DNA from: Desulfovibrio sp. UIB00 | GTDB taxonomy: Bacteria; Desulfobacterota; Desulfovibrionia; Desulfovibrionales; Desulfovibrionaceae | DNA length: 64,000 nucleotides | Reading direction: 5' to 3' | NCBI RefSeq assembly: GCF_022508225.1 | Contig: NZ_JAETXJ010000003.1 | Location: 1 to 64,000 of the forward strand | Notes under the pieces: generated by a model | The model's database searches: none | What the model saw: the letters and a program-made list of their open reading frames with translations, nothing else | What the model was told of the DNA's origin: nothing | In this document: one piece after another, positions 1 to 64,000 of the stretch | How the letters are laid out: every line of letters starts with the position of its first letter | Numbering within the stretch: the first letter of the stretch is position 1 | Program-made: the position numbers and the translations under genes

Positions 1-841
1 CCATGTTGCGGGCGCGCTGCATGGCCTGCATCATGGCTATATCCGCCTCCTGTTCGGCGGCCTTGAGGGCCTGATCGTTCTGCATGCCTTGCGCATCGGG
101 GTGATCCTGCACCTCGCCGGTGAAGCTGGTTGTTCCCTCTGATTGCTCCGGGCGACCTTTTTCGCGCTTGGCGGCGGCCTTGTTGCCAGCAGTGGATTGC
201 GGGTCGGCGTCTTGGTCCTTTTGCTGCTTGCTGTTTTGCGCGCCTTGCGGCGGGGTGGGCTGCTCAGGTTGCTCTGTCTGCTTACCGCCATCAAAGGCCG
301 CTGCGCCAGCGCCTTCTGTCTGTTCCGCGCCCTGCGCAACCTGCGCGTTTTGCACGCCTTTGTTGGTGGGGGCGTCTTGCAGGCTTGCCAATGCGTCAAA
401 GATTTCATCCGCATTCATGCCCGCATAGGCTGGATTGTGCGCAAAACCCTGAGGCAGGGTAAAGCCTGACTCCACCAAGATGTGATTGATTGCCAGATCG
501 CAGGCTCGGTTCCACAGTTTTGCATCGCGGCCCTTGCGGCGCAGATGATGCCCGAAGGCCAGATGCAGAACCTCGTGCGCCATTGCCCCCACCAGCGATT
601 TTTGCGAAAGGGCCGTGGAGAAGGCCGGGTTGTAGCCAAGGGTTTTGCCGTCTGTCCACATATCCGCGCAGGAGGGGTCTGCCTTGTAGCGCAGGCGCAG
701 AGCCAGAGAACCGAAGAAGGGATGCTCCATGACCAGTGCTGCGCGGGCGCGCGTGATGCAGTGATGGGCCGTCAGGGATGCATCTGTGATGGTCGGATCT
801 GCCTTTTGCTGGTCTGGATGCTGGTTTTCGGGTGTGTGCAT
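1..841 (-). CDS. Putative metallopeptidase/VWA-like protein (DUF2201 type), C-terminus cut off
   Basis: The reading frame stays open from the ATG at 841 to the window edge, giving 280 residues without a stop. The N-terminal part carries a zinc-metallopeptidase-like HEVLH motif (residues 89-93), as in the DUF2201 putative metallopeptidase domain. A long Gln/Ala/Glu-rich, low-complexity linker follows from about residue 150. Family members usually end in a VWA-like domain, which would lie outside the window. It starts only 3 nt after the stop of the upstream MoxR ATPase, so the two are co-transcribed. MoxR/VWA pairs usually act as chaperone-like systems for metal insertion or complex remodelling, but the client here is unknown. 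Whether it is an active protease is not shown. Confidence 0.85.
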   Translation of the reverse strand, partial: MHTPENQHPDQQKADPTITDASLTAHHCITRARAALVMEHPFFGSLALRLRYKADPSCADMWTDGKTLGYNPAFSTALSQKSLVGAMAHEVLHLAFGHHLRRKGRDAKLWNRACDLAINHILVESGFTLPQGFAHNPAYAGMNADEIFDALASLQDAPTNKGVQNAQVAQGAEQTEGAGAAAFDGGKQTEQPEQPTPPQGAQNSKQQKDQDADPQSTAGNKAAAKREKGRPEQSEGTTSFTGEVQDHPDAQGMQNDQALKAAEQEADIAMMQAMQRARNM

Positions 842-844
842 GGC

Positions 845-1837
845 TTAAAGCAGAACTTCCGCGTTTTTTTCCGCCCAGCGGTTGAAGGCCGGGGTGTTCA
901 CCACATCCGTATTCTGGCAGACGGCGTCGCGCATCAGCAGTACGCTGAATTCAGCGGGCAGGCGCTCGGCATAGGCGGTGAGGGCATCCATGGTGTCTTC
1001 TGCCGCGCGCAGGCTCAGGGCCTCACATGTGGCGTACAGGGCGGCGGGTTCCTGCGGCACTGTGGCGGCCTCTGGCTGCGCCAGGATGGAATCCACGGTG
1101 GGCAGCTCGCGCCATACGGAGAGAAAGCCCATGAACTCCGCTGCGGCTGCGGGGCCTACGGTGCCCTGAAACATCTCGTATTCCACCTCGCGGGCAGGTG
1201 TAGCCTCCAGTATGCGCGAAACAAATTCCCATGAACGGGGTGAGGCAAAGGCTTTTTCCATGCGCTGCGGGTCAAAATCGTGCAGCAAGCGGGGGCGAAA
1301 GCGCAAAAAGGCGCAAACCTCGCGGCGAATGCCAGCCCCCAGCGCCCAGGCGAGCCAGTCGTCAAGGCTGGCGTCAAATTCCAAGTGCACCATGCGGTTA
1401 GCCAGAGCAGAAGGCATGCGGTACGAGACAGCCTTGTCCTTTTCCCGATTGCCTGCGGCTATGATGAACCAGCCATCCGGCAGGCGGTATTCACCAATGG
1501 CCCTGTCGAGTATGAGCTGGTAGCAGGCCGCCTGCACCAGCGGCGGGGCGGCGTTGAGTTCGTCAAGAAAGAGTATGCCTTGCGGTGGGTCGCCCGCCCC
1601 TGGCAAAAAAGCAGGCGGGCACCATACGGCGGTTCCCGCATCTGTAAGTCGCGGCAAGCCGCGCAGATCAACGGGGTCAAGCAGCACGGCGCGGATATCG
1701 CGCAGGGCCATGCCCCGCATGGCGGCAACCTGGGAGACTATCTGGCTTTTGCCCACTCCCGGCGCGCCCCATAAGAATACGGGCTGGTGAATGCTGGTGA
1801 GGGTCTGTAAAGCGGAAATAACCTGTGAAGGCGTCAT
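845..1837 (-). CDS. MoxR-family AAA+ ATPase
   Basis: A 330-residue cytoplasmic AAA+ ATPase. Walker A is GAPGVGKS at residues 24-31 and Walker B is ILFLDE at 88-93. The following NAAPP segment is typical of MoxR/RavA-like proteins. The start is supported by an AGGAAG ribosome site just upstream. It is the first gene of a two-gene unit with the metallopeptidase/VWA-like protein, which fits the usual pairing in which the ATPase drives remodelling and the VWA-type partner recognises the client. Nothing in the flanking genes names the substrate. Family assignment is firm; function beyond ATP-driven remodelling is inferred. Confidence 0.92.
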   Translation of the reverse strand: MTPSQVISALQTLTSIHQPVFLWGAPGVGKSQIVSQVAAMRGMALRDIRAVLLDPVDLRGLPRLTDAGTAVWCPPAFLPGAGDPPQGILFLDELNAAPPLVQAACYQLILDRAIGEYRLPDGWFIIAAGNREKDKAVSYRMPSALANRMVHLEFDASLDDWLAWALGAGIRREVCAFLRFRPRLLHDFDPQRMEKAFASPRSWEFVSRILEATPAREVEYEMFQGTVGPAAAAEFMGFLSVWRELPTVDSILAQPEAATVPQEPAALYATCEALSLRAAEDTMDALTAYAERLPAEFSVLLMRDAVCQNTDVVNTPAFNRWAEKNAEVLL

Positions 1838-2038
1838 GTTTCTTCCTGAAATAGCTGTGATTGGAGAGGGCCAAGTGCGCTCGATCGCTGCTGAGGCACG
1901 ATGAAGTCGAAGATGAAGGAAAAGAAATTGAAAGTCAATATCAGTCTGGGTCCGTAAGAGCGATACGAGAAAATGGAACGGGGGGAGGTTTTTCGCTACA
2001 ACGCATGCCTTGTCAGCACATGAACAGGATAGCGAAGT

Positions 2039-2057
2039 GCCCCCGTAGGGAGGGGGC
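2039..2057 (-). terminator. Weak hairpin after the araC-type gene
   Basis: A GCCCCC/GGGGGC stem of 6 bp with a 7-nt loop lies just past the stop of the AraC regulator. There is no clear U-tract, so termination is only possible. Confidence 0.35.
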
Positions 2058-2062
2058 TTGCT

Positions 2063-3016
2063 TCACATTGTCTTGTGGCTGGCGGAAGTGCAGTTGCTTT
2101 GAGTGCTTATCAGCCCCTTGATGTCGCGCAAAGGCGGTGTGCCGAACTGGCGGCGGTATTCGCGGCTGAATTGCGAGGGGCTTTCGTAGCCCACCTGAAA
2201 AGCGGCGCTGGTGGCGTCCAGATGTTCCATGAACATGAGGCGTCTGGCCTCGTGCAGGCGCATCCACTTTTGGTATTGCAGCGGGCTCATGCTGGTCATG
2301 GCCCGAAAATGCAAGTGAAAGGTCGAGGTGCTCATGCCGATCTGTCTGGCAAGGCTATCTATTTTCAAGGGCTGCACATAGTTTTTTTTGAGCCAGTCAA
2401 TGGCCTGCGCAATCTGGAAGCCGTGGCTGCCAGCTGCCACGATCTGGCGCAGATAATGCCCCTGTTCGCCCAGCAGAAGGCGGTAAAGTATTTCCTTGTG
2501 AATCAGGGGGGAGAGCACGGCGATATCCTGCGGGTGGTCGTGCAGGTCAAGCAGCCTCTGAAAGGCGTTGAGCAAGGGCATGCACACCTCGCTAACCCGC
2601 ATGCCCCGTCCTGATTTTGCCGCACGCGAAACCGGCAGGTTGCTGTCCACCATCATCTGGGCCAGCATGCGCATATCAAGCTTGAGCACCATGCCCAGCA
2701 ACGGCACTTCCGGGCTGGCCTCCACCACATTTGCCACCACTGGCAGACCGACAGACGAAATCAGGTAGTGGTTGGCATCGTACATATATTCTTCGTCCCC
2801 CAGCATAACGCGCTTGGCTCCCTGAGCAACAAGGCAGATAGTTGGCTCATACATGCAGCTTGCGGGCTGGGTCGGCGCTTCGTACCGCACGAGTACAAGC
2901 CCCGGCACTGCCGTTTCCAGACGATGGTTTTGCTCGGTCTGGCGGGCAATGTTGCGGGCCAGCGCCTGCCGCTGAATATTCAGCATGTCGCAGTTATCTT
3001 TGTCTTGCTGAGGCAT
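2063..3016 (-). CDS. AraC-family transcriptional regulator (YqhC-like)
   Basis: A 317-residue DNA-binding regulator. The N-terminal AraC_N-type sensor domain covers roughly residues 30-190. It is followed by two helix-turn-helix units (about 205-300) with the characteristic QVGYESPSQFSREYRRQFG segment. The start at 3016 has a GGGAGA ribosome site. The layout resembles YqhC, which responds to aldehydes and controls a divergent reductase. Here the divergent gene at 3357 is an iron-sulfur flavoprotein/FMN reductase, so that gene is the likely target. Three AATCG repeats in the shared promoter region are candidate binding sites. The inducer is unknown. Confidence 0.88.
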   Translation of the reverse strand: MPQQDKDNCDMLNIQRQALARNIARQTEQNHRLETAVPGLVLVRYEAPTQPASCMYEPTICLVAQGAKRVMLGDEEYMYDANHYLISSVGLPVVANVVEASPEVPLLGMVLKLDMRMLAQMMVDSNLPVSRAAKSGRGMRVSEVCMPLLNAFQRLLDLHDHPQDIAVLSPLIHKEILYRLLLGEQGHYLRQIVAAGSHGFQIAQAIDWLKKNYVQPLKIDSLARQIGMSTSTFHLHFRAMTSMSPLQYQKWMRLHEARRLMFMEHLDATSAAFQVGYESPSQFSREYRRQFGTPPLRDIKGLISTQSNCTSASHKTM

Positions 3017-3078
3017 GGTCGTTCTCCCTTTCTGGCTTTTTACCAGAAGAGGACGGAGAAAAACAACACAATAGTTTG

Positions 3079-3117
3079 AATCGTCGGATAATCGGGCAAT
3101 AATTTGAGAGAATCGGA
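3079..3117. promoter_or_regulatory. Three phased AATCG repeats, candidate AraC operator
   Basis: AATCG occurs at 3079, 3090 and 3111 in the same orientation. The spacings of 11 and 21 bp correspond to one and two helical turns. Direct, phased half-sites are typical of AraC-family operators, and these sit 63 bp or more upstream of the araC-type start. Binding is inferred. Confidence 0.4.
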
Positions 3118-3197
3118 CTATACGTTTTTAGCCAAGGCTCTTAAAAGATTAAAGCAGCGGCTAGGGCAATGTGAGCACGTTTGCGTGTCTGGAGCAA

Positions 3198-3222
3198 AGG
3201 CATTTTGCCCGGTAAAATGCCT
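3198..3222. promoter_or_regulatory. Inverted repeat in the divergent promoter region, with a third half-site
   Basis: AGGCATTTT (3198-3206) and AAAATGCCT (3214-3222) form a perfect 9-bp dyad with a 7-bp centre. A further AGGCATTT lies at 3273-3280, nearer the flavoprotein gene. The arrangement could be an operator or a short transcript hairpin. The remaining DNA between 3017 and 3356 is AT-rich and holds no gene that I can see. Confidence 0.4.
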
Positions 3223-3356
3223 GAGAAAAAGTTAAAGTGATAGTTTAAATGTTCAGGTTGAAGTTTGCCAAAAGGCATTTAACATACTGAAAATATGTGT
3301 CTTGTCTGTAGCTGACATGGGATGAGATACCTACAAATCAGCATATGGAGCGAGTA

Positions 3357-3893
3357 ATGAAAAACATCCTGATTTTTTGCGGCAGCCCACGCAAGGGCGG
3401 TAATTCTGATCTGCTGTGCGAGCAGTTTATGGCTGGAGCGCAGGAGGCAGGCCATACGGTGGAAAAGATTTTTGTGCAGGAACATAAAATTGCTCCGTGT
3501 CTTGGCTGTGGATACTGCCAGAGTCATAAGGGCGTTTGCGTGCAAAAGGACGGCATGGAAACCATGCTGGAAAAAATGATCGAGGCCGATGTTCTTGTGC
3601 TGGCTTCGCCCGTGTATTTCTATTCTGTGAGCGCGCAGATAAAAGCCCTCATGGACAGGACAGTTGCTCGCTATACTGAAATCAAGAACAAAAGTATGTA
3701 TTATATTATTGCCGCTGCGGATACTGATTTGTCGCACATGGAGCGAACCATCGAGTGTTTCAGGGGTTTTGCCTACTGCCTTGAAGGATCGGTGGAAAAG
3801 GGCGTTGTGTACGGCGTTGGCGCGTGGAATAAGGGCGATATAAAGGGCTCTCCCAGCATGGCGCAGGCTTTTGAGATGGGCAAGAACGTGTAG
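3357..3893 (+). CDS. Iron-sulfur flavoprotein / NADPH-dependent FMN reductase-like protein
   Basis: A flavodoxin-fold protein of 178 residues. GSPRKGGNS (residues 9-17) is the FMN phosphate-binding loop. A Cys motif CX2CX2CX6C (CLGCGYCQSHKGVC) suggests a [4Fe-4S] cluster, as in archaeal and anaerobic iron-sulfur flavoproteins. A SPVYFYSVSAQIKALMDR segment is typical of the family. An upstream in-frame ATG at 3345 exists, but only the ATG at 3357 has a GGAG site at the right distance, so I use 3357. It is divergent from the AraC regulator and probably regulated by it. Likely role: low-potential electron transfer or quinone/flavin reduction. Confidence 0.85.
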   Translation: MKNILIFCGSPRKGGNSDLLCEQFMAGAQEAGHTVEKIFVQEHKIAPCLGCGYCQSHKGVCVQKDGMETMLEKMIEADVLVLASPVYFYSVSAQIKALMDRTVARYTEIKNKSMYYIIAAADTDLSHMERTIECFRGFAYCLEGSVEKGVVYGVGAWNKGDIKGSPSMAQAFEMGKNV

Positions 3894-4054
3894 TAGCACC
3901 TCCTATGGTGTGCCGGATAGCCGCCATCATGCAGAAATAGGCAAGAATCAGGTCGTATTGGCTATTCCCTGTTGCGGGCAAAATACCTATATTGCGCACG
4001 GGCGGCGACAGTCTGCCCCTCTTTTTTCAGACGTACATTTCTTGCCGGGGCATT

Positions 4055-4906
4055 ATGAAGATACTGTATTACGATTGTTTTGCCGGAGTCAGCGGCGACA
4101 TGAATCTGGCTGCCCTGATTGATCTTGGGGTCAGCCCCGATTATCTCAAGGAAGAATTGGCAAAGCTCGCCATTGATGACGAGTTTGCGCTCCAGTGTCA
4201 GCCAGAAAAATGTAACGGCATTCAGGGGATGCAGGTTCACGTGCACTTGAACGGCCAACAGCACGGGCACAGCCACAGTCATGAACACACCCACGGGCAT
4301 GAACATATGCATGCCTGCGCGCCTGCCCATGTGCATGGGCACAGCCTTGTGGAAGCCGGGTACCTGCCTCACAGGAATCTTGCTGACGTCACAGCAATCA
4401 TCATGCAAAGCACGCTGGCAGACCCGGTCAAACAGACGAGCCTGAGCATTTTCCGCCGTATTGCCGAGGCAGAAGCCAAAGTACATGGCAAGGCTCTGGA
4501 AGACGTGCATTTTCACGAAGTTGGCGCAACGGATTCAATTGTGGACATTGTGGGCGCGGCCATCTGTTTTCATGCTCTTGGCGTTGATGCCGTGTGGTCT
4601 TCGCCCCTGGAGCTTGGTGGCGGTTTTGTGCATTGCGCGCACGGCATGGTGCCTGTTCCTGCCCCGGCGACAGTCGAGATTCTTCATGGAATCCCCACCT
4701 CGCGCGGCGGGGTGGAGCATGAGGCCACAACCCCAACGGGGGCGGCCATCATTGCCGCTCTGGTTGACACCTTCACGGCAGCCCCGGTCATGACCACCCT
4801 GAGCACGGGGTACGGCATCGGGCATCGCCGTACAGAGCGGCCCAATATGTTGCGGGTGTATCTGGCGGAAGTTGACGAAGCTGCGGGCGCTGGCCCAGCC
4901 AGATAA
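4055..4906 (+). CDS. larC: LarC N-terminal domain: nickel-pincer cofactor nickel-insertion protein, C-terminal domain absent
   Basis: LarC inserts nickel into the pyridinium bis-thiocarboxylate precursor of the nickel-pincer cofactor used by lactate racemase-type enzymes. Seen here: DCFAGVSGDM near the N-terminus, a His-rich stretch of about 30 residues (candidate Ni binding), HFHEVGATDSIVDIVG, PVPAPAT and TTPTGAA, all LarC signatures. The frame is open from 3992, but the conserved start MKILYYDC is at 4055. At 283 residues it matches only the N-terminal part of LarC (full proteins are around 400). Only 93 nt separate its stop from larB, so the C-terminal CTP-using domain cannot be encoded there, even by the frameshift known in Lactobacillus. 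It is either split to another locus or truncated. Confidence 0.88.
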   Translation: MKILYYDCFAGVSGDMNLAALIDLGVSPDYLKEELAKLAIDDEFALQCQPEKCNGIQGMQVHVHLNGQQHGHSHSHEHTHGHEHMHACAPAHVHGHSLVEAGYLPHRNLADVTAIIMQSTLADPVKQTSLSIFRRIAEAEAKVHGKALEDVHFHEVGATDSIVDIVGAAICFHALGVDAVWSSPLELGGGFVHCAHGMVPVPAPATVEILHGIPTSRGGVEHEATTPTGAAIIAALVDTFTAAPVMTTLSTGYGIGHRRTERPNMLRVYLAEVDEAAGAGPAR

Positions 4907-4999
4907 TTCTGCCCGTTCTGGCGTAATCTTGACGCTACATAGTGTACGGGGCAAATTACGGTCGCGGGTAATGAAACCCGACCATGTTGGAGTAGAGAA

Positions 5000-5764
5000 A
5001 TGTCAGGTGGTTCACTGGAAAAGCTGCTCACTGAAATCAGGGACGGAAGCCTCTCTGTAGCCGATGGCATGAATCTGCTGCGCGAGAGTTCGGTGCTTGA
5101 TCTTGGGCACACCAAGTTTGATTTGCAACGCCCGGCGCGCAATGGCTTTCCTGAGGTCATTTACGGCGAGGGCAAAACCCCCGAGCAGGTGGGCGAAATA
5201 TTCCTCCGTGTGGGCGACCGCAGCAATGTGCTGGCCACAAGGGTTTCGGCCGAAATGGCGGCCCACGTGCAGCCGGTGTGCCCCAATGCCGAATACAATG
5301 CTCTTGGGCGCACCCTCACGCTGGTCGTCAAACCCATTGCCTGGAAGCAGGGCGAAGTTGCCATTGTCACTGCGGGCACCTCTGATCTGTCCGTGGCTGA
5401 AGAAGCCCGGGAGACCTGCCGCATGCTAGGCGTGCGCGCAAAAATCATTGCCGATGTGGGCGTGGCGGGCATTCACCGCCTGATCAACAACCTGCCAGAG
5501 GTGCTCGCCGCCCGTGCCGTCATTGTGATTGCGGGCATGGAGGGCGCGCTGGCGAGCGTGGTCGGCGGTCTGGTGCCCCAGCCCGTTGTGGCGGTTCCTA
5601 CGTCAGTGGGCTATGGGGCATCATTTGCGGGGCTGTCCGCCTTGCTTGGCATGCTCACCTCCTGCGCCAGCGGCGTCACTGTTACCAATATCGACAACGG
5701 CTTCGGTGCTGCCTGTGCGGCCTGCCGCATTATCAATGCCTGCGAGGGCAACAGCAAAACCTAA
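5000..5764 (+). CDS. larB: LarB, pyridinium-3,5-biscarboxylate mononucleotide synthase
   Basis: LarB carboxylates and hydrolyses nicotinic acid adenine dinucleotide in the first step of nickel-pincer cofactor synthesis. The 254-residue protein has a PurE-like C-terminal half with the sequence VTAGTSDLSVAEEA, a glycine-rich MEGALASVVGGL segment and PTSVGYGASFAGLSALL, all characteristic. A GGAG site precedes the ATG at 5000. It lies 93 nt after larC and is probably co-transcribed. The sulfur-inserting larE and the racemase larA are not in the window. Confidence 0.93.
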   Translation: MSGGSLEKLLTEIRDGSLSVADGMNLLRESSVLDLGHTKFDLQRPARNGFPEVIYGEGKTPEQVGEIFLRVGDRSNVLATRVSAEMAAHVQPVCPNAEYNALGRTLTLVVKPIAWKQGEVAIVTAGTSDLSVAEEARETCRMLGVRAKIIADVGVAGIHRLINNLPEVLAARAVIVIAGMEGALASVVGGLVPQPVVAVPTSVGYGASFAGLSALLGMLTSCASGVTVTNIDNGFGAACAACRIINACEGNSKT

Positions 5765-6078
5765 GAATCCGATTGCCCGACAGCGGGTACCTTGCTTCTA
5801 TATCCTCCACAACATCTGTCAGGCGACATTACGCTGTACTGTCAGGCCATGCGTCTTTGTTTCCGGCAATATGCCGCACAGGCGCAGGGCTTGGCATGAC
5901 TCAGCGTGATTGACTTGTTGCCCTTTGCGGGTGACGATATCCTGTTGCGGGAGCGACAGCTTTTTTGTAGAGCCGCTTTTCTGGTGATCGCTTGCGCCGC
6001 TATTTTCAATGCTTTCTGCATGCCTTGATATGCGTCTGGCCCCTTGCTGCCAGCCGCGATATGCCTAACGGACAGAGA
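5765..6078. other. Non-coding gap between larB and bioF
   Basis: 314 nt without a supportable gene, hairpin terminator or recognised riboswitch. The bioF frame extends upstream into this gap, but those codons lack a ribosome site and similarity to BioF. Confidence 0.5.
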
Positions 6079-7248
6079 ATGATGCAATACACTCAGTGGC
6101 TTGATGAAAAGAAGCAGAACGGCAGCCTGCGCGTCCTGCGCAATATTGACGCAGTGCAGCGCGAGAGGGAGCGGGCCGGAGCGCCCTTTATCAACCTCAG
6201 CTCCAACGATTATCTCTCTCTTGGCGACGATGCCACCCTGCGGCAGGAGTTCTGGTCGCAGCAGGATGTTCCCGCCCTGCGCATGAGCGCGTGTTCCTCG
6301 CGTCTGCTCACAGGCACCTGCGACCAGCAGGAGGCATTTGAGCGGGAATTGGCAACGGCCTATGGCGCGGAGGCCGCCCTGGTGTTCGGCAGCGGCTATC
6401 ATGCCAATCAGGGCATTCTGCCTGCCGTGTGCACGAGCCGCACGCTTGTTTTAGCGGACAAGCTGGTGCATGCCAGCCTTATTGACGGCATCCGCATGAG
6501 CGAGGGCAAGTGCATCCGCTTCAGGCACAATGACTACGCCCAGCTCGAAATGCTGGTGGAAAAGCACGCTGCGGACTACGAAAACATCATCATCGTCACC
6601 GAATCCATTTTCAGCATGGATGGCGATGCCTGTGATCTGCCCCGGCTGGTGGCGTTGAAAAAGGCCAATCCCACTGTGCAGCTTTATGTGGATGAGGCCC
6701 ACGCCGTGGGTGTGCGCGGCGCAAAGGGCCTTGGCTGCTGCGAGGAGCAGGGCTGCGCGGCGGACATTGATTTTCTGGTGGGCACCATGGGCAAGGCCTG
6801 GGCCTCGCTGGGCGCGTATGTGATCTGCTCGGCAGCCCTGCGGGAATACCTTGTTAATACCGTGCGCCCGTTTATTTTTACCACGGCCTTGCCCCCGGTC
6901 AACATTGCCTGGAGCCGCTTTGTGCTTGCAAAGTTTGCCAGTGTGGAGGTGGCGGCCCGCAGGGAGCATCTTGCCGGACTGACGGGCATGATGCATGCCT
7001 TTACTGATGGCCTTGGGCAGTCGGTGCGCAGCACCTCGCAGATCGTGCCCGTCATTACGGGCGAAAACCAGCGCACGCTTGTTATTGCCGGGCATTTGCA
7101 ACGCGAGGGTTTTTACATTATGGGCATACGCCCGCCCACGGTGCCTGCGGGCAGCTCGCGCCTGCGCATTTCGCTCACAGCGGGAACCACGCGTGAGGAG
7201 GTTGAATCCCTCATAGCCCTGCTGAGCAGGTTGCTGCATGAATATTGA
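6079..7248 (+). CDS. bioF: 8-amino-7-oxononanoate synthase
   Basis: A PLP enzyme that condenses pimeloyl-ACP with L-alanine in biotin synthesis. Evidence: the LSSNDYLSL segment near the N-terminus, the GSGYHANQGIL region, DEAHAVGVRGAKGLG, and GTMGKAWASLG with the PLP lysine at K239. The open frame begins at 5992, but the ATG at 6079 (GGACAGAGA upstream) gives the family's usual N-terminus. Length is 389 residues, normal for the family. Its last 11 nt overlap bioG, so it forms a translationally coupled biotin-precursor operon with bioG and bioC. bioA, bioD and bioB are not in the window. Confidence 0.93.
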   Translation: MMQYTQWLDEKKQNGSLRVLRNIDAVQRERERAGAPFINLSSNDYLSLGDDATLRQEFWSQQDVPALRMSACSSRLLTGTCDQQEAFERELATAYGAEAALVFGSGYHANQGILPAVCTSRTLVLADKLVHASLIDGIRMSEGKCIRFRHNDYAQLEMLVEKHAADYENIIIVTESIFSMDGDACDLPRLVALKKANPTVQLYVDEAHAVGVRGAKGLGCCEEQGCAADIDFLVGTMGKAWASLGAYVICSAALREYLVNTVRPFIFTTALPPVNIAWSRFVLAKFASVEVAARREHLAGLTGMMHAFTDGLGQSVRSTSQIVPVITGENQRTLVIAGHLQREGFYIMGIRPPTVPAGSSRLRISLTAGTTREEVESLIALLSRLLHEY

Positions 7249-7906
7249 TTTTCTGCGGCGCGCCGGTTGTCCGACCCTGGAACTGTTTTTTGCCGGGTGG
7301 GGCATGGACAGCCGCCCCTTTGCCTGGGCTGCGGATTCGCCGCACACGGCGCACTGCGATTTTGCCGTGTGCTACGACTATACCGATATGACGCTGGATG
7401 CGGAGGCTCTGCGTCCTTACAGCGAGGTACGGGTGCGGGCATGGTCGCTTGGCGTGTACGCGGCATCCCTGGTCTTGCCGGGCCTGCAGTGCGCTGTGAG
7501 CCGCGCCATGGCCATTAACGGAACGCTCACGCCTGTTGATGATAGCCTTGGCATACCGGTGGAGATCTATGATGCCACGCTTGAGAGCCTTTGCGCCGAA
7601 AGCGTGGACCGTTTCAACAGGCGCATGTGCGGCGCGCACCGGGCCGTGTTTGAAGCGCGCAGATCACCACACAGTTTGGCACGCAGTGTGGACTCTCTGC
7701 TGGCGGAGCTGCTGCATATCAAGGAATGCGCTGCCCACAAGGGCAAGGCGCAGTTTACCGGCTGGAACATGGCAATTCTGAGCAAAAAAGACAGAATATT
7801 TCCCATTGCAAACATGCGCAAAGCCTGGTCTGCAATCCCGGTGCTGGAGCTGGACGAGCCGCACTATATGCCGGATATTCCTTTTGTCGATGTAGAACTG
7901 CCATGA
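7238..7906 (+). CDS. bioG: BioG-type pimeloyl-ACP methyl ester esterase
   Basis: A 222-residue alpha/beta hydrolase that removes the methyl group from pimeloyl-ACP methyl ester, ending the BioC-primed elongation cycle. The N-terminal LELFFAGWGMD and the nucleophile elbow RAWSLGVYAA (Ser70) match the BioG (DUF452) family rather than the more common BioH. The gene overlaps bioF by 11 nt and bioC by 4 nt (ATGA), an arrangement that strongly supports shared function. BioG is found mainly in scattered Proteobacteria and Bacteroidetes as a BioH replacement. Confidence 0.88.
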   Translation: MNIDFLRRAGCPTLELFFAGWGMDSRPFAWAADSPHTAHCDFAVCYDYTDMTLDAEALRPYSEVRVRAWSLGVYAASLVLPGLQCAVSRAMAINGTLTPVDDSLGIPVEIYDATLESLCAESVDRFNRRMCGAHRAVFEARRSPHSLARSVDSLLAELLHIKECAAHKGKAQFTGWNMAILSKKDRIFPIANMRKAWSAIPVLELDEPHYMPDIPFVDVELP

Positions 7907-8655
7907 GTGCTTCATTTGTCAGGCGGCGCTTCAGCGCTGCTTCCGCAAGTTATGATGCCGAGGCTCAGGCCCAACGGCAGATTGCTTCGCACCTCTGGGC
8001 GCTTGCAGCGCCGCACATTCCCAGTGGTACAACCATACTGGAAATAGGCGCGGGTACGGGCCTGCTGACGCGGCATATTTTGAGCGCGCAGCCCAAAAGC
8101 CTCACTGTCAACGATCTTTATACCAGCCCGCAAGTGCAGGCCCTTACGCAGCAAGAGCCAGACGTGCTTACTGTGCGCGAGGGCAACGCGGAAACACTGG
8201 ACTTCTGCGGCCCGTTTGGTGCCATTTGCAGTGCTTCAACCGTGCAGTGGTTTGCGGATATTGAGGGATTTTTACATCGTTGCGCCCGTTATCTGCCCAA
8301 GCGCGGGCTACTGGCCTTCAGCAGTTTTTTGCCCGGCAACCTGTGCGAAGTTGCCGAGCTTACGGGTGTTGGGCTGGACTATGCCGATGCTGCCGCCCTG
8401 CAAAGCTATCTTGAGCAGGATTTTAATCTGGTTGCAATGGAGCAGGGCGAAATCACGCTGGATTTTGCCAGCCCGCATGACGTGCTGCTGCACCTGAGGC
8501 ATACTGGCGTAACGGGCATCAGGTCTGTTGGGTGGAACAAGCGCAGATATCTTGAGTTTGTAGACAGTTACATTTCCCGTTACGGCACAGGGCAGGGCGT
8601 CAGGCTGACTTATCGGCCCGTGTATGTTGTTGCCCTGCGCAAGAGACTAGGCTAG
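7903..8655 (+). CDS. bioC: Malonyl-ACP O-methyltransferase
   Basis: BioC methylates malonyl-ACP so that fatty-acid enzymes can build the pimeloyl chain. The 250-residue protein begins with VRRRFSAASASYDAEA, a typical BioC N-terminus, followed by SAM motif I LEIGAGTGLL (about residues 47-56) and SASTVQWFAD. The start at 7903 overlaps the bioG stop in an ATGA junction; a longer upstream frame is a read-through of bioG in another frame. Product assignment is firm from sequence and context. Confidence 0.92.
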   Translation: MSASFVRRRFSAASASYDAEAQAQRQIASHLWALAAPHIPSGTTILEIGAGTGLLTRHILSAQPKSLTVNDLYTSPQVQALTQQEPDVLTVREGNAETLDFCGPFGAICSASTVQWFADIEGFLHRCARYLPKRGLLAFSSFLPGNLCEVAELTGVGLDYADAAALQSYLEQDFNLVAMEQGEITLDFASPHDVLLHLRHTGVTGIRSVGWNKRRYLEFVDSYISRYGTGQGVRLTYRPVYVVALRKRLG

Positions 8656-8738
8656 TTATTTAGTATCAATTTGTGCCCTTTTTGTTTTGTCTCTTATCTT
8701 TTTAGTATTGTTGCCTAAACAGTAAGAGGAGGCGCTGG

Positions 8739-9488
8739 ATGAAACCTACGGCAAGATTTCTTTACTGGTGCGCCACCCTGTTGATCTTCTGCCTGGGCCA
8801 GAGGGCTTTAGCCGCATCATCCCCGCAGGGGGATACCGTTGCTGGTGGAGCCTATGGCTTTGAATCTGCCAAGGCATATCTTGAAATGCAGGAGCGTGAC
8901 CTGGCAGACGCTCAAGGCAAATTTGAAAAGGATCTTTTTCAAAACCTCGATGAAGCAAACGTCATTAATATCAAATATAGGGCGTTACCTCCAAACTATG
9001 TGCTGTACAGACTGAAACTGGCGGACAATATCGAGAAAAACGCCAGCAAGTCAGACAAACAGGACGCATATTGCAAGGAATTTTTGTATATTGACAATGC
9101 AGAAAGAGAAAATGCGGATAAATTTTTGGCCTATAACGAATCAATGACGGAAAAATTCATTCCGCGTGATACATATCAGGTCATGGATGAAGATATATTA
9201 CGCAACGTACTTGTGCGGTATCTTGAAACGTACAGCATGGTGTATGGTTTTAAAAATCCTGATTCCATCAGGATTCGGATTGAAAAGGCCATTCCCTTTA
9301 AAAATGCCGAAGGCGACTTTGGCATTTTGTATTCCATCGCCCTGACGGAAAAGGACGATGCTGACGATTCTGCGTCGGAAAAAATGTTTCAGGTTTCATA
9401 CTGCAACGGAGAAATTGTCAGCTTTGAGCCGTCAGCAAATGACGCGGCGGATGCCGCAGTGCTCAAGATTTGCAAGTCACGGCAGTAG
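8739..9488 (+). CDS. Secreted protein of unknown function
   Basis: A 249-residue protein with an N-terminal signal peptide ending near RALAASS (cleavage around residue 26). The ATG has a strong AGGAGG site. The mature part is hydrophilic, rich in Lys, Asp and Glu, with no motif I recognise and no membrane segment. It sits between the biotin genes and the exopolysaccharide operon on the same strand. The 137-nt gap to the synthase carries a candidate promoter, so it may be independent. No function is proposed. Confidence 0.75.
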   Translation: MKPTARFLYWCATLLIFCLGQRALAASSPQGDTVAGGAYGFESAKAYLEMQERDLADAQGKFEKDLFQNLDEANVINIKYRALPPNYVLYRLKLADNIEKNASKSDKQDAYCKEFLYIDNAERENADKFLAYNESMTEKFIPRDTYQVMDEDILRNVLVRYLETYSMVYGFKNPDSIRIRIEKAIPFKNAEGDFGILYSIALTEKDDADDSASEKMFQVSYCNGEIVSFEPSANDAADAAVLKICKSRQ

Positions 9489-9534
9489 CGGCAAGGCTGG
9501 CGGGGACATGCGGACAGATAGCATTTTTTTGACG

Positions 9535-9550
9535 GGGTATGGAATTTGCT
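9535..9550 (+). promoter_or_regulatory. Candidate sigma-54 promoter of the exopolysaccharide operon
   Basis: GGGTATGGAATTTGCT has the GG/GC pair with exact -24/-12 spacing and a TTGC core, and resembles the aco promoter in this window. The synthase start lies 76 nt downstream. No adjacent sigma-54 activator gene is present, so confidence is limited. Confidence 0.35.
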
Positions 9551-9625
9551 TTAAGTATTTATTATCAAAAACGTGACGATTTGTGATGCTATTTTTCGCC
9601 ACCGCAACCGAACCGGGTTGACCGA

Positions 9626-11464
9626 ATGCTGCTGTCCACCAAACTTTTTTCCAAGCTCACTCCCCAATTGCCCTTGGACGGTGAAATTTACCCCAAGGCC
9701 AAGAGTGATCGCCGTCTCGCCCCCAATATCCCCGGACGGGGCGGGTCGAGGCGTGGTGCCCATCAGCGGTATGAAGCAGAGCTTCAGGTTTCGGTGTACG
9801 ATGCTTCGGAAGAATCCGCCCCAATACGCTGCCTGAGCGAAGACCTTTCGTCATCTGGCATGCTGCTGCATTGGGCTGATGATGCGCCGCTCCCTGCCGA
9901 GGGGCAAAAGCTTGTGCTGCGCTTTACCATGCCGCCGGGCACCTTGCCGGAAGGGTATGAATCACGCGTGCGTATCCCCGCAGATGTTGTGCGTATTGTG
10001 GAAGGCGAGGATGGTGAAAAAAAGGTTGCCGTCAATTTTGTGCGCAATCTGGATAACTATCTGCGCCTGAGAAAGTGGCTGCGCCTGGTTGCAACTTCTG
10101 TAATTCTGCTTGCAATTTCTGTATATGCCGTTGCCTACATGCGGCAGGAAAGCCTGTTTTACTTCATGTTTGACGTGCCCGTATTTACCTATGGGATTGT
10201 TGCGTCCGTTTTTCTGGTGAGCAGATTTGTATTCTCATTTTTTTACCGCAATATTCCTGTTGATCCTGACTTTACGCCCGGGGTCACTATTGTCATTCCC
10301 TGCTTTAACGAAGAAGAATGGATTGAAAAAACCATCCAGTGCGCCATCAATCAGGATTACCCTCAGGAGAAACTCGAAGTTATCCTTGTGGACGACGGCA
10401 GCACGGATAAATCCATGGAGCGTGTGCGGCGCATCGAAAAGCAGATTCGTAAGGAAATAACCGGCGACCGCTTTGTGGTCATTGAACAGCCCTACAACAT
10501 GGGCAAGCGCCACGCCCTTGCGGCGGGGGCCCAGCATGCCAAGTTTGAGCTGCTGGTCTTTGTGGATTCGGACAGTTTTCTGGAGCCGGACGCCGTGCGG
10601 GAAGTGGTGCAGCCCTTCCGCGACCCCAAGATGGGGGCTGTCTCCGGCAGAACAGAAGTGCAGAACAAATGGACAAACGCTCTCACCAAGATGCAGGCCG
10701 TGCGCTACTATGTGGCCTTTCGGTTCATCAAGGCGGCGGAATCCGTTTTTGACGGCGTGACCTGCCTTTCCGGCCCCCTTGCCTGTTACCGCAAGGATCT
10801 TGTGCTGCACTACCTTGATGAATGGCTCAACCAGAAATTTTTTGGCTATCCGGCCACGTTTGGCGACGACAGAAGCCTGACAAACTATATCCTTGCCCAC
10901 CACCGCACAGGCTATCAGGATGCGGCGGTGTGTTCCACCATTGTGCCTTCGAGCATGCGTACCTTCATCCGGCAGCAAATGCGCTGGAAGCGCTCGTGGC
11001 TGCGTGAAACCCTGCGCGCCAGCTCCTTTATGTGGAGAAAAGAGCCCTTCATGGCGCTTTCTTTCTACATTGGCTTTTTGCTGCCGGTGCTGGCCCCGCT
11101 GGTTGTTGTGCGCACCATGGTGGTTATTCCAATTGAGCTTGGCCTGTTTCCCTACAAATACCTTGCGGGCATTCTTGTCACCAGTATGCTCATGAGCGCC
11201 TCCTATCTGTTGTTCAAACGCAGCAATCTGTGGCCTTACGGCATTGTTTTTTGCGTTTTCTATCTGGGGGTGCTGTTGTGGCAGCTTCCTGTGGCAGTGC
11301 TCACGTTCTGGAAGTCGGAATGGGGCACGCGCAATACGTCTGCCGACGTGGCCGCACAGGAAAAGCTGCGCTACGAGCAGAAGATGTTCGTCATGCCCTC
11401 TGAAAGCGCCGTTGCCGCAGGAGCAGGGCAGCCCGCCGATCATGGCAAGCACGGTGAGGGCTAG
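9626..11464 (+). CDS. PilZ-domain family 2 glycosyltransferase, PgaC-like polysaccharide synthase
   Basis: An inner-membrane processive synthase of 612 residues. An N-terminal PilZ-like domain (about 40-140) has DLSSSG (residues 73-78), the DxSxxG half of the cyclic-di-GMP motif. The Arg half is RRGAHQR (42-48), with the first Arg displaced by one from RxxxR. Two membrane helices follow (about 153-172 and 185-205). The GT2 domain has DDGS (256-259), DSD (314-316), GDD and QQMRW (about 450), the set expected for PgaC/HasA-type enzymes. C-terminal helices form the translocation channel. It is the first gene of a five-gene exopolysaccharide operon. The fused PilZ suggests direct cyclic-di-GMP control of synthesis. 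Confidence 0.88.
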   Translation: MLLSTKLFSKLTPQLPLDGEIYPKAKSDRRLAPNIPGRGGSRRGAHQRYEAELQVSVYDASEESAPIRCLSEDLSSSGMLLHWADDAPLPAEGQKLVLRFTMPPGTLPEGYESRVRIPADVVRIVEGEDGEKKVAVNFVRNLDNYLRLRKWLRLVATSVILLAISVYAVAYMRQESLFYFMFDVPVFTYGIVASVFLVSRFVFSFFYRNIPVDPDFTPGVTIVIPCFNEEEWIEKTIQCAINQDYPQEKLEVILVDDGSTDKSMERVRRIEKQIRKEITGDRFVVIEQPYNMGKRHALAAGAQHAKFELLVFVDSDSFLEPDAVREVVQPFRDPKMGAVSGRTEVQNKWTNALTKMQAVRYYVAFRFIKAAESVFDGVTCLSGPLACYRKDLVLHYLDEWLNQKFFGYPATFGDDRSLTNYILAHHRTGYQDAAVCSTIVPSSMRTFIRQQMRWKRSWLRETLRASSFMWRKEPFMALSFYIGFLLPVLAPLVVVRTMVVIPIELGLFPYKYLAGILVTSMLMSASYLLFKRSNLWPYGIVFCVFYLGVLLWQLPVAVLTFWKSEWGTRNTSADVAAQEKLRYEQKMFVMPSESAVAAGAGQPADHGKHGEG

Positions 11465-11467
11465 GGC

Positions 11468-13462
11468 ATGCGCGCGCTTTCCAAAGATACCTGGAAGATT
11501 CTGCGGTCATGCCTGCAATGGGTATTTCTGATTGGCCTGTGCGTATTTATTGTTCAGCTCTTTATTGAGAGGGGCAGGCCGCCGCAGTTTGACCGTGAAT
11601 CGTGGACGCAACGCGATGGTTTTACGGCCATTTCTTACGGTTCGCTCACACGCGATGAAAAGCCGGGGCTGAACTCGCGCCAGCAGTTTGCGGAGCACGT
11701 GGCAGCCATTGAAAAGGCTGGCTATCAGTGGATAACTTCTGACGATGTCATCAGTTTTTATCGCGATGGAGAACCGCTGCCAGAGAAAGCCCTGTATCTT
11801 ATGATGGAAGGGGGCCGCAAGGACTCGGTTATCTTTGGGCAGGAGATCATGGGTAAAACAGGGGTGCATGCCTCACTGTTTACAACCACCACCTCACTCA
11901 AAAGCTGGAACAACTTTTTTGTCACCAAGTCCAATGTGGCGGCGCTGGCAAAGAGTCCTTTCTGGGATGTGGGCAGCCAGGGGCGGGGGCTGTTGCCCAT
12001 CAACGAAAACATGCCCAAGGTGACGCCCGGCTACTTTTTGACAGATTTTTTGCGCGATTCCACTGGGTTGCCAGCAGAAACAGAAGAGCAGATGCGCGAC
12101 CGGTTGGCAGCGTATTATAAAGAATCGTTTGAGCCGCTGGCAAAGCTCATGCCCGAGCCGCCCAAGGCTTTTGTGATGATGCCCGCCAACTCCTTTAACG
12201 GCTCAATGCCGCATGCGGTCAAAGAGGCCAACCGCGATCTGGTGCAGCAGTATTTTCAGATGGCTTTTTCCAGAGAAGGGGCGGCGTTCAATTCCGCAGT
12301 GGATGACCGTTTTGCGCTTACACGCCTACAGATCAAGCCGGATTGGACGGAGCAGCACCTTATGGAAGTGCTCTCGCTCAGAACCGCCAAACGCACACGG
12401 TTTTCATTGGCAGAGGGCGACACCGCCGATAGCTGGGTGTCATTTCGCACCAGGGTGGAAGCCTCGGGGCAGGATATTGTGCTGACCCCGCAGGAGGGCA
12501 GGGCTGACCCGGTCATCCTGCGGGGCAGCAACCTGTGGGATAATGTTTCGCTGTCCATGACCATTGCGCAGAAGGAAAACGTCGATCGCTACGTCTACCT
12601 GCGCTATGCAACGCCCAGCGCCTTTTTGCGCGTGACCCTGCACGGGGCGCGTCTGCTGGTGCAGGAGCGCGTTCCCGGTCAGGGGCTGTATACTATTGCG
12701 GATGAAACCATTTCCATCCAGCCGCCCTGGCGCTTTGATATCCTGCTCAAGGGCAACAGACTTAAGGTGTTGCTTGATGGAAAGGCGCTTGGCCCAGGAT
12801 TTTTGCCAGTTTCACCCACATTGCGGCTTGGGGCGGTCGCTCTGGGTACCGACGATGTGGAGGGGTTCGAGGGACGCTTTGGTTCGCTGAATATCGTGCG
12901 TATTCCTTCGCTCTGGCGCATTGAATCCACGGGCAACGTCAGTTCTGGCAGTGTGGCTCCAGCCATGGCGCAAGAGGTCACTGCATGCGTGGTGCCGCTG
13001 GCAGCCAGGACAAGTGGCAGCTCTGATGCCGAAAGGGTTTCGCGTCAGGTGCTGCGCGCTAGGGCGGAGGGCAGCATGACCATTGCCGCTCTTGCCCCCG
13101 GCAATCTTGTTCTGGACGACAGCATGCTGCTGATTGCGCCCTTCAGCATAGAACAGAGCCGCAGGCTGTGGGACGGTATAATGGTGCAGCCCCTTGCCCA
13201 AAGCTCATGGAAGGATGTGGCGGCGACCCTCAAGGCCATTGCCGCCGCAGGCTATCGCCCCGTGGTGCGCCTTACGCGCGAGGCGGCGGCAGCGCTTGCG
13301 GCCTCGGACATTACCCTGCCCGCAGAGCATTACCTGCTTGATTTTACGCGGGCGGAAATCCCCGGCTCTCTTTGGACGCCGCTTGCCCATAGGCATAACC
13401 GAAACAATTTCCTTTATGCTACCGCTGAAAAGGGCGTTCTGTACGCTGCGGGGGGCAACTGA
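11468..13462 (+). CDS. Membrane-anchored PgaB-like pseudo-deacetylase with jelly-roll domain
   Basis: 664 residues with one N-terminal membrane anchor (about 14-33) and a large periplasmic part. Residues about 50-260 follow the PgaB/NodB layout: an AISYGSLTRDE start, SRQQFAEHVAAIEKAGYQWITSDD, then LYLMMEGGRKD where active enzymes have a TFDDG-type metal/catalytic motif. Both Asp residues are lost, and no HxxxH follows. A LamG-like jelly-roll (about 345-485) comes next, then a C-terminal alpha/beta region I cannot name. It probably binds or guides the polymer rather than deacetylating it. It starts 4 nt after the synthase and overlaps the next gene by 1 nt (TGATG). Confidence 0.7.
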   Translation: MRALSKDTWKILRSCLQWVFLIGLCVFIVQLFIERGRPPQFDRESWTQRDGFTAISYGSLTRDEKPGLNSRQQFAEHVAAIEKAGYQWITSDDVISFYRDGEPLPEKALYLMMEGGRKDSVIFGQEIMGKTGVHASLFTTTTSLKSWNNFFVTKSNVAALAKSPFWDVGSQGRGLLPINENMPKVTPGYFLTDFLRDSTGLPAETEEQMRDRLAAYYKESFEPLAKLMPEPPKAFVMMPANSFNGSMPHAVKEANRDLVQQYFQMAFSREGAAFNSAVDDRFALTRLQIKPDWTEQHLMEVLSLRTAKRTRFSLAEGDTADSWVSFRTRVEASGQDIVLTPQEGRADPVILRGSNLWDNVSLSMTIAQKENVDRYVYLRYATPSAFLRVTLHGARLLVQERVPGQGLYTIADETISIQPPWRFDILLKGNRLKVLLDGKALGPGFLPVSPTLRLGAVALGTDDVEGFEGRFGSLNIVRIPSLWRIESTGNVSSGSVAPAMAQEVTACVVPLAARTSGSSDAERVSRQVLRARAEGSMTIAALAPGNLVLDDSMLLIAPFSIEQSRRLWDGIMVQPLAQSSWKDVAATLKAIAAAGYRPVVRLTREAAAALAASDITLPAEHYLLDFTRAEIPGSLWTPLAHRHNRNNFLYATAEKGVLYAAGGN

Positions 13463-16400
13463 TGCGCGCCAGTCTCCTTTATTCCAGTCTGCTGTTGACC
13501 CTGTGCTGCGGCTTTGCCGCAGGCGCTGTCTGTGCGCAGGAATTTCCGGCTGGGGATAACCGGGCGCGCCTCGATCAGCCTAGAGGGCTGGAACCTGTCA
13601 AAAACCCCAATTCCGCAAAGGGGCAGGAGCAGACAAGAGGCGCGGAACCGGAAAAGCTTTCGGCAGCCTACTATTACAATCGCGCCAACTATGCCATCAG
13701 CCGCGAAATGTACGCGGAGGCTCTGGGCGAAATCGACAAGGGCATGGATCTGGACCCTGGTTTTCTGCCCTTCATCACGCAAAAGGCCCTTGTGCTTTCG
13801 CGCCTGTCGCGGCACGAGGATGCCGCGCGTTTCTATTCGCTGGCGCTTGAAGCCAGGCCGGACGATGCGCGGCTTGCGGCCCTTGCGGCAGAAAATATCC
13901 AGAGCAGCCGGGCCAGCGATCCAGCGGCCCTTTCCGCTGATCTGGCAAGGTTTTTCAGCGGTCTTTCCGTCCAGGTGACGCCGGAGCTTCTCAAACTGCT
14001 GGCCGAGCGGCAGGATCAGAACAACGCTGTCTTTTTGCCCGCCCTGCGCGCTGCAGGGGCCGTTGGCAAGCTCACGGACGAGGAGCAGGCGGTGCTCAAG
14101 GCCTGCCTTGCCAACAACGGCACCGTTGCAGCAGCTCTGTTGCGCCGGCAGAACGACTGGCCGCAAGGCTCGGAACCGTTACGGGCCGTGTTTGAGGCCA
14201 TGACCGCCCGCGCCCTGCAACTGGCTGGCAAGCAGGACGAAGCCGAGGCTTTTTATCGGCAGGCAGCCACGCGGGGCTTTAGTCAGGAAACCTTGAACGC
14301 CATCAAGGCGCAGGCCTACCTGAACCTTAACGAGCAGAAAAAGGCCGCCACGGTTTACGAGCAGGGCTGGCGAATGGCTTCCAGCCCGCAGGTCTGGGCC
14401 GTGCGCGCTGCAGATGCCTACGCCGCCTCTGGCGGCATCAAGGATGCCTGCGATATACTTGAAAAGGCAGCAAAGATTGCCCCGCACGACCTGTATTTGC
14501 AGGGGCAGCTCTATTACCGCCTCGCCCAGGCCGGAAAAACCGCCGAACTCAAGGCGCTTGAGCAGAGGCTTGAGGCAAGCGGCAATGACATTGCCGTAAA
14601 TTTTGGCAAATTCCTGTTCGCCCGGCAGAGCAAAAACCGGGATGCCATGCAAAAAGCCCGGCAGGCCGTTGTGGAGCATGTGGACGATGTCAGCGCTGTT
14701 CACGCGCAGGACGACATCCGGCTGATTGTCGCCAGCCTTGGGTTCAGCGGTGCGCAGGCCCCGCAGGAGCAGCAGGCAGAACTCATGCGCAACAACGGCT
14801 GGGAGCTGTGGGACAGCGGAAAAATAGACGATGCCTATGTTTCGTGGCGCGATTCCATTGCTCTTGACCCCCAGCATGGGCAGAAGGCTGGCCCCTCCAT
14901 GTGTGCGGTCTTGTTGCAGCAGGGCAGAACTGCGGACGCCATGGAACTTTTCCGCATGCAGTACCCTGAAATGCCCGTGTTCTCCCTTGCCTTGTATCTG
15001 ATAAAGGACAAGCAGTGGTCAGCGGCTTACCCGCTGTTGCGGTCTATGGCTGCCCCCTCGGGCGCCAATGCCCCATGGTACGCGCTGGCCCTTGCCGCAG
15101 GCGCGCTTGAAGGCGGCGACATCCGCGCAGTGGAAACCAGCGCCAGGGCCTTGCTCGCCCTTGATCCGCCGCAGGAAAGCCACACGGTCAGTATTCCCGC
15201 CGCTGATGTGGGGGCAGGGCAGTTGCAGTTGAGCAGGTCGCTCTATCTCTCCATGCTGTCGGAATATCTGGGCAAGCTGCTGGATCAGCAGAATGTTGCC
15301 TTGATCCCCGAACTTCTGGCCAGCAGGCAGCTTCAAGGCATACCCGCGCCTCAGGCCGCTAAAATGTTGAGCGAAGCTGGTTTCAGCCTTGCAGTTGGCG
15401 ACAGCGCGCAGGCTGCGGTGCCTTTGTGGCAGCGTGCGCTTGCGCTCAGCCCCGATCTGCCCGAGGCGCATCTGGGTATGGCCCTTGCCGCCGCCATGCA
15501 GGGAAATATGACAGCTGCGGAGATTCATCTGAACGCGGCCCCTGTCAATACTTCGGCCCGGCATGAATTCATTCTTGGCCGCATCAGGATACTTGAAGGG
15601 CAGACGGATGTGGCTCTGCGTCATTTTGACAACTTTTTGCGCGCGGAACCCGGCAATCTTGCCGCACGGTACGCAGTTTTCAATATTTTTATGTCGCTGG
15701 CAGACTACACCCGCGCCCGCGCGCTTTACGGCGAATTTAAAAATGCCGCAGGGCCTACCGCCCGGCTGTATGAAGGGCAGTGCGCCCTTGCCTTGGGCGA
15801 TGCCGGTAGGGCAGAGGCGATTTTCCGTTCTCTCATGGTCAAGGGTGCAACCACAAGGCCTGTGGCGCCGCTGCTTGTGGCAGCTTTGCGCGCCCAGAAC
15901 CGTTGGGCGGAGGCGGCTTCCATTTTGCAGCAAAGCGGCCTGCCAGATCCGGAAAAACTTACGGCTCTGCGCCGTCAGGCCGAAGACGCACTGGCTGAAG
16001 CCCGCTACCCTGCGGCGCGCGGCTACGCGCAGACCTATCTGGCCGATGATCCGGATTCCGCCTATGTGCAATCGCTGTACAACAGCTCCCTGCGCGATGA
16101 GTACAGGATGCAGGCTGACCGCCTTGAAAAGCTCAAGCGCGAACAGATACGAATTGCCCGAGGCACGCTTGATCCTGAACGCCTTGCCCCGCAGGAAAGG
16201 GAAAAACTGGCGGAGCTGCGCTCCGGCGGTCAGGCTGCGCTTGAGCCCGACAGATCGCTCCTTGATGATGCGCAGACGCATGCCGAAGGCCTCCTTGCCC
16301 GCAACACCATACAGCGCGACGCGCTGGAAAGCGTGCTGGATATTTCCCTGCAACGCCATGACTACAATGAAGCGGCTAAAATCTCCCGCCATATGGCGCA

Positions 16401-18384
16401 GGAATATCCTTACGACATGCACTATCAGTTGCAGTCTGCCGTGCATTCCGGCGCAGTGTCGCGTTTCGACCGTGCTCTGCCTGTGGTGCAATCCCTTTCG
16501 GCCCGTGGGCCAAACGGGGCGGGCATGGCCCTGTGCTTTGCCAACATAACCTCGCAGTCGGACGGCAAAAGTTATACCCCGCAGGATGTTGCCGCTTATC
16601 TGGATCAGCTTGGCGCAAACTATCGGCCGGTTTCCCTGCCGGAGTTTCTGGCTCCTGCACCCACTGACGCGGCCACTGTTGCGCCGGGTAAAATACCTCT
16701 GCTGCTCGTCATCGGGCAGACGCGGCCTGAAGAACTGCAAGCCATAGACGCCGCTCTGGCTCAACGTGGCGGCAAGGCCGTACTGTTGGTGAGCAGGCAG
16801 TCGTTTATTCCCGGCACGCCGGACGACCTGCCCAATACTGCGCTCTTGCGCAGGCTTGTGGCCACAGGCCGCTGGGAACTGGCGCTCACGGATACCTCAG
16901 GCCGCACCATTGTGGATGTAACAGGCCGCAGGGGCGGCTTCTGGGCACGGCGCGCAATGGTGGACGGACGGCCTGAAACTGTCGAAGAAATGAAACACCG
17001 CTGGGCTTCAGCCATGGCCGAAGCGCGCCAGCTTGCGCAGTCTCAGGGCTTTGCGGTAACGGCGTGGATGTACCCCGGCGGCGATTACGGGCAGATCAGC
17101 CTCAACGGCGATGCGGACATCCGGCGGGCCTATACCGAGGCTGCCCGCGAAGTCTTTTCTGTGGCCTTTGTGCCCACTGCCAACGGTTATCACACCAACA
17201 GCCTTGATCCGCTGTTTGTGCCAGTGCGCAACGTGTACGCGCAGCTGGACGCCAAGGCCATAGCCTCCATGCCGCAGAGCCATCCCACGCGCCTCGCTGT
17301 GCAGACAGAGGGTTTGCTGGCAAGCTGGCACGGGCAGTTGCCGCGTGCGGAAATGCTCTTTGCCCGGGCGGCCTCACTTGGCCTTTCGCCTGCGGATAAC
17401 GCCTATTACCGCGCCAGCAACGCGCTGTTTGACGAAGATGCGCCCTATGCCAACGAGCTTGCGCGCGAAGCAAAGCGGCTTGATCCGGATAACCCGCGAA
17501 CGGACGAACTCCTTGATCGCGCGCAGCAGCTTTTGCGGCCTAGAGCCACATTCAGCCCTCACGGATGGACAGACAATGCCGGACGTAGTTTTGCGGAATA
17601 CGAGCTTAAGGCTTCCACCTTTTTGCAGGAGAATCTTTCTGCTCAGGCCTCGGTTTCCGACCTGTGGTGGAAGAGCGACCACAATTCGCTGCACGGCCAC
17701 GCCATCGGCATCGGGCTGCGCTACTTCCCTTTCAAGCAGCATTGGCTTGATCTGATGGTGCGCGATGTGCAGCCGGACAGCGGTTCTTCCTTTATGGAAG
17801 CCCGCGCTGCCTGGCGCGGCGTGTATTCGGTCGATCCCTTGCGCATCAACGGGCCGTACACCCTCAGCTACAGCCGACAGTCAATCGAGACGGCGGAAAG
17901 CGTCAAAAAGGGTGTGTACGCCGACAGGCTGGGCCTGAATACCGAGGCCCGCATACTGGACTGGGGCGTGCTTCAGGCCGAAATCTTCGGTACCCAGCGC
18001 ACGGATGGCAACCGCACTGTGGGCGGCACCGTCAGCCCCCGCTATATTGTGTGGGACAAGCCGCAGTTGCAGTTGGGCTATCTGTTCAGTGCAGCCGACA
18101 GCGACAGGAATCCTGCCGACTATTACGCCCCGCAGGAATACGTCAACCATATGGCTGTGGCCTCGTTTGACGTGGCGCTTTTTGACCAGATGCACGTGCG
18201 CGGCTTTGCCGGATACGGTACGGCCATATCCAAGAACAAAAACTGGGAGCAGGTTCTGCGTTACAGCCTTGATCTGAACTGGGTTCCTGCCGATAACTGG
18301 AGCCTTGCCCTTGGCTACAGGCGTATGGAACTGCCCGATTACAACATGGATGAATATTCGCTGAACCTGCAATACGTTTTTTAA
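13462..18384 (+). CDS. PgaA-like exporter: TPR array, deacetylase-like domain and outer-membrane barrel in one chain
   Basis: 1640 residues. A signal peptide ends at AVCAQE (about residue 26). TPR-like repeats run from about 60 to 1000, as in the periplasmic part of PgaA. Residues about 1019-1260 resemble a PgaB/NodB deacetylase: MALCFANI start, LLLVIGQTRPEE, and AWMYPGGDYGQ (about 1200), but the DD motif is replaced. A short TPR-like stretch follows (about 1285-1345). The last 270 residues are an amphipathic beta-barrel ending in Phe, as outer-membrane proteins do. It is the likely outer-membrane exit port for the polymer made by the upstream synthase. The insertion of a degenerate deacetylase fold between TPR and barrel is unusual. 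Confidence 0.78.
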   Translation: MRASLLYSSLLLTLCCGFAAGAVCAQEFPAGDNRARLDQPRGLEPVKNPNSAKGQEQTRGAEPEKLSAAYYYNRANYAISREMYAEALGEIDKGMDLDPGFLPFITQKALVLSRLSRHEDAARFYSLALEARPDDARLAALAAENIQSSRASDPAALSADLARFFSGLSVQVTPELLKLLAERQDQNNAVFLPALRAAGAVGKLTDEEQAVLKACLANNGTVAAALLRRQNDWPQGSEPLRAVFEAMTARALQLAGKQDEAEAFYRQAATRGFSQETLNAIKAQAYLNLNEQKKAATVYEQGWRMASSPQVWAVRAADAYAASGGIKDACDILEKAAKIAPHDLYLQGQLYYRLAQAGKTAELKALEQRLEASGNDIAVNFGKFLFARQSKNRDAMQKARQAVVEHVDDVSAVHAQDDIRLIVASLGFSGAQAPQEQQAELMRNNGWELWDSGKIDDAYVSWRDSIALDPQHGQKAGPSMCAVLLQQGRTADAMELFRMQYPEMPVFSLALYLIKDKQWSAAYPLLRSMAAPSGANAPWYALALAAGALEGGDIRAVETSARALLALDPPQESHTVSIPAADVGAGQLQLSRSLYLSMLSEYLGKLLDQQNVALIPELLASRQLQGIPAPQAAKMLSEAGFSLAVGDSAQAAVPLWQRALALSPDLPEAHLGMALAAAMQGNMTAAEIHLNAAPVNTSARHEFILGRIRILEGQTDVALRHFDNFLRAEPGNLAARYAVFNIFMSLADYTRARALYGEFKNAAGPTARLYEGQCALALGDAGRAEAIFRSLMVKGATTRPVAPLLVAALRAQNRWAEAASILQQSGLPDPEKLTALRRQAEDALAEARYPAARGYAQTYLADDPDSAYVQSLYNSSLRDEYRMQADRLEKLKREQIRIARGTLDPERLAPQEREKLAELRSGGQAALEPDRSLLDDAQTHAEGLLARNTIQRDALESVLDISLQRHDYNEAAKISRHMAQEYPYDMHYQLQSAVHSGAVSRFDRALPVVQSLSARGPNGAGMALCFANITSQSDGKSYTPQDVAAYLDQLGANYRPVSLPEFLAPAPTDAATVAPGKIPLLLVIGQTRPEELQAIDAALAQRGGKAVLLVSRQSFIPGTPDDLPNTALLRRLVATGRWELALTDTSGRTIVDVTGRRGGFWARRAMVDGRPETVEEMKHRWASAMAEARQLAQSQGFAVTAWMYPGGDYGQISLNGDADIRRAYTEAAREVFSVAFVPTANGYHTNSLDPLFVPVRNVYAQLDAKAIASMPQSHPTRLAVQTEGLLASWHGQLPRAEMLFARAASLGLSPADNAYYRASNALFDEDAPYANELAREAKRLDPDNPRTDELLDRAQQLLRPRATFSPHGWTDNAGRSFAEYELKASTFLQENLSAQASVSDLWWKSDHNSLHGHAIGIGLRYFPFKQHWLDLMVRDVQPDSGSSFMEARAAWRGVYSVDPLRINGPYTLSYSRQSIETAESVKKGVYADRLGLNTEARILDWGVLQAEIFGTQRTDGNRTVGGTVSPRYIVWDKPQLQLGYLFSAADSDRNPADYYAPQEYVNHMAVASFDVALFDQMHVRGFAGYGTAISKNKNWEQVLRYSLDLNWVPADNWSLALGYRRMELPDYNMDEYSLNLQYVF

Positions 18385-18462
18385 AAAGCATTCAGTGTCC
18401 TGCGCCGGGCCGTCTGGCCCTTGCGTTAAATCCGTCCGGGCCAAAGCGCCGGGGAGGTTGTT

Positions 18463-19494
18463 ATGAAATGTCTGCGTTCTGCCGCTTCTGCGGGACTGCT
18501 TGTGCTGTGTTGCGCATTTCCGGCGGTGGCAGCCGATGCATGGGTGGCGGATTGGGACATGCCCAACGGGCTTGCTGAACTGCGTCAGGGCAACTTTAAA
18601 AACGCGCTCATGTTTGCCGCGTATTTTGACAGGCAGGGCAGACCCTTCCTCACCGATGACATGAAAAAGGCCTTGCGCGGCGGGCTTGCGGCTTCGCTGG
18701 GCCAAAGCCCCAATGTACAGGGCGTGTTCCTTTCAGTCGTTAATGACGTGGTTGAAGCCCCCGGTAAATCTGTGCAAAAGGACCCCTCCCTTGTGAGCCG
18801 GCTCATGGCTACGGACGCCAGCCGCGCCGCGCACCGCAGCGATCTGCTGGCCCTGCTGGCGGCCTATCCCTTTACAGGGCTGGAACTTGATTACGAAAGG
18901 GTCAATATGGATGACTGGCCCCGGCTGCTGCAATTTGCGCAGGAGCTTTCCGCCACGCTGGCTGCTCAGGGTAAAAAACTGCGGCTGGTCATGGAGCCAA
19001 AGCAAAAGTACCTGCAAGGCAATCTGCCCGCAGGCCCGCAGTATGTGGTGATGGCCTACAACCTGCACGGCAATCACAACGGGCCGGGGGCCAAGGCTGA
19101 CGATGCCTTTTTGCGCCAGTTGGCCCAGTGGTGCGCTCACTGGCCTGTAAAGCCTGGGTTGGCGCTTTCTGCGGGCGGTTTTGCCTGGACGGGCAGGGGC
19201 GTTGTGGATCTTACCGAGCGCAAGGCCGCCGCATGGGCGCAGGGCGCGGGCGTACAGCCCAAGCGCGACCCAGCCAGCCATGCCCTGTACTTTAAGGCGG
19301 CGGACAACACCCCAGGCAGCCCCCTGATTGCCAAGGGGGGAACCACTGGCGGCAGTTGCGAAATCTGGTATGCGGATGGTGAAACCCTTGCCCATTGGGC
19401 CGATGTGGGGCGCAGCCTTGGCTTTGGCGATGTGAGCCTGTGGCGTCTTGGCGGCAACACACCGGAATCTCTGGCTAAAATTTCAGGAAAGTAA
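18463..19494 (+). CDS. Secreted GH18-like glycoside hydrolase
   Basis: 343 residues with a signal peptide ending near VAADA (about residue 24). A TIM-barrel glycosidase signature GLELDYERV puts the probable catalytic acid at Glu145 with Asp143, as in GH18 enzymes of the YaaH/chitinase type. VMAYNLHG further on fits the substrate-binding strand. A GGGAGG site precedes the ATG. In Pga systems the hydrolase is the C-terminal GH153 half of PgaB. Here a free-standing GH18-like protein occupies the same operon and could trim or cleave the exported amino-sugar polymer. Substrate not shown. Confidence 0.78.
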   Translation: MKCLRSAASAGLLVLCCAFPAVAADAWVADWDMPNGLAELRQGNFKNALMFAAYFDRQGRPFLTDDMKKALRGGLAASLGQSPNVQGVFLSVVNDVVEAPGKSVQKDPSLVSRLMATDASRAAHRSDLLALLAAYPFTGLELDYERVNMDDWPRLLQFAQELSATLAAQGKKLRLVMEPKQKYLQGNLPAGPQYVVMAYNLHGNHNGPGAKADDAFLRQLAQWCAHWPVKPGLALSAGGFAWTGRGVVDLTERKAAAWAQGAGVQPKRDPASHALYFKAADNTPGSPLIAKGGTTGGSCEIWYADGETLAHWADVGRSLGFGDVSLWRLGGNTPESLAKISGK

Positions 19495-19497
19495 GTG

Positions 19498-21603
19498 ATG
19501 ACGCCGCAAAGCAGTGATATGCAGGTGCGTTTGCACACCTTTGGAACCATTGTGTGCCTGGCGGTATTGCTGCTGTGCGCCAGTTTTTGCACGGTTTTTG
19601 CGGCCGTGGTTCAACCCTCGCGGAGCCTGTATGTGGGCGCGGGATTCAGCGGTGGTGACGGACTCAGCGCAGACAGGCCGTTAGGCAGCATCAACGCCGC
19701 GCTGCAAAAAGCCCGTAAAGGCGATGTCATCGTTGTTGCGCCGGGAGAATACCGGGAATCCATACGGGTTTCCACAGCGGGGCTTACCATTTTGGGCAGC
19801 GCACCCGGCAAAGATGCGCTTCAGGTTGTTATCGCGGCTCCGGCTGGCAAATCAGGGTATGTGCTTGCCGACAGCGCCGATACCGTATGGCGCGGCATTG
19901 CCTTTCGCATCGGGGACAGCGCCGCAATAAATTTGCGTGGTTTTACCGGGCGGTTTGAATTTTGCCATTTTACCTCTGAAAGCCCGGTGCCGGGCATTGA
20001 AGTATATGGCGGCGATTTTGTGTTTCAGGGCTGTACCTTTTCGGGCGGGGCCGAGCCGACAGCCATGCTGGCGCTCAATGGGCAGGCAGGGCGCAAGAGC
20101 CGTGTGACTCTGGCTTACTGCCTGTTCCGCGATAACCCCGGCGGCGCTGTGCTGCTGCGGGGTGAGCAGGATGTGCATTTTGTGAACTGCCTCTTTGCCG
20201 CCTGCCGTTTTGTCGCCATGCGTCAGGCCGGGGTAGGAGCGCAAATTTCTGCCGTCAACAGCATATTTTTTCTCAGCCCGGAGCCAAGCCTGTTTTTACA
20301 GTCGCCCTCCGCTCCCAAAGCGCGCCTTGAAAGCTGCCTGTACGCGCCAGCGCCCGGCGATTTCATGAAATGGCAGGCCAGGCCTCTCGACCAGCAACCG
20401 GAAGTTACCGCTGTGAACTGCATCACGGCCTCTCCCCGTTTTGTGGGCGGGCGCAATGCCTTGATAAACCTCTGCGTGGACGACACTGTTAATGCCCCGG
20501 TATGGCGTTCTCTCACGCCAGCTGCGGCAAAGCTGGGGCTGAAAATCACCCTTGCGCTGAATACGGACGCGCTCTCGCCGCAATACTGGCAAATGATTAT
20601 TCCTGAGGTGAACGCGGGATTTGAAGTGGCCTCCCACGGGGCGGTACATGCCAGCATTACCTCTGCTGAGGTATTGCGCGTTGGCTGGTTTGATCCGGCG
20701 GGCACATCAGCCTCCCTGTCCATAGACCAGGCAGAGCAACTGCGGGTGGTCGTGGACGGCAAGGAGCTGTGCGCTATTGACCTTGCAGTCCAGCCCTATC
20801 TTTCCATGGGGGCGCTGGTGCGTCAGTTGCAGGAGAAAGGCCTCAGGGCGGAGCTTGTGAGCCTGAGCCACGAGAAAATTCCCGCCTATCTGCTGGCCCC
20901 GGTACAGGAGCAGGATATCTTTTTTGCGCGGCACAATGCGGAACTGGTCATGGATACCAGGGCATACATGCACTACATGCTGTCTGAATCGCGCCGTAAG
21001 ATTGAGCAAGGCCTACGGGAGTATCATGCTGCGCAAAAAAACTGCACGGCTTTTGTGTGCCCCTACAGCGAGAGCAATACAAATATCCGGCAGGCCATGC
21101 AGTCTACGGGTTTTCAGGTTGCGCGCAGCCATATGGCGCAGCGCTTCCTATCTGCCGTTGAACGCGTCGATCTCTCTGCCCTGCAAAGCATTTCTCTGAA
21201 AGATATCGTGCCCGGCGCGCCAACGCCCAATCTCAAGGAAATGCTGCGCATGTATCTGGATTATCTGAAGTACCACGGTTCCATCATGGGGCTATACAGC
21301 CACGGAGCCAACGAATGGACAGCCAATCAGTGGATAGACCTCTTTGAGGTCTTGCGCGAAAACCGTTCTGTAAAAACAGCCGGGCTTGCGGAAATAGCCG
21401 CCATAGTCAAGGAACAGTGCGAATCAACAGGGCCGTGGACATACCGCTGCCCCTCGCAATCTGGCCCTGTGGGCGGCGAGACATCGTTCAGGCCTGGGCA
21501 GGATTCACCCCTGATTGGCGCTGGCGTGCCGACAGAATTTAACACGGATTATGCGGGCAGGCCTTTGCAGGCAGGGCAGAGGCCCAATATCGGCTTGTAC
21601 TGA
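19498..21603 (+). CDS. Beta-helix protein with inserted polysaccharide-deacetylase domain
   Basis: 701 residues with an N-terminal hydrophobic signal/anchor (about 12-36). Residues about 40-310 form a right-handed parallel beta-helix (VGAGFSGGDGLSADRPLGSI, then turn repeats). A NodB-like domain follows with INLCVDDTVN (DD at about 327-328) and ASHGAVHAS (HxxxH near 379-383), so this copy keeps the metal-binding residues lost in the two upstream relatives. The chain ends with a beta-helix cap, DSPLIGAG...RPNIGLY. A GTG at 19495 is in frame, but the ATG at 19498 fits the AGGA site better. Likely role: periplasmic or surface de-N-acetylation of the operon's polymer. Confidence 0.75.
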   Translation: MTPQSSDMQVRLHTFGTIVCLAVLLLCASFCTVFAAVVQPSRSLYVGAGFSGGDGLSADRPLGSINAALQKARKGDVIVVAPGEYRESIRVSTAGLTILGSAPGKDALQVVIAAPAGKSGYVLADSADTVWRGIAFRIGDSAAINLRGFTGRFEFCHFTSESPVPGIEVYGGDFVFQGCTFSGGAEPTAMLALNGQAGRKSRVTLAYCLFRDNPGGAVLLRGEQDVHFVNCLFAACRFVAMRQAGVGAQISAVNSIFFLSPEPSLFLQSPSAPKARLESCLYAPAPGDFMKWQARPLDQQPEVTAVNCITASPRFVGGRNALINLCVDDTVNAPVWRSLTPAAAKLGLKITLALNTDALSPQYWQMIIPEVNAGFEVASHGAVHASITSAEVLRVGWFDPAGTSASLSIDQAEQLRVVVDGKELCAIDLAVQPYLSMGALVRQLQEKGLRAELVSLSHEKIPAYLLAPVQEQDIFFARHNAELVMDTRAYMHYMLSESRRKIEQGLREYHAAQKNCTAFVCPYSESNTNIRQAMQSTGFQVARSHMAQRFLSAVERVDLSALQSISLKDIVPGAPTPNLKEMLRMYLDYLKYHGSIMGLYSHGANEWTANQWIDLFEVLRENRSVKTAGLAEIAAIVKEQCESTGPWTYRCPSQSGPVGGETSFRPGQDSPLIGAGVPTEFNTDYAGRPLQAGQRPNIGLY

Positions 21604-21646
21604 CGGCAAACAAGACTATCCGCTGCCATCAAGCGCTCTCAGGCGC

Positions 21647-21682
21647 AAAAAAAGGAGTCACCTTTTGGGTAACTCCTTTTTT
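21647..21682. terminator. Bidirectional intrinsic terminator
   Basis: A7GGAGT pairs with ACTCCT6. The A-tract and T-tract flank the stem on both strands. It can end the exopolysaccharide operon on the plus strand and the Fe-alcohol dehydrogenase gene on the minus strand. Confidence 0.85.
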
Positions 21683-21727
21683 GTGGGCGTTTGCAGAAAA
21701 TCCGGCAGACCAGCTCTTAAGCCTGTG

Positions 21728-22834
21728 CTACCAAGCCTGTTCGAGCAGGGTGACGATATCATCGTGCGAGGGCATGCGCGGGTTGCTGCTGGTGCAGATG
21801 TCTTCCAGCGCGTTGGCGGCCATGGAATCCAGGCTTTGACGGTAGACCTGTTCGTCAACTTTAAGCTCGCGCACCCGTGCGGGGATCTTCATGGACGTGT
21901 TGAGGTCGCGCACGGCGTTTATCAGGTTGCGCGTGCCTTCTTCCACCGTGGTGCTTTCAAGGCCGATAAAGGCCGCAATTTCTGTGTATTTGACGCCTGC
22001 ATCAAAGCTGTTGAAGCCTATGACAAAGGGCAGCAGCACGGCATTGGCAAGGCCATGCGGAATGTGGAACAGGCCGCCCAAGCTGTGGGCCATGCTGTGG
22101 GTAACGCCAAGGCCGCTGTTGGTAAATGCCAGCCCGGCCATGCACGAGCCGATGAGCATGTTGTCGCGCGCGGTCATGTCGTCGCCGTGGTCATAGGCGC
22201 GCTTGAGGTAGGAAAAAACATTGCGGATGGCCTGCTCCGCGTAGATAGCTGTAAACACGTTGCTGTAGCGCGAAGTGTAGGCTTCCACCGCATGGGTCAG
22301 TACGTCCATGCCGGTTGCGGCGGTCACGTGCGGGGGCACGGTGCGTGTAAATCGGGCGTCAAGAATGGCGGCGTCAGGAATGAGCATTTCGTCATTCAGC
22401 GGAATTTTCACCGAATTGACCTTGTCGGTGATGACCGCAATGGAGGTCACTTCCGAACCTGTTCCGCTGGTGGTGGGGATGGCGACAAGCGTTGTTTTTC
22501 TGTTGCTGTCTGCCTTGTGCCCGAAGTAGGAGATTGCCTTTGCCATATCAATGGCCGAGCCGCCGCCGATGGCGATAATCATGTCTGCCTGGCTGCCCAA
22601 AAAAAGGCGCGTGGCTTCAACCACGGCCTGAAGGGATGGGTCGGGCTCCACGCCAGAAAAGAGCGTGTGCCCAATACCCTTGCGTTTCAGATGGCTCACG
22701 GCCTGATCGGCAAATCCGCTTTTGACCATAAAGGGGTCTGTCACCACAAAGGCATGGCTGGCTGGAAAGGTCTCAAGGGTTTCCAGCGCGTAAGGGCCGT
22801 AACAGATCTTTGTTTTTCCGTAAAACTGGGTCAC
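21728..22834 (-). CDS. Iron-containing alcohol dehydrogenase
   Basis: A 368-residue type III alcohol dehydrogenase that reduces aldehydes or oxidises short alcohols/diols with NAD(P). GGGSAIDMAKAI is the nucleotide-binding motif. THSMAHSLGGLFHIPHGLANA carries the Fe-binding histidines. An in-frame GTG at 22846 is possible, but the GTG at 22834 has GGAGG five bases upstream and gives the normal family N-terminus MTQFYG. It sits opposite the transporter/MerR genes across a 571-nt intergenic region that contains a MerR-like promoter pointing towards it. Specific substrate unknown; propanol/propanediol-type enzymes are closest by eye. Confidence 0.9.
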   Translation of the reverse strand: MTQFYGKTKICYGPYALETLETFPASHAFVVTDPFMVKSGFADQAVSHLKRKGIGHTLFSGVEPDPSLQAVVEATRLFLGSQADMIIAIGGGSAIDMAKAISYFGHKADSNRKTTLVAIPTTSGTGSEVTSIAVITDKVNSVKIPLNDEMLIPDAAILDARFTRTVPPHVTAATGMDVLTHAVEAYTSRYSNVFTAIYAEQAIRNVFSYLKRAYDHGDDMTARDNMLIGSCMAGLAFTNSGLGVTHSMAHSLGGLFHIPHGLANAVLLPFVIGFNSFDAGVKYTEIAAFIGLESTTVEEGTRNLINAVRDLNTSMKIPARVRELKVDEQVYRQSLDSMAANALEDICTSSNPRMPSHDDIVTLLEQAW

Positions 22835-23046
22835 GTCGTCCTCCACAGGCGGCGCAAAGAAAGAAAAGATATCTTGGCGTCGGCGTATTCTTTTATCGTC
22901 AGCGGTTCACGCTTGCTTGCGCTTGGGCAGCCATCTTCACGCCTTAGGGGCGTGTATATTTTTACTACAGATACCAGTCTGTTAGCTCAGTTATAACCCG
23001 TCACTGCACGGCATGCTTGCAAAAGGGCAATGCGGGCATGATGCTA

Positions 23047-23077
23047 AGTCAACCTTTACCCCTAGGGGGAAGGTCAA
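23047..23077 (-). promoter_or_regulatory. MerR-type promoter/operator upstream of the Fe-alcohol dehydrogenase
   Basis: On the minus strand, TTGACC (-35, at 23077-23072) is separated by 19 bp from TTGACT (a weak -10). The spacer is a near-palindrome around CCCCTAGGGG with ACCTT/AAGGT outer arms. Overlong 19-bp spacers with such dyads are the hallmark of MerR-family control. A MerR regulator gene lies about 1.9 kb away at 24937. Confidence 0.45.
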
Positions 23078-23260
23078 GGGTTTTTGCAAACTTTTTTACT
23101 ATCCAATGCCATTTTGTGTGAAAAAATGTACCAGCATGACAGATTATGAATTTTAAATTAAAACAGATCATTAAGTGGATTATTATTGCAGTAATTACGC
23201 CTGCTAAATATAATTACTATTTTTATTTATCGACATCCGGGACAAAATTTATGTAAAAAG

Positions 23261-23285
23261 ATGCCCATCAAGGGGCATTTTTTTG
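23261..23285 (+). terminator. Intrinsic terminator in the transporter leader
   Basis: An ATGCCC/GGGCAT stem with a 6-nt loop is followed by seven T. No plus-strand gene ends upstream, so it either attenuates the transporter transcript or ends a short RNA that starts in the AT-rich stretch 23090-23260. Confidence 0.6.
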
Positions 23286-23289
23286 TAAA

Positions 23290-23405
23290 AGGCCTTGATC
23301 TTCCAGTGCGGAGAATGCTTACGGTGAATCAAAGTGGGCCGAGCCTCCCGTTGAGGGCTGGGTCAGCCCGCAGCCGACACCAATTCCCGAGGGAAGGAGA
23401 ATGCC
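23290..23405 (+). promoter_or_regulatory. Structured 5' leader of the transporter, possible cobalamin-type riboswitch
   Basis: Short boxes occur in the order of a cobalamin riboswitch: GGAGAA then GGTGAATC (about 23313-23339), GCCCGCAGCCG (about 23367), and AGGAGAATGCC overlapping the ribosome site. Several GC-rich hairpins can form between them. The element is shorter than usual and the matches are partial, so only a structured leader is reasonably supported. It ends at the ATG. Confidence 0.25.
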
Positions 23406-24494
23406 ATGGAGCAAACAGCACAATTTGGGTCAACAGGTACGGAAACCTCGGCGCAGGCAGCCAAAAAGCAGCTTGCCACAAGTTTCAGAAGACGTGGCAT
23501 GGTTACTGCCACCATGTCTGGGGTAGCTTACGGAACATACACCGCATTCATGACGCTCGCCATGACCTTGGGCGTGTGGGGAGTATGGTACGGCGGCGAT
23601 TCCACCCTTTCTGAATTTTCCAAGCTCTTTTTGCTTGGCGCGCTTGGCGCGGCCACCACTGACGCGTGCAGCGCCGTGTGGGCTGTGCTGATTGCCATTG
23701 GCAAGGGCAAGTTTGGCGATGTTTTTCGCAGCATGGCCTCCAAGCCCGGCGCTATCCTCATGGCAGCCGCAGTTATCGGCGGCCCCCTTGCCAGTACCTG
23801 CTACGTGCTTGGCCTACAGAGCGCCGGTTCCATCATTGTGCCCATCAGCGCGCTTTGCCCGGCCATCGGCGCCATTCTGAGCCGCATTCTCTTCAAGCAG
23901 GCCCTGACCCCGCGCACCATGCTGGGTATCTTTATCTGCTTTATGGCCAGCGTCATGATCGGCAGCACTGGCCTTGCCGACAACGCACCGCCGAACCTCT
24001 TTGTGGGTATCGCCTTTGGTTTTCTGGCCGCCTTTGGCTGGGGGCTTGAAGGTTGCGTGGGCGGCTACGCCACTTCCATGATTGACCCTGAAATCGGCAT
24101 CACCATCCGCCAGCTTACCTCGGCCCTGACCAACCTGCTGATTCTTGTGCCCCTGTTTGCCTTTATTGGCGGCGACTCGGCCTTTGGGATGATCCGCACT
24201 GTCTTTACCGATGTTGACGCCATGCCCTGGTTTATCGTGGCTGGTTTTGGCGCGTACTTTGCCTTCATGCTCTGGTACAAGGGCAACGCCATGTGCGGAA
24301 CGGCGCTTGGCATGTCGTGCAACGGCGCGTTCTCTTTCTGGGGACCTTTCTTCTGCTGGCTGGTGCTCGGTCTGTGGTTCGGCATCGACGGTTACGCCCT
24401 TGCCCCCATTGCCTGGCTGGCCGCAGTCGTGATGATCGTCGGCATCTTTATCATTGCCGTCAATCCGCTGGATTTTTTCAGAAAGAAGGGATAA
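23406..24494 (+). CDS. DMT/EamA-like membrane transporter
   Basis: A 362-residue inner-membrane protein with about ten hydrophobic helices after a 45-residue hydrophilic N-terminus. The repeat layout (for example GGPLASTCYVLGLQSAGSIIVPISALCPAIGAILSRILFKQ) is that of the drug/metabolite transporter superfamily. The ATG at 23406 has AAGGAG at good spacing. The small gene at 24501 follows after 6 nt. Nearby genes are a MerR regulator with a ligand-binding domain and an Fe-alcohol dehydrogenase, hinting at a small alcohol/aldehyde or amine metabolite. Substrate not determinable from sequence. Confidence 0.8.
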   Translation: MEQTAQFGSTGTETSAQAAKKQLATSFRRRGMVTATMSGVAYGTYTAFMTLAMTLGVWGVWYGGDSTLSEFSKLFLLGALGAATTDACSAVWAVLIAIGKGKFGDVFRSMASKPGAILMAAAVIGGPLASTCYVLGLQSAGSIIVPISALCPAIGAILSRILFKQALTPRTMLGIFICFMASVMIGSTGLADNAPPNLFVGIAFGFLAAFGWGLEGCVGGYATSMIDPEIGITIRQLTSALTNLLILVPLFAFIGGDSAFGMIRTVFTDVDAMPWFIVAGFGAYFAFMLWYKGNAMCGTALGMSCNGAFSFWGPFFCWLVLGLWFGIDGYALAPIAWLAAVVMIVGIFIIAVNPLDFFRKKG

Positions 24495-24500
24495 TTTACC

Positions 24501-24770
24501 ATGAAAAAGCCGCTTAACTTCGCCATTCTCAAGTATATGACAACGGTTAACGAGGCCTGCACAGAAGATGTGCTGTGCGCGCTCAAAGACGGCTACAGTT
24601 CGTTTCGGGCTTTCAACAAGTCTGACGTGCTCAACGCCCTCCTGACCGCAGAAGCCAACGGTCTGTTGGAAGAATCGCGCTATGATCTGGACGATGAAGG
24701 CCAGGTGCGCATGTTCTTTCGTGCCCATGCCGAAGGCGCGGCGACCATAAACCGCTACATTTCCAACTAA
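24501..24770 (+). CDS. Small conserved-looking hypothetical protein
   Basis: 89 residues, cytoplasmic, acidic C-terminal half, predicted mostly helical, with a possible winged-helix-like layout (ILKYMTTVNEACTEDVLCAL...FNKSDVLNALLTAEANGLLEE). AAGGGA upstream of the ATG supports translation. It begins 6 nt after the transporter stop and is followed by a terminator, so it is co-expressed with the transporter. I do not recognise the family. Confidence 0.7.
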   Translation: MKKPLNFAILKYMTTVNEACTEDVLCALKDGYSSFRAFNKSDVLNALLTAEANGLLEESRYDLDDEGQVRMFFRAHAEGAATINRYISN

Positions 24771-24779
24771 GAATCCACT

Positions 24780-24835
24780 GCCGGGGAGGGGGAACACCTC
24801 TCCCCGGCGCAAGGGATGTGCCCGGCCTCTTTTTT
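24780..24835 (+). terminator. Terminator after the transporter operon
   Basis: A GC-rich hairpin (GCCGGGGA/TCCCCGGC, 24780-24808) is followed by a second small stem and a T-run at about 24830-24835. Confidence 0.6.
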
Positions 24836-24936
24836 GTGTCTGGCTGGTGGCGCAAATGCTCGATAGGATATCGCGAGGTTCGGGCAGGCGCATAATCATC
24901 CCTTTTTGCCCACCTTTCAAAAAATCGGGCAACGCC

Positions 24937-25821
24937 ATGACAAAACAAGGGTACACCATCAGCCAGATGAGCGAGATCTCCAAGATCTCCAAAAAGGCTC
25001 TGCGCTTTTATGACGACCTCGGCCTTATTTCTTCCAAAAGGCATGGGGGCAACAACTACCGCTACTATACGCAGGACGAACTGCTCGCCATCCCGCCGCT
25101 GAAATACTACAAGCAGATGGGGTTCAACCTCAGCGAAATCCGCGCCGCTTTTGAAGTTGGCAGCAATACTTCGCTTTCCGCGTTGCGGAAAATATTCATG
25201 AGCAAGATTGAGTCGTTGCAGAATGATGAAAAGCTGTTGTTTCTGCGGCTTACATCTGTACGCGATTGGCTTGAACTGCTGCACGAAGCGGAGATTGTGC
25301 TGGAAAACTGCCAACAGAGTGTTTCGGTGAAGTATATTCCGCCGGAACGCATGCTTTTTATGGATCAGACCTTTGTTTCTGATATCAAGTCTGCCATTAT
25401 CAACATGGATTTTACCAACTATGTTGAAGAAGTGGGCAATAATATCACCGGGCCGGTCATCATCAATTTTTCTTCCATAGAAAACAGGGTGCAAAACGAG
25501 GAACAGCCCGTCAAACTGCTGCAAAAAACCGTGTTTCCCTGCGGGGAAGATAAAATGGCAGATTATGGCGGGTATCTGGCGGCAAGCTGCTACCACATAG
25601 GTTCGCACGAAACCATCGGCAGCACCTACCGCAAATTACAGCGCTGGTGCGCCTCAAACAACTATATCTGCGACAATGGCGCGCACGAGCGCTATATCAC
25701 CGACTTCTGGACCACCAATAACGACTCGCTCTTTGTCACAGAAGTGCTGGTCAAGGTAAGCCGCAGAGGGAGTGTCGTGCACACCCCCAAATTCCATTTT
25801 GATTCAGTCGACGATCTGTAA
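24937..25821 (+). CDS. MerR-family regulator with BmrR/GyrI-like effector domain
   Basis: A 294-residue regulator. The N-terminal winged helix (YTISQMSEISKISKKALRFYDDLGLISSKRH) is typical MerR. A coiled-coil dimer helix follows, then a GyrI-like small-molecule-binding domain (about 130-290) with GGYLAASCYHIGSHETIG, as in BmrR. The open frame starts at 24847, but the MerR N-terminus aligns with the ATG at 24937. Likely target: the 19-bp-spacer promoter at 23047-23077 and perhaps the neighbouring transporter. Its stop codon directly abuts the stop of the convergent SGNH hydrolase gene. Confidence 0.87.
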   Translation: MTKQGYTISQMSEISKISKKALRFYDDLGLISSKRHGGNNYRYYTQDELLAIPPLKYYKQMGFNLSEIRAAFEVGSNTSLSALRKIFMSKIESLQNDEKLLFLRLTSVRDWLELLHEAEIVLENCQQSVSVKYIPPERMLFMDQTFVSDIKSAIINMDFTNYVEEVGNNITGPVIINFSSIENRVQNEEQPVKLLQKTVFPCGEDKMADYGGYLAASCYHIGSHETIGSTYRKLQRWCASNNYICDNGAHERYITDFWTTNNDSLFVTEVLVKVSRRGSVVHTPKFHFDSVDDL

Positions 25822-26418
25822 TCAGCCAAGTACGCGGGCCGCCTGCTGCGCCATCAGCTCGTGGCCCGCTTCGCTTGGGTGCAGGCCGTCTGTGTAGAGT
25901 GCGGAGAGCCAGTCAGAGGCATTGCCATCCGTTGGGCCTGCCTGACCGGGCAAACCCGCAAAAGCCTGCGAAAAATCCACGCATTGCAACGAGAAATCCT
26001 CAGCAAGTACGCGCATCCACTGGTGCACGGCGGCGTAGTCCGCACAGGCGCGCGGCAGGTCAACGCTGCCCAGCAGGGGAAAGGTTATGGGGGCATGCAC
26101 GGGAATGGGCACCCCCAGCACCGGGCGCACCCGTGCGCTGAAGCTGTGCTGCACCAGCGCAAAAATATTGGCCTTGACTGTCCCTAGCCCTGTTCCCAAC
26201 GCCAGATCGTTGAACCCGCCCATGATCAGAACCGCGTCAGCTCCCGCCTGCACCACCTGGGGGTGAAAGCGGGCCAGCATGCCGCCCGTGGTATCGCCGT
26301 TGATGCCGCAGTTGCGCACGTCAATTCCCGTGCGCCGCGCCAGCAGGGTCGTCCATACCTTGGGGCGTGGAATGCCGTAGCCGTATGTGAGGCTGTCGCC
26401 CAGACAAGCAATAATCAT
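25822..26418 (-). CDS. SGNH/GDSL-type hydrolase
   Basis: A 198-residue esterase/lysophospholipase-like protein. CLGDSLTYGYG carries the block I Ser (GDSL motif), GINGDTTGG is block II, GGFNDL is block III (GxND), and DGLHPSEAGH is block V with the catalytic Asp and His. The frame extends to 26496, but the ATG at 26418 places GDSL at the usual 8 residues from the N-terminus. No signal peptide, so probably cytoplasmic. It is the last gene of the long minus-strand acetoin/lipoate run. A role in removing acyl groups from lipoate intermediates is only a guess. Confidence 0.85.
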   Translation of the reverse strand: MIIACLGDSLTYGYGIPRPKVWTTLLARRTGIDVRNCGINGDTTGGMLARFHPQVVQAGADAVLIMGGFNDLALGTGLGTVKANIFALVQHSFSARVRPVLGVPIPVHAPITFPLLGSVDLPRACADYAAVHQWMRVLAEDFSLQCVDFSQAFAGLPGQAGPTDGNASDWLSALYTDGLHPSEAGHELMAQQAARVLG

Positions 26419-26514
26419 GTTTGCAGCGTATTCCCTTGTGGGAGATCGGGCAACATTTGCAACAGGCGGCCCGCGCCAGCAGGGGCGTACTGACAAGGGC
26501 CGCCTGCGCCCGCA

Positions 26515-27603
26515 TCAGGCGGGCAAGCCCATTTGCAGGCGGATGTGGCGTACATCCGCTTCTTCAGGTTTGAATGGGTAGTTGCGGATTCCCGGCCCGG
26601 GGCGTGAGTTGGCGTAGGGGCGGTTGCAGGCCACCTCGCCGTCGCGCCCTGTGCAGCCGCAGGTGCGGAATGGTTCGCCCGCATCAATGACTGCATCCAG
26701 ATCAGCCTTGGTCAGGCCGTATCCTGTGAGGGCGTGGCGGTCGTTATAGGTGAAGAACCGCTCGTGGGCGTGGTCATTGTCGATGAGCCAGCGCGCAAGC
26801 TGAATGCGGCGGTACTGGTCAATGGGCGGCGGCAGGCGGTGCGCCAGCGGCGATCCCCCTTCGGGAAAAAACGAAAACAGATGCGTGTTGCCGCCCATGT
26901 CGTGCACTCGCTGCATGGCGCGGCACATGTCCTGCTCGGTTTCGCCCATGCCCACCATAAAGTGCGCCCCGGCCATTCCATGGCCAAATATGTCCAGACT
27001 CTCGCCCAGACACTGCCAATATCGTTTCCATGAGTGCGGCCCACCGACCCCCGCCCCACGGTAATGGTCAAACAGTTCCGGTGTGGCAAGGTCAATGGCT
27101 ACGCCGATCTTGTCCGCCCCGGCTTCGCGCAGTTCCTCAAGGTTTCTGCGGGTAAGGATGGTGGGCGAAACCAGCATGGAAACGGGAATATCAATGGCCT
27201 GCCGCAAACGGCGGCATATCTCTGCAGCATCGCGCGGTGCGCGGCTGTTGGTGAGCATGGAAATACAGATGCGCTTGACGCGTTCCTGACGCCGCACGAT
27301 GCCCGCCACAATTTCATCAACGGTAAATGCTGGCCAGGTCACGCGGATAAAACTTTTGCTCGAGCTTTCCTTCTTTTCTTTTGCGCCAGAGAGGCCGCAG
27401 TAGGCGCACTTGGCAGCGCAGCCCGAGCGGTAGGTCAGCAGCAGGTTGATGCACGAAAGGCAGGCGTTGCGGTAGAAAGAGCCGGGGGCGAAATCGAGCG
27501 TCATGGCGGCGGCAAGGCTCATGCGCGCAACCTCGGGGCTTTGGGGCTGCGTTTGCTGCCAGCAGGGCGGGCATTGGTTTTCAAGTTGGGTGGCTTGGCT
27601 CAT
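26515..27603 (-). CDS. Radical SAM protein, LipS-like (biotin synthase-like)
   Basis: A 362-residue radical SAM enzyme with CX3CX2C at C62/C66/C69 and a biotin synthase-like C-terminal part carrying CGCTGRDGEVACNRPYANS. LipS1 and LipS2 are two radical SAM proteins, first annotated as biotin synthase-like, that together insert sulfur into octanoyl groups in archaea and in sulfur-oxidising bacteria. This gene and its neighbour at 27676, next to a lipoate ligase and a LipT-like flavoprotein, match that set. The ATG at 27603 has GGAG upstream. Which of LipS1/LipS2 it is I cannot settle; the CNRP tail suggests LipS2. Confidence 0.75.
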   Translation of the reverse strand: MSQATQLENQCPPCWQQTQPQSPEVARMSLAAAMTLDFAPGSFYRNACLSCINLLLTYRSGCAAKCAYCGLSGAKEKKESSSKSFIRVTWPAFTVDEIVAGIVRRQERVKRICISMLTNSRAPRDAAEICRRLRQAIDIPVSMLVSPTILTRRNLEELREAGADKIGVAIDLATPELFDHYRGAGVGGPHSWKRYWQCLGESLDIFGHGMAGAHFMVGMGETEQDMCRAMQRVHDMGGNTHLFSFFPEGGSPLAHRLPPPIDQYRRIQLARWLIDNDHAHERFFTYNDRHALTGYGLTKADLDAVIDAGEPFRTCGCTGRDGEVACNRPYANSRPGPGIRNYPFKPEEADVRHIRLQMGLPA

Positions 27604-27675
27604 ATGTTGTCTCCAGCAAAAGTTATTGCGGCAAGCGTTGTGCGAGTAATACTTAGTCAGGCCTGGCTGTGAGAG

Positions 27676-28713
27676 CTACCAGCCCTTTGTTCCCTCGCCC
27701 AGCAGCACCGAGCAGCATGTTTTGCGAAATTCCGCCTGTAATCCCATGCGGGCAGCCAGTGCGGCTGCCTCGTGCGAGGGCAGGGCCATACGGTTGATGC
27801 CCGCCCGCAGCGAAAGAACTTCCAGAGCGCTGGCATCCCGCCTCGGGCGTGCGCAGCCAAGGCTTAGCTGGCTCTGCGGCATAAGCTCACGCGCGCGGAT
27901 CACAAGCCCGCACACGCCGCGCGGGTCTGGCTGGCGCACGTTTTCCATAGCTGTGCCAGCAAGGTTCATGTAGGCCACGATCACCAGCAGCTCTGGCGGA
28001 TGACGCGCCAGAATTTCCAGCGCGTGGTTTTCACCCGCAAACCTCCCAAAATGCAGACCTGCCACAATGTGCGGAACAACCGGCAGCTCTGCCGCAGCCA
28101 GGGCCTCAAGGCTTTGCTCAAGCAGTTGGGGGCCGTCCGGCAGATGATAAACGCTGGCATAGGTCTTTTCGCTGCCAATAACGTCAAGCAGGGCCTGATC
28201 CACGCCAGCCCGTCGCAGGGCCAGAGCCGCGCGGTCGTCCACCATGCCGCAGTGCACGGAAATATAGAGTCCGGTTTCCTGCTTTATGGCAGCAATCGTG
28301 TCGGTAAAATCCTCCCACGGCACTTGTCCGCGCCCGTTGCAGCCGCCGGAAAGCAACACCCCTTGCGCGCCCTGCGCCACCAGATCGCGGCATTTTTGCA
28401 ACAGCCGCTGGGGGGAGCTGACGTCAGGCATATTGAGCAGCAGCTTGCCGCCGCAGTGGGCGCATTGCTGGCGGCAGTTGGCCCCGGTGATGGAAAGCGC
28501 CGGGTACTGGCCCTGCACGCCGTCGCGTACATACATGCCGGGCAGATAGAACAGTATTTTTTTGCCGTGGATTTTCCACGAAAGTTCACGTGCTTCATTA
28601 AGCCGCGCACTATCCCAGCGCAGTTCAGAAGGGATATCCGCTGGCCACGAGGAATAGTAGCCGCCGTATGTTCCAGTGGCGGAATTTCCGCAGGATTCTT
28701 CAGCTTGCAGCAT
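27676..28713 (-). CDS. Radical SAM protein, second LipS-like subunit
   Basis: A 345-residue radical SAM protein with CX3CX2C at C80/C84/C87 (CRQQCAHCGG), a glycine-rich LLSGGCNGRG SAM-binding strand and further conserved Cys near the C-terminus (RKTCCSVLLG). The start at 28713 overlaps the end of the LipT-like gene by 14 nt, with AGGGA upstream, so translation is coupled. Together with the gene at 26515 it would form a two-protein lipoyl synthase, each contributing one of the C6/C8 sulfur insertions. Assignment rests on the cluster as much as on motifs. Confidence 0.72.
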   Translation of the reverse strand: MLQAEESCGNSATGTYGGYYSSWPADIPSELRWDSARLNEARELSWKIHGKKILFYLPGMYVRDGVQGQYPALSITGANCRQQCAHCGGKLLLNMPDVSSPQRLLQKCRDLVAQGAQGVLLSGGCNGRGQVPWEDFTDTIAAIKQETGLYISVHCGMVDDRAALALRRAGVDQALLDVIGSEKTYASVYHLPDGPQLLEQSLEALAAAELPVVPHIVAGLHFGRFAGENHALEILARHPPELLVIVAYMNLAGTAMENVRQPDPRGVCGLVIRARELMPQSQLSLGCARPRRDASALEVLSLRAGINRMALPSHEAAALAARMGLQAEFRKTCCSVLLGEGTKGW

Positions 28714-29770
28714 AGTATTCCCTGAATCCTATCCAGAATCTGTTGATGGCTTTGTCGAGCGAGCCTGTGTGCGCCTCCCATAAAAGGCGGCGCTGGTGCG
28801 CGTGCGACAGAGCGTCGCCGTAAAAATCGGCCCATTCTTCCTCGTAGCCCAGCAGAAGGGTCAGATCGCCATCCAGCACAGCCTTGGCGGCCCAGCGGCC
28901 AGCCATTTCTCCCCCCACCACGGCCTGAAAAATACCAGCCCCTGTGATGGGATGGGTGTGCCCTGCGGCATCGCCTGCAAGTACAGTGTCGCCATATACA
29001 CAGGGGCGGGGCGATCCTGCGGGTATCCAGCCGCCTGTGAGGCCCAGCGGCCTGTCAGCCACAAGGCCAAGCCCGGCCATGCCGCGCACAAAGCGCCGGA
29101 GCGCCCAGCGCAGGCCCGGCGTGCCGGGGGTGGACAGCATGCCAAGGCCCACGTTTGCCACATTGCCCTTGGGGAAAACCCAGGCGTAGCCAGCGCGGAT
29201 GCTTTCATCAAAATAGATGTGGGTGTGTTCCAGATGTTCCAGCAGGGGCAGACGCACCTGAATGGACGGCAGGCAGTGCGGGCGGGGCAGGCCAAGCCAG
29301 CGCGCCACGCGCGAAACAGGGCCGTCAGCCCCGATAACAACCTTGGCTGACACGCCCACAGTGGCGCTGTTCGGCGCGGACAGCAGCACTTTGCCGCCCG
29401 CGCCGCCTTCGCGGCCAACAGCGGCGTGACCAAGAAGAATCCTCGCGCCGCTGCTCACGGCGGCACGGGCAAGAGCCTGATCGAACATTTCCCTGTCGAT
29501 CACGCAGCCGGGGGCGCTCATATCCTGTATGCAGCGGCCATGCAGAAAGCTGCGCATGCCTGTTGTGCGCTGCACGATGTATTCGTCCCCCACGTTGGCC
29601 TGCCCGACCAGCATGGCCGGGATGTATTCCGCGCAGCGAACGGGCCTGCCCACAATGCGCCGCCGCTCGGCAACAATTACTGAAGCCCCGGCCAGAGCCG
29701 CAGCCCGCGCGGCGCTTGATCCGGCAGGGCCGCCGCCCACCACAAGAACATCGCAGTTGAGTACGCGCAT
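28700..29770 (-). CDS. FAD-dependent oxidoreductase, geranylgeranyl-reductase family (LipT-like)
   Basis: A 356-residue flavoprotein. VLVVGGGPAGSSAA near the N-terminus is the Rossmann FAD motif, VIGADGPVSRVAR is the family's second motif, and GDAAGHTHPITGAGI is the third FAD motif. Its length and motifs fit the geranylgeranyl reductase-like family to which LipT, the flavoprotein found with LipS1/LipS2, belongs. Start choice: the frame opens at 29812 inside the ligase gene, but the ATG at 29770 has a GGGAGG site and begins 5 nt beyond the ligase stop. Probably supplies electrons to the LipS-like radical SAM pair. Confidence 0.78.
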   Translation of the reverse strand: MRVLNCDVLVVGGGPAGSSAARAAALAGASVIVAERRRIVGRPVRCAEYIPAMLVGQANVGDEYIVQRTTGMRSFLHGRCIQDMSAPGCVIDREMFDQALARAAVSSGARILLGHAAVGREGGAGGKVLLSAPNSATVGVSAKVVIGADGPVSRVARWLGLPRPHCLPSIQVRLPLLEHLEHTHIYFDESIRAGYAWVFPKGNVANVGLGMLSTPGTPGLRWALRRFVRGMAGLGLVADRPLGLTGGWIPAGSPRPCVYGDTVLAGDAAGHTHPITGAGIFQAVVGGEMAGRWAAKAVLDGDLTLLLGYEEEWADFYGDALSHAHQRRLLWEAHTGSLDKAINRFWIGFREYYAAS

Positions 29771-29774
29771 GGGG

Positions 29775-31355
29775 CTACCTCCCGGCGTGGCCTTGCGCCT
29801 GCTGCGCCACACGCAAAATGGAGTGCAGCAGGGGCATGTTCAGGCTTGTCTGGCTGCGGAACTGCCCCTGATGGGCGGCCTCGCTCTGATCCAGCTCGTA
29901 GCAGGTGGTGTTTTCTATATCTATGAGAATGCCGGGCAGGCCCATGCGGTCAAAATCTTCCGCATGCTTGATGTAGAAGGGCTGGCAGCAGCAGCCGATG
30001 AAGGCGGACACGCCCTGCCCCTTGAGCTTGCCCAGTTCTTCCATGAGATCTTCAAAGTTGGTTATGCAGACCGTGCGCAGTTTGCGCTCATGCCCCAGAG
30101 CCCAGGCTTCGCCTACGGAACATTCGCCGCAGGCGCGGCAGGCCTTGGTAAAGCGGAGGTCGCAGTCCTTGAGTTTTGCGCAGTAGGGCAGCAGCAGGGC
30201 TTGCGGCCCGGCGGCCAGCACCTGATCAAAGTTGCCGTTGGTGGTGAAGATGCGGTTGCAGTGTTCAATTGGGATGCCGTGGCGGGCAATGGCGGCTTTT
30301 TCCATGGCCATGCGCAGGGGAATGCAGATGTCTTCCGCGTTCATGTCTGGTATGGCTATATGCCCTTCGTTGAAAAAGTCGTGGATGCTGCCGCAGAGGT
30401 GCTCCGTATTCAGGGGCTGTCCGCGCAGGGCAGCCTCAAGGTCAAAGAGGGCACGCGCGGGGAAAGACAGGAAGTCTCCGGTAATAAAAACGTTTTTGAG
30501 CACACGGCGCGGCATGTTCAGCTGCATGGTCACGCGCACAAGGCCGTAAGGCGATTTGCGCGCGCCCTGCACCACCTCTGTCTTTTCATAGGTGGGGCGC
30601 ACCATGTCTATCCATTCCTGCGACTGAAAATAGGGCAGCCGCTCGGCAAGCTTGTCTTCCTCCTCGGCGGTGAGGCCGCCGGGCACAAGGTTTATACCCA
30701 TGTGCCGCTCAAAGGCATCGGCAAGGGCCGCTTTGATGTCAGCGCTGGCAGGCACGTGTCCAAGCTCCCACGCCAGACAGGTGACGCGCTTTTTGATGGA
30801 ATCAATTTCCTTGGCTTTCAGCTTTTCCACAGGCACGCGCAGGCATTTGAGCATGGTTTCCACGTCAAAATCCACCAGCAGCGTACCCTGGAACAGAAAG
30901 GCCGCGTCGCAGTCCGTACCGCCTGTGCCGGATATCTTGCGGCCAGCAACTTCTATGTCGTTGCGGGGGCGAAATGCCGCGTCAATGCCCATGCCGCGCA
31001 GGGCAGTGACGGTAGGTTCGCACAGGCGGCGGAACAAGTTGGCGTTGGGAATGCCCACGCCAAAAAAAGACTTGTCGCAGATAAGCTCCCAGCCGATCTG
31101 GTTTTCATCAAAGAGCAGGCCGCCACCGCCCGTGATGCGGCGGTTGATGTCGATTCCCTGCTCGCGGCAGTAGGAAAGGCGGATTTCTTCCTGTATGGAC
31201 TGGTGAAAACCCACCAGCACCGTTGCCGGTTTGAACTGCAAAAAACGCAGCGTATCCTGTGAGCGGCCACTGCCGCGAATTTCAAGCAGCACCTCGTCAA
31301 GGGCCATGTTTTCCGCCGCCGTAAGCGGCGGCAAATCAAGCAATCGCCACTGCAT
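29775..31355 (-). CDS. Lipoate-protein ligase fused to a C-terminal DUF116 Cys-rich domain
   Basis: 526 residues. Residues about 1-260 are an LplA-type ligase: RRITGGGG (72-79) and DIEVAGRKISGTGG with the conserved Lys140. An LplB-like accessory domain follows (to about 345). The last 160 residues match DUF116, with a Cys-rich run YCAKLKDCDLRFTKACRACG and GCCCQP that could hold an iron-sulfur centre. The enzyme would attach lipoate or octanoate to the E2 and GcvH-like carriers encoded next door. An AGGAGG site precedes the ATG. The ligase-DUF116 fusion in a LipS/LipT cluster suggests that ligation and sulfur insertion are coupled. Confidence 0.82.
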   Translation of the reverse strand: MQWRLLDLPPLTAAENMALDEVLLEIRGSGRSQDTLRFLQFKPATVLVGFHQSIQEEIRLSYCREQGIDINRRITGGGGLLFDENQIGWELICDKSFFGVGIPNANLFRRLCEPTVTALRGMGIDAAFRPRNDIEVAGRKISGTGGTDCDAAFLFQGTLLVDFDVETMLKCLRVPVEKLKAKEIDSIKKRVTCLAWELGHVPASADIKAALADAFERHMGINLVPGGLTAEEEDKLAERLPYFQSQEWIDMVRPTYEKTEVVQGARKSPYGLVRVTMQLNMPRRVLKNVFITGDFLSFPARALFDLEAALRGQPLNTEHLCGSIHDFFNEGHIAIPDMNAEDICIPLRMAMEKAAIARHGIPIEHCNRIFTTNGNFDQVLAAGPQALLLPYCAKLKDCDLRFTKACRACGECSVGEAWALGHERKLRTVCITNFEDLMEELGKLKGQGVSAFIGCCCQPFYIKHAEDFDRMGLPGILIDIENTTCYELDQSEAAHQGQFRSQTSLNMPLLHSILRVAQQAQGHAGR

Positions 31356-31484
31356 ATGCGCCTCCTGATCGGGTGTACGCGCCTCTTGCAGTCCGGATTA
31401 CCCTTTCCGCGCTGTACACCCCGTTTGTGCTGCGTTTTGTTGTTCCTGCGCTGCCCGCCGGCATGCCACAATGTCGTTGGGGCA

Positions 31485-32756
31485 TTACGCCTGCGCTGAT
31501 GCCGCCGCCTGAACTGCTTGTGCCGTGCTGTCTGCCCTGGCTTTTGCCTCACTGGCGTGCGCCTGGAGTGAGCGGGCCACAAGCTGGCTCATGTCCAGCA
31601 CTTCTATGTTCACCTTGTTGCGCTTGGCATAGGTGGTCATGGTGCGCACGCACTGCTGGCAGTTGGTCACAATGGCCTGCGCCCCGGTGCGTACGGCTTC
31701 TTCAACCTTGCGCTTGGACATGGCCGCCGAAAGATCGGGGTCGATCATTTCCAGGTTTCCGCCGCCGCCGCAGCACAGGCAATGCCGCCTGTTATGCTCC
31801 ATTTCCACAAGCGTCAGGCCGGGAATGCGCGCCATGACCTCGCGCGGCTCGTCAAACACGCGCCCGCCGCGCCCCAGATCGCAGGGGTCGTGGTAGGTCA
31901 CTGTCATGGGCAGCTCGCCAAGGGGCAGCCTGTTTTCAAGCACGAGCTGCATGACCATTTCAGAGGCATGCGCCAGCTCGAATTCCGGCGGGTAGGATTC
32001 GCGCCAGATCTGGTAGCAGGAGGGGCAGGTAAACACGACCTTGCGCGCGCCCCGCGCCTTCACAGCCTCCACATTATGCTTGATGATGGCGGGCAGATCG
32101 GCGCTCTGGCCGGAACCCACAAGGGGGAAGCCGCAGCACCATTCATCGCCTGCCATGATGGTAAAATCCACGCCTGCGGCTTCCAGAATTTCCACAAAGG
32201 CCATAGGTATTTTTTGCGCCAGCGGAAAGTACGCGCCTACGCAGCCAGTAAAATAGACCACTTCAGCCCTGGCTTTCTGCCCGCCGCCCTTGGGGGGCTT
32301 GCGCATGTCGTCCACCCAGTCGCCGCGTTCGTCGTTGTCTTCGGCAAAGACGTTGTGGCTGTCTTCAAGATTGGTGCGGATCATGCGGATTTTTTCCGGG
32401 GCGTCGCCCGTGCGCGAAAGTTCTTCGCGCAGGGCGAGCCACAGATCTTTAAGGGGCAGGCCAGCGGGGCATACTTCCTCGCAATCGCCACAGAGCGAAC
32501 AGCGAAACACCGAAGTGCCGTATTCCTTGAGGCGTTCCGGCGTGGCCACAGGTTCGCGCCCCAGCACTTCGCCCAAGGCCCGCCAGAGGAAACTGCGGTC
32601 GCGCAGGAGCTTTTTCAGGTTGTCCATACGCACCTGAGCCGAAAGATCCGCGTCGCCCGATGCCGCCACCGCCGGACACACTGTCAGGCACTGCCCGCAT
32701 TCGGTGCAGGCGTCGAGCGCCATGCGCTGTCGTATGCTGAATGCTGTGTGACGCAT
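31485..32756 (-). CDS. HdrD/GlpC-like iron-sulfur protein with two CCG domains
   Basis: 423 residues. Two ferredoxin-type CX2CX2CX3CP motifs (C17-C27 region and about 86-97) bind [4Fe-4S] clusters. Two CCG domains follow (WCCGFPLVGSG...CPSC and HDPCDLGRGG...CLCCGGGG), the type that forms the noncubane clusters of heterodisulfide reductase HdrB/HdrD. No signal peptide, so cytoplasmic. It starts 3 nt after the GcvH-like gene and shares the transcript with an 11-haem/cytochrome b-like protein, the probable membrane partner. By analogy with sHdr-LbpA systems it may reduce or oxidise the lipoyl group on the GcvH-like carrier. That link is inference. Confidence 0.85.
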   Translation of the reverse strand: MRHTAFSIRQRMALDACTECGQCLTVCPAVAASGDADLSAQVRMDNLKKLLRDRSFLWRALGEVLGREPVATPERLKEYGTSVFRCSLCGDCEEVCPAGLPLKDLWLALREELSRTGDAPEKIRMIRTNLEDSHNVFAEDNDERGDWVDDMRKPPKGGGQKARAEVVYFTGCVGAYFPLAQKIPMAFVEILEAAGVDFTIMAGDEWCCGFPLVGSGQSADLPAIIKHNVEAVKARGARKVVFTCPSCYQIWRESYPPEFELAHASEMVMQLVLENRLPLGELPMTVTYHDPCDLGRGGRVFDEPREVMARIPGLTLVEMEHNRRHCLCCGGGGNLEMIDPDLSAAMSKRKVEEAVRTGAQAIVTNCQQCVRTMTTYAKRNKVNIEVLDMSQLVARSLQAHASEAKARADSTAQAVQAAASAQA

Positions 32757-32759
32757 GAT

Positions 32760-33185
32760 TTAATCCTTTTTGAACTTCTTGATGTCCTCTTGCAGCCATG
32801 CTTCAAGAACGTCCTTGCCGCCGTGAATGAGGGTATTGATCTGGCTCATGTCGGCGGGCTTGATCCTGTACATCCAGCCCTTGCCGTAGCAGTCGCCGTT
32901 GATGAGGGTTGGGTTGGCCTCCAGCTCTTCGTTGACTGCCGTGATTTCGCCGTCGGCGGGGCTGTAGACGGTGCCAAGCCATTTGCCCGATTCCACCTTG
33001 GCGAACTTTTTCCCGGCGGTGACGGCCTTGCCCACAAAGGGCAACTGCACAAACACGATCTGGCCTGCCAGCTTTTCGGCAAAGTCGTCCATGCCAATGA
33101 CCAGCTCGTCGCCGTCAACGCGGGTCCAGAAGTGGTACTGGTCGTAGTACAGTTCCTCGGGCATGTTGTATCCGGCAATTTCCAT
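32760..33185 (-). CDS. GcvH-like lipoyl carrier protein
   Basis: A 141-residue single lipoyl-domain protein. VESGKWLGTVYSPADGEI places the lipoyl lysine at Lys68, aligned with the VESVKA site of glycine-cleavage H protein. The sequence between and after differs from standard GcvH, and no gcvT or gcvP is nearby. It lies between the multihaem/membrane protein (30 nt away) and the HdrD-like gene (3 nt away). It is therefore more likely a dedicated carrier, comparable to LbpA of the sHdr sulfur-oxidation system, than part of glycine cleavage. The adjacent lipoate genes would modify it. Confidence 0.88.
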   Translation of the reverse strand: MEIAGYNMPEELYYDQYHFWTRVDGDELVIGMDDFAEKLAGQIVFVQLPFVGKAVTAGKKFAKVESGKWLGTVYSPADGEITAVNEELEANPTLINGDCYGKGWMYRIKPADMSQINTLIHGGKDVLEAWLQEDIKKFKKD

Positions 33186-33215
33186 GATTAACTCCTTAAT
33201 GTGATGGGTTAGGCC

Positions 33216-35219
33216 TTAGTGGCGGCCGCGAATGGTCTGAACAAGCAGGAACAGGGGAGCCGTGAACATGTGCCGCAACTGGCTGAAGGGTATGTAAGCC
33301 ACCGTCAGCGCGGTGAGCACCGCATGTGCGTACCAGCCCCAGCCGTAGATGCGCGCCAGCGTTGCCTGCCCCAGAGGAGCAAGGCCCAGCGCCAGCGCAT
33401 GCCCGGCAAAGGCATAGCCGCTGCCTTCTGGCATGCCCGTGAGGGCGATGCGCATGCCTTCAAGCACAAAGCCCGTTAGCGTGATGCCCAGCAGCAGATA
33501 CAGCGCAAGCCAGTCGTGGCGCGGTGCGTTTGCAACGGCGCTTTTTTCGCGCCGCCACAGCACGGCGGCCAGCAACAGGCCCAGCAACAGGGCAAGCCCG
33601 CTCAGATCAAAGAGGAAGGCTCCAGCACCCCAGTTTTTATCCAGCAGCAGCCAGGGCCATTCCTGCGCGGGCGACAGGAGCGAACCAGTCAGACCCAGCA
33701 GACCCCAGACAAAGCGGAACAGGAAGGGGAAGAATATGAGCGCATGCACGGCCCAGCGCAGGGGCGATTCCCGGTAGAGCCGCCGTTGCAGGAAGACATC
33801 GCAGCACAGGGCAACCCATCGGTTTTCACCAGTTGCGTGCTGGTGCGGCGCGGGGCAGGCGTGGCTTTGCCCCGTTGCGGCATCCCCATCTGTGCCCTTT
33901 TGCGGCGATCCCTTGCCCAAATTGGCGCAAGAGAACCAGAACAGCCCCATGCCAGCAAAGACCAGCACAAATACGCCAAGACCGATCTGACCGGAGGTGT
34001 CCTGCACACTGAATGTGGCAGCGTGGCACCCCATGCAGAGCACGCTCTTGGGCGGCAGTATGGCGTTGGCAGCGCCAACATTGCCGTTGCCCGCAAAGCC
34101 ACTTGTGGAGCCGCCAGAATCTGCGCTCCTCGCCACGGTTGAGACAGGGGCGGCGCTATGGCAGCGCACGCAGGAGGCTGTGCCGCTGGCAAGGGTCATG
34201 GAATGCACGTTGAGCGGCCCGGAATTGATGGCATAATCAACCTTGCCGTCCTTGAGCACTGGTGTGACGCCGGAAAGATGGCACGCCCCGCAGCTCACAT
34301 TGCTGTGGGCATCATGGATTGTCTTTTCGTCATGCCTTGTGTGGCAGGTGAGGCAGTTGACGCGTTCCTGCCTGTTGTGAGGGTACCGTGCCGCATCCTT
34401 GTGGCAGGTGAGGCAGTTCATGTCGCCGTGGGTCATGGATTTCATGCCCTCAGCGGAGATTCTGGGCGTGACCGCAGCAGGCGCGGCAGCGCTTGATTCC
34501 GGTCCGTGACAAGAGAGGCACATTGCTGGCCCCTGCGGTTCTTTGCCCTTGTTAAATGCCACAGGCGCTGCGGTGGAGCCGCCCTGAGGCCTGGAGGCAG
34601 ATACGCCAGCAGCTATGCCCTTGCCAGTCTTGAGTCCATGGCAGGAAAGACATGCGGCAACATCTGGCGCGGGCTTGGGCAGGTCTGTCTGCGTCTTGTG
34701 GCAGACGCCGCAGGATTGGCTCATGTCGCCCGCAGGGCGCAGACCCTTGGCTCTGGCCTCGGGCGCGAGAACATAGTGTGGGTTGTGACAGGTAACGCAG
34801 TTGTTATAGTCCTGCGTTTTCATTACCGGTTTGCCGCCGTGCATCCCTTTTGCCAGATTATCTTCAACTTCGCCGTGGCATTGCAGGCAGGTTTCCCGGT
34901 CAAATGCCGTACTGGCGGGCTTGTTGAGTTTGTCTGCCCGTGGGTGCTGGTGGTCGGCCTGCTCGGCGTGACAGTCTGCGCACGACATGTTGGCATGGGC
35001 AGAGGCGTGGAAGCCTGTTTCATCTATAAACCACGTTCTGCCCGGTCTGACGGCGGTGTTTTGCTGGTCGTCACCCGCATGAGCGGGCAGGGTAGCCGCC
35101 AACAGCACGATACAGGCCGTTATCATGCAGGCCGCAACAGCATGGGCCGTCAGCGTACGGGCCGCCGGAAACATCGGGGCGGCCTTGGTTGGGCCGCATT
35201 TGCGCATCCTCAGCTTCAT
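33216..35219 (-). CDS. 11-haem cytochrome c fused to a NarI/HdrE-like membrane domain
   Basis: 667 residues. An N-terminal signal/anchor (about 25-48) is followed by a periplasmic region with eleven CXXCH haem sites (for example CADCH, CLQCH, CVTCH, CGVCH, CLSCH twice, CLTCH twice, CGACH, CVRCH, CMGCH). From about residue 405 there are about six hydrophobic helices with scattered His, like the cytochrome b subunit NarI/HdrE. Its downstream neighbours are the lipoyl carrier and the HdrD-like protein, so it probably connects that soluble pair to the quinone pool or to periplasmic cytochromes. The GAGGAG site supports the start at 35219, 10 nt after the LipB-LipA gene. Confidence 0.85.
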   Translation of the reverse strand: MKLRMRKCGPTKAAPMFPAARTLTAHAVAACMITACIVLLAATLPAHAGDDQQNTAVRPGRTWFIDETGFHASAHANMSCADCHAEQADHQHPRADKLNKPASTAFDRETCLQCHGEVEDNLAKGMHGGKPVMKTQDYNNCVTCHNPHYVLAPEARAKGLRPAGDMSQSCGVCHKTQTDLPKPAPDVAACLSCHGLKTGKGIAAGVSASRPQGGSTAAPVAFNKGKEPQGPAMCLSCHGPESSAAAPAAVTPRISAEGMKSMTHGDMNCLTCHKDAARYPHNRQERVNCLTCHTRHDEKTIHDAHSNVSCGACHLSGVTPVLKDGKVDYAINSGPLNVHSMTLASGTASCVRCHSAAPVSTVARSADSGGSTSGFAGNGNVGAANAILPPKSVLCMGCHAATFSVQDTSGQIGLGVFVLVFAGMGLFWFSCANLGKGSPQKGTDGDAATGQSHACPAPHQHATGENRWVALCCDVFLQRRLYRESPLRWAVHALIFFPFLFRFVWGLLGLTGSLLSPAQEWPWLLLDKNWGAGAFLFDLSGLALLLGLLLAAVLWRREKSAVANAPRHDWLALYLLLGITLTGFVLEGMRIALTGMPEGSGYAFAGHALALGLAPLGQATLARIYGWGWYAHAVLTALTVAYIPFSQLRHMFTAPLFLLVQTIRGRH

Positions 35220-35229
35220 ACCATTCTCC

Positions 35230-36819
35230 TCAGCACGCTTCGCAAGTATTGGCAGCCAGCGGGGCCGCGTCTGTCAGACTGGTCAGCATGGCCTCCGCGC
35301 GGTACGAGCTGCGCACCAGCGGGGCGGAAGCCACGCCCGTAAAGCCCATGGCAAGGGCTGTTGCCTTCCAGTGGTCAAATTCGTCAGGGGCCAGATGCCG
35401 CGCCACAGGCACGTGCGCTCCAGAGGGGGCCAGATATTGCCCAAGGGTCAGAAAACGGCAGCCGTGCGCCAGCAGATCGGCCAGGGCCAAGCGAATTTCG
35501 CTCCATGTTTCGCCAAGGCCCAGCATGATGCCGGATTTTACGCGCAGACCTTGATTGGCAGCGAATTGCAGCACTTCAAGTGACGTTTGATAGCTGGCCC
35601 CTGGGCGCACATATGGAAAAAGCCGCCGCACGGTTTCGAGATTATGGTTGAACATATCAGGGCGGGCGTCGCACACCGCATCAAGAGCGTTGCGGTCGCC
35701 CTGAAAATCCGGCACCAGCACTTCAACGCTTGTCTGCGGGCTTGTGCGGCGTATGGCCCTGATGGTGCGTACAAAATGATCCGCGCCGCCGTCAGGCAGA
35801 TCATCCCGCGTAACAGACGTTATGACAGCATGGTGCAGCCCCAGCCTGTGTACGGCCTGCGCGACGTTGTCCGGCTCGGATGGATCGAGAGGCGTGGGCG
35901 ATCCCTTGGCAACGGCGCAGTAGCGGCAGCCTCGGGTGCATCTGTCGCCCATGATGATGAAAGTTGAAGTGCCGCGTGAATAGCATTCACCCTTGTTGGG
36001 GCACTGGGCCTCCTGACACACGGTGTGCAGGTTGAGGTCGGCCAGCATGTTCTCCACCGGGCGTATCCCGGCATCGGGGCGCAGTGAGACGGTCAGCCAG
36101 CCGGGGCGGTTTGCAGCCAGGCCTGTGCGGGGCGCAAAATCAAATTCATGGGCAAATGCCTGAACAAAGCAGCGTGAAACTTCGGCAAAATCAACCTGAC
36201 CTCCAAGCTCGGCTGCCATGGAGGTAATGCGTTCCGCCGGGTTGCCGCAGGGGGTAATGAGGCGGAACCAGTTCACATCGGTATTCACGTTCAGGGCCAT
36301 GCCGTGAAAGGTCACCCATTTGCGCACGGCTACGCCCACGCTGGCGACTTTGCCGCCGTTTACCCACACTCCGGGGCCGTGGACACCCAGTTGAGGCTCA
36401 AGACCGAAGGAGCGCACCACCGAGGCGATGGCTGCCAGCAGCTTTTCCATATACAGGTGCAGGTCTTTTTGCCGCAGGCGGATAACGGGATAGGCCACAA
36501 GCTGGCCGGGGCCGTGAAAGGTCGCCATGCCGCCGCGTTCCACCCAGTAGAGCCCGACTCCCTGACGCTGCAACTGCTCCTCGGTCACGTGCAGATGGGC
36601 CGCCGTGCCGCCGCGCCCCATGGTGATGACGGGATCGTGCTCAAGCAGCAGAAGGGTATCGTCCACGGTATCGCTGACGCGCGACTCCACGCGGCGCTTC
36701 TGAAAGTTCAGGGCTTCGCCGTATTCGATGCGCCCAAGATCCAGCACCTCCAGCGGAACAGGCTGGACGGGCGCGGAGCTGGTATCGGTATCTTGTTGGC
36801 AAAGGGATAAGGCGGACAT
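35230..36819 (-). CDS. Fused octanoyltransferase (LipB) and lipoyl synthase (LipA)
   Basis: 529 residues. Residues about 20-235 are LipB: RGGMATFHGPGQLVAYP, the Lys157 region GGKVASVGVAVRKWVTFHG and the acyl-carrier Cys191 in LITPCGNP. Residues about 236-529 are LipA: CX4CX5C (C268, C273, C279) for the auxiliary cluster, CX3CX2C (C294, C298, C301) for the SAM cluster, and the C-terminal RSSYRAE that ligates the auxiliary cluster. Both halves look intact. In one chain it transfers octanoate from ACP and then adds both sulfurs. It sits in the same gene run as the alternative LipS/LipT/ligase set. Confidence 0.92.
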   Translation of the reverse strand: MSALSLCQQDTDTSSAPVQPVPLEVLDLGRIEYGEALNFQKRRVESRVSDTVDDTLLLLEHDPVITMGRGGTAAHLHVTEEQLQRQGVGLYWVERGGMATFHGPGQLVAYPVIRLRQKDLHLYMEKLLAAIASVVRSFGLEPQLGVHGPGVWVNGGKVASVGVAVRKWVTFHGMALNVNTDVNWFRLITPCGNPAERITSMAAELGGQVDFAEVSRCFVQAFAHEFDFAPRTGLAANRPGWLTVSLRPDAGIRPVENMLADLNLHTVCQEAQCPNKGECYSRGTSTFIIMGDRCTRGCRYCAVAKGSPTPLDPSEPDNVAQAVHRLGLHHAVITSVTRDDLPDGGADHFVRTIRAIRRTSPQTSVEVLVPDFQGDRNALDAVCDARPDMFNHNLETVRRLFPYVRPGASYQTSLEVLQFAANQGLRVKSGIMLGLGETWSEIRLALADLLAHGCRFLTLGQYLAPSGAHVPVARHLAPDEFDHWKATALAMGFTGVASAPLVRSSYRAEAMLTSLTDAAPLAANTCEAC

Positions 36820-36860
36820 GGCTGCTTCCTTGTAATGCTGAACAGATTCGGCTTGTTTAC

Positions 36861-36908
36861 GGCGGGGGGCCGGGGAGGCCTGTACCCCGGGCCCAACGGC
36901 CCCCCGCC
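36861..36908 (-). other. Strong GC-rich intercistronic hairpin between lpd and lipB-lipA
   Basis: GGCGGGGGGCCG (36861-36872) pairs with CGGCCCCCCGCC (36897-36908), 12 bp with a 24-nt loop. No U-tract follows on the minus strand. It may stabilise mRNA ends or set stoichiometry rather than terminate. Confidence 0.6.
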
Positions 36909-36924
36909 GGTTCCTTCAACGGCG

Positions 36925-38289
36925 TCAGCCCCGCTTGGGCAGGTACAAGGCCCACCCGGCGGCATCGCGTGCGGCATCGACAACGGTTTCGCAAAAGGCC
37001 GGATGCACGCGGAAGCCCTTGGCGAACTCGCGCACCGTGCATTCAAGCTGCATGGCAAGTACCGCCTCGCCGATCAGCTCGGAAGCATTGCTGCCCACGA
37101 TGTGCACGCCCAGGATTTCGCCCGTGTCGGCATCGGCAACCATTTTTACTGCGCCGTCCACTTCGCCGCGCAACATGGCATAGCCGTTGATGGAATATGG
37201 AAAACCACCCACTTCAACCTCGTAGCCCTTGCGCTCGGCCTGTTCTTCAGAAAGGCCCACGGAACCCATTTCCGGGCTGCCCCAGATGGCGCGGGAAACA
37301 AGGTGGCAGGGGAACTTTGCGGACACGCCCATGCTGTTTTCCGCCGCGCAGATGCCCATGGCCGAGGCCGCATGGCTGAGCATCCATCCGCCCGTGCAGT
37401 CGCCAATGGCAAAAATGCTCGGGCAGGCTGTGCGGCACTGCTGGTCAACGCCTATACTGCCGTCTTCATTGAATTTAACGCCCAGAGCTTCCAGGCCCAG
37501 ATTGGAGGCAACGGGCTTGCGGCCAGATACCAGCACCCTGTCGGCCTCAACGGTCTGTTCCTTGTCGCCGCTTTTGATGGTGCAGGTTTTGCCCGCAACC
37601 TTGACGAGGGTGTGTCGGGCAATGATCTGCACGCCGCGCTCACGCAGGGACTGGGACATGCGCTGGCTGGAATCCTGATCTTCATCGGGCAGAATGCGCG
37701 GGCCGGGCACGGCATAGATGACCTTGCTGCCAAGGATGCTCAGCAGGGTAGCCATTTCAACGCCGATATAGGTGGGATCGGTAATAAGCACCGAGGCCGG
37801 AGCTTCCGTCATGTCCAGCAGCTGGTCTGTGGTAAAGGCGGCCTGATCCAGACCGGGAACATCGGGTTTTGCAAGGGTGCTGCCCGTGGCGATGATGATA
37901 CTCTTGGCCTCAACCTTTTTGCCCGCCACATCCACAGATGTGGGCGAGGTCACAACAGCCATGCCGGGGATCACGTCCACGCCGTTGTTGGCGAGCAGCG
38001 CTTCCATACCCATGCGGATATCGTTGGAAACGCCCTGTTTGCGGGCCAGAACAGCGGTAAAATCCAGCTTGCCCACAGTGAGTTCCAGACCAAATTCGCC
38101 CGCCTTGCGCGACTGTTCCAGCAGGGTGGCGGCGCGCAGCCATATCTTGCTGGGAATGCAGCCGCGCATAACGCAGGTGCCGCCCATGTTGCCGCCTTCC
38201 ACCAAGGCCACCTTGCCCTTGAGCTGCGAAGCGCGAATGGCCGCAGCATAGCCGCCGGGGCCGCCACCTATGACAACTACATCGTACAT
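36925..38289 (-). CDS. Dihydrolipoyl dehydrogenase (E3)
   Basis: A 454-residue FAD/NAD disulfide oxidoreductase that reoxidises dihydrolipoyl groups of E2 proteins. VVVIGGGPGGYAAAIRA is the FAD motif. GGTCVMRGCIPSK carries the redox pair C39/C44. FAIGDCTGG and the C-terminal HPAFCE (active-site His-Glu region) are present. No fused lipoyl domain. The open frame extends to 38397, but the ATG at 38289 with an AGGAG site gives the normal start. It follows the second E2 gene by 67 nt and probably serves the acetoin dehydrogenase complex. Confidence 0.92.
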   Translation of the reverse strand: MYDVVVIGGGPGGYAAAIRASQLKGKVALVEGGNMGGTCVMRGCIPSKIWLRAATLLEQSRKAGEFGLELTVGKLDFTAVLARKQGVSNDIRMGMEALLANNGVDVIPGMAVVTSPTSVDVAGKKVEAKSIIIATGSTLAKPDVPGLDQAAFTTDQLLDMTEAPASVLITDPTYIGVEMATLLSILGSKVIYAVPGPRILPDEDQDSSQRMSQSLRERGVQIIARHTLVKVAGKTCTIKSGDKEQTVEADRVLVSGRKPVASNLGLEALGVKFNEDGSIGVDQQCRTACPSIFAIGDCTGGWMLSHAASAMGICAAENSMGVSAKFPCHLVSRAIWGSPEMGSVGLSEEQAERKGYEVEVGGFPYSINGYAMLRGEVDGAVKMVADADTGEILGVHIVGSNASELIGEAVLAMQLECTVREFAKGFRVHPAFCETVVDAARDAAGWALYLPKRG

Positions 38290-38356
38290 TGTGTTCTCCT
38301 GATCTGTGCTGGTTGCTGTATGGGCGCGGCATTGCCGCAGCCCTGCCGGGAATGCC

Positions 38357-39736
38357 CTAAAAAAGCAGCAGGGCCGGTTCCGCCAGATATTCCACAAGTG
38401 TCTTCAAAAATTCTGCTGCGGGCGCGCCGTCTTCAACACGGTGGTCAAAGGTGAGGCTCAAGCCCATCATGGAGCGGGCCACCACGGCCCCCTCGCGGAT
38501 AACGGGCTTTTCCACCACGCGCCCCACGCCCAGGATTCCCGTTTCACCGGGCTTGAGAATGGGCGTGAAGAAATCCACCACGGAATGCGCCATGTTGGTG
38601 ATGGTGAAGGTGCCGCCGCTCATGTCGTCGGGCGTCAGATCGCCTTTGCGGGCGCGACCAGCAAGCAGGCGGGCTTCCCTGGCTATTTCAAGCAGGGTCA
38701 GCCTGTCCGCATGGTGCAGCACGGGCACTATCAGGCCCTCGGGCAGGGCAACGGCCACGCCCATATGCACCTCGCCGTGACGGGTGATGGTTTGCCCGTC
38801 AAAGGTGGCGTTCATGCGCGGGTGCTTTTTCAAGGCCTTGGAAACGGCCAGAATAAGCATGTCGTTCATGGAAAGGCGGAAGTCTTTGTTCTTTTTGTTG
38901 CGGGCCTTGAAGTCGCTGATGATATGCACGCAGGGGGTTACATCCGCCTCGCTCACAAGGGTGAGCTGGGCGGAGTTTTGCAGGCTGCCCAGCATGTTGT
39001 CGGCAATGATCTTGCGCATGCCTTCCATGGGCACGGAGCTTGGCTCGCTGCTGCAAACGGCGCTGGCGCAGGTTGACTGAGACGCACCTTGGCCCGCGTT
39101 CTGCGCCGCAGCGAACTTTTCAGGGTGCAGGACGCGGTCAACATCTTCGCGCAAGATCTTGCCGCCTTCGCCAGTGCCTGTGAGGGTGGAGATATCCAGC
39201 CCTGCCTTGGCGGCAACGGCAGCGGCAAGGGGCGTGATCCTGATTTTTCCGATAACTTCCTGGCGGGCCTGCACATCGTGCTCAACGATGCGGCCTCCAG
39301 GGCCGGAGCCTGCGATGCAGGCAAGGTCAATGCCAAGTTCACGCGCCAGCCGCCGAGCGGCGGGAGACGCTATCCCGCCAGTGCTAGAGGGTTGCACGGC
39401 GGCTGACGCGTTGGTTTTTGCGGGCTTGGGCGCGCCCGCTTCCGCAGTGGCGGAAGCGGGGGAGTCAGACGCGCCTTCAACCCGGGCGATTGTTTCACCA
39501 GGTTCGGCCAGGATGCCAAGCACGGCGCCCACGGCCACTTCCTGTTTGGGCTGCACCATAATCTGGAAGAGCACGCCATCGGCGGGGCTTTCCACCTTGT
39601 TGGTGATTTTGTCGGTTTCCACTTCAAACAGATCATCGCCCTGCTTGACTGCGGCGCCTTCGGCCACAAACCATTTGGAAACCTTGCCGGTCTTCATGGT
39701 CAGACCAAGTTTCGGCATGGCCAGTTCTATGCTCAC
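38357..39736 (-). CDS. Second dihydrolipoamide acyltransferase (E2) with tandem E3-binding domains
   Basis: 459 residues. N-terminal lipoyl domain with Lys43 (VETDKITN), Ala/Pro-rich linker, then two successive peripheral subunit-binding domains (about 122-155 and 165-200: SPAARRLARELGID...GPGGRIVEHDV and ITPLAAAVAAKAGLD...GEGGKILREDV). The catalytic domain ends with SLTFDHRVEDGAPAAEF, keeping the HxxxD active site. The start is a GTG at 39736 with AGGAG upstream; codons above it are not E2-like. It is the second E2 in the run but no second E1 is present. It may partner E1 AcoAB or an unlinked E1. Confidence 0.87.
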   Translation of the reverse strand: MSIELAMPKLGLTMKTGKVSKWFVAEGAAVKQGDDLFEVETDKITNKVESPADGVLFQIMVQPKQEVAVGAVLGILAEPGETIARVEGASDSPASATAEAGAPKPAKTNASAAVQPSSTGGIASPAARRLARELGIDLACIAGSGPGGRIVEHDVQARQEVIGKIRITPLAAAVAAKAGLDISTLTGTGEGGKILREDVDRVLHPEKFAAAQNAGQGASQSTCASAVCSSEPSSVPMEGMRKIIADNMLGSLQNSAQLTLVSEADVTPCVHIISDFKARNKKNKDFRLSMNDMLILAVSKALKKHPRMNATFDGQTITRHGEVHMGVAVALPEGLIVPVLHHADRLTLLEIAREARLLAGRARKGDLTPDDMSGGTFTITNMAHSVVDFFTPILKPGETGILGVGRVVEKPVIREGAVVARSMMGLSLTFDHRVEDGAPAAEFLKTLVEYLAEPALLLF

Positions 39737-39788
39737 TGCTGTTCTCCTGCGATGTTGTGTGTTAGGGCGGAAGGCTGCCTTTTTGCCG

Positions 39789-40568
39789 TCAGCGGTAAAC
39801 CATGCCGCCGTCAATAAGCACGGCCTGCCCTGTCATGTAGTCGGAGTCCGGCCCTGCCAGATAGGAAACAAAGGCTGCCACGTCTTCCGGTGTTTCGGGG
39901 CGGCCAAGGGCTATGCCTTCGCAGTATTTCTTGTAGGTTTCGCCCTTGGGGGCGCCTGTGATCTTTGAAAAGCCCTCGTCAATGGCTACCCACATGTCGG
40001 TGCCGACCACGCCGGGGCAGTAGGCGTTTACGGTGATACCGCTTGAGGCAAGCTCCCGCGCCGCTGCCTGGGTAAGGCCGCGCACGGCGAACTTGGTGGC
40101 GCTGTATGCGCCGATAAGGGCAAAGCCATCGTGCCCGGCAATGGAAGAAGCGCTGATGATCTTGCCCTTCTGCTTGCGGGCCATGAATTTGGTGGCTGCT
40201 GCCTGAATACCCCAAAGTACGCCGTTGACGTTGATTCTGAAGATGCGTTCAAGCTCTTCGGGGGTGACGTCCAGCAGAGCCTTGACCTGAGCGATGCCCG
40301 CGTTGTTGATCATGACGTCAAACCCGCCCAGTTCCTTTTCCGCGTGATCCACGGCGGCAAAAACCTGCGCGCGGTCGCTTACGTCGGCAATAAAGGTGGT
40401 GGCCTTGCGGCCGAGGGCACGTACTTCACCCGCTGTGGCAGCCAGTTTGTCCGCGTTCATGTCCACAAGGCAGATATCCGCGCCATCCTTTGCCAAACGC
40501 AGGGCAATACCGCGTCCTATTCCCTGAGCGGAGCCCGTAACCAGAACAACTTTGCCGTTAATAGTCAT
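39789..40568 (-). CDS. Short-chain dehydrogenase, acetoin/diacetyl reductase-like
   Basis: A 259-residue [11 protein letters not shown] (11-18) binds NAD(P), NNAG at about 88-91, catalytic Ser about 141, Tyr155 and Lys159 in the YxxxK motif. The C-terminus and overall sequence fit meso-2,3-butanediol dehydrogenase/(S)-acetoin-forming diacetyl reductase (BudC type). The ATG at 40568 has GGAGG upstream. Location among aco genes supports a role in interconverting diacetyl, acetoin and 2,3-butanediol. Stereospecificity cannot be read from the sequence. Confidence 0.83.
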
Positions 40569-40667
40569 GATCGTATCCTCCGTGTTGCCGTATGCCCGGC
40601 GTAAATTGGCGCAAAGCGGGCATGTCGTGGATGGCAGCACCCTGCGGGCCGCAAACTGCTTGTTGCA

Positions 40668-40982
40668 TCAGGCAAAAATTCCGTCGCCGCTGACATTGCC
40701 AAGGCCGGGATGAATATCGAAGCGCACAACGCCCACAGGCACCTTGACCGCCCGTGCGACCATGGCCGCGCCCTCGTAGCCAAAGCCGCCGCACAGCTCG
40801 ATGGCAACGCAACCGTCTTCATCCACGGCCTTTTGCGCCGCTTCAACGGCCTCCCTGTAGGATGTCACGCCGATGGTCAGCAGTTCCACGCCGGGGGTGC
40901 GCGTCCAGCTGCGGTGCTCGGCCTTGACGCCGTTGCCTTCGCCACGGGGGCTCAGAAAGATGAATGCAGCCTTGAGTTTCAT
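40668..40982 (-). CDS. DUF6506-type small protein
   Basis: A 104-residue protein with MKLKAAFIFLSPRGEG at the start and ELCGGFGYEGAAMVARAV in the middle, which I place in the DUF6506 family. An ATG at 40988 is in frame, but its AGGAG would be 1 nt away. The ATG at 40982 has proper spacing. Function unknown; the position inside the aco run, between acoX and the SDR, suggests an accessory role in acetoin metabolism. Confidence 0.7.
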   Translation of the reverse strand: MKLKAAFIFLSPRGEGNGVKAEHRSWTRTPGVELLTIGVTSYREAVEAAQKAVDEDGCVAIELCGGFGYEGAAMVARAVKVPVGVVRFDIHPGLGNVSGDGIFA

Positions 40983-41030
40983 AAACATGCTCCTGGTGTT
41001 GGGGATTCAGGCTTGATGCAGATATGCCGC

Positions 41031-42044
41031 CTAGTTGGCGTAGCAGACCTGCGCGCCGCGCAAAAACAGCCCTCGTTGCCGGGCGTATTCCATGACGCGG
41101 GCCACATCCACCACGCGCATGGTGTCTTCTGACAATCGTATGCTCGCGCGCTGCCCGCGCCGAACCTCCACCTCGCGCTCGCCGTCCAGCGCCAGCACGC
41201 AGGGAGTAAGCCCCACCGGCACATCATCGCCCGGCAGCAGCTGGCGCACACGGGAAACGCCCACATCGGCAAACAGACCGGGGCCGATGGCGGCCCGCAC
41301 GCGGCAGGCAAAATCGGGATCAAGATCAAGGGCCAGACCGCGCGGTTCTTCGGGCGAGATGCTCATGAGCTGCCCGGCTACAGTGGAGAGGCCGATGCTG
41401 TCTGGCCGACAGCGGGAAACAACAATCTGGCTGACTCTGGTGATGTCCCATATGGCGCGGGAGCCGAGAAAAAGGTCGTCGTACACAGCCACATCCACCA
41501 GAGCGATATCTCGGAACTGACCGTCCACGTGCACTTCAAGCAGGCTGACTTCGCGGCAACCTTCGTCATGCGTTACGCCGCCGCAGGCCAGTACGCCCGC
41601 AGCAAGCCCAGCCACCGTGGCTTCGGCCATGACCGGAAAAACGTTGTTGGTGCCGGTGGAGAGCGGCAGAATAGGCGTTTTGCGCGCGCCCTTGCAGGCG
41701 GCGCGGCTTGTGCCGTCGCCCCCCATGACGATGATGACCGCAACCCCCTCCTGCTGCATGAGGGCGGCGGCGTTGATGGTGTCCTCCTGCGTATTGTGCA
41801 GGTAAATATCCACCGGAGCCACGTTCACAGGCGTTTCCAGAGCTTCCAGATCGCTCAGGGCGCGCGGCACGATGCCGTAGCCCTCGGGCATATACAGAAC
41901 ATCACGTACCCCGGCGGCGGCCAGACCAACCAGAATACGGCGCACCATGCGCACCTTTTCCTGATTGTCAAAAACACTGCCGTGCGCGACGATGCGGCGT
42001 ATGTCCTTGCCTGATGCGGGATTGGCGATAATGGCTGCTTTCAC
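41031..42044 (-). CDS. acoX: AcoX, NAD kinase-like protein of acetoin operons
   Basis: A 337-residue protein with the ATP-NAD kinase fold: ANPASGK at the N-terminus, IIVMGGDGTSRAA (the GGDGT motif) and LPLSTGTNNVFP. AcoX is regularly found beside acoABC in other bacteria, but its biochemical role has not been settled. It is separated from acoB by a 110-nt gap holding a large hairpin, which may reduce expression relative to acoABC. Confidence 0.85.
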   Translation of the reverse strand: MKAAIIANPASGKDIRRIVAHGSVFDNQEKVRMVRRILVGLAAAGVRDVLYMPEGYGIVPRALSDLEALETPVNVAPVDIYLHNTQEDTINAAALMQQEGVAVIIVMGGDGTSRAACKGARKTPILPLSTGTNNVFPVMAEATVAGLAAGVLACGGVTHDEGCREVSLLEVHVDGQFRDIALVDVAVYDDLFLGSRAIWDITRVSQIVVSRCRPDSIGLSTVAGQLMSISPEEPRGLALDLDPDFACRVRAAIGPGLFADVGVSRVRQLLPGDDVPVGLTPCVLALDGEREVEVRRGQRASIRLSEDTMRVVDVARVMEYARQRGLFLRGAQVCYAN

Positions 42045-42102
42045 GGTGGCTCCGGTGGATGTAGGTTGCCGGCAGGGCCTGTAAGAGTTTTTGTGTCTTT
42101 GC

Positions 42103-42150
42103 GCCGCGACGGGGCAGGCCTTGTGCCTGTGCCTGCCCCTTGAACGCGGC
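42103..42150 (-). other. Two-tier hairpin between acoB and acoX
   Basis: The outer stem GCCGCG/CGCGGC (42103-42108 with 42145-42150) encloses GGGGCAGGC/GCCTGCCCC. It lies just past the acoB stop, without a U-tract on the minus strand. Likely an mRNA-processing or stability element separating acoCAB from downstream genes. Confidence 0.6.
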
Positions 42151-42154
42151 TTAA

Positions 42155-43126
42155 TTATCGCAGCGACTTGACCGCAGCGACGATCTGATCCGCGCCGGGA
42201 ATGTAGGCCTTTTCCAGCGGCGGGCTGAAGGGGACGGGGCAGTAGGGAGCGCCCACGCGCAGGATGGGCGCGTCCAGATAGTCCAGGGCTTCCTCGGCCA
42301 CCATGGCGGCGATTTCCGCTCCTGCTCCGGCGGTTTTGACGGCTTCGTGCGCAACCACAAGGGCGTGGGTTTTCTTGACGGAATTAAGGATGATGTCCTT
42401 GTCGAGCGGCACCAGACAGCGGGGGTCCACCACTTCGGCGCTGATGCCCTGAGCAGCCAGGGTTTCTGCGGCCTGAAGGGCGGAGTGAACCATGAGTGAC
42501 GTGGCCACAATGGTCACATCCGTGCCTTCGCGCTTCACGTCGCCCTTGCCAAGCTCAATGGGGGTCGCCTCGTCGCCCACTTCGCCTTCCACGCCATACA
42601 GAATCTTGTGTTCGAGAAAGACCACGGGGTTGTCGTCGCGGATGGCGCTGATGAGCAGGCCCTTGGCGTCTGCCGGGGTGGAGGGGATGCATACCTTGAT
42701 GCCGGGAATGTGCATGAACCATGCTTCAAGGCTCTGGGAGTGCTGGGCCGCAGCGCCCACGCCAGCTCCCTGCGGCATGCGCAGCACCATGGGCACCTTG
42801 GCCTTGCCGCCGAACATGTAGTGCATCTTGGCGGCCTGATTGAAGAGCTGGTCAAGGGCAACGCCGATGAAGTCCACAAACATCAGTTCAGCCACGGGGC
42901 GCAGACCGGCTGCGGCAGCGCCGGCAGCAGCGCCCACAATGGCGCTTTCCGTAATGGGTGTGTCGCGCACGCGGCGTTCGCCAAACTGGTCAAAAAGGCC
43001 CTGAGTCACGCCAAAGCAGCCGCCAAACTTGCCCACGTCTTCACCGATGATGAACACGTTTTCGTCCCGCTCCATCTCCTGACGCATGGCATCGTTAAGC
43101 GCTTGCAGGTAGGTTTTGATCGCCAT
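42155..43126 (-). CDS. acoB: Acetoin dehydrogenase E1 beta subunit
   Basis: A 323-residue transketolase-like E1 beta subunit. It contains GEDVGKFGGCFGVTQGL, RDTPITESAIVGAAAGAA and MPQGAGVGAAAQHSQSLE, all typical of pyruvate/acetoin dehydrogenase beta chains. An ATG at 43138 is in frame, but GGAG lies 6 nt before the ATG at 43126, giving MAIKTYLQAL. With AcoA it decarboxylates/cleaves acetoin via thiamine diphosphate and passes the acetyl group to the lipoyl E2. Confidence 0.92.
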   Translation of the reverse strand: MAIKTYLQALNDAMRQEMERDENVFIIGEDVGKFGGCFGVTQGLFDQFGERRVRDTPITESAIVGAAAGAAAAGLRPVAELMFVDFIGVALDQLFNQAAKMHYMFGGKAKVPMVLRMPQGAGVGAAAQHSQSLEAWFMHIPGIKVCIPSTPADAKGLLISAIRDDNPVVFLEHKILYGVEGEVGDEATPIELGKGDVKREGTDVTIVATSLMVHSALQAAETLAAQGISAEVVDPRCLVPLDKDIILNSVKKTHALVVAHEAVKTAGAGAEIAAMVAEEALDYLDAPILRVGAPYCPVPFSPPLEKAYIPGADQIVAAVKSLR

Positions 43127-43181
43127 ATTTTTCTCCATTCTGAAAATCTGAAGGTGGTTTCCGCAGTTTCAGGCAAACGCT

Positions 43182-44144
43182 TTATGCGTACACGTCTTCC
43201 AGCAGGTCTTCCGGCTTGGGGAAGGGGCTGTCTTCCGCAAACTTGACGGCTGCTTCAATTTCGGCGGCCACAGATACGGTGATGGCGTCCAGTTCCGCCT
43301 GAGTGGCAGTGCCGGTTTCCACCAACTTTTTGGCAAAACGCGGAATGGGATCCTTGGCCTTCCATTCTTCCAGTTCCTTTTCGCTGCGGTACACGCAGGC
43401 ATCGCCCTCGAAGTGGCCGCGCCAGCGGTAGGTCTTGCATTCGATGAGCGAGGGGCCTTGGCCCTTGCGCGCGCGTTCCACAGCCATTGTCACGGCTTCG
43501 TACACGGCGAGTACGTCGTTGCCGTCAATGACAACGCCGGGCATGTCGTATCCGGCGGCGCGGTCGGCAATGTCGGTGATGGCCATGGATTTGCTCTGCG
43601 GGCAGGAAATGCCGTAGCCGTTGTTTTCATTGATAAAGATGACGGGGAGCTTCCATGCGCTGGCCATGTTCAGCGATTCCTGCGTGGTGCCCTGGTTGGA
43701 CGCGCCGTCGCCGAAAAAGCATGCGCACACGCCCTTGGTGTCTTTGTACTGGCAGCTGAAGGCCGCGCCCACGGCCAAGGGGCCGCCGCCGCCCACAATA
43801 CCGTTAGCGCCAAGAATGCCGATGTTGAAATCGGCAATGTGCATGGAGCCGCCCTTGCCCTTGCAGTAACCGGTGGAGCGGCCATAGATTTCGGCCATCA
43901 TGAGCTTGAGGTCGCCGCCCTTGGCCAGGCAGTGACCGTGGCCACGGTGGGTGCTGGTGATCATGTCCGTCTGCTTCAGCGCGGCGCACGCGCCTGTGGC
44001 AACGGCTTCTTCACCAAGGTAGAGGTGAACGAATCCGGGTATTTTGCCAGCTGCAAAAAATTTTTGCAGCTCGTTTTCAAAAAGGCGGATCTTAGTCATG
44101 GTGCTGAACATTTCCAGCAGAACCTTTTTGTCGGGATGTTTCAT
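43182..44144 (-). CDS. acoA: Acetoin dehydrogenase E1 alpha subunit
   Basis: 320 residues. The thiamine diphosphate motif starts with GDGASNQG and ends with NENNGYG. STHRGHGHCLAKG and GRSTGYCKGKGGSMH are typical E1 alpha segments. The ATG has GAGGAG upstream. It is spaced 35 nt after the Lin0512 gene and 55 nt before acoB. Identification as acetoin rather than pyruvate dehydrogenase rests on acoX, AcoR and butanediol dehydrogenase nearby. Confidence 0.92.
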   Translation of the reverse strand: MKHPDKKVLLEMFSTMTKIRLFENELQKFFAAGKIPGFVHLYLGEEAVATGACAALKQTDMITSTHRGHGHCLAKGGDLKLMMAEIYGRSTGYCKGKGGSMHIADFNIGILGANGIVGGGGPLAVGAAFSCQYKDTKGVCACFFGDGASNQGTTQESLNMASAWKLPVIFINENNGYGISCPQSKSMAITDIADRAAGYDMPGVVIDGNDVLAVYEAVTMAVERARKGQGPSLIECKTYRWRGHFEGDACVYRSEKELEEWKAKDPIPRFAKKLVETGTATQAELDAITVSVAAEIEAAVKFAEDSPFPKPEDLLEDVYA

Positions 44145-44179
44145 GGTACTCTCCTCAGATTGCTGATTGTGGTGCCGAC

Positions 44180-44542
44180 TCAGTCAATATCTACCGACAC
44201 GGTCAGGGCCGCGCAGGCCAACACGATGTCGCTGCAACCGGGGCTGAAGCAGGCAACTTCAAGGCCAGGGGTGCGCAAGCCGCCCGTAACGACCTCAATG
44301 CTCTTTTCCCCGATGGGGATGGCGGCAAGCACGGCCTCTTTGTCCACGAGATCAGGTTCGGGCGCGGCAATGCGCGCGTGCACATGCACGCCCTGAAACG
44401 AACCGCGTCCAAGTATCTCCACCAGACCGCACAAACAACTGCGCGAAATGGCGTCCTTAACCGCGCGGGTGGCGGCCTTGGTCATGTTTGCGCCGTGCAG
44501 GTCGGCCCCGGTGCCCAGTTCAACCACGTAACGTTGCAGCAT
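44180..44542 (-). CDS. Lin0512-family conserved protein
   Basis: A 120-residue protein (MLQRYVVELGTGADLHGANMTKAATRAV...) that I recognise as the Lin0512 family of unknown function, usually about this length. The frame is open to 44599, but the ATG at 44542 has CGGAGGA upstream and lies 16 nt after acoC. The placement between acoC and acoA suggests a role in acetoin dehydrogenase function or assembly, not known biochemically. Confidence 0.78.
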   Translation of the reverse strand: MLQRYVVELGTGADLHGANMTKAATRAVKDAISRSCLCGLVEILGRGSFQGVHVHARIAAPEPDLVDKEAVLAAIPIGEKSIEVVTGGLRTPGLEVACFSPGCSDIVLACAALTVSVDID

Positions 44543-44558
44543 TGGATTCCTCCGCTGA

Positions 44559-45797
44559 CTAGCCCAGCATGCGCACGGGCTGTTCAAGCATGTCCGCAAG
44601 GGTGCGCAGGAAACTCATGGCCGGGCCGCCATCGGTGACCATGTGGTTGAAGGTGAGGGAAAGGGTCATCATCTTGCGTACGCACACCTGGCCCTCAAAA
44701 ACTCCCGGTTTTTCCACCACGCGGCCAACACCGAGGATGCCTGTCTCCGGCGGGTTGAGAATGGGGGTGAAGCCGTCCACGCCAAGCATGCTCACGTTGG
44801 AAATGGTAAAGGTGCCGCCGGAAATCTCGTCCATGGAGAGGCCGCCCTTGCGGGCGCGGCTGGCTGCGTCGCGCACCTTGGCCTTGAGTTCTTCAAGGCT
44901 GTAGGTGTCCGCATTCTTGACGTTGGGAACAATGAGGCCCGTATCGAGCGAAACGGCGATGCCAAGGTTCACATGTTTGTGCATGTGGACGCCGTCTGCC
45001 TGCAGGGTGGTGTTCATGACGGGGTGCTGTCTGAGTGCGCGGCACACGGCAAAGGCGATGATGTCGTTGAACGAGAGGCGGTATTCCGGATCTTTTTTGT
45101 TGCGGCCCAGCATGGTGTCACGCAGGGCAACCATTTCAGTAACGTCGGCTTCCACAAAAACGGTCAGTTGCGCCGCGTTTTGCAGGCTGGCCTGCATGTT
45201 GTCGGCTATGAGCTTGCGCAGGCCGTCCATGGGGATGACTTCGTCCGCATCAGCATCAGGGGCGGAGCAGGGTTGCGCCAGGGCGGCGCTGGTCGGAGCG
45301 GGAGCATTTGCGGCTGCTTCGTGAGCGGCGCGAACATCCTTTTCTGTAATAACGCCATCTCGGCCTGTGCCTGTAACCGTTGCCAGATCAACGCCAAGCT
45401 CCTTGGCGGCCTTGCGGGCTGCGGGCATGGCGCGGACTTCTCCTTGCGCCGTACTGGCCTGAGCTGCCGATATCTGGCTTTTGGCCCCGGAAGCCGCAGA
45501 GGCGGCGTGGCTGGCGGGCGCATCAGCACTTTGCGAGACCGGGGCGGCCACAGCCTCGCCCGATTCGCCGATAATGCCGATAACCTGCATGACCGGAACA
45601 ACCTCGCCCTGCGGGCTGACAATCTGCAAAAGAACGCCGCCAGCCGGAGACTCAACCACGTTGGTGATTTTGTCTGTTTCCACTTCCAGCAGGGGTTGCC
45701 CCACTGCCACCGCACCGCCTTCGGCCACAAGCCAGCGCGCAATCTTGCCTGTTTTCATGGTGAGGCCCCATTTGGGCATCTGCACTTCGTAGGCCAT
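44559..45797 (-). CDS. acoC: Acetoin dehydrogenase E2 component
   Basis: 412 residues. Lipoyl domain with Lys43 (VETDKITN), one peripheral subunit-binding domain (about 122-155: PAARKAAKELGVDLATVTGTGRDG), then the catalytic acyltransferase domain ending SLTFNHMVTDGGPAMSF. The active-site HxxxDG is kept, with Asn in place of the more usual Asp before His. It transfers the acetyl group to CoA. It is the first gene of the aco run, 50 nt from a -24/-12 promoter and downstream of AcoR-type sites. Confidence 0.92.
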   Translation of the reverse strand: MAYEVQMPKWGLTMKTGKIARWLVAEGGAVAVGQPLLEVETDKITNVVESPAGGVLLQIVSPQGEVVPVMQVIGIIGESGEAVAAPVSQSADAPASHAASAASGAKSQISAAQASTAQGEVRAMPAARKAAKELGVDLATVTGTGRDGVITEKDVRAAHEAAANAPAPTSAALAQPCSAPDADADEVIPMDGLRKLIADNMQASLQNAAQLTVFVEADVTEMVALRDTMLGRNKKDPEYRLSFNDIIAFAVCRALRQHPVMNTTLQADGVHMHKHVNLGIAVSLDTGLIVPNVKNADTYSLEELKAKVRDAASRARKGGLSMDEISGGTFTISNVSMLGVDGFTPILNPPETGILGVGRVVEKPGVFEGQVCVRKMMTLSLTFNHMVTDGGPAMSFLRTLADMLEQPVRMLG

Positions 45798-45846
45798 CCG
45801 CTACCTCCTTGCGCCGATGTGGCGCACGCGTTTATGCCTACTGGAT

Positions 45847-45862
45847 TGCAACTCTGATACCA
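45847..45862 (-). promoter_or_regulatory. Sigma-54 promoter of the aco operon
   Basis: On the minus strand TGGTATCAGAGTTGCA has GG and GC at the exact -24/-12 spacing and TTGCA at -12. Transcription would start near 45837, about 40 nt before acoC. The divergent AcoR is a sigma-54 activator. Confidence 0.75.
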
Positions 45863-45923
45863 CTTTATAACAGGTAATAATCAATGAATAATTTAAAAAA
45901 TACTTTATGCCTGTATTTGATAG

Positions 45924-45951
45924 TGTTCCAAAATCGAACATAGTAATGTTC
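45924..45951. promoter_or_regulatory. AcoR-type upstream activator site, three half-sites
   Basis: TGTTCCAAAATCGAACA (45924-45940) is a TGTTC-N7-GAACA dyad. Its right arm is shared with a second dyad GAACAT-N4-ATGTTC (45936-45951). It lies about 60 bp upstream of the -24 element, a normal enhancer distance. The same TGTTCCA-N5-GAACA occurs before bdh. Confidence 0.65.
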
Positions 45952-46010
45952 TGTCAGGCCAGTTATGATACACTACAATATATAAAAAATTCATGGAGTT
46001 GTTTTTAGGA

Positions 46011-46016
46011 TATAAT
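46011..46016 (+). promoter_or_regulatory. Probable -10 element for acoR
   Basis: A perfect TATAAT lies 175 nt before acoR in AT-rich DNA; no good -35 is seen at 17 bp. The rest of the 45798-46190 region holds the aco promoter and activator sites and no convincing gene. Confidence 0.4.
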
Positions 46017-46190
46017 ATGAATGTAGCCATGCGCAAAGAGCTATTCCATTTTTTCACGGACGGTGCTATTGCTTAAAACAAAGCTGCGGGGTCGCATTAT
46101 TCAGAAGTGGGGCAGATGGCCTTTTTGAAGTGGAAAGGCCAGCGAACCGGCATGCTTGTTGAAAGGGCGTGCGCGTCCGGGAGATAAGTC

Positions 46191-48278
46191 ATGTATGTTC
46201 TGCAAAGAAATGGCGATGTCTTTGAAATGCGGCAGGAACCCCTGATGGCGGAAGGCGTCAACCGCTCGGGGTTTTTGTTCAACAGCTATAGCGGCGCACC
46301 AAGAGCGAATCGGCGGGAAACCTGGGAATCCTTTATAAGAACCGGTAAGATTGTTGACGACAGCCTGCCCAGGCCCATAGCGGCCTCGTGGATGCGTTGC
46401 CGCGATCTTGGGGTGGACCCGCTGCTGCCCAAGTGCGCGGAATTTACGCCCATGAGCCAGATCAACGCGCAGGCCGAAGTATACGCGGAACTGGCGGCTG
46501 GCGTGGAACGTCAGGTGTATGAGCAGATCAAGGAAAAAGGCCTGCTCATGACTGTATCCGAGGCCAATGGCCGGTTGCTGCGCACCTGCGGCAACAAAGA
46601 TGTATTGCTTCAGGCAGACCAGCTTTACTTTGGGCCCGGTGCTGTATGGTCAGAAAAAAGCGTGGGCACCAACGCCATAAGCCTGGCCCTTTCTGACGGC
46701 ATGCCCGCGCAGGTTATGGGCGAGGAACATTTTTGCAGCAGTCATCAGGCCTGGGGGTGTTCTGCCGCGCCCATTTTCACGCCCTTTGGGCAACTGTGGG
46801 GTTGTTTTGATATTTCTGGGCCAACCAGCGCCGACCACCGTCAGGCATTGTGGCTGGCTGTTGGTGCGGCCCGCGAGATTGAACGTCTGTTGCTCAATGC
46901 CTCTCTCAGCAGCATGGAGAACAAATCCCGCACACTGCTCAGCACGCTCTTCAGTTCCATGCCCATTGGCGTGTTGATGGTGGATGAGGGTGGGATCATC
47001 ACCTATGCCAATGCCCAGGCAGAGCGTCTGTTGGGCTTTAGCGGCGATGTGCGCGGCGGACGCGCCGAGGCGTTTTTTGACTACACTCTGTATGCGCTCC
47101 AGCAGACGGAAAAGAGCAGTCAGCCCGAGGGAGTTCCCCTGCGCTGCCTGACCAACCCGGCCATTACGGCCTGCGCCATGCCCTTCATGACAGGCCAGTC
47201 AGAAGCGCGCTACACCCTTGTGACCCTTCAGGCCGGAGTGGAAGCCCGTCCCGCGCCTATTGCCCCCGTGCCGCATATACCGCGCCGAGAAGGCACACGT
47301 CCGTTTGGCGAGATTGTTTACCGCAGCGAAAAAATGTCCCGCACGGTGGAGCAGGCGCGACATATGGCCAAAAGCCCTGCGGCGGTTTTGTTGCTGGGCG
47401 AAACGGGCACGGGCAAGGAACTGTTTGCCCAGGCCATCCACAAGGCCAGCCGATGTTCCGAAGGGCCTTTTGTGGCGGTAAACTGCGGGGCTTTACCGCG
47501 TGAGCTTATCCAGAGCGAACTTTTTGGCTACGAACGGGGGGCCTTTACCGGAGCAGTGGAAAAGGGCCGCCCCGGCAAGTTTGAACTGGCCGACAAGGGA
47601 ACTCTGTTTCTGGATGAAATTTCTGAAATGCCCCTGGAAATGCAGGTCAACCTGCTGCGGCCCCTGGAAGACCGCTGTGTAACAAGGGTTGGCGGCAAGC
47701 AAACCAGAATGGTCGATTTCAGGCTGGTCACGGCCACCAACCGCAATCTTGACGAGCTGATGGCTTCGGGTGCGTTTCGTGAAGATCTCTTTTATCGTAT
47801 CCACGTGCTCGCGCTGGAGATTCCCCCTTTGCGCGAGCGCAGGGAAGATATAGCCGTTATTGCGGAATACCATTGCAAACGCCTGTGCCGCACCTATGGG
47901 CACCCCTTTGGCGGATTTTCTGCCGAGGCTTTGCGCGTGATGGAAGATTACGATTGGCCCGGAAATGTGCGTCAGCTTGTGCACAGCGTGGAATTTGCCG
48001 TCAACATGGCGCAGGGCGGCTGTATTTTGCCCGCACACCTGCCTGCGCATTTGCAGTCCTGTGCTGGTGGAACCAATGCAGCCAGCGGGCAACCAGATGG
48101 GCAAGCCGTGGCGGCCCTGCCCGGAATGACAGATTTTAACCTGGACAATCAGGAGGCCAAGGTTATCCGCTGCGCTTTGAAGCATTATAATGGCAACATG
48201 CTTCAGGCCGCCAAGGCGCTGGGCATTGGCCGCAACACCCTGTACGCCAAGTTGCGCAAGATTGTTCCCGATGGTTAA
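46191..48278 (+). CDS. acoR: AcoR-type sigma-54-dependent activator
   Basis: 695 residues. An N-terminal GAF sensor (about 80-230; SVGTNAISLALSDGMPAQVMGEEHF is typical of acetoin regulators), a PAS domain (about 250-330), the AAA+ activator domain (about 385-610) with Walker A GETGTGKE at 403 and GAFTGA at about 451, which contacts sigma-54, and a Fis-type helix-turn-helix at the C-terminus (KALGIGRNTLYAKLRKI). It is divergent from the aco operon, which carries a sigma-54 promoter and dyad sites. Expected effector: acetoin or a related metabolite. Confidence 0.92.
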   Translation: MYVLQRNGDVFEMRQEPLMAEGVNRSGFLFNSYSGAPRANRRETWESFIRTGKIVDDSLPRPIAASWMRCRDLGVDPLLPKCAEFTPMSQINAQAEVYAELAAGVERQVYEQIKEKGLLMTVSEANGRLLRTCGNKDVLLQADQLYFGPGAVWSEKSVGTNAISLALSDGMPAQVMGEEHFCSSHQAWGCSAAPIFTPFGQLWGCFDISGPTSADHRQALWLAVGAAREIERLLLNASLSSMENKSRTLLSTLFSSMPIGVLMVDEGGIITYANAQAERLLGFSGDVRGGRAEAFFDYTLYALQQTEKSSQPEGVPLRCLTNPAITACAMPFMTGQSEARYTLVTLQAGVEARPAPIAPVPHIPRREGTRPFGEIVYRSEKMSRTVEQARHMAKSPAAVLLLGETGTGKELFAQAIHKASRCSEGPFVAVNCGALPRELIQSELFGYERGAFTGAVEKGRPGKFELADKGTLFLDEISEMPLEMQVNLLRPLEDRCVTRVGGKQTRMVDFRLVTATNRNLDELMASGAFREDLFYRIHVLALEIPPLRERREDIAVIAEYHCKRLCRTYGHPFGGFSAEALRVMEDYDWPGNVRQLVHSVEFAVNMAQGGCILPAHLPAHLQSCAGGTNAASGQPDGQAVAALPGMTDFNLDNQEAKVIRCALKHYNGNMLQAAKALGIGRNTLYAKLRKIVPDG

Positions 48279-48310
48279 CCCTTCATAGTATTGCCAGATT
48301 GCCACAATCC

Positions 48311-48370
48311 GGCCTGCTCTTAACCTGAGTCCCATTTATGGGGCATGCGGTTTGGAGCAGGCCTTTTTTT
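48311..48370 (+). terminator. Intrinsic terminator of acoR
   Basis: GGCCTGCTC (48311-48319) pairs with GAGCAGGCC (48355-48363), followed by a T7 tract. A small nested CCCAT/ATGGG stem sits in the loop. Beyond it, up to 48585, the DNA turns AT-rich with only a doubtful 61-codon frame. Confidence 0.8.
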
Positions 48371-48585
48371 GTATGGAGTCCCCGTTAGCTTTCCCCAGTA
48401 GAATACCGGGAAAACTAGCCGCTTTAATCATTGCCACTGGAGCATTATTAACTGTCTACGTGATGGGGTGCAGACTACTAGTCGGGAATGTTTTTATTCA
48501 AGTTGCAGAAATTGGACTGCATCTAATTTCTGTTTGATTATCGATTAGTGTAAATTGGTCAATATTAATTGCAGGTATTGTTTCC

Positions 48586-49476
48586 TTATAGTGGAGTGCT
48601 TGTATAATTTCTTTTGACGATGCTGATAAGATCAGTAATTGCCTTTCTGCTGTCACCTTTACGGTAAATGCAGGATGCGTGTATGTAGAGTTCCTCGCCT
48701 TGTAAGGGGACATAAATAAAGCCGGGGGTGGTTGAGGGCAAGATGCCCCGAGGGAGCAGCCCAATGCAGGCTCCGGTAGAAACCGTAGCCAAAGCAGAAA
48801 TTAAGCCAGAAGCCTCGTAGGCTATTTCGGGAGTGAAGCCTGCCTGAGTGGTAATGTTGTAGTCTGTTCTTGTGAAATTTTTGAAAAAAGGATCAGACAG
48901 GGCAATAAATTTTTCATTCTGCAGGTCGTTCAAACATACGGATTTTCGTCCAGAGAGGCGGTGGGTTGAGGCCATCACCGCAAATAGTTTGAGAGTTTTA
49001 AATTTTTCAATGCAAAGACCATCAATCTGGGTGTCATCTTCTGTTCCAATTATACCAATATCAATTGTATTGTTAAGTACGGACTGTACTTGGTTGTGAA
49101 AATTGTTTTCATGACATTCGAGCATGCTTACATCGTACTGCCTGCTTCGCAATAATTCAAGTAAATCAAATAAAAGGGTGCTGGCAATAAACCCTAGTTT
49201 TATTTTTTGAAGAGGCTCAACGCTTCGACGGATATCTATTAGTCCCTTGTCCATAATTGAAACTACATGACTAGCATGCTTGAATAGTCTTTCTCCTGCA
49301 AGTGTTACCTCTACGCCATTAGCAGTGCGAATGAACAGTGGTGTGCCAATCTCATTTTCTGCCTCTTGAATGATTCTGCTTACTGAAGGCTGAGAAGTGT
49401 GAAGTAGTTTTGCAGATCTTGAAATATTTTTTTCTGTAGCAGTGACAAGAAAGTATCGAAGGTGTTTCAATTCCAT
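48586..49476 (-). CDS. LysR-family transcriptional regulator
   Basis: 296 residues. The N-terminal winged helix (LKHLRYFLVTATEKNISRSAKLLHTSQPSVSRIIQEAENEIGTPLFIR) is classic LysR; a periplasmic-binding-protein-like effector domain follows from about residue 90. Codon use is clearly AT-richer than in the flanking aco and bdh genes, suggesting later acquisition. No metabolic gene is adjacent; the nearest divergent gene is the chemoreceptor at 49851. Target and ligand unknown. Confidence 0.88.
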   Translation of the reverse strand: MELKHLRYFLVTATEKNISRSAKLLHTSQPSVSRIIQEAENEIGTPLFIRTANGVEVTLAGERLFKHASHVVSIMDKGLIDIRRSVEPLQKIKLGFIASTLLFDLLELLRSRQYDVSMLECHENNFHNQVQSVLNNTIDIGIIGTEDDTQIDGLCIEKFKTLKLFAVMASTHRLSGRKSVCLNDLQNEKFIALSDPFFKNFTRTDYNITTQAGFTPEIAYEASGLISALATVSTGACIGLLPRGILPSTTPGFIYVPLQGEELYIHASCIYRKGDSRKAITDLISIVKRNYTSTPL

Positions 49477-49850
49477 TGTGATATACCTGTTTATATTGTG
49501 TTAATGATTTTATATGCAGTATTTTTATCACTAATATTGCTTATATGAATTTTATTTTAATATTCTACTTAAATTATTGCATGAAACGATATTTTGTGTT
49601 GTCCAGTGCTGCTTGTTTTTGTCTAACTATCTAAAAATATATACATATACAATATATGTATATTGCATCAAAAAATAATATTTTTCAAGTCTTGATTGTA
49701 AATGTAAGGTAAAAATAAGCTCCAATGTTGCTCTTTTTTACTAGGTGTGAAGGTTGCTACAAAATTTCTGTATGGCTTTCATCATGCAGGTAGTTATTGT
49801 TAGCTGCCTATTGTATGTCCTAACATCCTTTTCTGGCTTAAGGAACTATC
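49477..49850. other. AT-rich divergent intergenic region
   Basis: 374 nt between LysR and the chemoreceptor, strongly AT-rich with runs such as ATATATACATATAC near 49640. It probably holds both promoters; no gene or clear operator is visible. Confidence 0.5.
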
Positions 49851-51611
49851 ATGATTAGGCATCTTACCCTTCAACAGAAGCTTCTTTCAGGATTTCTTGT
49901 TACTTCACTTATTACCCTTGCAGTTGGAATGTTGGCAATTTCAAAAATAGTAATCTTGGAATCTGCCGATTCAAGGCTTTATGAAAAAGCTACTGCCCCA
50001 ATGAAAGACCTTATTTCCATTGTGGAGAATTATTATAAGATGCGTATTATTGTGCGTGAACTTGCCAATAATGAACATCTTAAAGATATTCCGCAACAGA
50101 TAGAGGAGATAAATAGAATTCGTTCGTATCTCCATGAAAGGATAGCTTTTGTTGAGAACTCGCTCATCTCTGCCGAAGGTGTAGCAATTATCAACGAATT
50201 CAAGCAGGCTTCTGCCACCTATGAACAGACTGCGAATAAAATGATCAGCAAGGTTCTGGACAATAAGTATCTAGAGGCTAGAGCATTACTTATCAACGAG
50301 GTCGTTCCTGCTGCTGGCAACTACCAGAAGATCATGGACAATCTTGTGACTACAAAAATCCACTATGCAAAAATACTGGCCGACAGCAACAAGGAGCTGG
50401 CAGCAACAACCAGCATGTATATTTATGGCATACTGGCTGCCTGCCTGTTTTTTTCCATTGGCCTTGGTGTGCTATTGACCCGTAGCATCATGAATCAGCT
50501 CGGCGAAGATCCTGGCTATCTCGCGCAAGTAGCGGGATCCATCGCTAATGGCGACCTTAACGTTACCTTTCGGGCACAAAGGAAAGCTGGCGGGGTTTAC
50601 AAGGTCTTGCAGCAAATGGTGCAAGCAATGAAGGACAAGATCCGCGAGGCAGAAGAAAAAAGTCAGGACGCTTACCATCTGGCGAAGGCTGCGCAAGAAG
50701 CTACAGGGCTGGCAGAAGAAGCTACGCGAAAAGCTGAACGCGCCAAGGCAGAAGGTATGCTTCAGGCTGCGCGGCAACTTGAGGGTGTTGTTCAGGTGGT
50801 ATCCTCCGCATCCGAAGAACTCTCCTCTCGGATTGGGCAGTCCAGCCGGGGGGCAGATGAGCAGTCAGGTCGAGTACGAGAAACAGCTGCAGCTATGGAA
50901 GAGATGAATGCCACTATCCTTGAAGTCGCGCGCAATGCGCAGGAGGCAGCCAATATTTCTCACCAAGCACGCCAAAAAGCTCAAGATTGCTCTCAAATAG
51001 TAAATAATGCGGTGCGCAGTATCGAAACAGTTGAAACGCAATCACTTGCAATTAAAGAGGATATGAACGCTCTAGGTCGGCAGGCTGAGGGAATTGGGCA
51101 AGTTATGGGAATAATAGCCGATATCGCTGATCAGACCAATTTGCTGGCTCTCAATGCTGCCATTGAAGCCGCTCGGGCTGGTGATGCCGGACGCGGTTTT
51201 GCTGTGGTTGCCGATGAAGTACGCAAGCTTGCTGAAAAGACCATGACCGCTACCCAGGAAGTGGGACAAACAATATTGGGTATTCAGGAGGGGACGCGCA
51301 AGAATATCCACAACGTAGAGCAGGCTGGCGTGTCCATTGAAGAAGCCGCAAAGCTATCGGCCAAGTCCGGCGAATCGCTCAAGCAGATTCTGGAATTTGT
51401 TCACATGGTAAATGACCAGGTGCAATCTATTGCAACCGCCAGTGAACAACAATCCGCTGCTAGTGAGGAAATTAACCATTCTGTGGAGCAGGTAGCTACT
51501 ATTTCTGCTGAAACAGCTCAGGCAATGGAGCAGGCATCTACAGCGGTAGCTGACCTTGCGCAGCAGTCCCAGGCACTACAGCGGCTCATAGTTGAAATGA
51601 AGAACGGATAA
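49851..51611 (+). CDS. Methyl-accepting chemotaxis protein
   Basis: 586 residues. TM1 about 10-30, a periplasmic four-helix-bundle-like sensor (about 31-185), TM2 about 186-210, HAMP, then a signalling domain whose hairpin tip reads [20 protein letters not shown]. Methylation-type helices flank it. No C-terminal CheR-binding pentapeptide. Like the LysR gene beside it, its 5' half is AT-richer than the surroundings. Sensed ligand unknown; proximity to acetoin/butanediol genes is suggestive only. Confidence 0.92.
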
Positions 51612-51634
51612 CCCTCTCAATCCCGTTCCTTCTG

Positions 51635-51663
51635 AAGACCGCCCAGAAATGGGCGGTCTTTTG
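51635..51663 (+). terminator. Terminator after the chemoreceptor gene
   Basis: AAGACCGCCCA pairs with TGGGCGGTCTT around a GAAA tetraloop, followed by TTTG. Confidence 0.85.
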
Positions 51664-51709
51664 TGTGGCAGCCAATTGCGTTTACCGCCTCGCGACCTGT
51701 TGATCTCTC

Positions 51710-51757
51710 TGTTCCACTTCCGTCCACCATAGTCTTTCCTTGTTCCACTTCAGAACA
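51710..51757. promoter_or_regulatory. AcoR-type activator sites upstream of bdh
   Basis: TGTTCCACTTCAGAACA (51741-51757) matches the aco site in TGTTCCA-N5-GAACA. A second TGTTCCACTT half-site starts at 51710, 31 bp (three turns) upstream. The dyad lies about 94 bp before a -24/-12 promoter. Confidence 0.65.
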
Positions 51758-51849
51758 CTGTCAGTGGCTCCGGTATACCTGTCTGCATGTGCAAATTTTC
51801 TCGATTGAGCAAGGCCACGGTCTGCCGGGTATGTCCGCTCATCCGCTAC

Positions 51850-51865
51850 TGGCGCGGATTTTGCG
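51850..51865 (+). promoter_or_regulatory. Sigma-54 promoter of bdh
   Basis: TGGCGCGGATTTTGCG fits TGGCAC-R-N4-TTGC with only one mismatch in the core and exact -24/-12 spacing. The start codon is 59 nt downstream. Confidence 0.75.
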
Positions 51866-51923
51866 GCATGACCTGTGCAAAGAAGAAAGCATTCGGATTC
51901 AACATCTAACAAGCGAGGCAGTT

Positions 51924-52994
51924 ATGGCGGAAACCATGCAGGCGGCAGTTTGGCACGGCAAAAAAGACATCCGCGTTGAAACTGTACCCGTTCCCCCCGC
52001 TCCGGCTCCCGGTTGGGTTCAGGTCAAGGTCGATTGGTGCGGCATCTGCGGCTCGGATCTGCACGAGTACCTGGCTGGCCCCATATTTATTCCCACCGAG
52101 GCCCCGCATCCGCTTACGGGCAAGCAGGGGAGCGTCATTCTCGGGCACGAGTTCAGCGGCAAGGTTGTGGCGGTAGGCAGCGGCGTTGCCAATGTGAAGG
52201 TAGGCGACATGGTTGCACCAGATGCCTGCCAGCACTGCGGCGAGTGTCAACCTTGCCGCGAAGGGCGTTACAATGTTTGTGAAAAGCTTGCCTTTACGGG
52301 TTTGCACAATGACGGCGCATTCGCTCCCTATGTGAATGTGCCTGCGGAATTGTGTTTTATCATGCCAGAGGGTGTTTCGTCCGAGGCCGGAGCAGTCATG
52401 GAACCCTTGGCCACCGGCTTTAAGGCCGTGCGGATGGCTGGTAGCATTTTGGGACTCAATGTGGTGGTGCTTGGCGCGGGAACCATAGGCCTAGGCACCA
52501 TTATGGCTGCCAAAGCCGCTGGCGCGGGCAAGATTATTGTGCTTGAAATGTCCCGTGCGCGCATTGCCAAAGCAATGGAGTGCGGGGCGGACATTGTGGT
52601 GAACCCCAAGGAATGCGACCCTGTTGCAAAGGTGAAAGAACTGACAGGCGGCTCCGGGGCCGATGTTTCCTTTGAGTGCATCGGCAACAAGCACACAGGG
52701 CCGCTGGCCATAGATGTGCTGCGCAACACCGGAACGGCCATTATTGTGGGTATTTTTGAAGAACCCAGCTCTTTCAACTTTTTCAGCCTCAGCGGCACGG
52801 ACAAAAAGGTCATGGGTACGCTGGCCTACACCATTGAGGATTTCAAGGGCCTTGCTGCGCTCATGGCCAAGGGCGTCATCAAGGCGGAAAACCTGATTAC
52901 CGGTAAGATCGAGCTGAAGGACATCATGGAAAAGGGCTTTCTTGAGCTGATCAACAACAAGGACGAAAACATCAAGATACTTGTGCGTCCCTGA
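51924..52994 (+). CDS. Zinc-dependent 2,3-butanediol dehydrogenase (acetoin reductase)
   Basis: A 356-residue medium-chain dehydrogenase that interconverts 2,3-butanediol and acetoin with NAD. Catalytic zinc ligands CGICGSDLHEY and GHEF; structural zinc cysteines in CQHCGECQPCREGRYNVC; Rossmann motif VLGAGTIGLG; MEPLATGFKAV is typical of (R,R)-butanediol dehydrogenase. The open frame reaches back to 51663, but those codons overlap the promoter; the ATG at 51924 has GAGG upstream. The AcoR-type sites and sigma-54 promoter tie it to the aco operon. Confidence 0.88.
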   Translation: MAETMQAAVWHGKKDIRVETVPVPPAPAPGWVQVKVDWCGICGSDLHEYLAGPIFIPTEAPHPLTGKQGSVILGHEFSGKVVAVGSGVANVKVGDMVAPDACQHCGECQPCREGRYNVCEKLAFTGLHNDGAFAPYVNVPAELCFIMPEGVSSEAGAVMEPLATGFKAVRMAGSILGLNVVVLGAGTIGLGTIMAAKAAGAGKIIVLEMSRARIAKAMECGADIVVNPKECDPVAKVKELTGGSGADVSFECIGNKHTGPLAIDVLRNTGTAIIVGIFEEPSSFNFFSLSGTDKKVMGTLAYTIEDFKGLAALMAKGVIKAENLITGKIELKDIMEKGFLELINNKDENIKILVRP

Positions 52995-53069
52995 CGCGCT
53001 CGACGGCGCGTATGAGGGATAATCCTGCTGTTTTGCCACAGTTATTTGTGCGCGGGGCAGGATATGAAA

Positions 53070-53099
53070 GAGGGGTTGCGGAATGGTCCGGAACCCCTC
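53070..53099 (+). terminator. Hairpin after bdh
   Basis: GAGGGGTT pairs with AACCCCTC, with an inner GGA/TCC pairing. Only a poor T-tract follows. Confidence 0.55.
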
Positions 53100-53258
53100 G
53101 GTTAGTTTGAAGGCAGTGCAAAAATTGAACAGTGTTGTTTTCAGGGCAGAGTGATCATCCGCAAAAAGTCGTCTCGTTTCAAACAGGAAGCAGAAAAAAA
53201 ATTGTAAAAAATAATCTATTTAAATAAAAAGATATTTTTGATAGTAAGTGTCATCGAC

Positions 53259-53286
53259 GATGGGGCAAGTATTCTGCCGCCCCATC
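53259..53286. promoter_or_regulatory. Inverted repeat upstream of the autotransporter
   Basis: GATGGGGC and GCCCCATC are separated by 12 nt, about 100 nt before the autotransporter ATG. It could be an operator or leader hairpin. The remaining DNA in 52995-53385 is AT-rich and appears non-coding. Confidence 0.4.
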
Positions 53287-53385
53287 TGAAAACCAATCAG
53301 TCAACGGCATGAACCTGAAGTAAGGTGCGAATTCTCGCAACACCTAAAAGGACAAAAAATTTCACTTAGCCTTGCCGGAGCATTC

Positions 53386-56300
53386 ATGGGTCATTATTTC
53401 TGCGGATATTGGATGCGTTTTTGTCCTGCGTTGTTTCAGATTCTCCTTCTGTTTCTGTGTACGTTAAGTATACCCGTTCATATCAATGCAGCGAGCGCTG
53501 ACAGTTTTAAAACCAATGAATACTGGAAAAGCACAGGGTTGGATTTCATTCACGCTGCCGATGCATACGCTCTGGGATATACCGGGGCTGGCACCACGCT
53601 GGGTATAATTGACTCTTCCGTACGCGGCGACCACCCTGAGCTGGCTGGAAAAGTCATAATGATGGACTTGCCGCTTGATGAGACCACGGGGCAGGAATAC
53701 GTGCCAAACTGGGCATACGATAAGCATGGCAGTCATGTGGCGGGCATCATGGCAGCCATGCGAAATGGTGTTGGCATGCACGGTGTGGCTTTTGACGCCA
53801 ACCTTGTTTCGGCAGCCATGCTTGGGGGAGCGTACGGGAGCACCGAAAATCTTGTGACGCCTGATTTGTTGAGCCTCTTTGCTGCGTATCCAGAAATTCG
53901 CGTCATCAACAACAGTTGGGGTGCGGATTTTTACCCCTCGCTTGACCCTGCCAAAGATATTCCCGCAGATATCATATCTGCCCAGGATAATGCGATCAAA
54001 GCGCTCTGCAAGCTCAGTGAGGAGTACGACAAGGTCGTTGTGTTTGCCGCTGGCAACAGCACCATGATAGCTCCCAGTGTCGAGGGCATGATGCCGCGTT
54101 ATGTGCCGGATCTGAAAGGCTGGATCAGCGTGGTTTCCCTTAATATTGCCGGAATCACTACAGCGACGGACGGAACACGCACCATTGGTCCGTCTGGGGT
54201 CAGTTATTTCAGTAACCTGGGGAGCAAAGCCTCTCTTTGGACCGTTGCGGCTCCCGGCAGCTATATCAATTCGCTCAATGCCACTACCAACGGCTATATG
54301 CTGGCCAGCGGCACCAGCATGGCAGCGCCCTATGTGAGCGGCACTGTGGGTCTGGTGGCGCAGGCTTTTCCCTGGATGACCGGTAAACAGCTGGCTGATG
54401 CTGTATTGACCACGGCGGATAATACTTTTGTAGCGCCAACGCACCTTGTTCAATACTCAGTTGATAGTTATGGCAATCCCAATAAGGTTGTTATTACTAT
54501 TATAGATAACAGTGTTCCTGCTCCGAATGATGTGACAATCAAGCAGTGGATTGGAGAAGTTTATCAAGGCGCAACGGCAGTTGCTTTAAAATATCTTGTT
54601 GATCAGGGCGATAAAGCAGTGAACAACCTGACCAGAGAAGAAGTATTTGGGCAGGGATTGCTGGATGCGGGCAAGGCCGTGCGCGGCATCGCCCGGCTGG
54701 ATGCCAACCGTATGTCGGCCTCGGATGTGGTGGCGTTGCCTGAATTGGGCCCTGGCAATTACGCGCTTGAAACGTTTGACACCAAGGGCTACTTCGCCGA
54801 ATTCAGCAATGATATCAGCCAGCGCCAGTGGAGTGATGCCTACCATCATGCCAGTTTTCTGGCCGGGGCGGACGCCACGGCCCTGCGCGGCAAGGACGTG
54901 GGCTTGCGTAAAACGGGTGCGGGCCTATTGGTTCTCAGCGGCATCAATAGCTATTCCGGGGCTACCGTGGTTGACGGCGGAGGCCTGGCCGTGAGCAAAA
55001 GGGCAGACGGCACTGGCGGCGTACTGCAAAACAGCGATGTGCTCGTGCGTCAGGGCGGTGTATTGCTGGGTGATGGGGTAATACAGAAGAAAGTCGTCAA
55101 TTACGGCACTGTTGCTCCGGGCTATCGCGGCCTGACGCTCACGGTAAATAATTACACCCAGTCAGGTCAGGGCACGCTGCAAATCGGTTTCAATTCCAAT
55201 AATCAATATTCTGTGCTCAGTGCAAACTCTGCAACTCTTGACGGAGCCCTGCGGTTTTCTCCTTCGCCGGGATTTTATGCAGAAAACTATTCAATAAGTA
55301 TGAACAGTGTGCAGGCAACAAGCTCCACAGGCGCATTTAACAGCGTTGGGGTTAGTTCTTCTTCGCCAACATTGAATTTCAGCGTCGCGTCAAGCAATGG
55401 CCTCGGGGCGGCATTATTGGGCCAGCAACGTGCATCAAACGCGTACAGCCGCTATGCCGACAGTACCACCACAAGCCGTGTTGGACGCGCTCTTTACCAG
55501 ATAGCAGGGCAGGCAACAGGCGACATGCAAAACCTGTTTCAGGCTCTGGACTGGAGCGATGCATCCGGCAGCGGCATTGCTCCGGCAATGGAGCAGTTGA
55601 GCCCCAACAGCTATGATGCCGTGGCTCGGGCCGGGCTTGAAGCGCAGCGGCAACTTAACCTGCTTATGGTGCGGCGCTTCTTGGGGGCCAGCGGCCCGCA
55701 AGGCGTGAACGGCACTGGCGTGTCCAGCGGTGATGAAGCTGCTGGCTGGCAGGCATGGGCGCTGCCCTTTGGCAGCTACAGCAACATGAACGCCAATGGC
55801 GGCTCAGCGGGCTTTACGGCGTCTGGTGCGGGGTCGGCCCTTGGTGTTGACCGCCTGTGGGAGAGCGGACTGACAGCAGGATTTGATGTGGCGCTCGCAG
55901 GCCGCCGCACGGAAATCCATAGTGCGGGCGAGGCAAGGGCGGAAACTCTGGCCGCATCTGTTGGCGGGCACGCGCTGTTCAAGCCTCGCTGGTGGGATGG
56001 TGCCTATGTGATGGGCATGGCCCGCGTGGGCTTTGAGGATGTGCAGATGCAGCGGGCCGTCAACTTCAATGGCTATGCGCGCAATCACAGCAGCAGATGG
56101 ACGGGCCTGACAGCAGATACGCTTGCTGGCGGCGGCAAGGACTGGAACTGGGCAACCTCCTGGGGCGGCGTGGAAGCTGGCCCTCTGACATGGCTGGAAT
56201 ATAGCCTGAGTTCCAGGCCGGGATTTACCGAGGGCGGCTCCGGGGCCTCAGCACTCAGGGTTGATGCCGCCACTTACAACAATCTCTCGTCAGTCTTGGG

Positions 56301-56601
56301 GGCGCATGCAAATCTTGCCCGCACCCTGGATAATGGCACAACGCTCGCATGGGATACTCTGGCAGGCTGGCGGCATGACTGGCTTGAGGGAACGTTCAGC
56401 AGCAGCGCCAGATTCAAGGGATACAGTCCTGGTTTTGAAAGCCGGTCAGATATGCCGGGCCGGGATGCCATGCTGATTCATAGCAGTGTGCGGGCGAGCC
56501 ATACCAGTGGTTTTTTTGCTCAGGTTGAGCTTGGAGCGGAGTTATTTCGATCTCAGAGTTCTTCCTGCTTCGGCGGCTTCAGTTGTGGCCTGGAATTTTA
56601 G
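53386..56601 (+). CDS. Subtilisin-like serine protease autotransporter
   Basis: 1071 residues. A signal peptide ends near HINAAS (about 36). The S8 protease domain (about 45-420) has the intact triad Asp76 (GIIDSSV), His114 (HGSHVAG) and Ser311 (GTSMAAP). A beta-helical passenger with an autotransporter repeat segment follows (GLRKTGAGLLVLSGINSYSGATVVDGG). The C-terminal beta-barrel (about 790-1071) ends in LEF. It is a type V secreted surface or released protease. GGAG precedes the ATG. It stands alone, with AT-rich DNA on both sides. Confidence 0.92.
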   Translation: MGHYFCGYWMRFCPALFQILLLFLCTLSIPVHINAASADSFKTNEYWKSTGLDFIHAADAYALGYTGAGTTLGIIDSSVRGDHPELAGKVIMMDLPLDETTGQEYVPNWAYDKHGSHVAGIMAAMRNGVGMHGVAFDANLVSAAMLGGAYGSTENLVTPDLLSLFAAYPEIRVINNSWGADFYPSLDPAKDIPADIISAQDNAIKALCKLSEEYDKVVVFAAGNSTMIAPSVEGMMPRYVPDLKGWISVVSLNIAGITTATDGTRTIGPSGVSYFSNLGSKASLWTVAAPGSYINSLNATTNGYMLASGTSMAAPYVSGTVGLVAQAFPWMTGKQLADAVLTTADNTFVAPTHLVQYSVDSYGNPNKVVITIIDNSVPAPNDVTIKQWIGEVYQGATAVALKYLVDQGDKAVNNLTREEVFGQGLLDAGKAVRGIARLDANRMSASDVVALPELGPGNYALETFDTKGYFAEFSNDISQRQWSDAYHHASFLAGADATALRGKDVGLRKTGAGLLVLSGINSYSGATVVDGGGLAVSKRADGTGGVLQNSDVLVRQGGVLLGDGVIQKKVVNYGTVAPGYRGLTLTVNNYTQSGQGTLQIGFNSNNQYSVLSANSATLDGALRFSPSPGFYAENYSISMNSVQATSSTGAFNSVGVSSSSPTLNFSVASSNGLGAALLGQQRASNAYSRYADSTTTSRVGRALYQIAGQATGDMQNLFQALDWSDASGSGIAPAMEQLSPNSYDAVARAGLEAQRQLNLLMVRRFLGASGPQGVNGTGVSSGDEAAGWQAWALPFGSYSNMNANGGSAGFTASGAGSALGVDRLWESGLTAGFDVALAGRRTEIHSAGEARAETLAASVGGHALFKPRWWDGAYVMGMARVGFEDVQMQRAVNFNGYARNHSSRWTGLTADTLAGGGKDWNWATSWGGVEAGPLTWLEYSLSSRPGFTEGGSGASALRVDAATYNNLSSVLGAHANLARTLDNGTTLAWDTLAGWRHDWLEGTFSSSARFKGYSPGFESRSDMPGRDAMLIHSSVRASHTSGFFAQVELGAELFRSQSSSCFGGFSCGLEF

Positions 56602-56919
56602 CGGCTGTTTGCATGATTCATCCATGCCATTGGACTTGTCGTTCTCCTCTACCGATTTACGTTATATGTGCTTTTGATTATCCGCTCCACGAGCTAATCC
56701 ATTGAAAAAATACTGTTCCTGTCTTAGAGAAAAAAAGGAATAAAGTCGGTCATCGCCCCCGATCAACTGGGGCGGCACTGTTTTGTTTTGTGCATAATAA
56801 AGATAGCGCAATCATACTGCGTTGTAACCACAATTCCCCCCGAAAGTGGCTTTTGCGATGGCGCAGGACTAGCTTAAGTAACAGATAAGCTTTCTGGAAG
56901 GTATTGAGGAAAACGCACA
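56602..56919. other. Non-coding region upstream of the NRPS gene
   Basis: 318 nt. An extended -10-like TGCATAATAA lies near 56790. A GGAAGG site at about 56895 may serve the NRPS start, though its spacing is long. No gene seen. Confidence 0.4.
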
Positions 56920-59900
56920 ATGAAGATTGCCGACATCACCTTTGGGATGCCCAGAAGCAAGGCGGCGGCGCAGAATCCGGCGGGAGCTGCTGCCGAAGGA
57001 CAACCAGCCGCGTTGCCTTCGAACCTCTCCGCTGCTGGCCATGCCATACCGTGTTCATCCAGTTTGTCTGGCTTGCCTGGCAGATGGGCCAGCTTTGAAG
57101 CCCTGTTTTGCTCTGTCGCGGAAGAGAATCCGGATTATATCGCCATTTCTGGTGGCGGCAAAAGCCTGAACTTCAGGGAACTGAAGGATTTTTCCGCGCG
57201 CATAGCCGCCTTTGTACTGGCGCAAAACTATGGGCCGGAAGCGGCAGTAGGGGTGCTGTGCGAGCGGGGGGCCATGTATCTTGCCGCCGCCATTGGCATC
57301 ATGCGGGCCGGTGCGGTGTATGTTCCCGTGGAGCGCGAACTGCCGCGCCCCCGGCAGGAAGCCATGCTCAGGCCCGTGCGGTTGCTGGTGACGGACAGAG
57401 CTTCACTGCCCCAGGCAGAATACCATCGCTACCGTAACCCCAACATTGCCCACGTGCTTTGTCTGGATGCGCCATCCTTTGCGGATGCTCTGGAAAGTGG
57501 CGGTCTGAGCAGCACGGAATACTGGGAGCACCTTGCAGAGCCGGGCAGCGACCGGGGGTGGCTGGACGATGTGGACGCCCGCCCCCTTGATCTGGCGCAA
57601 CTTTGCAGGATGGCAGACAGCCTGCTGCAAAAAACGGGTCTTGCCTCCAATCGCGCCCCCGGCAGCCCCCCAGGAAATACACAGGGCAGGGGTAAAAGCG
57701 TGCTTGATATCGGCAGCGGCTCGGGCGTGATGGCGCAGGCGCTGGCCTCTGCCGCCAGTCGGTACGTAGCGGTAGACATAGCCCGAAATGAACTGGACAG
57801 GATGCAGGCCTTGCCCTGCGGCGCTTCCGTGAGCATCCACCGCATGGAAGCCATAGACATCTGCTTTTTTGAAGACGAGCGTTTTGACCTTGTGGTGCTC
57901 AACGGCGTTGTGGATTGCTTTCCCGGTTACAATTATCTGCGCAGGGTGCTTGACCACGCTGTAGAACGCCTCACGGCGGGCGGCAGCATTTTTGTGGGCG
58001 CTGTGCGTGATATGGACCGCAAGGACGACCTGCGGGCAACCATCAGGGAACATGCTCTTGCCACAGGCGATCAATCGGCCTTGCTGCGTTTTGAGGGCTC
58101 GGCAGAGCTGTTTGTGCCACGGCGTTTCTTTAGTGCCTGGGCGGCAGAATGCCCATATCCTGTTGAAGTGAAATTTTCACCCATTGCGGCCTCTGCGCCC
58201 TCTGGCAATGGTCAGGCGGATGCCTTTCGCTATGACCTGCAGATTTTCAGGATCGCCCACGATACCAAAGCACACGGTACCAAAGCCCTGCGTGAGAGCT
58301 TTGGCTTGAAGGATCTGGAGGCCTGCCCCGTAGCCCCGCTTGCAGCGGTCAGGCCGGACGCAGCCGCCTATATTGTCTACACCAGCGGTTCCACAGGGCA
58401 GCCCAAGGGCGTTGTGGTGGATCACCGTCACCTCCTGCACATAATCCATGCCCTGTGGGAATTTTCAGATGGGTGCGGCACTGTGGGCCTGGTTGCGCCG
58501 CTCTCGTTTGATGCGTCCATCCAGCAACTGGCGGTTTCGCTGTTTTGCGGCAAACCTCTGTATGTCATGGCAGACGAGGAACGCAAAAATCCTGCGGCAT
58601 TCTGCGCCGCTGCCCGCAAGAGGGGTATTGACCTGTGCGACATGACCCCGGCCTTTTTTAATGTGCTGGTGGACTATTTGCAGGAGCACTGCCAGCCCCT
58701 GCCGCTCAAACGCCTGCTGCTGGCGGGCGAGGTGCTGCGGCCAGATGTCATTCAGAACTTTTATGCCATACCCGGCAATGAAGATGTGGTGCTGTTCAAT
58801 GTGTACGGCCCCACAGAGTGCACGGTAGACAGCAGCGCCTTTCGCATTGACCGCGCCAATTATGCTGATTTTACTGCCTTTCCCATTGGCAGGCCGCTTG
58901 AAGGCGTGAGTATTTTTGTGCTGGATAAACATCAGCGCCCGGTGCCGGACTCAGTTGCCGGTGAACTATGGATCGCGGGAGCGGGCGTTTCGCGCGGGTA
59001 TCTGAATGGCGAGAGTGCCGGTGCTTTTACCGAATATGCCGGGCGGCGCTGCTATCGCACTGGCGACAATGGCTTTATCCAGAACGGACTTGTCTATTAC
59101 CGGGGCCGGGAGGATCAGCAGGTCAAGATCAGGGGCAACCGGGTCGAGATCGGCGAGGTGGAAAAGGCCGTGGGGAGTTTCCCTGGTGTGCGGCAGGTGG
59201 CCGTGGCGGCGGACTTTTATCAGGCTGGCAACGACAAAAGTCTCGCTGCCTATGTGGTGGGTGCTGTGAATCCAGCGGATTTGCGCAGCTATCTTGAGCA
59301 GCAGTTGCCGCCCTTTTGCGTGCCGGATTATATTGTGCCGATGGTGGAGCTGCCCCTCTCGCCCAACCGCAAGGTGGATAAAAGGGCGCTGCCGTCCCCG
59401 CTGGGCAGGGCCGAGGCCGTTGCAGGGCGCTGCCCGCAAGGGGCTGTGGAGCAGACGCTTGCCGCCATCTGGAAGCGGCTGCTGGGCATGGATGTATGTG
59501 ATGCGGAGGCCAGCTTTTTCAGCATTGGCGGGCACAGCATCATGGCCGTGCGTCTTGTTGCCATGATTGAAAAAGAGTTGCGCGTCCATATTGCCGTCAA
59601 CGAGCTGATGGCCCATTCCAGCATTGCGCGGTTGGCTGAACTTGTAGAAGGCAAAACCGGCACCCGCACTAGCCCCATCATCAAACTTTGTCATAGTGAA
59701 GGTGGAAAAAATCTCTTCCTGTTTCATCCTGTGGGGGGCAGCGTGTTTTGCTACAGCGATCTGGCCCGACTGCTGGATGGTCGCTACACCCTCTATGCTG
59801 TGGAGCCTGCGGGCTTTCAGGCTGAAAAAACTGCTCTGAATACAGAGCTGTACAGGGTTCAGGATTTGGCCGCGATTTATCTTGATGAAATCCTTAAGGT

Positions 59901-60483
59901 AGCCACGGAGAACATTGTTTTTGGAGGCTGGAGTTTCGGCGGCCTCCTGGCCTATGAGGCGGCCTGCCTGTATGCAGCGCGCGGGGGCGAACCAGGCCCG
60001 ATTTTGATTTTGGACACAGTGCTCGACAACACAAGGGACAAGCAGCTTGCAGCCAAGGACGATGTGGAACTGCTGAAAAACCAGCTCGCGGAAGCGCTGG
60101 CCTTTGATGTGGAAAAGCTGCGGGCCATGAACCGGGCTGAAAGAATGGCGTATCTGGTGGAATGCGGCGAAAAAGCCGGATTACTGCCGCCCAATTTCAG
60201 CCCCGCGCATATGGAAAACCTGTTGCAGACTTACAGGCTCAATGCCATTGCCGCAGCACGTTATGACAACCCAACGCCGTCTGATCTGCGTATTCTGTAT
60301 ATTCGCGCGCTGGATTTTGCCAGTAATCCTTACATTGATTTTAATGACCAATATCAGGGTTGGAGCCGCTGTTTGCCTGAAAAAAACATCACCCTCCGCT
60401 GGACTGGGGGCACACATCAAAGCATGCTTTCCCCTGGCCTTGCAGATGGCGTGGCAAAGCTTATTCGCGACTTTTTGAGGTAA
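56920..60483 (+). CDS. Single-module NRPS: adenylation domain interrupted by a methyltransferase, carrier protein and thioesterase
   Basis: 1187 residues, no condensation domain. The A domain starts at about 60 (A2 AGAVYVPVE at about 130), is interrupted by a SAM methyltransferase (about 225-440; motif I VLDIGSGSG at 261, then FDLVVLNGVVDCFPGYNYL, typical of NRPS methyltransferases), and resumes with A3 YTSGSTGQPKG at about 487. Specificity residues read D531 A532 Q535 D574 L600 A602 V628 V636 D637 K818, DAQDLAVVDK, one change from the glutamine code DAQDLGVVDK. Carrier Ser873 (GGHSI). Thioesterase Ser1005 (GGWSFGG). Predicted to activate Gln, methylate it and release a small, possibly cyclised product. 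No phosphopantetheinyl transferase is in the window. Confidence 0.9.
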   Translation: MKIADITFGMPRSKAAAQNPAGAAAEGQPAALPSNLSAAGHAIPCSSSLSGLPGRWASFEALFCSVAEENPDYIAISGGGKSLNFRELKDFSARIAAFVLAQNYGPEAAVGVLCERGAMYLAAAIGIMRAGAVYVPVERELPRPRQEAMLRPVRLLVTDRASLPQAEYHRYRNPNIAHVLCLDAPSFADALESGGLSSTEYWEHLAEPGSDRGWLDDVDARPLDLAQLCRMADSLLQKTGLASNRAPGSPPGNTQGRGKSVLDIGSGSGVMAQALASAASRYVAVDIARNELDRMQALPCGASVSIHRMEAIDICFFEDERFDLVVLNGVVDCFPGYNYLRRVLDHAVERLTAGGSIFVGAVRDMDRKDDLRATIREHALATGDQSALLRFEGSAELFVPRRFFSAWAAECPYPVEVKFSPIAASAPSGNGQADAFRYDLQIFRIAHDTKAHGTKALRESFGLKDLEACPVAPLAAVRPDAAAYIVYTSGSTGQPKGVVVDHRHLLHIIHALWEFSDGCGTVGLVAPLSFDASIQQLAVSLFCGKPLYVMADEERKNPAAFCAAARKRGIDLCDMTPAFFNVLVDYLQEHCQPLPLKRLLLAGEVLRPDVIQNFYAIPGNEDVVLFNVYGPTECTVDSSAFRIDRANYADFTAFPIGRPLEGVSIFVLDKHQRPVPDSVAGELWIAGAGVSRGYLNGESAGAFTEYAGRRCYRTGDNGFIQNGLVYYRGREDQQVKIRGNRVEIGEVEKAVGSFPGVRQVAVAADFYQAGNDKSLAAYVVGAVNPADLRSYLEQQLPPFCVPDYIVPMVELPLSPNRKVDKRALPSPLGRAEAVAGRCPQGAVEQTLAAIWKRLLGMDVCDAEASFFSIGGHSIMAVRLVAMIEKELRVHIAVNELMAHSSIARLAELVEGKTGTRTSPIIKLCHSEGGKNLFLFHPVGGSVFCYSDLARLLDGRYTLYAVEPAGFQAEKTALNTELYRVQDLAAIYLDEILKVATENIVFGGWSFGGLLAYEAACLYAARGGEPGPILILDTVLDNTRDKQLAAKDDVELLKNQLAEALAFDVEKLRAMNRAERMAYLVECGEKAGLLPPNFSPAHMENLLQTYRLNAIAAARYDNPTPSDLRILYIRALDFASNPYIDFNDQYQGWSRCLPEKNITLRWTGGTHQSMLSPGLADGVAKLIRDFLR

Positions 60484-60488
60484 CTATA

Positions 60489-62480
60489 TTACACTCTGGT
60501 AGATTGAATTGTGGCAGTGCCTTTCCAGCGAGCCAGGAATCGGGCCACGGTATCCCGCGCAGCATTCTTTTCCTCTTCAGAAACATTGGCGTCAGTATCA
60601 CCGTTGACCGTGCTGTCAATCACAAGCTTGTTCAAGTTCAAGGTATTGTTGCCTTGTCCGGTAAATATCTGACTGTCGAGTATGAAGCCCTTGATAACCA
60701 GTGTGTTATCGCCACTACCAGCCGAAATTGAACTACGGGCAAGAAAGCCCTCAATGGTCACATCGTCCTTGCCGTTGCCGCCTATATACTCAAGAAGAGC
60801 TGCGTTGCCGTCAACGGTAAACTGGTTGTCGCCGTTGCCGAGATTGATATACAAGCCGATGGCATCACTGTGGATATGGACACTGTCGTTTCCTGCCCCC
60901 GTAATGATGCGGTTTGCGCTGAGGATTTCGTCAATAACAATGGTGTTATCTCCATCTCCCGTTTTGATAGAGCCATTTTGCAAGGCAATATGGATATTGT
61001 TTTTCCCATCGCCCATCTTCCATTCGCCAGCATCCATAAGAAAGCCCACATCAAAACTGTTGTTTCCATTCCCTGCGGTCAGGTTTTGAATGGTATTTCC
61101 AGATATGCGGTTGTCACCATTGCCAAGAGTAACGTCTGAGGCGTAGTTTGCAATCAGAGTATTATTGCCATCGCCAAGCTGAATTTTTTGTCGCACACCA
61201 GTCAAATAATCGCCATGAAAAGTGGCAGCATGGCTGTTGAGTTTGACCGTGTTATTACCATTGCCAGTGCTAAGAATATTTACAGCTTCAGATTCAACCT
61301 TGTTATTGCCGTCGCCAAGCTGGATAACAGGTTGGTACTCGCTTTGTGCTATCAAAGGGGAAAAATCATCTTGTGTAACTTTTGTGACCCTAACAGTGTT
61401 ATCGCCATTGCCAGCAGTGATAGATTTCGTTGTGCCAGTTACAATATTATTATTGCCGTTTCCGGCTTCTATGTGATGACCAAATGCAACATCAACAGAA
61501 TTGTTGCCATCACCTAGATTGATGAAGTTTGCTCCTCCACCAGAAATAGAATTGTTGCCATCACCTAGATTGATGAAGTTTGCTCCTCCACCAGAAATAG
61601 AATTGTTGCCATCACCGAAAGAAATCTTCCCTGCACCAACATCAACAAGCTTGTTATTGCCGTTTCCCGCCGATATGAGGCTGATGCCTCCGCCCTGCGC
61701 TTTCAGGGTATTATCGCCTTCACCCAGATCAACCTTATTTGCATAATCAAAAGAAATGACCGTGTCATTGCCCGTGCCTGCATGGATTTCATCAACCCCA
61801 TTGAGATTGATAATCACATCGTTGCCGTTGGTTCCCTGCAAAATCTCGGTGGGCTCTATTCTCATAAAGTTATCATCAAAGTAATCATTGCCTTTTTTTT
61901 CTGCCCCGGACCACACAAGCAGGTTCCCCTGATCATCTTCGCTGATGACCGTGTTGGCCTTGATAGCCAAGGTTTGTGTGCTGCCGTCTGCCTTGGTGAT
62001 TTCGGCGGTAATTTTTTGATCTGGCGCAAGATAAAAGGGTTTTTCTTCGCCATTGGCATAGGCGCTGGCAGTGATGGAAACTGTTGCGCCGGAATTAAGC
62101 GTAGCGGTGGCAAGAACATTTTTAGCCGATTTGGCTGATGAGTCTGCGGTCTGGCCTGTGGCCGTTGTTGCCACTTGTTCTGAGGCAGGACTTCCCGCCT
62201 GAGAAGCTTTCAGGGCTTCCTTACCCATTTGCGAGATTGTCACGCTGTCGCCCTGAACCGTTGTTTTTTCTGACGTGAGCGTTGGGGCAGGGGTGTCAGT
62301 TGCAGTCTTTGTTGCGTTATTGCGTTGGCCCAATACCTGCTCCGCCCGCATGGAAAACTCCACAGAATCACCAGCAGTCAGCGCCGCGTTTTGTTCCACT
62401 TCTGTGCGGGAGGATTCTTTCAGAGATGAGAGTAAGGAGCCAGTTATCGGAACCAGACTGTTGAGCGGTGATAATGCCAT
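60489..62480 (-). CDS. RTX-like repeat protein, probable type I secreted surface protein
   Basis: 663 residues with no signal peptide. From about 210 onward it is a long array of GxGNN/GDGNN turns (LGDGNNSI, AGNGNNNI, TGAGNDSV), a variant of the calcium-binding RTX nonapeptide, which folds as a parallel beta-roll. The N-terminal 200 residues are Ser/Thr/Ala-rich. Such proteins are usually exported by a type I system using a C-terminal signal; none of the transporter genes is in the window. The frame opens at 62543, but the ATG at 62480 has AGGAGG upstream. Its stop is 5 nt from the convergent NRPS stop. Confidence 0.82.
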   Translation of the reverse strand: MALSPLNSLVPITGSLLSSLKESSRTEVEQNAALTAGDSVEFSMRAEQVLGQRNNATKTATDTPAPTLTSEKTTVQGDSVTISQMGKEALKASQAGSPASEQVATTATGQTADSSAKSAKNVLATATLNSGATVSITASAYANGEEKPFYLAPDQKITAEITKADGSTQTLAIKANTVISEDDQGNLLVWSGAEKKGNDYFDDNFMRIEPTEILQGTNGNDVIINLNGVDEIHAGTGNDTVISFDYANKVDLGEGDNTLKAQGGGISLISAGNGNNKLVDVGAGKISFGDGNNSISGGGANFINLGDGNNSISGGGANFINLGDGNNSVDVAFGHHIEAGNGNNNIVTGTTKSITAGNGDNTVRVTKVTQDDFSPLIAQSEYQPVIQLGDGNNKVESEAVNILSTGNGNNTVKLNSHAATFHGDYLTGVRQKIQLGDGNNTLIANYASDVTLGNGDNRISGNTIQNLTAGNGNNSFDVGFLMDAGEWKMGDGKNNIHIALQNGSIKTGDGDNTIVIDEILSANRIITGAGNDSVHIHSDAIGLYINLGNGDNQFTVDGNAALLEYIGGNGKDDVTIEGFLARSSISAGSGDNTLVIKGFILDSQIFTGQGNNTLNLNKLVIDSTVNGDTDANVSEEEKNAARDTVARFLARWKGTATIQSTRV
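61498..61616. repeat. Perfect tandem 51-bp duplication inside the RTX-like gene
   Basis: Two identical 51-bp units (61498-61548 and 61549-61599) plus the first 17 bp of a third. Each encodes 17 residues including SGGGANFINLGDGNN. The exact nucleotide identity points to a recent, in-frame slippage or recombination event. Confidence 0.95.
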
Positions 62481-62991
62481 GACGCACCTCCTGCTTGCTG
62501 GTGAAATCTGCACGGGGGCCGTCATTGGCCCAGCGTGGGGCAACGCACCGGCTTATTCGCGCGCCGCTCAGCGTTGTTGCCTGCGCCCTTTGGTGGAACA
62601 TTTGTTTGGGCTTAATCAAATATTATATTTAATGACTAAAAAATATATATTTTAATAAATAATAAATAAATATTGGTCAATTGTTTTAGTTGTTTTTATT
62701 TGCTGTACTTATAAATATTTCGAATAGTAATGGTGTAAAAAAATAATAAAAACAGAGTGTTAAAAAAAGATGATCGGAAGCAATTGTCGTTCTTGCAGCA
62801 CACGTTACAATTTTTTTGAACTGGAGAAGATGGATTGGCGTTGCGAAGGGCTATTACGCAGTGCATGCAAACTATTTGAAGTGCAATGCTTGATGGGCAG
62901 TCGATAATAAATCAAACGTATGCGCAACAATGCTTAATTTGAAGTGATTTATAGTTAATTTAATGTGTTATGTGGATATTCTTGCCTGAAA
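62481..62991. other. AT-rich non-coding region upstream of the RTX-like gene
   Basis: About 510 nt, very AT-rich between 62600 and 62760. It presumably holds the promoter of the RTX-like gene. No coding frame is convincing. Confidence 0.5.
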
Positions 62992-63027
62992 TAAAAAAGG
63001 GGCTATCCATTAAGGATAACCCCTTTC
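62992..63027 (-). terminator. Terminator after tRNA-Val
   Basis: On the minus strand, GGGGTTATCC pairs with GGATAGCCCC (one mismatch), followed by a T6 run. It lies 5 nt past the CCA end of the tRNA. Confidence 0.8.
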
Positions 63028-63032
63028 ATATT

Positions 63033-63108
63033 TGGTGGGCAGTACAGGACTTGAACCTGTGGCCCCCGCCTTGTAAGGGCGGTGCTCAACCAACTGAGCT
63101 AACTGCCC
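63033..63108 (-). tRNA. tRNA-Val (anticodon TAC)
   Basis: 76 nt on the minus strand, from GGGCAGTTAGCTCAG to the encoded CCA. The acceptor stem GGGCAGT pairs with ACTGCCC. The anticodon stem CCGCC/GGCGG encloses loop CTTACAA with anticodon TAC. The T-loop reads GGTTCAAGTCC. All cloverleaf parts are present. Confidence 0.95.
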
Positions 63109-63245
63109 GAAACAGCGCAGCACAGCCAGCAATATGCCCTGTTATTCAGCACATTGCAAGCGCAATTTTGCCGATACACCAGAGCAGCCCCGGTCACTAT
63201 GCCGGGCTGTCAGAATATCAGCCTGATGCTTTGCTGCGATTACTG

Positions 63246-63554
63246 TTAATTCATCTGGTTAAGATACGATGCAATATCCTTCATCTGCGCGGGACTCAAG
63301 CCCTGCACCGTCTGTTGCATACGGGCTGCGGCGCCTGCGGCATTGCTCAGGTTCTTGACCCTTTCCATGCCCGCCACCAGCGCATCTACAGGTTTACCCT
63401 TCATTGCGGCAGGGGTGGCCGAATGACAGCCCGAGCACAGCTTGTTGTACATCTCCTGCCCCGCACCAGCGCTATCCTGAGCCGCAACCGCAGTGCCGAC
63501 CAGCAGAAGCCCGGTAGCCAAAAGAATTTTCAATGAGTTAGCAGAAAAGGTCAT
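63246..63554 (-). CDS. Periplasmic mono-haem cytochrome c (c553-like)
   Basis: 102 residues. A signal peptide ends at TAVAAQ (about residue 26). One haem site CSGCH (about 41-45) and a C-terminal Met in QQTVQGLSPAQMKDIASYL can serve as axial ligand, as in class I cytochromes c553 of Desulfovibrio. The frame extends to 63602, but the ATG at 63554 has AGGAGG upstream and gives a proper signal peptide. Soluble periplasmic electron carrier; its partner may be the formate dehydrogenases or oxidases of this group, not visible here. Confidence 0.9.
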   Translation of the reverse strand: MTFSANSLKILLATGLLLVGTAVAAQDSAGAGQEMYNKLCSGCHSATPAAMKGKPVDALVAGMERVKNLSNAAGAAARMQQTVQGLSPAQMKDIASYLNQMN

Positions 63555-63710
63555 GGAACCCTCCTGTGGGTTACTCTGTTTGAAAAGCCAGCCAGACCGC
63601 ACAGCAGCTAGGCTTTTGGGTCACGTTGAGCATATGCTCCAAGGCCAGCAGACCACAAGGGGTATTATGCGGCTTTACTGCTCTGCTGCTTTACAACACA
63701 GAGAGATTTC

Positions 63711-63762
63711 AAAAAAGGCGCGGCCAGCTCTCCCCGATAAAATTTTGGAAAAAGCTGGCCGC
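63711..63762 (-). terminator. Terminator of the partial gene at the right edge
   Basis: GCGGCCAGCT (63720-63729) pairs with AGCTGGCCGC (63753-63762). On the minus strand it is followed by GCCTTTTTT. It lies about 105 nt past the stop at 63868. Confidence 0.8.
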
Positions 63763-63867
63763 TTGAGTAGGCGCATGCCGTTTATTGACCTGTCCACTTG
63801 TCGGAGCCGGTCGCAAACGGCCTTTCATGTATTACTTCAAGGGGTGGTTCTCCAGCAATTCCAGCAT

Positions 63868-64000
63868 CTAGAACAGAAAATCCGTGGACAGGAAGTTGGA
63901 TTTTCTGTTGCGCACGATGTCGGAAATCAGTTCCTTGTTGGGTGCGGAACCCTTGGCAGCCACCAGTGTGCGGATGGAGAAGGCGCGCAGCGCGTCGCTG
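63868..64000 (-). CDS. C-terminal end of an unidentified gene, cut by the window edge
   Basis: Forty-three residues in frame, ending ...RNRKSNFLSTDFLF before a TAG stop. Codon use and a strong terminator downstream support a real gene. I do not recognise the family from this fragment. Confidence 0.6.
   Translation of the reverse strand, partial: SDALRAFSIRTLVAAKGSAPNKELISDIVRNRKSNFLSTDFLF

Follow-up and report, generated by a model that had tools for sequence, protein, structure and literature searches.

Does the gene cluster at positions 9626-21603 of the window, a stretch of 64,000 nucleotides from Desulfovibrio sp. UIB00, encode a rearranged pga operon, or a different machinery for making and exporting a polysaccharide? 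Five adjacent open reading frames (ORFs), all of them open throughout, are arranged here head to tail on the + strand (Table 1), in agreement with the first-pass annotation of this DNA. The first junction between them measures 3 bp, the second is a 1-bp overlap, and the third and fourth measure 78 bp and 0 bp; a pgaD gene would not fit into the operon, hence the reported lack of PgaD holds for the operon. The genes were compared with those of two relatives from the same genus, G109 (93-97% identical) and G165 (77-83% identical, 90% for the synthase part). The resulting dN/dS values of 0.06-0.13 across all five genes demonstrate purifying selection, therefore the ORFs are not chance frames. Scans of the locus for promoters and terminators yielded signals near chance level.

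Table 1. Genes of the operon and predicted features of their products.
Feature	Position	Strand	Predicted product	Basis
Protein 2	9626..11464	+	612 aa, PilZ + GT2 processive synthase, NodC/hyaluronan-synthase class	Pfam, NCBIfam, PDB, motif table
Protein 3	11468..13462	+	664 aa, N-terminal membrane anchor, PgaB-type deacetylase domain without catalytic residues, C-terminal extension	
Protein 4	13462..18384	+	1640 aa, signal peptide, TPRs, PgaB-type domain without catalytic residues, further TPR, outer-membrane barrel	
GH18-like secreted glycosidase	18463..19494	+	343 aa	Pfam below cut-off, GH18 signature residues
Protein 6	19495..21603	+	702 aa, right-handed beta-helix + deacetylase domain	Pfam

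Just upstream of the operon, a gene at 8739-9488 encodes a secreted 249-aa protein of unknown family, which is kept in relatives lacking the operon. It was rejected as a sixth member, as it is still in place in genome G200, from which the operon is gone, and the synthase gene of genome G385 is preceded by an aldehyde dehydrogenase gene instead. Elsewhere in the window, at 48001-50000, the G+C content drops to 41% compared to about 57% just before, possibly indicating foreign DNA.

The system as a whole had been considered Pga-like, a view with which the class of the synthase disagrees. Protein 2 matched GT2 and, with 34.2 bits against a cut-off of 22.5, the PilZ domain in Pfam, which confirms the PilZ domain noticed previously. 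The best NCBIfam model was NodC with 199.6 bits, followed by PgaC with 142.8 bits, both far under their own cut-offs and with no match to a hyaluronan synthase; the synthases of three distant relatives repeated this ranking of NodC above PgaC. The closest solved relatives in the PDB were hyaluronan synthases (E values of 9e-36 and 3e-35), while cellulose synthase reached only 3e-6. Identity to NodC or hyaluronan synthase is about 30%. An alignment with NodC, PgaC, IcaA and hyaluronan-synthase-like sequences identified the motifs GKR, DSD, SGPLACY, GDDRSLTN, QQMRWKRSWLRE and WGTR in protein 2, where PgaC and IcaA possess GKA, DGD/DAD, SGVIA/SGVFT, TEDI, QRxRWAQGG and WxSP. Among the functional motifs named for hyaluronan synthase are GDDR, QxxRW and the WGT gating loop (PMC11750622). 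The class motifs of NodC and hyaluronan synthase are present in the catalytic domain, and the best PDB relatives point to the same class. As judged consistently by NCBIfam, PDB and motifs, protein 2 is of the NodC/hyaluronan-synthase class, not the PgaC class, and a beta-1,4-type product would be expected. A bcs-type synthase found no support, with 48 bits for CelA against a cut-off of 699 in NCBIfam, no BcsB-like gene in the operon and an N-terminal position of PilZ in protein 2. This PilZ domain contains DLSSSG, and its arginine motif is one residue longer than RxxxR, as is that of a Paenibacillus relative; the motif is canonical in G385. The host genome has 31 GGDEF matches.

The product might instead be hyaluronan-like, with amino sugar and uronic acid alternating and the beta-helix of protein 6 serving as a uronic acid lyase or epimerase. 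Hyaluronan synthases being the nearest solved relatives fits this idea, as do the RYxxAF stretch and the WGTR gating loop, in which the clade of the window resembles hyaluronan synthases and differs from NodC with its EYWLAC and WLSR. In hyaluronan synthase, two arginines of this stretch are located near GlcA (PMC11750622). Moreover, a TviB-like UDP-sugar dehydrogenase gene is located directly upstream of the synthase in Paenibacillus, and two full-length nucleotide-sugar dehydrogenases are encoded elsewhere in the genome of the window. A synthase tree of 14 rows had long branches and was indecisive on the placement. The aligned synthases from Enterococcus and Lactococcus, at about 31% identity, are encoded next to a nucleotide-sugar dehydrogenase gene, an arrangement known from hyaluronan synthesis. 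However, the Desulfobacterota operons have no dehydrogenase gene, NodC scores higher in NCBIfam, which returned no hyaluronan synthase match, and catalytic residues of the beta-helix were not identified. We consider this reading rather unlikely.

The three deacetylase-like domains proposed earlier were recovered in proteins 3, 4 and 6 by Pfam, by comparison with relatives and by alignment with PgaB. Protein 3 alone had no Pfam match; four of the six members of its family matched Polysacc_deac_1, and its N-terminus aligned weakly (E = 0.064) with the solved E. coli PgaB. For the C-terminal part, one family member matched Laminin_G_2 at merely E = 0.068. In protein 4, the PgaB-type domain spans about residues 1024-1260 and was detectable only via the relatives G105 and G385. 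What the first-pass annotation had missed is that two of the three domains are devoid of all catalytic and metal residues. Where PgaB has D114, D115, H184 and H189, protein 3 of the window shows E, G, Q and a gap, and its protein 4 shows G, Q and no His. All four are gone as well from proteins 3 and 4 of G165 and G385, the G105 and Paenibacillus versions of protein 3 retain one Asp, and protein 4 of G105 has retained all four. The N-terminal His of motif 5 (PMC10967932) follows the same pattern of loss. This loss is old, as other families lack the same residues. Nevertheless, dN/dS against G109 and G165 is 0.087 for the deacetylase-like domain of protein 3 and 0.132 for that of protein 4; these predicted domains without any metal or catalytic residue are constrained. 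The NodB2 topology is tied to PNAG deacetylases (PMC10967932); as far as the alignments tell, domains of the PNAG type have lost their catalytic site in loci whose synthase is of another type, G105 being the one exception. AlphaFold2 models from the window sequence alone, with pLDDT values of 35 for protein 3 and 36 for residues 981-1640 of protein 4, were discarded.

Besides this domain, protein 4 contains TPRs and an outer-membrane barrel (Pfam; barrel at about residues 1380-1640). Its G105 counterpart matches both PgaB (TIGR03938, 1.7e-21) and PgaA (TIGR03939, 4.6e-9), which agrees with the PgaA/PgaB-type export parts assumed previously, while the direct comparison of the window barrel to PgaA was weak (E = 0.003, probability 10%). 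The separate gene for a putative GH18-like glycosidase was also recovered: its product matched GH18 with 23.2 bits, below the cut-off of 29.6, and D143 and E145, the last D and the E of the signature DxxDxDxE, are invariant in six members, the first D being replaced. A GHL13 glycosidase had no match in the host genome. In protein 6, Pfam recognized Beta_helix (6.3e-6), as anticipated, and Polysacc_deac_1 (3.3e-7). The stretch matched by the latter contains intact CE4 motifs, VDD (Asp-Asp) and SHGAVH (His-His), and among the deacetylase domains of the operon only that of protein 6 has its motifs intact. Its late LYSHG, read by eye, points to a NodB1 topology and not to NodB2, the PgaB-like one. 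A separate 323-aa deacetylase in G385, with FDDG, THTYHH and LYGH, looks similar, again read by eye. The beta-helix gene is not part of the core, as it is confined to the genus of the window among the sampled genomes.

For a diverged pga operon producing poly-beta-1,6-GlcNAc, whose synthase only looks NodC-like, one can cite the PgaB-type domains together with the TPR-barrel exporter and PgaC as the second-best NCBIfam model (142.8 bits). This is nevertheless improbable, as the class-distinguishing motifs GKR, DSD, GDDR, QQxRWxxSWxRE and WGTR are all of the NodC/hyaluronan-synthase type, PgaD is missing from the operon and GHL13 from the genome, and the PgaB-type catalytic residues are lost.

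The synthase (E = 1e-80) is present in 5 of 395 genomes of the phylum, including that of the window, and beyond the genus G105 and G385 are its sole carriers; protein 4 occurs in 5 of the 79 genomes of the genus. The G105 locus consists of the synthase, protein 3, protein 4 and GH18. In G385, synthase, protein 3 and protein 4 are followed by the intact deacetylase, with GH18 on the other strand. A plasmid of Paenibacillus cellulositrophicus carries genes for an intact deacetylase, the TviB-like dehydrogenase, the synthase, protein 3 and GH18 and none for an exporter. The dehydrogenase frame next to that synthase (L007, 8714-9958), a TviB-like UDP-N-acetylglucosamine C-6 dehydrogenase, is absent from the plasmid gene table. 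Hence, the core of synthase, dead deacetylase and GH18 recurs in two other families of Desulfobacterota and in Paenibacillus, the distribution beyond the phylum resting on this one plasmid. There were no plasmid matches to protein 4 or protein 6, and a search of viral contigs returned no match; a match in G187 was rejected as part of a different polysaccharide cluster. The scan of genome contigs gave a single match, a 94% fragment from a MAG labelled Syntrophobacterales; that contig (L008) encodes the beginning of protein 3 with 94% identity and possibly reflects a binning error. Over its catalytic region, the synthase of the window shares 62.5% identity with the Paenibacillus enzyme, against 52.7% with that of G385 and 46.9% with that of G105; this closer relation to Paenibacillus suggests horizontal transfer. 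Each locus has an intact deacetylase at a varying position (protein 6, the 323-aa gene of G385, protein 4 of G105, the upstream gene in Paenibacillus). Repeated recruitment of deacetylases is a claim drawn from these four loci and needs many more. No described operon was found to match the five-gene order, and we could not find a description of the combination of synthase, Pga-type exporter and two dead deacetylase domains.

Several relatives have lost parts of the locus. In G200 the flanks are in place on both sides (bioF to the 8739-9488 gene; Fe-alcohol dehydrogenase onwards) and the operon is gone; what is left between the 8739-9488 gene and the Fe-alcohol dehydrogenase gene is a stretch of protein 6 of 124 aa with 94% identity (L050, 9679-10106). 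Protein 6 was found nowhere in the G109 genome, although proteins 3 and 4 are intact there; an IS-like sequence, resembling transposase OrfA by eye, directly follows the GH18 stop at the contig end (L010, 1-334). The G165 synthase is broken, its two parts being located on different contigs (L011, 11287-11430, and L024, 1516-2094) with about 80 codons missing in between, and the ends flanking the break, GGTAATCCTCCCA and TGGGAGGATTACC, read as inverted copies. That the locus is a functionless, decaying relic, as the G200 remnant, the missing G109 protein 6 beside IS-like sequence and the broken G165 synthase might indicate, is very improbable given the five open frames in the window, dN/dS values of 0.06-0.13 that include the dead domains, and the lack of the same catalytic residues in other families.

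The locus is not a pga operon; it represents a genuine and rare variant, of hybrid type, of synthase-dependent exopolysaccharide secretion. Based on the operon anatomy, that is gene content, synthase class, residue loss, constraint and recurrence, we assign a probability of about 0.6 to a hybrid machine in which the dead domains handle the polymer and catalysis is provided in trans. The PilZ-bearing GT2 enzyme would build a beta-1,4-type chain from UDP-GlcNAc, either as the only substrate or in alternation with a uronic acid, and push it through the inner membrane, possibly gated by c-di-GMP. Anchored in the inner membrane, protein 3 would bind the chain with its dead PgaB-type domain and hand it over to protein 4, whose TPRs and second dead PgaB-type domain would receive it for release through the barrel. 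Some N-acetyl groups would be taken off by protein 6 via the sole intact deacetylase site, and the GH18 protein may trim or clear periplasmic chain. The two former deacetylase domains would thus have been kept for polymer handling, with catalysis supplied in trans. Counting against this hybrid machine, protein 6 can be dispensable, since G109 lost it but keeps intact proteins 3 and 4; G105 has an intact PgaB-type domain beside a synthase of the same class; the arginine motif of PilZ departs from RxxxR by one residue; and the match of the window barrel to PgaA is weak.

With pgaABCD of E. coli (surveyed in PMC7112194) the locus shares a PgaB-type domain, TPRs with an outer-membrane barrel and a separate glycosidase activity. 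It differs in the synthase class, the lack of PgaD, GH18 instead of GHL13 (GH153), a catalytically dead PgaB-type domain as part of the exporter, and an extra beta-helix deacetylase. NodC and hyaluronan synthase (PMC4132801, PMC11750622) have the GT2 motifs GKR, DSD, SGP, GDDR/GEDR, QQxRW and a WGT-like loop in common with protein 2, which differs by its N-terminal PilZ, the export and deacetylation context of its operon and the identity of about 30%. In other Desulfobacterota families, the GH18 profile found six proteins of 1105-1143 aa (L044-L049) in which GH18, NodB and GT2 are fused, so that the same three activities are united on one chain; in contrast, their GT2 is of the GKA/DADT type, their NodB is intact and the chain has neither PilZ nor exporter. 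Listeria pssA-E (PMC4125290) is likewise a c-di-GMP-linked GT2 operon whose product is not readable from sequence, but possesses a separate GGDEF receptor, PssE, and the BcsB-like PssD, both absent here.

If the hybrid machine is real, Desulfobacterota and Paenibacillus would possess a pathway secreting a beta-1,4 amino-sugar polymer, to which annotation would assign the label PNAG or none at all. With two constrained, catalytically empty domains per system, non-enzymatic handling of a polymer by PgaB-like domains would become directly testable.

Follow-up and report, generated by a model that had tools for sequence, protein, structure and literature searches.

What does a GcvH-like lipoyl carrier do when its gene stands, without gcvT or gcvP nearby, between the genes for a multihaem membrane cytochrome and an HdrD-like protein? 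This question is raised by a gene block in Desulfovibrio sp. UIB00, within a window of 64,000 nucleotides (the whole stretch of DNA analysed; contig NZ_JAETXJ010000003.1, positions 1 to 64,000). Lipoate has few known jobs: it is the swinging arm of oxoacid and glycine complexes, and it acts in sulfur oxidation. For the present locus, the probable answer is that HdrD takes electrons from the dihydrolipoyl carrier and that haem b relays them to the quinone pool and to cytochromes of the periplasm.

The gene block and its cofactor sites

The three minus-strand open reading frames lie where the initial annotation had placed them, with gaps of 30 nt between cytochrome and carrier and 3 nt between carrier and HdrD (Table 1). 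The three-gene set is real, but the run continues past HdrD; after a gap of 129 nt follow a ligase–DUF116 fusion and genes of LipT-like, LipS1 and LipS2 type. The surroundings had been called an acetoin operon. This is no more than likely: the acetoin reductase model was passed, but E1 and E2 match models of the PDH/OGDH type.

Table 1. Genes of the block and of the operon upstream, with positions in the window.
Feature	Position	Strand	Remarks
11-haem c-type cytochrome with NarI/HdrE/EtfD-type membrane domain (HdrE-like)	33216..35219	-	667 aa; invariant His492, His632, His650
GcvH-like lipoyl carrier	32760..33185	-	141 aa; Lys68 in ESGKWxG, Cys99
HdrD-like protein	31485..32756	-	423 aa; two [4Fe-4S] and two complete five-Cys CCG motifs
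Lipoate-protein ligase (LplA/LplB-type) fused to DUF116	29775..31355	-	
LipT-like FAD oxidoreductase (geranylgeranyl reductase family)	28700..29770	-	cluster position as in PMC10332631
LipS1-family lipoyl synthase subunit	27676..28713	-	NF053742, 212.7 bits, curated cut-off 230
LipS2-family lipoyl synthase subunit	26515..27603	-	NF053743, 213.3 bits, curated cut-off 270
LipB-LipA fusion (canonical octanoyl transferase and lipoyl synthase)	35230..36819	-	probably for E2 proteins
E3 dihydrolipoyl dehydrogenase of upstream complex	36925..38289	-	
E2 dihydrolipoyl acyltransferase, second copy	38357..39814	-	
Acetoin reductase / butanediol dehydrogenase	39789..40568	-	TIGR02415, above cut-off
AcoX-like NAD-kinase-domain protein	41031..42044	-	
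E1 beta (TPP-dependent)	42155..43138	-	
E1 alpha (TPP-dependent)	43182..44144	-	
E2 dihydrolipoyl acyltransferase, first copy	44559..45797	-	

The descriptions originally given for the three proteins hold. The HdrD-like protein has CXXCXXCXXXC motifs at 17 and 86 and, from residues 172 and 292 onward, two complete CCG motifs of five Cys each, as in the D subunit of an HdrDE-type enzyme. Its cubane and CCG cysteines (all 10 of the CCG Cys) are invariant across the family wherever the alignment column is present, the exception being C369 in one long-branch row (L113). The predicted model (pLDDT 92.8) matches EtfD with Z 33.3 and HdrB with Z about 22; matches to aspartate/glutamate racemases (Z about 8) were set aside as a common Rossmann-like arrangement. 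EtfD is rendered non-catalytic by Thr539 and His583 (PMC13083937). The equivalent residues in the window protein are Cys208 and Ser246, and throughout the family the position of His583 is occupied by Ser or Thr, never by His. Scores for DsrK (89.4 vs 400 bits) and TmcB (73.6 vs 735 bits) fall far short of the family cut-offs.

The cytochrome contains 11 CXXCH motifs at residues 80-399, in an N-terminal part with c-type cytochrome Pfam matches, followed by a NarI/HdrE-type C-terminal domain that scores 22.2 bits against Nitrate_red_gam, just under the cut-off of 22.9. Since the haem c part of the predicted model is of low confidence, fold comparison refers to the membrane domain; its structural neighbours are EtfD (Z 14.3) and NarI (Z 10.3), with no other clear ones. 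The three histidines listed in Table 1, predicted to ligate haem b as expected of an HdrDE-type membrane subunit, are invariant also in the versions from Chloroflexota and Desulfobacterota that lack haem c (16/16); Chloroflexota carry the module in this haem-c-free form. The haem b/quinone path is therefore taken as the common core of the module. A phmmer search of PDB sequences with one haem-c-free membrane subunit gave zero matches.

The carrier and its lipoylation genes

The carrier matches GCV_H with E 2e-36 (124.8 bits). It scores above the cut-off of the PRK01202 GcvH subfamily, but reaches only 110 bits against the TIGR00527 gcvH equivalog, under the cut-off of 115.85. Lys68, the predicted lipoyl attachment site, lies in an ESGKWxG motif that is present in 69/69 aligned module carriers. 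Neither gcvT nor gcvP lies near it, and the genome has a canonical gcvT-H-PA-PB cluster with its own GcvH elsewhere, so that the carrier neither accompanies nor appears to serve glycine cleavage.

A GcvH fold with an attachment lysine is also typical of LbpA, the carrier of sulfur-oxidising sHdr systems, and a KW pair after this lysine is common to module carriers and the LbpAs of one reference locus (L188). LbpA is, however, defined by two conserved Cys, one N-terminal and one C-terminal (PMC6067878). The L188 proteins show these as KGCELP and a C-terminal Cys; the pair is missing from the 69 aligned module carriers, whose sole conserved Cys is Cys99 (66/69). In the carrier tree, which includes a single LbpA locus, the module carriers group in one clade (100/97) and the two Cys-bearing LbpAs in a separate one (100/99). 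The idea that the carrier simply equals LbpA was rejected on these two grounds; judged by its sequence, it is related to sHdr-LbpA but distinct from it. Related carriers were found beside HdrABC, GlcD-HdrD fusions and HdrDE.

LipS1, LipS2, ligase and LipT lie in one cluster, as in the LipS1/S2 pathway, with the ligase and the GG-red-SF flavoprotein adjoining the LipS genes. The best matches of LipS1 and LipS2 are NF053742 and NF053743 (E 1e-63), both under the curated cut-offs. Together, ligase–DUF116, LipT-like protein, LipS1 and LipS2 are a predicted second lipoylation pathway besides LipB-LipA; no other single observation points as strongly as their position directly downstream to a carrier that is lipoylated and plays a part of its own. 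LipB-LipA goes with the module only in loci that have E1/E2/E3 (14/19 vs 0/22, p=3e-7), whereas a ligase follows HdrD in both E1/E2/E3 and GlcF settings. LipT/LipS genes come after the ligase–DUF116 fusion in 18/19 cases, and after a short ligase in 1/26. In the literature, sHdr is present in only 42% of LipS1/S2-containing bacteria (PMC10332631).

Recurrence and exchange of partner enzymes

The initial annotation had staked its proposal on the co-occurrence of the three genes in other genomes, and this was found. A search with HdrD only gave 79 named loci. Gene order is conserved: among the 70 loci with at least 48% HdrD identity the carrier adjoins HdrD in 65, while three of the remaining five end at a contig edge and two (L082, L090) are without carrier. 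Across 395 Desulfobacterota genomes, carrier, HdrD and LipS2 co-occur with p values of 1e-30 to 1e-50; the carrier is present in 40/41 genomes with HdrD vs 30/354 without (p=2e-34), and in 56/59 genomes with LipS2 (p=9e-51). Of 12 genomes sampled within the genus of the window organism, 6 carry the three together and the remaining 6 lack every one of them. At the threshold applied, about 30 genomes hold related carriers but not the HdrD of the module, and no CCG gene adjoins a few of the carriers (L131, L132). Region L138, which yielded no called genes, was left aside. Given the conservation and co-occurrence tests, the gene block is not a product of chance.

The dehydrogenases upstream have been exchanged. 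GlcF of GlcD-GlcF hydroxyacid oxidases is the partner in 30 loci, acetoin/2-oxoacid E1/E2/E3 in 20 and other enzymes in 6, with at least 4 partner switches on the HdrD tree. An outlet specifically for acetoin oxidation, as first suggested, is contradicted by this distribution; the idea was dropped after two loci (L010, L109) and then the 30 GlcF loci. The presence of the module in many bacteria, beside different fuel-oxidising enzymes, suggests that lipoic acid is probably an electron shuttle into respiration. In two Chloroflexota loci (L189, L190) the HdrDE-carrier set lies amid TusA/DsrE-like genes, and some members may thus handle sulfur. No genes of a soluble shdr complex were found next to the carrier among the called genes of the window between 21.7 and 52.9 kb. 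The literature searched on GcvH with HdrD, and on HdrABC with lipoate and lactate, held no description of the module.

A proposed lipoyl route into respiration

The seven genes would constitute a portable respiratory electron-transfer module. The ligase–DUF116 fusion, LipT, LipS1 and LipS2 would build lipoate and attach it to Lys68, and a neighbouring dehydrogenase would reduce the lipoyl group to dihydrolipoyl. In acetoin/2-oxoacid settings the reductant may be dihydrolipoyl-E2, through thiol-disulfide exchange, or E3 working backwards from NADH; in hydroxyacid settings it may be the CCG protein GlcF, fed by the flavin of GlcD. The dihydrolipoyl arm would then enter the CCG site of HdrD, where two non-cubane [4Fe-4S] clusters would re-oxidise it to the disulfide, in a reversal of heterodisulfide reduction. 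The two cubane clusters would pass the electrons to haem b in the membrane domain, from which menaquinone, the haem chain in the periplasm or both would receive them. A connection between a dihydrolipoyl carrier and quinone or periplasmic cytochromes, proposed initially, thus remains the best-supported reading, shorn of its acetoin specificity. Against it, the upstream complex already has an E3 able to produce NADH. Lactate-type donors have a potential of about -0.19 V. With a lipoyl potential of -0.29 V (PMC6067878), lipoyl reduction in hydroxyacid loci would be uphill unless product is low or the flow is different.

Several known systems resemble parts of the module. In methanogen HdrDE, likewise, a b-type membrane partner joins an HdrD with a pair each of [4Fe-4S] and complete CCG motifs; the module lacks a CoM/CoB setting, its disulfide is likely a protein-bound lipoyl group, 10-11 haems c are fused to its membrane subunit, and it probably runs in the dithiol oxidase direction. 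DsrMKJOP with DsrC, a small dithiol carrier, and Tmc, both of sulfate reducers, also combine HdrD-like, NarI-like and c-cytochrome components, but use a cysteine dithiol rather than lipoyl. The sHdr-LbpA system with LipS1/S2-sLpl-LipT maturation (eLife 2018, PMC6067878; PLoS Biol 2023, PMC10332631) has in common with the module a GcvH-fold lipoyl carrier, CCG Hdr proteins and a dedicated set of lipoylation genes; there, the Hdr complex is soluble and accompanied by sulfur-transfer genes, whereas here a membrane HdrDE-type couple with a multihaem cytochrome stands beside carbon dehydrogenases, and the ligase is fused to DUF116. In the Ehe cluster of Culexarchaeia, GcvH adjoins HdrA2B2C2 and its lipoyl was suggested as a possible disulfide partner of HdrB (PMC9723716), in one speculative sentence on an archaeal hydrogenase setting without an HdrDE-cytochrome module.

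The closest solved fold for HdrD and membrane domain is mycobacterial EtfD (9OJN; PMC13083937), an ETF:menaquinone oxidoreductase. EtfD is an HdrDE-type protein that takes flavoprotein electrons directly, with no disulfide, which also speaks against the lipoyl route. By analogy, HdrD and the cytochrome might re-oxidise E3 or GlcD/GlcF directly, leaving the GcvH-like protein an accessory or structural role. This appears distinctly unlikely: EtfD is one ETF-linked chain that has lost catalytic-type CCG coordination, while in the module the chains are separate, the catalytic-type ligands are complete, and a lipoyl carrier is co-inherited, along with lipoylation genes, with HdrD; nor does the window operon contain Etf genes. 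A sulfur function, in which the carrier binds sulfane sulfur or a sulfur-organic intermediate and presents it to HdrD, oxidatively or reductively, as LbpA is proposed to do in sHdr, is also unlikely. It would fit the maturation of LbpA, a GcvH homologue, by LipS1/S2 and a dedicated ligase, the shared KW motif, the Chloroflexota relatives and hosts that are mostly sulfate reducers. The missing Cys pair and the separate clade argue against it, as do the carbon-oxidising enzymes beside Desulfobacterota modules, where no TusA/DsrE/rhodanese-like gene was seen.

Bacillus GcvH is a lipoyl intermediate (PMC10332631), and in an operon rich in lipoylation genes and with two E2 proteins the carrier could similarly relay lipoyl groups to E2, as in the LipM-LipL route, its adjacency to HdrD then reflecting operon structure. 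We consider this very improbable, as LipB-LipA is already present for E2, GlcD/GlcF loci have carrier, HdrD and ligase but no E2, no LipL-type gene was recognised, and the carrier is strictly co-inherited with HdrD. That it is a surplus H protein of the glycine cleavage system is hardly credible despite its GCV_H fold and PRK01202 score, given the complete canonical cluster (L014), a Lys68 context of ESGKW instead of ESVKA, and the separation of Hdr-associated carriers from the canonical H-protein branch (97/88).

Beyond the proposed lipoyl-to-quinone route, a wider view can be put forward tentatively: widespread lipoyl proteins, whose maturation depends on LipS1/S2 or on a dedicated ligase, may move between CCG-domain oxidoreductases (GlcF, HdrABC, HdrDE) as diffusible carriers of two electrons, specialised for this task. 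Lipoate would then be an independent carrier of respiratory electrons, besides its parts as swinging arm in oxoacid complexes and as sulfur carrier. CoM-S-S-CoB is not known from organisms other than methanogens and their relatives, where HdrD/HdrB proteins are orphans; if the proposed route is true, these orphans would gain a testable disulfide substrate. It would also offer a function for LipS1/S2 in the many organisms without sHdr, and explain how anaerobes transfer electrons from acetoin or hydroxyacids to the membrane free of NADH. Lipoate itself would gain a respiratory role, through a lipoyl carrier and a quinone-linked HdrDE couple.

The module and its surroundings

As the initial annotation had described, three genes on the minus strand, with intergenic gaps of 30 and 3 nt, encode a cytochrome, a GcvH-like carrier and an HdrD-like protein. 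Its reading of the products also holds: the cytochrome combines 11 CXXCH motifs with a NarI-type membrane domain in its C-terminal part, the carrier has Lys68 in the context ESGKW, and in the HdrD-like protein two CXXCXXCXXXC motifs occur alongside two CCG motifs, each complete with five Cys. Downstream, the run continues with a lipoate ligase–DUF116 fusion, a LipT-like flavoprotein, LipS1 and LipS2 (the last two strong matches, yet under curated cut-offs). Upstream lie a LipB–LipA fusion, E3, two E2, E1 alpha and beta, AcoX and acetoin reductase; with lipoylation genes on both sides, the locus thus holds two lipoylation systems. Acetoin is the likely substrate of this dehydrogenase locus.

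Close to the end of the lipoylation genes, the top match of a MerR-type regulator is the NCBIfam choline utilization activator model, below its cut-off (374 vs 450 bits). Uncharacterised proteins of the Lin0512 and DUF6506 families recur in module-bearing acetoin-type loci.

Coordinates of the module, nearby genes and related carriers
Feature	Sequence	Positions	Strand
Cytochrome	window	33216-35219	minus
GcvH-like carrier	window	32760-33185	minus
HdrD-like protein	window	31485-32756	minus
Ligase–DUF116 fusion	window	29775-31355	
MerR-type regulator	window	24937-25821	plus
Lin0512-family protein	window	44180-44542	
DUF6506 protein	window	40668-40988	
GcvH paralogue	L015 (window's genome), region of the paralogue	10615-12448	
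GcvH paralogue	L016 (window's genome), region of the paralogue	7424-10034	
GcvH-like carrier, QSRKW	L131	7550-7987	
GcvH-like carrier, QSRKW	L132	7117-7554	
shdr-etf-like cluster	L188 (genome G736)	1-11823	

Conservation, co-inheritance and partner exchange

With the HdrD-like family as sole query, the named genomes yielded 79 loci, whose genes were found with a small, simple script and compared against the window proteins. Seventy loci reach 48% identity or more. The carrier adjoins HdrD in 65 of these; of the remainder, a contig end truncates three, and two have no carrier. ESGKWxG is invariant (69/69 carriers), and Cys99 is present in 66 of 69, being absent only in Chloroflexota. All cubane and CCG cysteines of the HdrD-like proteins (n=80) are invariant, save in one long-branch sequence, and the cytochromes conserve the haem-binding motifs together with His492, His632 and His650.

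Among 395 Desulfobacterota genomes, the carrier occurs in 40 of the 41 with HdrD vs 30 of the 354 without, and in 56 of the 59 in the strong set of LipS2 matches (E <1e-55; the weak set lies at E ~1e-17 and above); the p-values (2e-34 and 9e-51, respectively) are overstated because related genomes are not independent, and thresholds were chosen after the score gaps had been seen. In the window's genus, carrier, HdrD and LipS2 are all present in six of 12 sampled genomes and all absent in six. HdrD is found in only 5 of 119 genomes of the family sample; the set is therefore patchy, moving or being lost as a unit.

The neighbouring dehydrogenase has been exchanged. Upstream partners are GlcD–GlcF type hydroxyacid oxidases (30 loci), E1/E2/E3 (20) or others (6), and the HdrD tree shows a minimum of four switches of partner label. 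Several loci also carry LarA (lactate racemase family) and organic-acid transporter genes. Where enough flank is available, LipB–LipA is confined to oxoacid/acetoin loci (14/19 vs 0/22 others, p=3e-7), whereas a ligase lies 3' of HdrD in both types; this distribution fits a division in which LipB–LipA serves E2 and the second system the carrier. LipT, LipS1 and LipS2 accompany the DUF116-fused ligase in 18 of 19 cases and the short ligase in 1 of 26, which suggests that the Cys-rich DUF116 domain contributes to lipoyl assembly of the LipS type, with Fe-S electron donation as a possible role.

Relation to EtfD, Hdr and LbpA systems

For the HdrD model (mean pLDDT 92.8), structural matches are EtfD, the mycobacterial ETF:menaquinone oxidoreductase, with Z 33.3 over 391 residues, and HdrB with Z ~22; for the cytochrome membrane domain they are EtfD (Z 14.3) and NarI (Z 10.3). 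The EtfD structure paper puts the non-catalytic state of the EtfD clusters down to Thr539, which replaces a CCG Cys, and to His583 as an extra ligand (PMC13083937). The HdrD-like protein has neither change: the equivalents in the window are Cys208 and Ser246, and His is absent from the latter position in 80/80 HdrD-like sequences. The disulfide-active ligand set is therefore retained.

Like sHdr–LbpA, the module joins a GcvH-fold lipoyl carrier to CCG proteins and LipS1/S2 maturation (PMC6067878, PMC10332631), but its carrier does not have the two conserved Cys that define LbpA, and shdr genes are absent from the module. Its working mode resembles that of HdrDE, the likely disulfide here being lipoyl. 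GcvH of Culexarchaeia has been proposed, in one sentence, as a possible HdrB disulfide partner (PMC9723716). No published description of the module was found in the literature searched, which covered few subscription journals.

The Chloroflexota locus L188 contains three GcvH-like/LbpA genes, LipS2, LipS1 and a ligase, and its LbpAs served as internal reference. KW after the lipoyl Lys is common to the window and L188 carriers. In the carrier tree, Hdr-associated carriers split from canonical GcvH (97/88); module carriers form one clade (100/97) and two Cys-bearing LbpAs another (100/99), the third L188 carrier having a long branch and an uncertain position. The Chloroflexota module is without haem c and comprises a NarI-type protein, HdrD, carrier and ligase; the three membrane His are invariant here too.

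Related carriers lie beside HdrABC and GlcD–HdrD fusions (L133, L143), LarA plus GlcD fusions (L134, L142) and HdrDE (L135, L145). Lipoyl-linked electron transfer between hydroxyacid and HdrABC is possible in the first pair. The gene row there reads HdrA-type, HdrC, HdrB, GcvH-like carrier and GlcD–GlcF fusion (FAD oxidase plus CCG). In L189 and L190 (Chloroflexota; ~5-12 kb), a NarI-type subunit, HdrD and a carrier with the motif LEAGKYIG lie amid TusA- and DsrE-like genes, which would place membrane HdrDE and a lipoyl carrier in a sulfur-transfer setting. Neither the L131 nor the L132 carrier has a CCG gene next to it; both adjoin a short lipoate ligase as well as LipS2. The two further GcvH paralogues of the window's genome lie away from gcvT/gcvP, each beside an E3-like disulfide oxidoreductase and one beside a glutaredoxin-like gene.

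Proposed electron path

The downstream ligase/LipT/LipS genes would lipoylate the carrier, a local dehydrogenase would reduce it, and HdrD would re-oxidise the dihydrolipoyl arm. Electrons would then pass from the cubane clusters via haem b to menaquinone, with the haem c chain of the Desulfobacterota form as an additional acceptor. The electron-input step may vary with gene context. In hydroxyacid loci, where the energetics are less clear, electron direction could be reversed or split. Acetoin loci contain E3, and the module would therefore be an extra outlet there, not a replacement.

What the first reader, a model, noticed from the sequence alone, without database searches (positions are those of the whole stretch)
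56920..60483. NRPS with near-glutamine code and a methyltransferase between A2 and A3: an indigoidine-synthetase-like plan without the oxidase
Seen: A(MT)-T-TE with no C domain, code DAQDLAVVDK. Known: indigoidine synthetases (IndC/BpsA) are single-module A(Ox)-T-TE enzymes that activate Gln (code DAQDLGVVDK) with an oxidase inserted between A8 and A9. NRPS methyltransferases most often sit between A8 and A9, rarely between A2 and A3. Inference: the product is a methylated Gln derivative, perhaps a methylated 3-aminoglutarimide released by thioesterase cyclisation, which would not dimerise to a blue pigment without the oxidase.
Basis: partly seen in the sequence, partly recalled or inferred. 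Interest (0 to 1): 0.85.

Follow-up and report, generated by a model that had tools for sequence, protein, structure and literature searches.

The report
Orphan copy of NRPS terminal half-module
The gene encodes an intact enzyme that should activate an amino acid (probably glutamine or glutamate), methylate it and release it; it is not a relative of the blue-pigment enzyme but an unlinked second copy of the last half-module of a large thalassospiramide-like peptide assembly line found elsewhere in the same genome, and its own job is still open.

Summary
Observation confirmed. ORF 56920-60483 (1187 aa) is A(MT)-T-TE: adenylation domain split between A2 and A3 by a methyltransferase, then carrier and thioesterase domains, no C domain, code DAQDLAVVDK. 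All catalytic motifs are present.

Interpretation partly supported. The "indigoidine plan" is a resemblance, not descent. Wherever a neighbourhood could be read, apart from the window type, relatives follow a giant (mostly 5.2-5.8-kaa) NRPS-PKS ending in a C domain; in genome G306 both are one 6440-aa protein. The closest described relatives are thalassospiramide terminal modules of Tistrella and Oceanibaculum. So the protein is the detached half of a terminal C//A-MT-T-TE module. The window's genome carries the complete assembly line with a 62% paralogue elsewhere; the window copy is an unlinked duplicate with syntenic orthologues (90-91%) in two sister species, under purifying selection (dN/dS 0.15-0.20). 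The MT is closest, by sequence and fold, to the backbone N-methyltransferase of TioS, so N-methyl-Gln/Glu is the likely unit. Whether the orphan serves the giant NRPS in trans or works alone is undecided; an apparent absence of C domains in one sister genome proved to be masked sequence and was discarded.

The parts
56920..60483 (+). A(MT)-T-TE protein, 1187 aa, orphan paralogue of a terminal NRPS half-module
56920..56955 (+). N-terminal element MKIADITFGMPR (residues 1-12); resembles the end of a C-A linker and may be a docking element (inferred)
   Evidence: same pattern [MV]-[KR]-[IL]-x-D-[FLI]-x-[FL] in the detached relatives; protein identical in three orthologues with four synonymous codon differences
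57088..57399 (+). A domain, N-terminal part up to A2 (residues 57-160)
   Evidence: Pfam AMP-binding profile 4-149
57400..58314 (+). methyltransferase inserted between A2 and A3 (residues 161-465), probably backbone N-MT
   Evidence: Pfam; best solved match 5WMM/TioS by sequence E 1.3e-14 and by fold E 1.6e-14
57700..57726 (+). SAM-binding motif I VLDIGSGSG (residues 261-269)
58327..59424 (+). A domain core A3-A10 (residues 470-835), code DAQDLAVVDK
59452..59646 (+). T (carrier) domain, residues 845-909, pantetheine site Ser873 in GGHS
59710..60480 (+). thioesterase domain, residues 931-1187, Ser1005/Asp1032/His1166

Best explanation
The gene is an old, unlinked duplicate of the second half (A-MT-T-TE) of the terminal module of a thalassospiramide-like NRPS-PKS. 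Steps supported by homology: the A domain adenylates an amino acid, most likely Gln (Glu possible), and loads it on the T domain; the inserted MT transfers a methyl from SAM, most likely to the alpha-nitrogen; the TE releases the product. Inferred: as in the clustered copies, the missing C domain is supplied in trans by the C-terminal C domain of the giant NRPS on another contig, so this copy acts as an alternative terminal module for that line, using its retained C-A-linker-like N-terminus. The family assignment is nearly certain (about 0.95); the in-trans role is a lean (about 0.45-0.5 against about 0.3 for stand-alone action).
For: Full-length homology to the terminal module of Tistrella mobilis (34% over 94%) and Oceanibaculum pacificum (33%), both known thalassospiramide producers (PMC5577590); TtmB is listed as a2-a3 interrupted with N-methylation (PMC11355689). 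Clustered relatives lie directly after a giant NRPS-PKS ending in a C domain: G000 C2 with ATGA overlap, G061, G062, G073, G069, G013, G048, G160, G204, G210, G107, Tistrella. In G306 both halves are one 6440-aa frame, C followed by A(MT)-T-TE. The tree nests the orphans inside the clustered family, sister to the genus's clustered copies (100/99 and 94/93). Same code in both paralogues. dN/dS 0.15-0.20 with A, MT, T and TE all constrained. N-terminal element: 0 amino-acid changes against 4 synonymous ones in 12 codons. The giant NRPS is in the same genome in both species where it can be checked.
Against: No direct evidence of interaction with the giant NRPS; the orphan lies on another contig. 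The two paralogues share one code, so a second copy with the same specificity would add little diversity. Co-occurrence is one phylogenetic event, not independent cases. The N-terminal motif may be a relic. The full-length model is poor (pLDDT 57), so docking could not be judged.
Confidence: 0.48

Rival explanations
1. The orphan has become a stand-alone enzyme: it loads Gln (or Glu), N-methylates it and the TE releases the free N-methyl amino acid or, with Gln, the cyclised 3-(methylamino)piperidine-2,6-dione, in the manner of an indigoidine synthetase without oxidase.
For: No C domain and no conserved NRPS partner gene at the locus in three species; all active sites intact and under purifying selection; IdgS with a dead oxidase makes (S)-3-aminopiperidine-2,6-dione from Gln by its TE (PMC10989907); somewhat more change in TE than in A core at otherwise invariant sites (7/87 against 3/150, p 0.04).
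Against: The TE signal is weak and another lineage shows a similar ratio. The C-A-linker-like N-terminus is kept. The apparent lack of C domains in sister species G064 was masked sequence, so no genome is known where the orphan must work alone.
Confidence: 0.3
2. The orphan mainly serves as an in-trans loading enzyme: its A domain charges carrier domains of the giant NRPS modules that lack A domains.
For: The giant NRPS has only two A domains for five carrier domains; loading of one protein's carriers by another's A domain is described in other systems (PMC12283262).
Against: Species with the same giant NRPS architecture lack the orphan; its own T and TE are as constrained as the A domain.
Confidence: 0.08
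3. True indigoidine-synthetase relative that exchanged its oxidase for a methyltransferase.
For: A-X-T-TE order, no C domain, near-Gln code.
Against: The insertion is at a different site (A2-A3, not A8-A9); whole-length homology and tree place it inside the thalassospiramide-type family; G306 fusion.
Confidence: 0.02

Closest known systems
Thalassospiramide terminal module TtmB/TtcC (Tistrella, Thalassospira, Oceanibaculum)
   Same: A domain interrupted between a2 and a3 by an MT, then T and TE; separate protein after a giant NRPS-PKS ending in C; homologous along its whole length (Tistrella, Oceanibaculum)
   Different: Substrate code differs (DAQDLAVVDK against DAIDVGAVGK in Tistrella); the window copy is not next to its NRPS; a linked paralogue exists in the same genome
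TioN and MarQ (a2-a3 interrupted A domains)
   Same: MT at the same insertion point
   Different: They S-methylate side chains according to the review; the MT here is closest to the backbone N-MT of TioS
Indigoidine synthetase (IndC/BpsA/IdgS)
   Same: Single protein A-X-T-TE without C domain, possibly Gln
   Different: X is an FMN oxidase between a8 and a9; no oxidase here; different descent

Membership tests
Thalassospiramide-type terminal half-module | A domain split between a2 and a3 by an MT, followed by T and TE | tested here: met
Thalassospiramide-type terminal half-module | Homology along the whole protein to the Tistrella/Oceanibaculum terminal modules | tested here: met
   34% and 33% over nearly all of the length
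Thalassospiramide-type terminal half-module | Encoded directly after an NRPS that ends in a C domain | tested here: not met
   Met by the paralogue at C2 and the clustered relatives; not met by the window copy or its two orthologues. It is therefore filed as an unlinked paralogue of this protein family, not as part of an assembly line.
Thalassospiramide-type terminal half-module | Backbone N-methylation of the loaded residue | not testable with these tools
   Nearest structure is the TioS N-MT, suggestive only
Indigoidine synthetase | FMN oxidase domain inserted between a8 and a9 | tested here: not met
   no oxidase match; A8-A10 uninterrupted in the sequence
Indigoidine synthetase | Gln-activating A domain | tested here: inconclusive
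   Code one residue from DAQDLGVVDK, which is used for Glu and Gln
Indigoidine synthetase | TE cyclises Gln to the aminopiperidinedione | not testable with these tools
   Needs an enzyme assay

The most novel reading that the evidence does not exclude
A terminal half-module of a multimodular NRPS has been copied out of its assembly line and has become a self-sufficient A-NMT-T-TE enzyme making an N-methylated Gln/Glu derivative such as 3-(methylamino)piperidine-2,6-dione.
Probability: 0.3. Interest if true: 0.68.

Novelty: new variant of a known kind. Interest (0 to 1): 0.45.

Why it matters
It shows a thalassospiramide-like type of assembly line across sulfate-reducing bacteria, with a different predicted terminal residue, and a natural duplicate of a detached terminal half-module kept intact for a long time. 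That is a natural test of whether such half-modules can be shared in trans or can turn into single-residue enzymes, a question that matters for NRPS evolution and engineering.

Tried and rejected
Absence of C domains in sister genome G064 first looked like proof of stand-alone action; the region where the cluster should lie, G064:C2 60001-96000, reads as N, so the argument was dropped. An apparent faster change of the TE in the orphans (p 0.009 with 8 comparison sequences) shrank to p 0.04, with a similar ratio in G213, when more relatives were added; kept only as a weak hint. The full-length structure prediction was too poor to judge the N-terminus. An attempt to fetch real indigoidine synthetases for a direct comparison failed because the tool needs a genome handle as centre. 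Promoter and terminator scans gave no more than chance. The first scan of genome contigs with a single sequence found nothing; the alignment-based scan did.

Full report
WHAT IS THERE. The frame 56920-60483 on the + strand encodes 1187 aa. Pfam places an AMP-binding domain in two pieces, with a SAM methyltransferase between them, then AMP-binding_C, PP-binding and Thioesterase, and no Condensation domain. The ten-residue code is DAQDLAVVDK. Motifs A3-A10, the SAM motif VLDIGSGSG, the carrier serine and the thioesterase Ser1005/Asp1032/His1166 are intact. The code differs by one residue from DAQDLGVVDK, which a 2025 survey assigns to both Glu and Gln (PMC12283262).

THE FAMILY. The window's own genome holds a 62% paralogue at C2:616209-619742. 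It starts in a 4-bp overlap with the stop of a 5593-aa NRPS-PKS whose domains run, as far as the matches show, C-A-T-C-T-C-C-T-C-A-T-KS-DH-KR-T-C, with two A domains and a final C domain. Beside it lie a KamA-type radical SAM aminomutase, a type II thioesterase, a phosphopantetheinyl transferase and an ABC transporter. The same arrangement of a giant NRPS followed by a separate A(MT)-T-TE was read in G061, G062, G073, G069, G013, G048, G160, G204, G210, G107, Oceanibaculum pacificum and on Tistrella mobilis plasmid pTM1, where the A(MT)-T-TE follows a 5215-aa NRPS. In G013, G204 and Oceanibaculum only part of the giant gene was in the stretch read. G213 and G219 (apparently the Desulfocurvus locus L027) show the same order with the giant frame split. 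In G306 both parts are one 6440-aa frame, in which the C domain is followed by the A domain with its inserted MT. The A(MT)-T-TE is therefore the second half of a terminal C-A(MT)-T-TE module, usually split at the C-A junction. Of 348 genomes searched in the class, 18 carry the family.

RELATION TO KNOWN SYSTEMS. Tistrella and Oceanibaculum are known thalassospiramide producers with sequenced clusters (PMC5577590), and a review lists TtcC and TtmB as A domains interrupted between a2 and a3 with N-methylation (PMC11355689). That the pTM1 genes are the ttm genes is my identification from organism, order and architecture. Residues 2424-4417 of the giant NRPS (carrier, C, A, T, KS and following) align with the Tistrella protein at 42% over about 2000 residues. 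By my reading of the pocket motifs, the A domain before the KS is Ser-type (DVW...), which would fit the unsaturated Ser-derived unit of thalassospiramides; this is inference. The Desulfovibrio-type lines differ at the terminal code (DAQDLAVVDK against DAIDVGAVGK in Tistrella). No paper in the held library was found that describes these clusters in sulfate reducers, but that library is partial.

THE METHYLTRANSFERASE. Its best solved relative is TioS (5WMM), an interrupted A domain that N-methylates the backbone: E 1.3e-14 by sequence. A domain-only model (pLDDT 76, pTM 0.77) again matches 5WMM first, E 1.6e-14, with the next match at 3.5e-9. Relatives keep an NRPS N-MT-like signature GW.S..(T)G.P (the signature is recalled, not tested against a profile). 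Backbone N-methylation is thus more likely than side-chain methylation, although the other described a2-a3 enzymes TioN and MarQ act on sulfur.

THE ORPHAN COPY. The window gene has syntenic orthologues in G061 (91%) and G064 (90%) between the same flanking core genes. The genes next to it vary: a subtilisin-like autotransporter upstream in G000 and G061 only, different genes downstream. No NRPS, transporter or tailoring gene is shared at the locus. In the tree the three orphans form one clade nested in the clustered family, sister to the clustered copies of the same genus (100/99 and 94/93). dN/dS among orthologues is 0.15-0.20, and 0.04-0.26 in the individual A, MT, T and TE domains. The copy is old, intact and selected. 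Its first 12 residues match the pattern of the other detached proteins and have not changed in protein sequence among the three species despite four synonymous changes, while residues 13-56 drift. The pattern resembles the end of a normal C-A linker such as PLSRLAILPEHER in G048. I read this as a retained docking element; a relic cannot be excluded.

DOES IT WORK ALONE OR IN TRANS? Co-occurrence first seemed to settle this, since G064 showed no condensation domain. A check of the expected location showed 36 kb of N up to the point where homology with G000 resumes, so that result says nothing. In the two species that can be read, the orphan lives with the giant NRPS. I lean to use in trans as an alternative terminal module, with stand-alone action not far behind. 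With an N-methyltransferase the product would be the 3-methylamino compound.

VERDICT. It is a new variant of a known kind: an unlinked, conserved duplicate of a thalassospiramide-type terminal half-module with a Gln/Glu-like code.

Noticed in passing
Own genome G000:C2:592541-619742 (L001, L002, L023): Complete thalassospiramide-like NRPS-PKS cluster with A-less modules, a KamA-family aminomutase, type II TE, PPTase and ABC transporter. The aminomutase passes the KamA subfamily cut-off but no lysine, arginine or glutamate equivalog cut-off.
   Followed up: partly
G306:C21:26000-58000 (L146, L147): Natural fusion of giant NRPS-PKS and A(MT)-T-TE in one 6440-aa frame.
   Followed up: yes
G064:C2:60001-96000 (L138, L139): 36 kb of N where the cluster would lie; any absence claim for this genome is unsafe.
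   Followed up: yes
window 53386-56601 (+): Subtilisin-like protease with autotransporter-like C-terminus directly upstream; 91% homologue at the same place in G061, none at the locus in G064.
   Followed up: partly
window 60489-62543 (-): 684-aa protein rich in GDGNN/GNGNN repeats, not found at the same locus in G061 or G064.
   Followed up: no
G000:C13:11000-32000 (L004, L005): A second NRPS gene cluster with several A and C domains.
   Followed up: no
L036 (uncultured Kordia contig) 10304-11218: A methyltransferase in a Bacteroidota NRPS, apparently also between A2 and A3, with the signature GWISSYTGEP.
   Followed up: no
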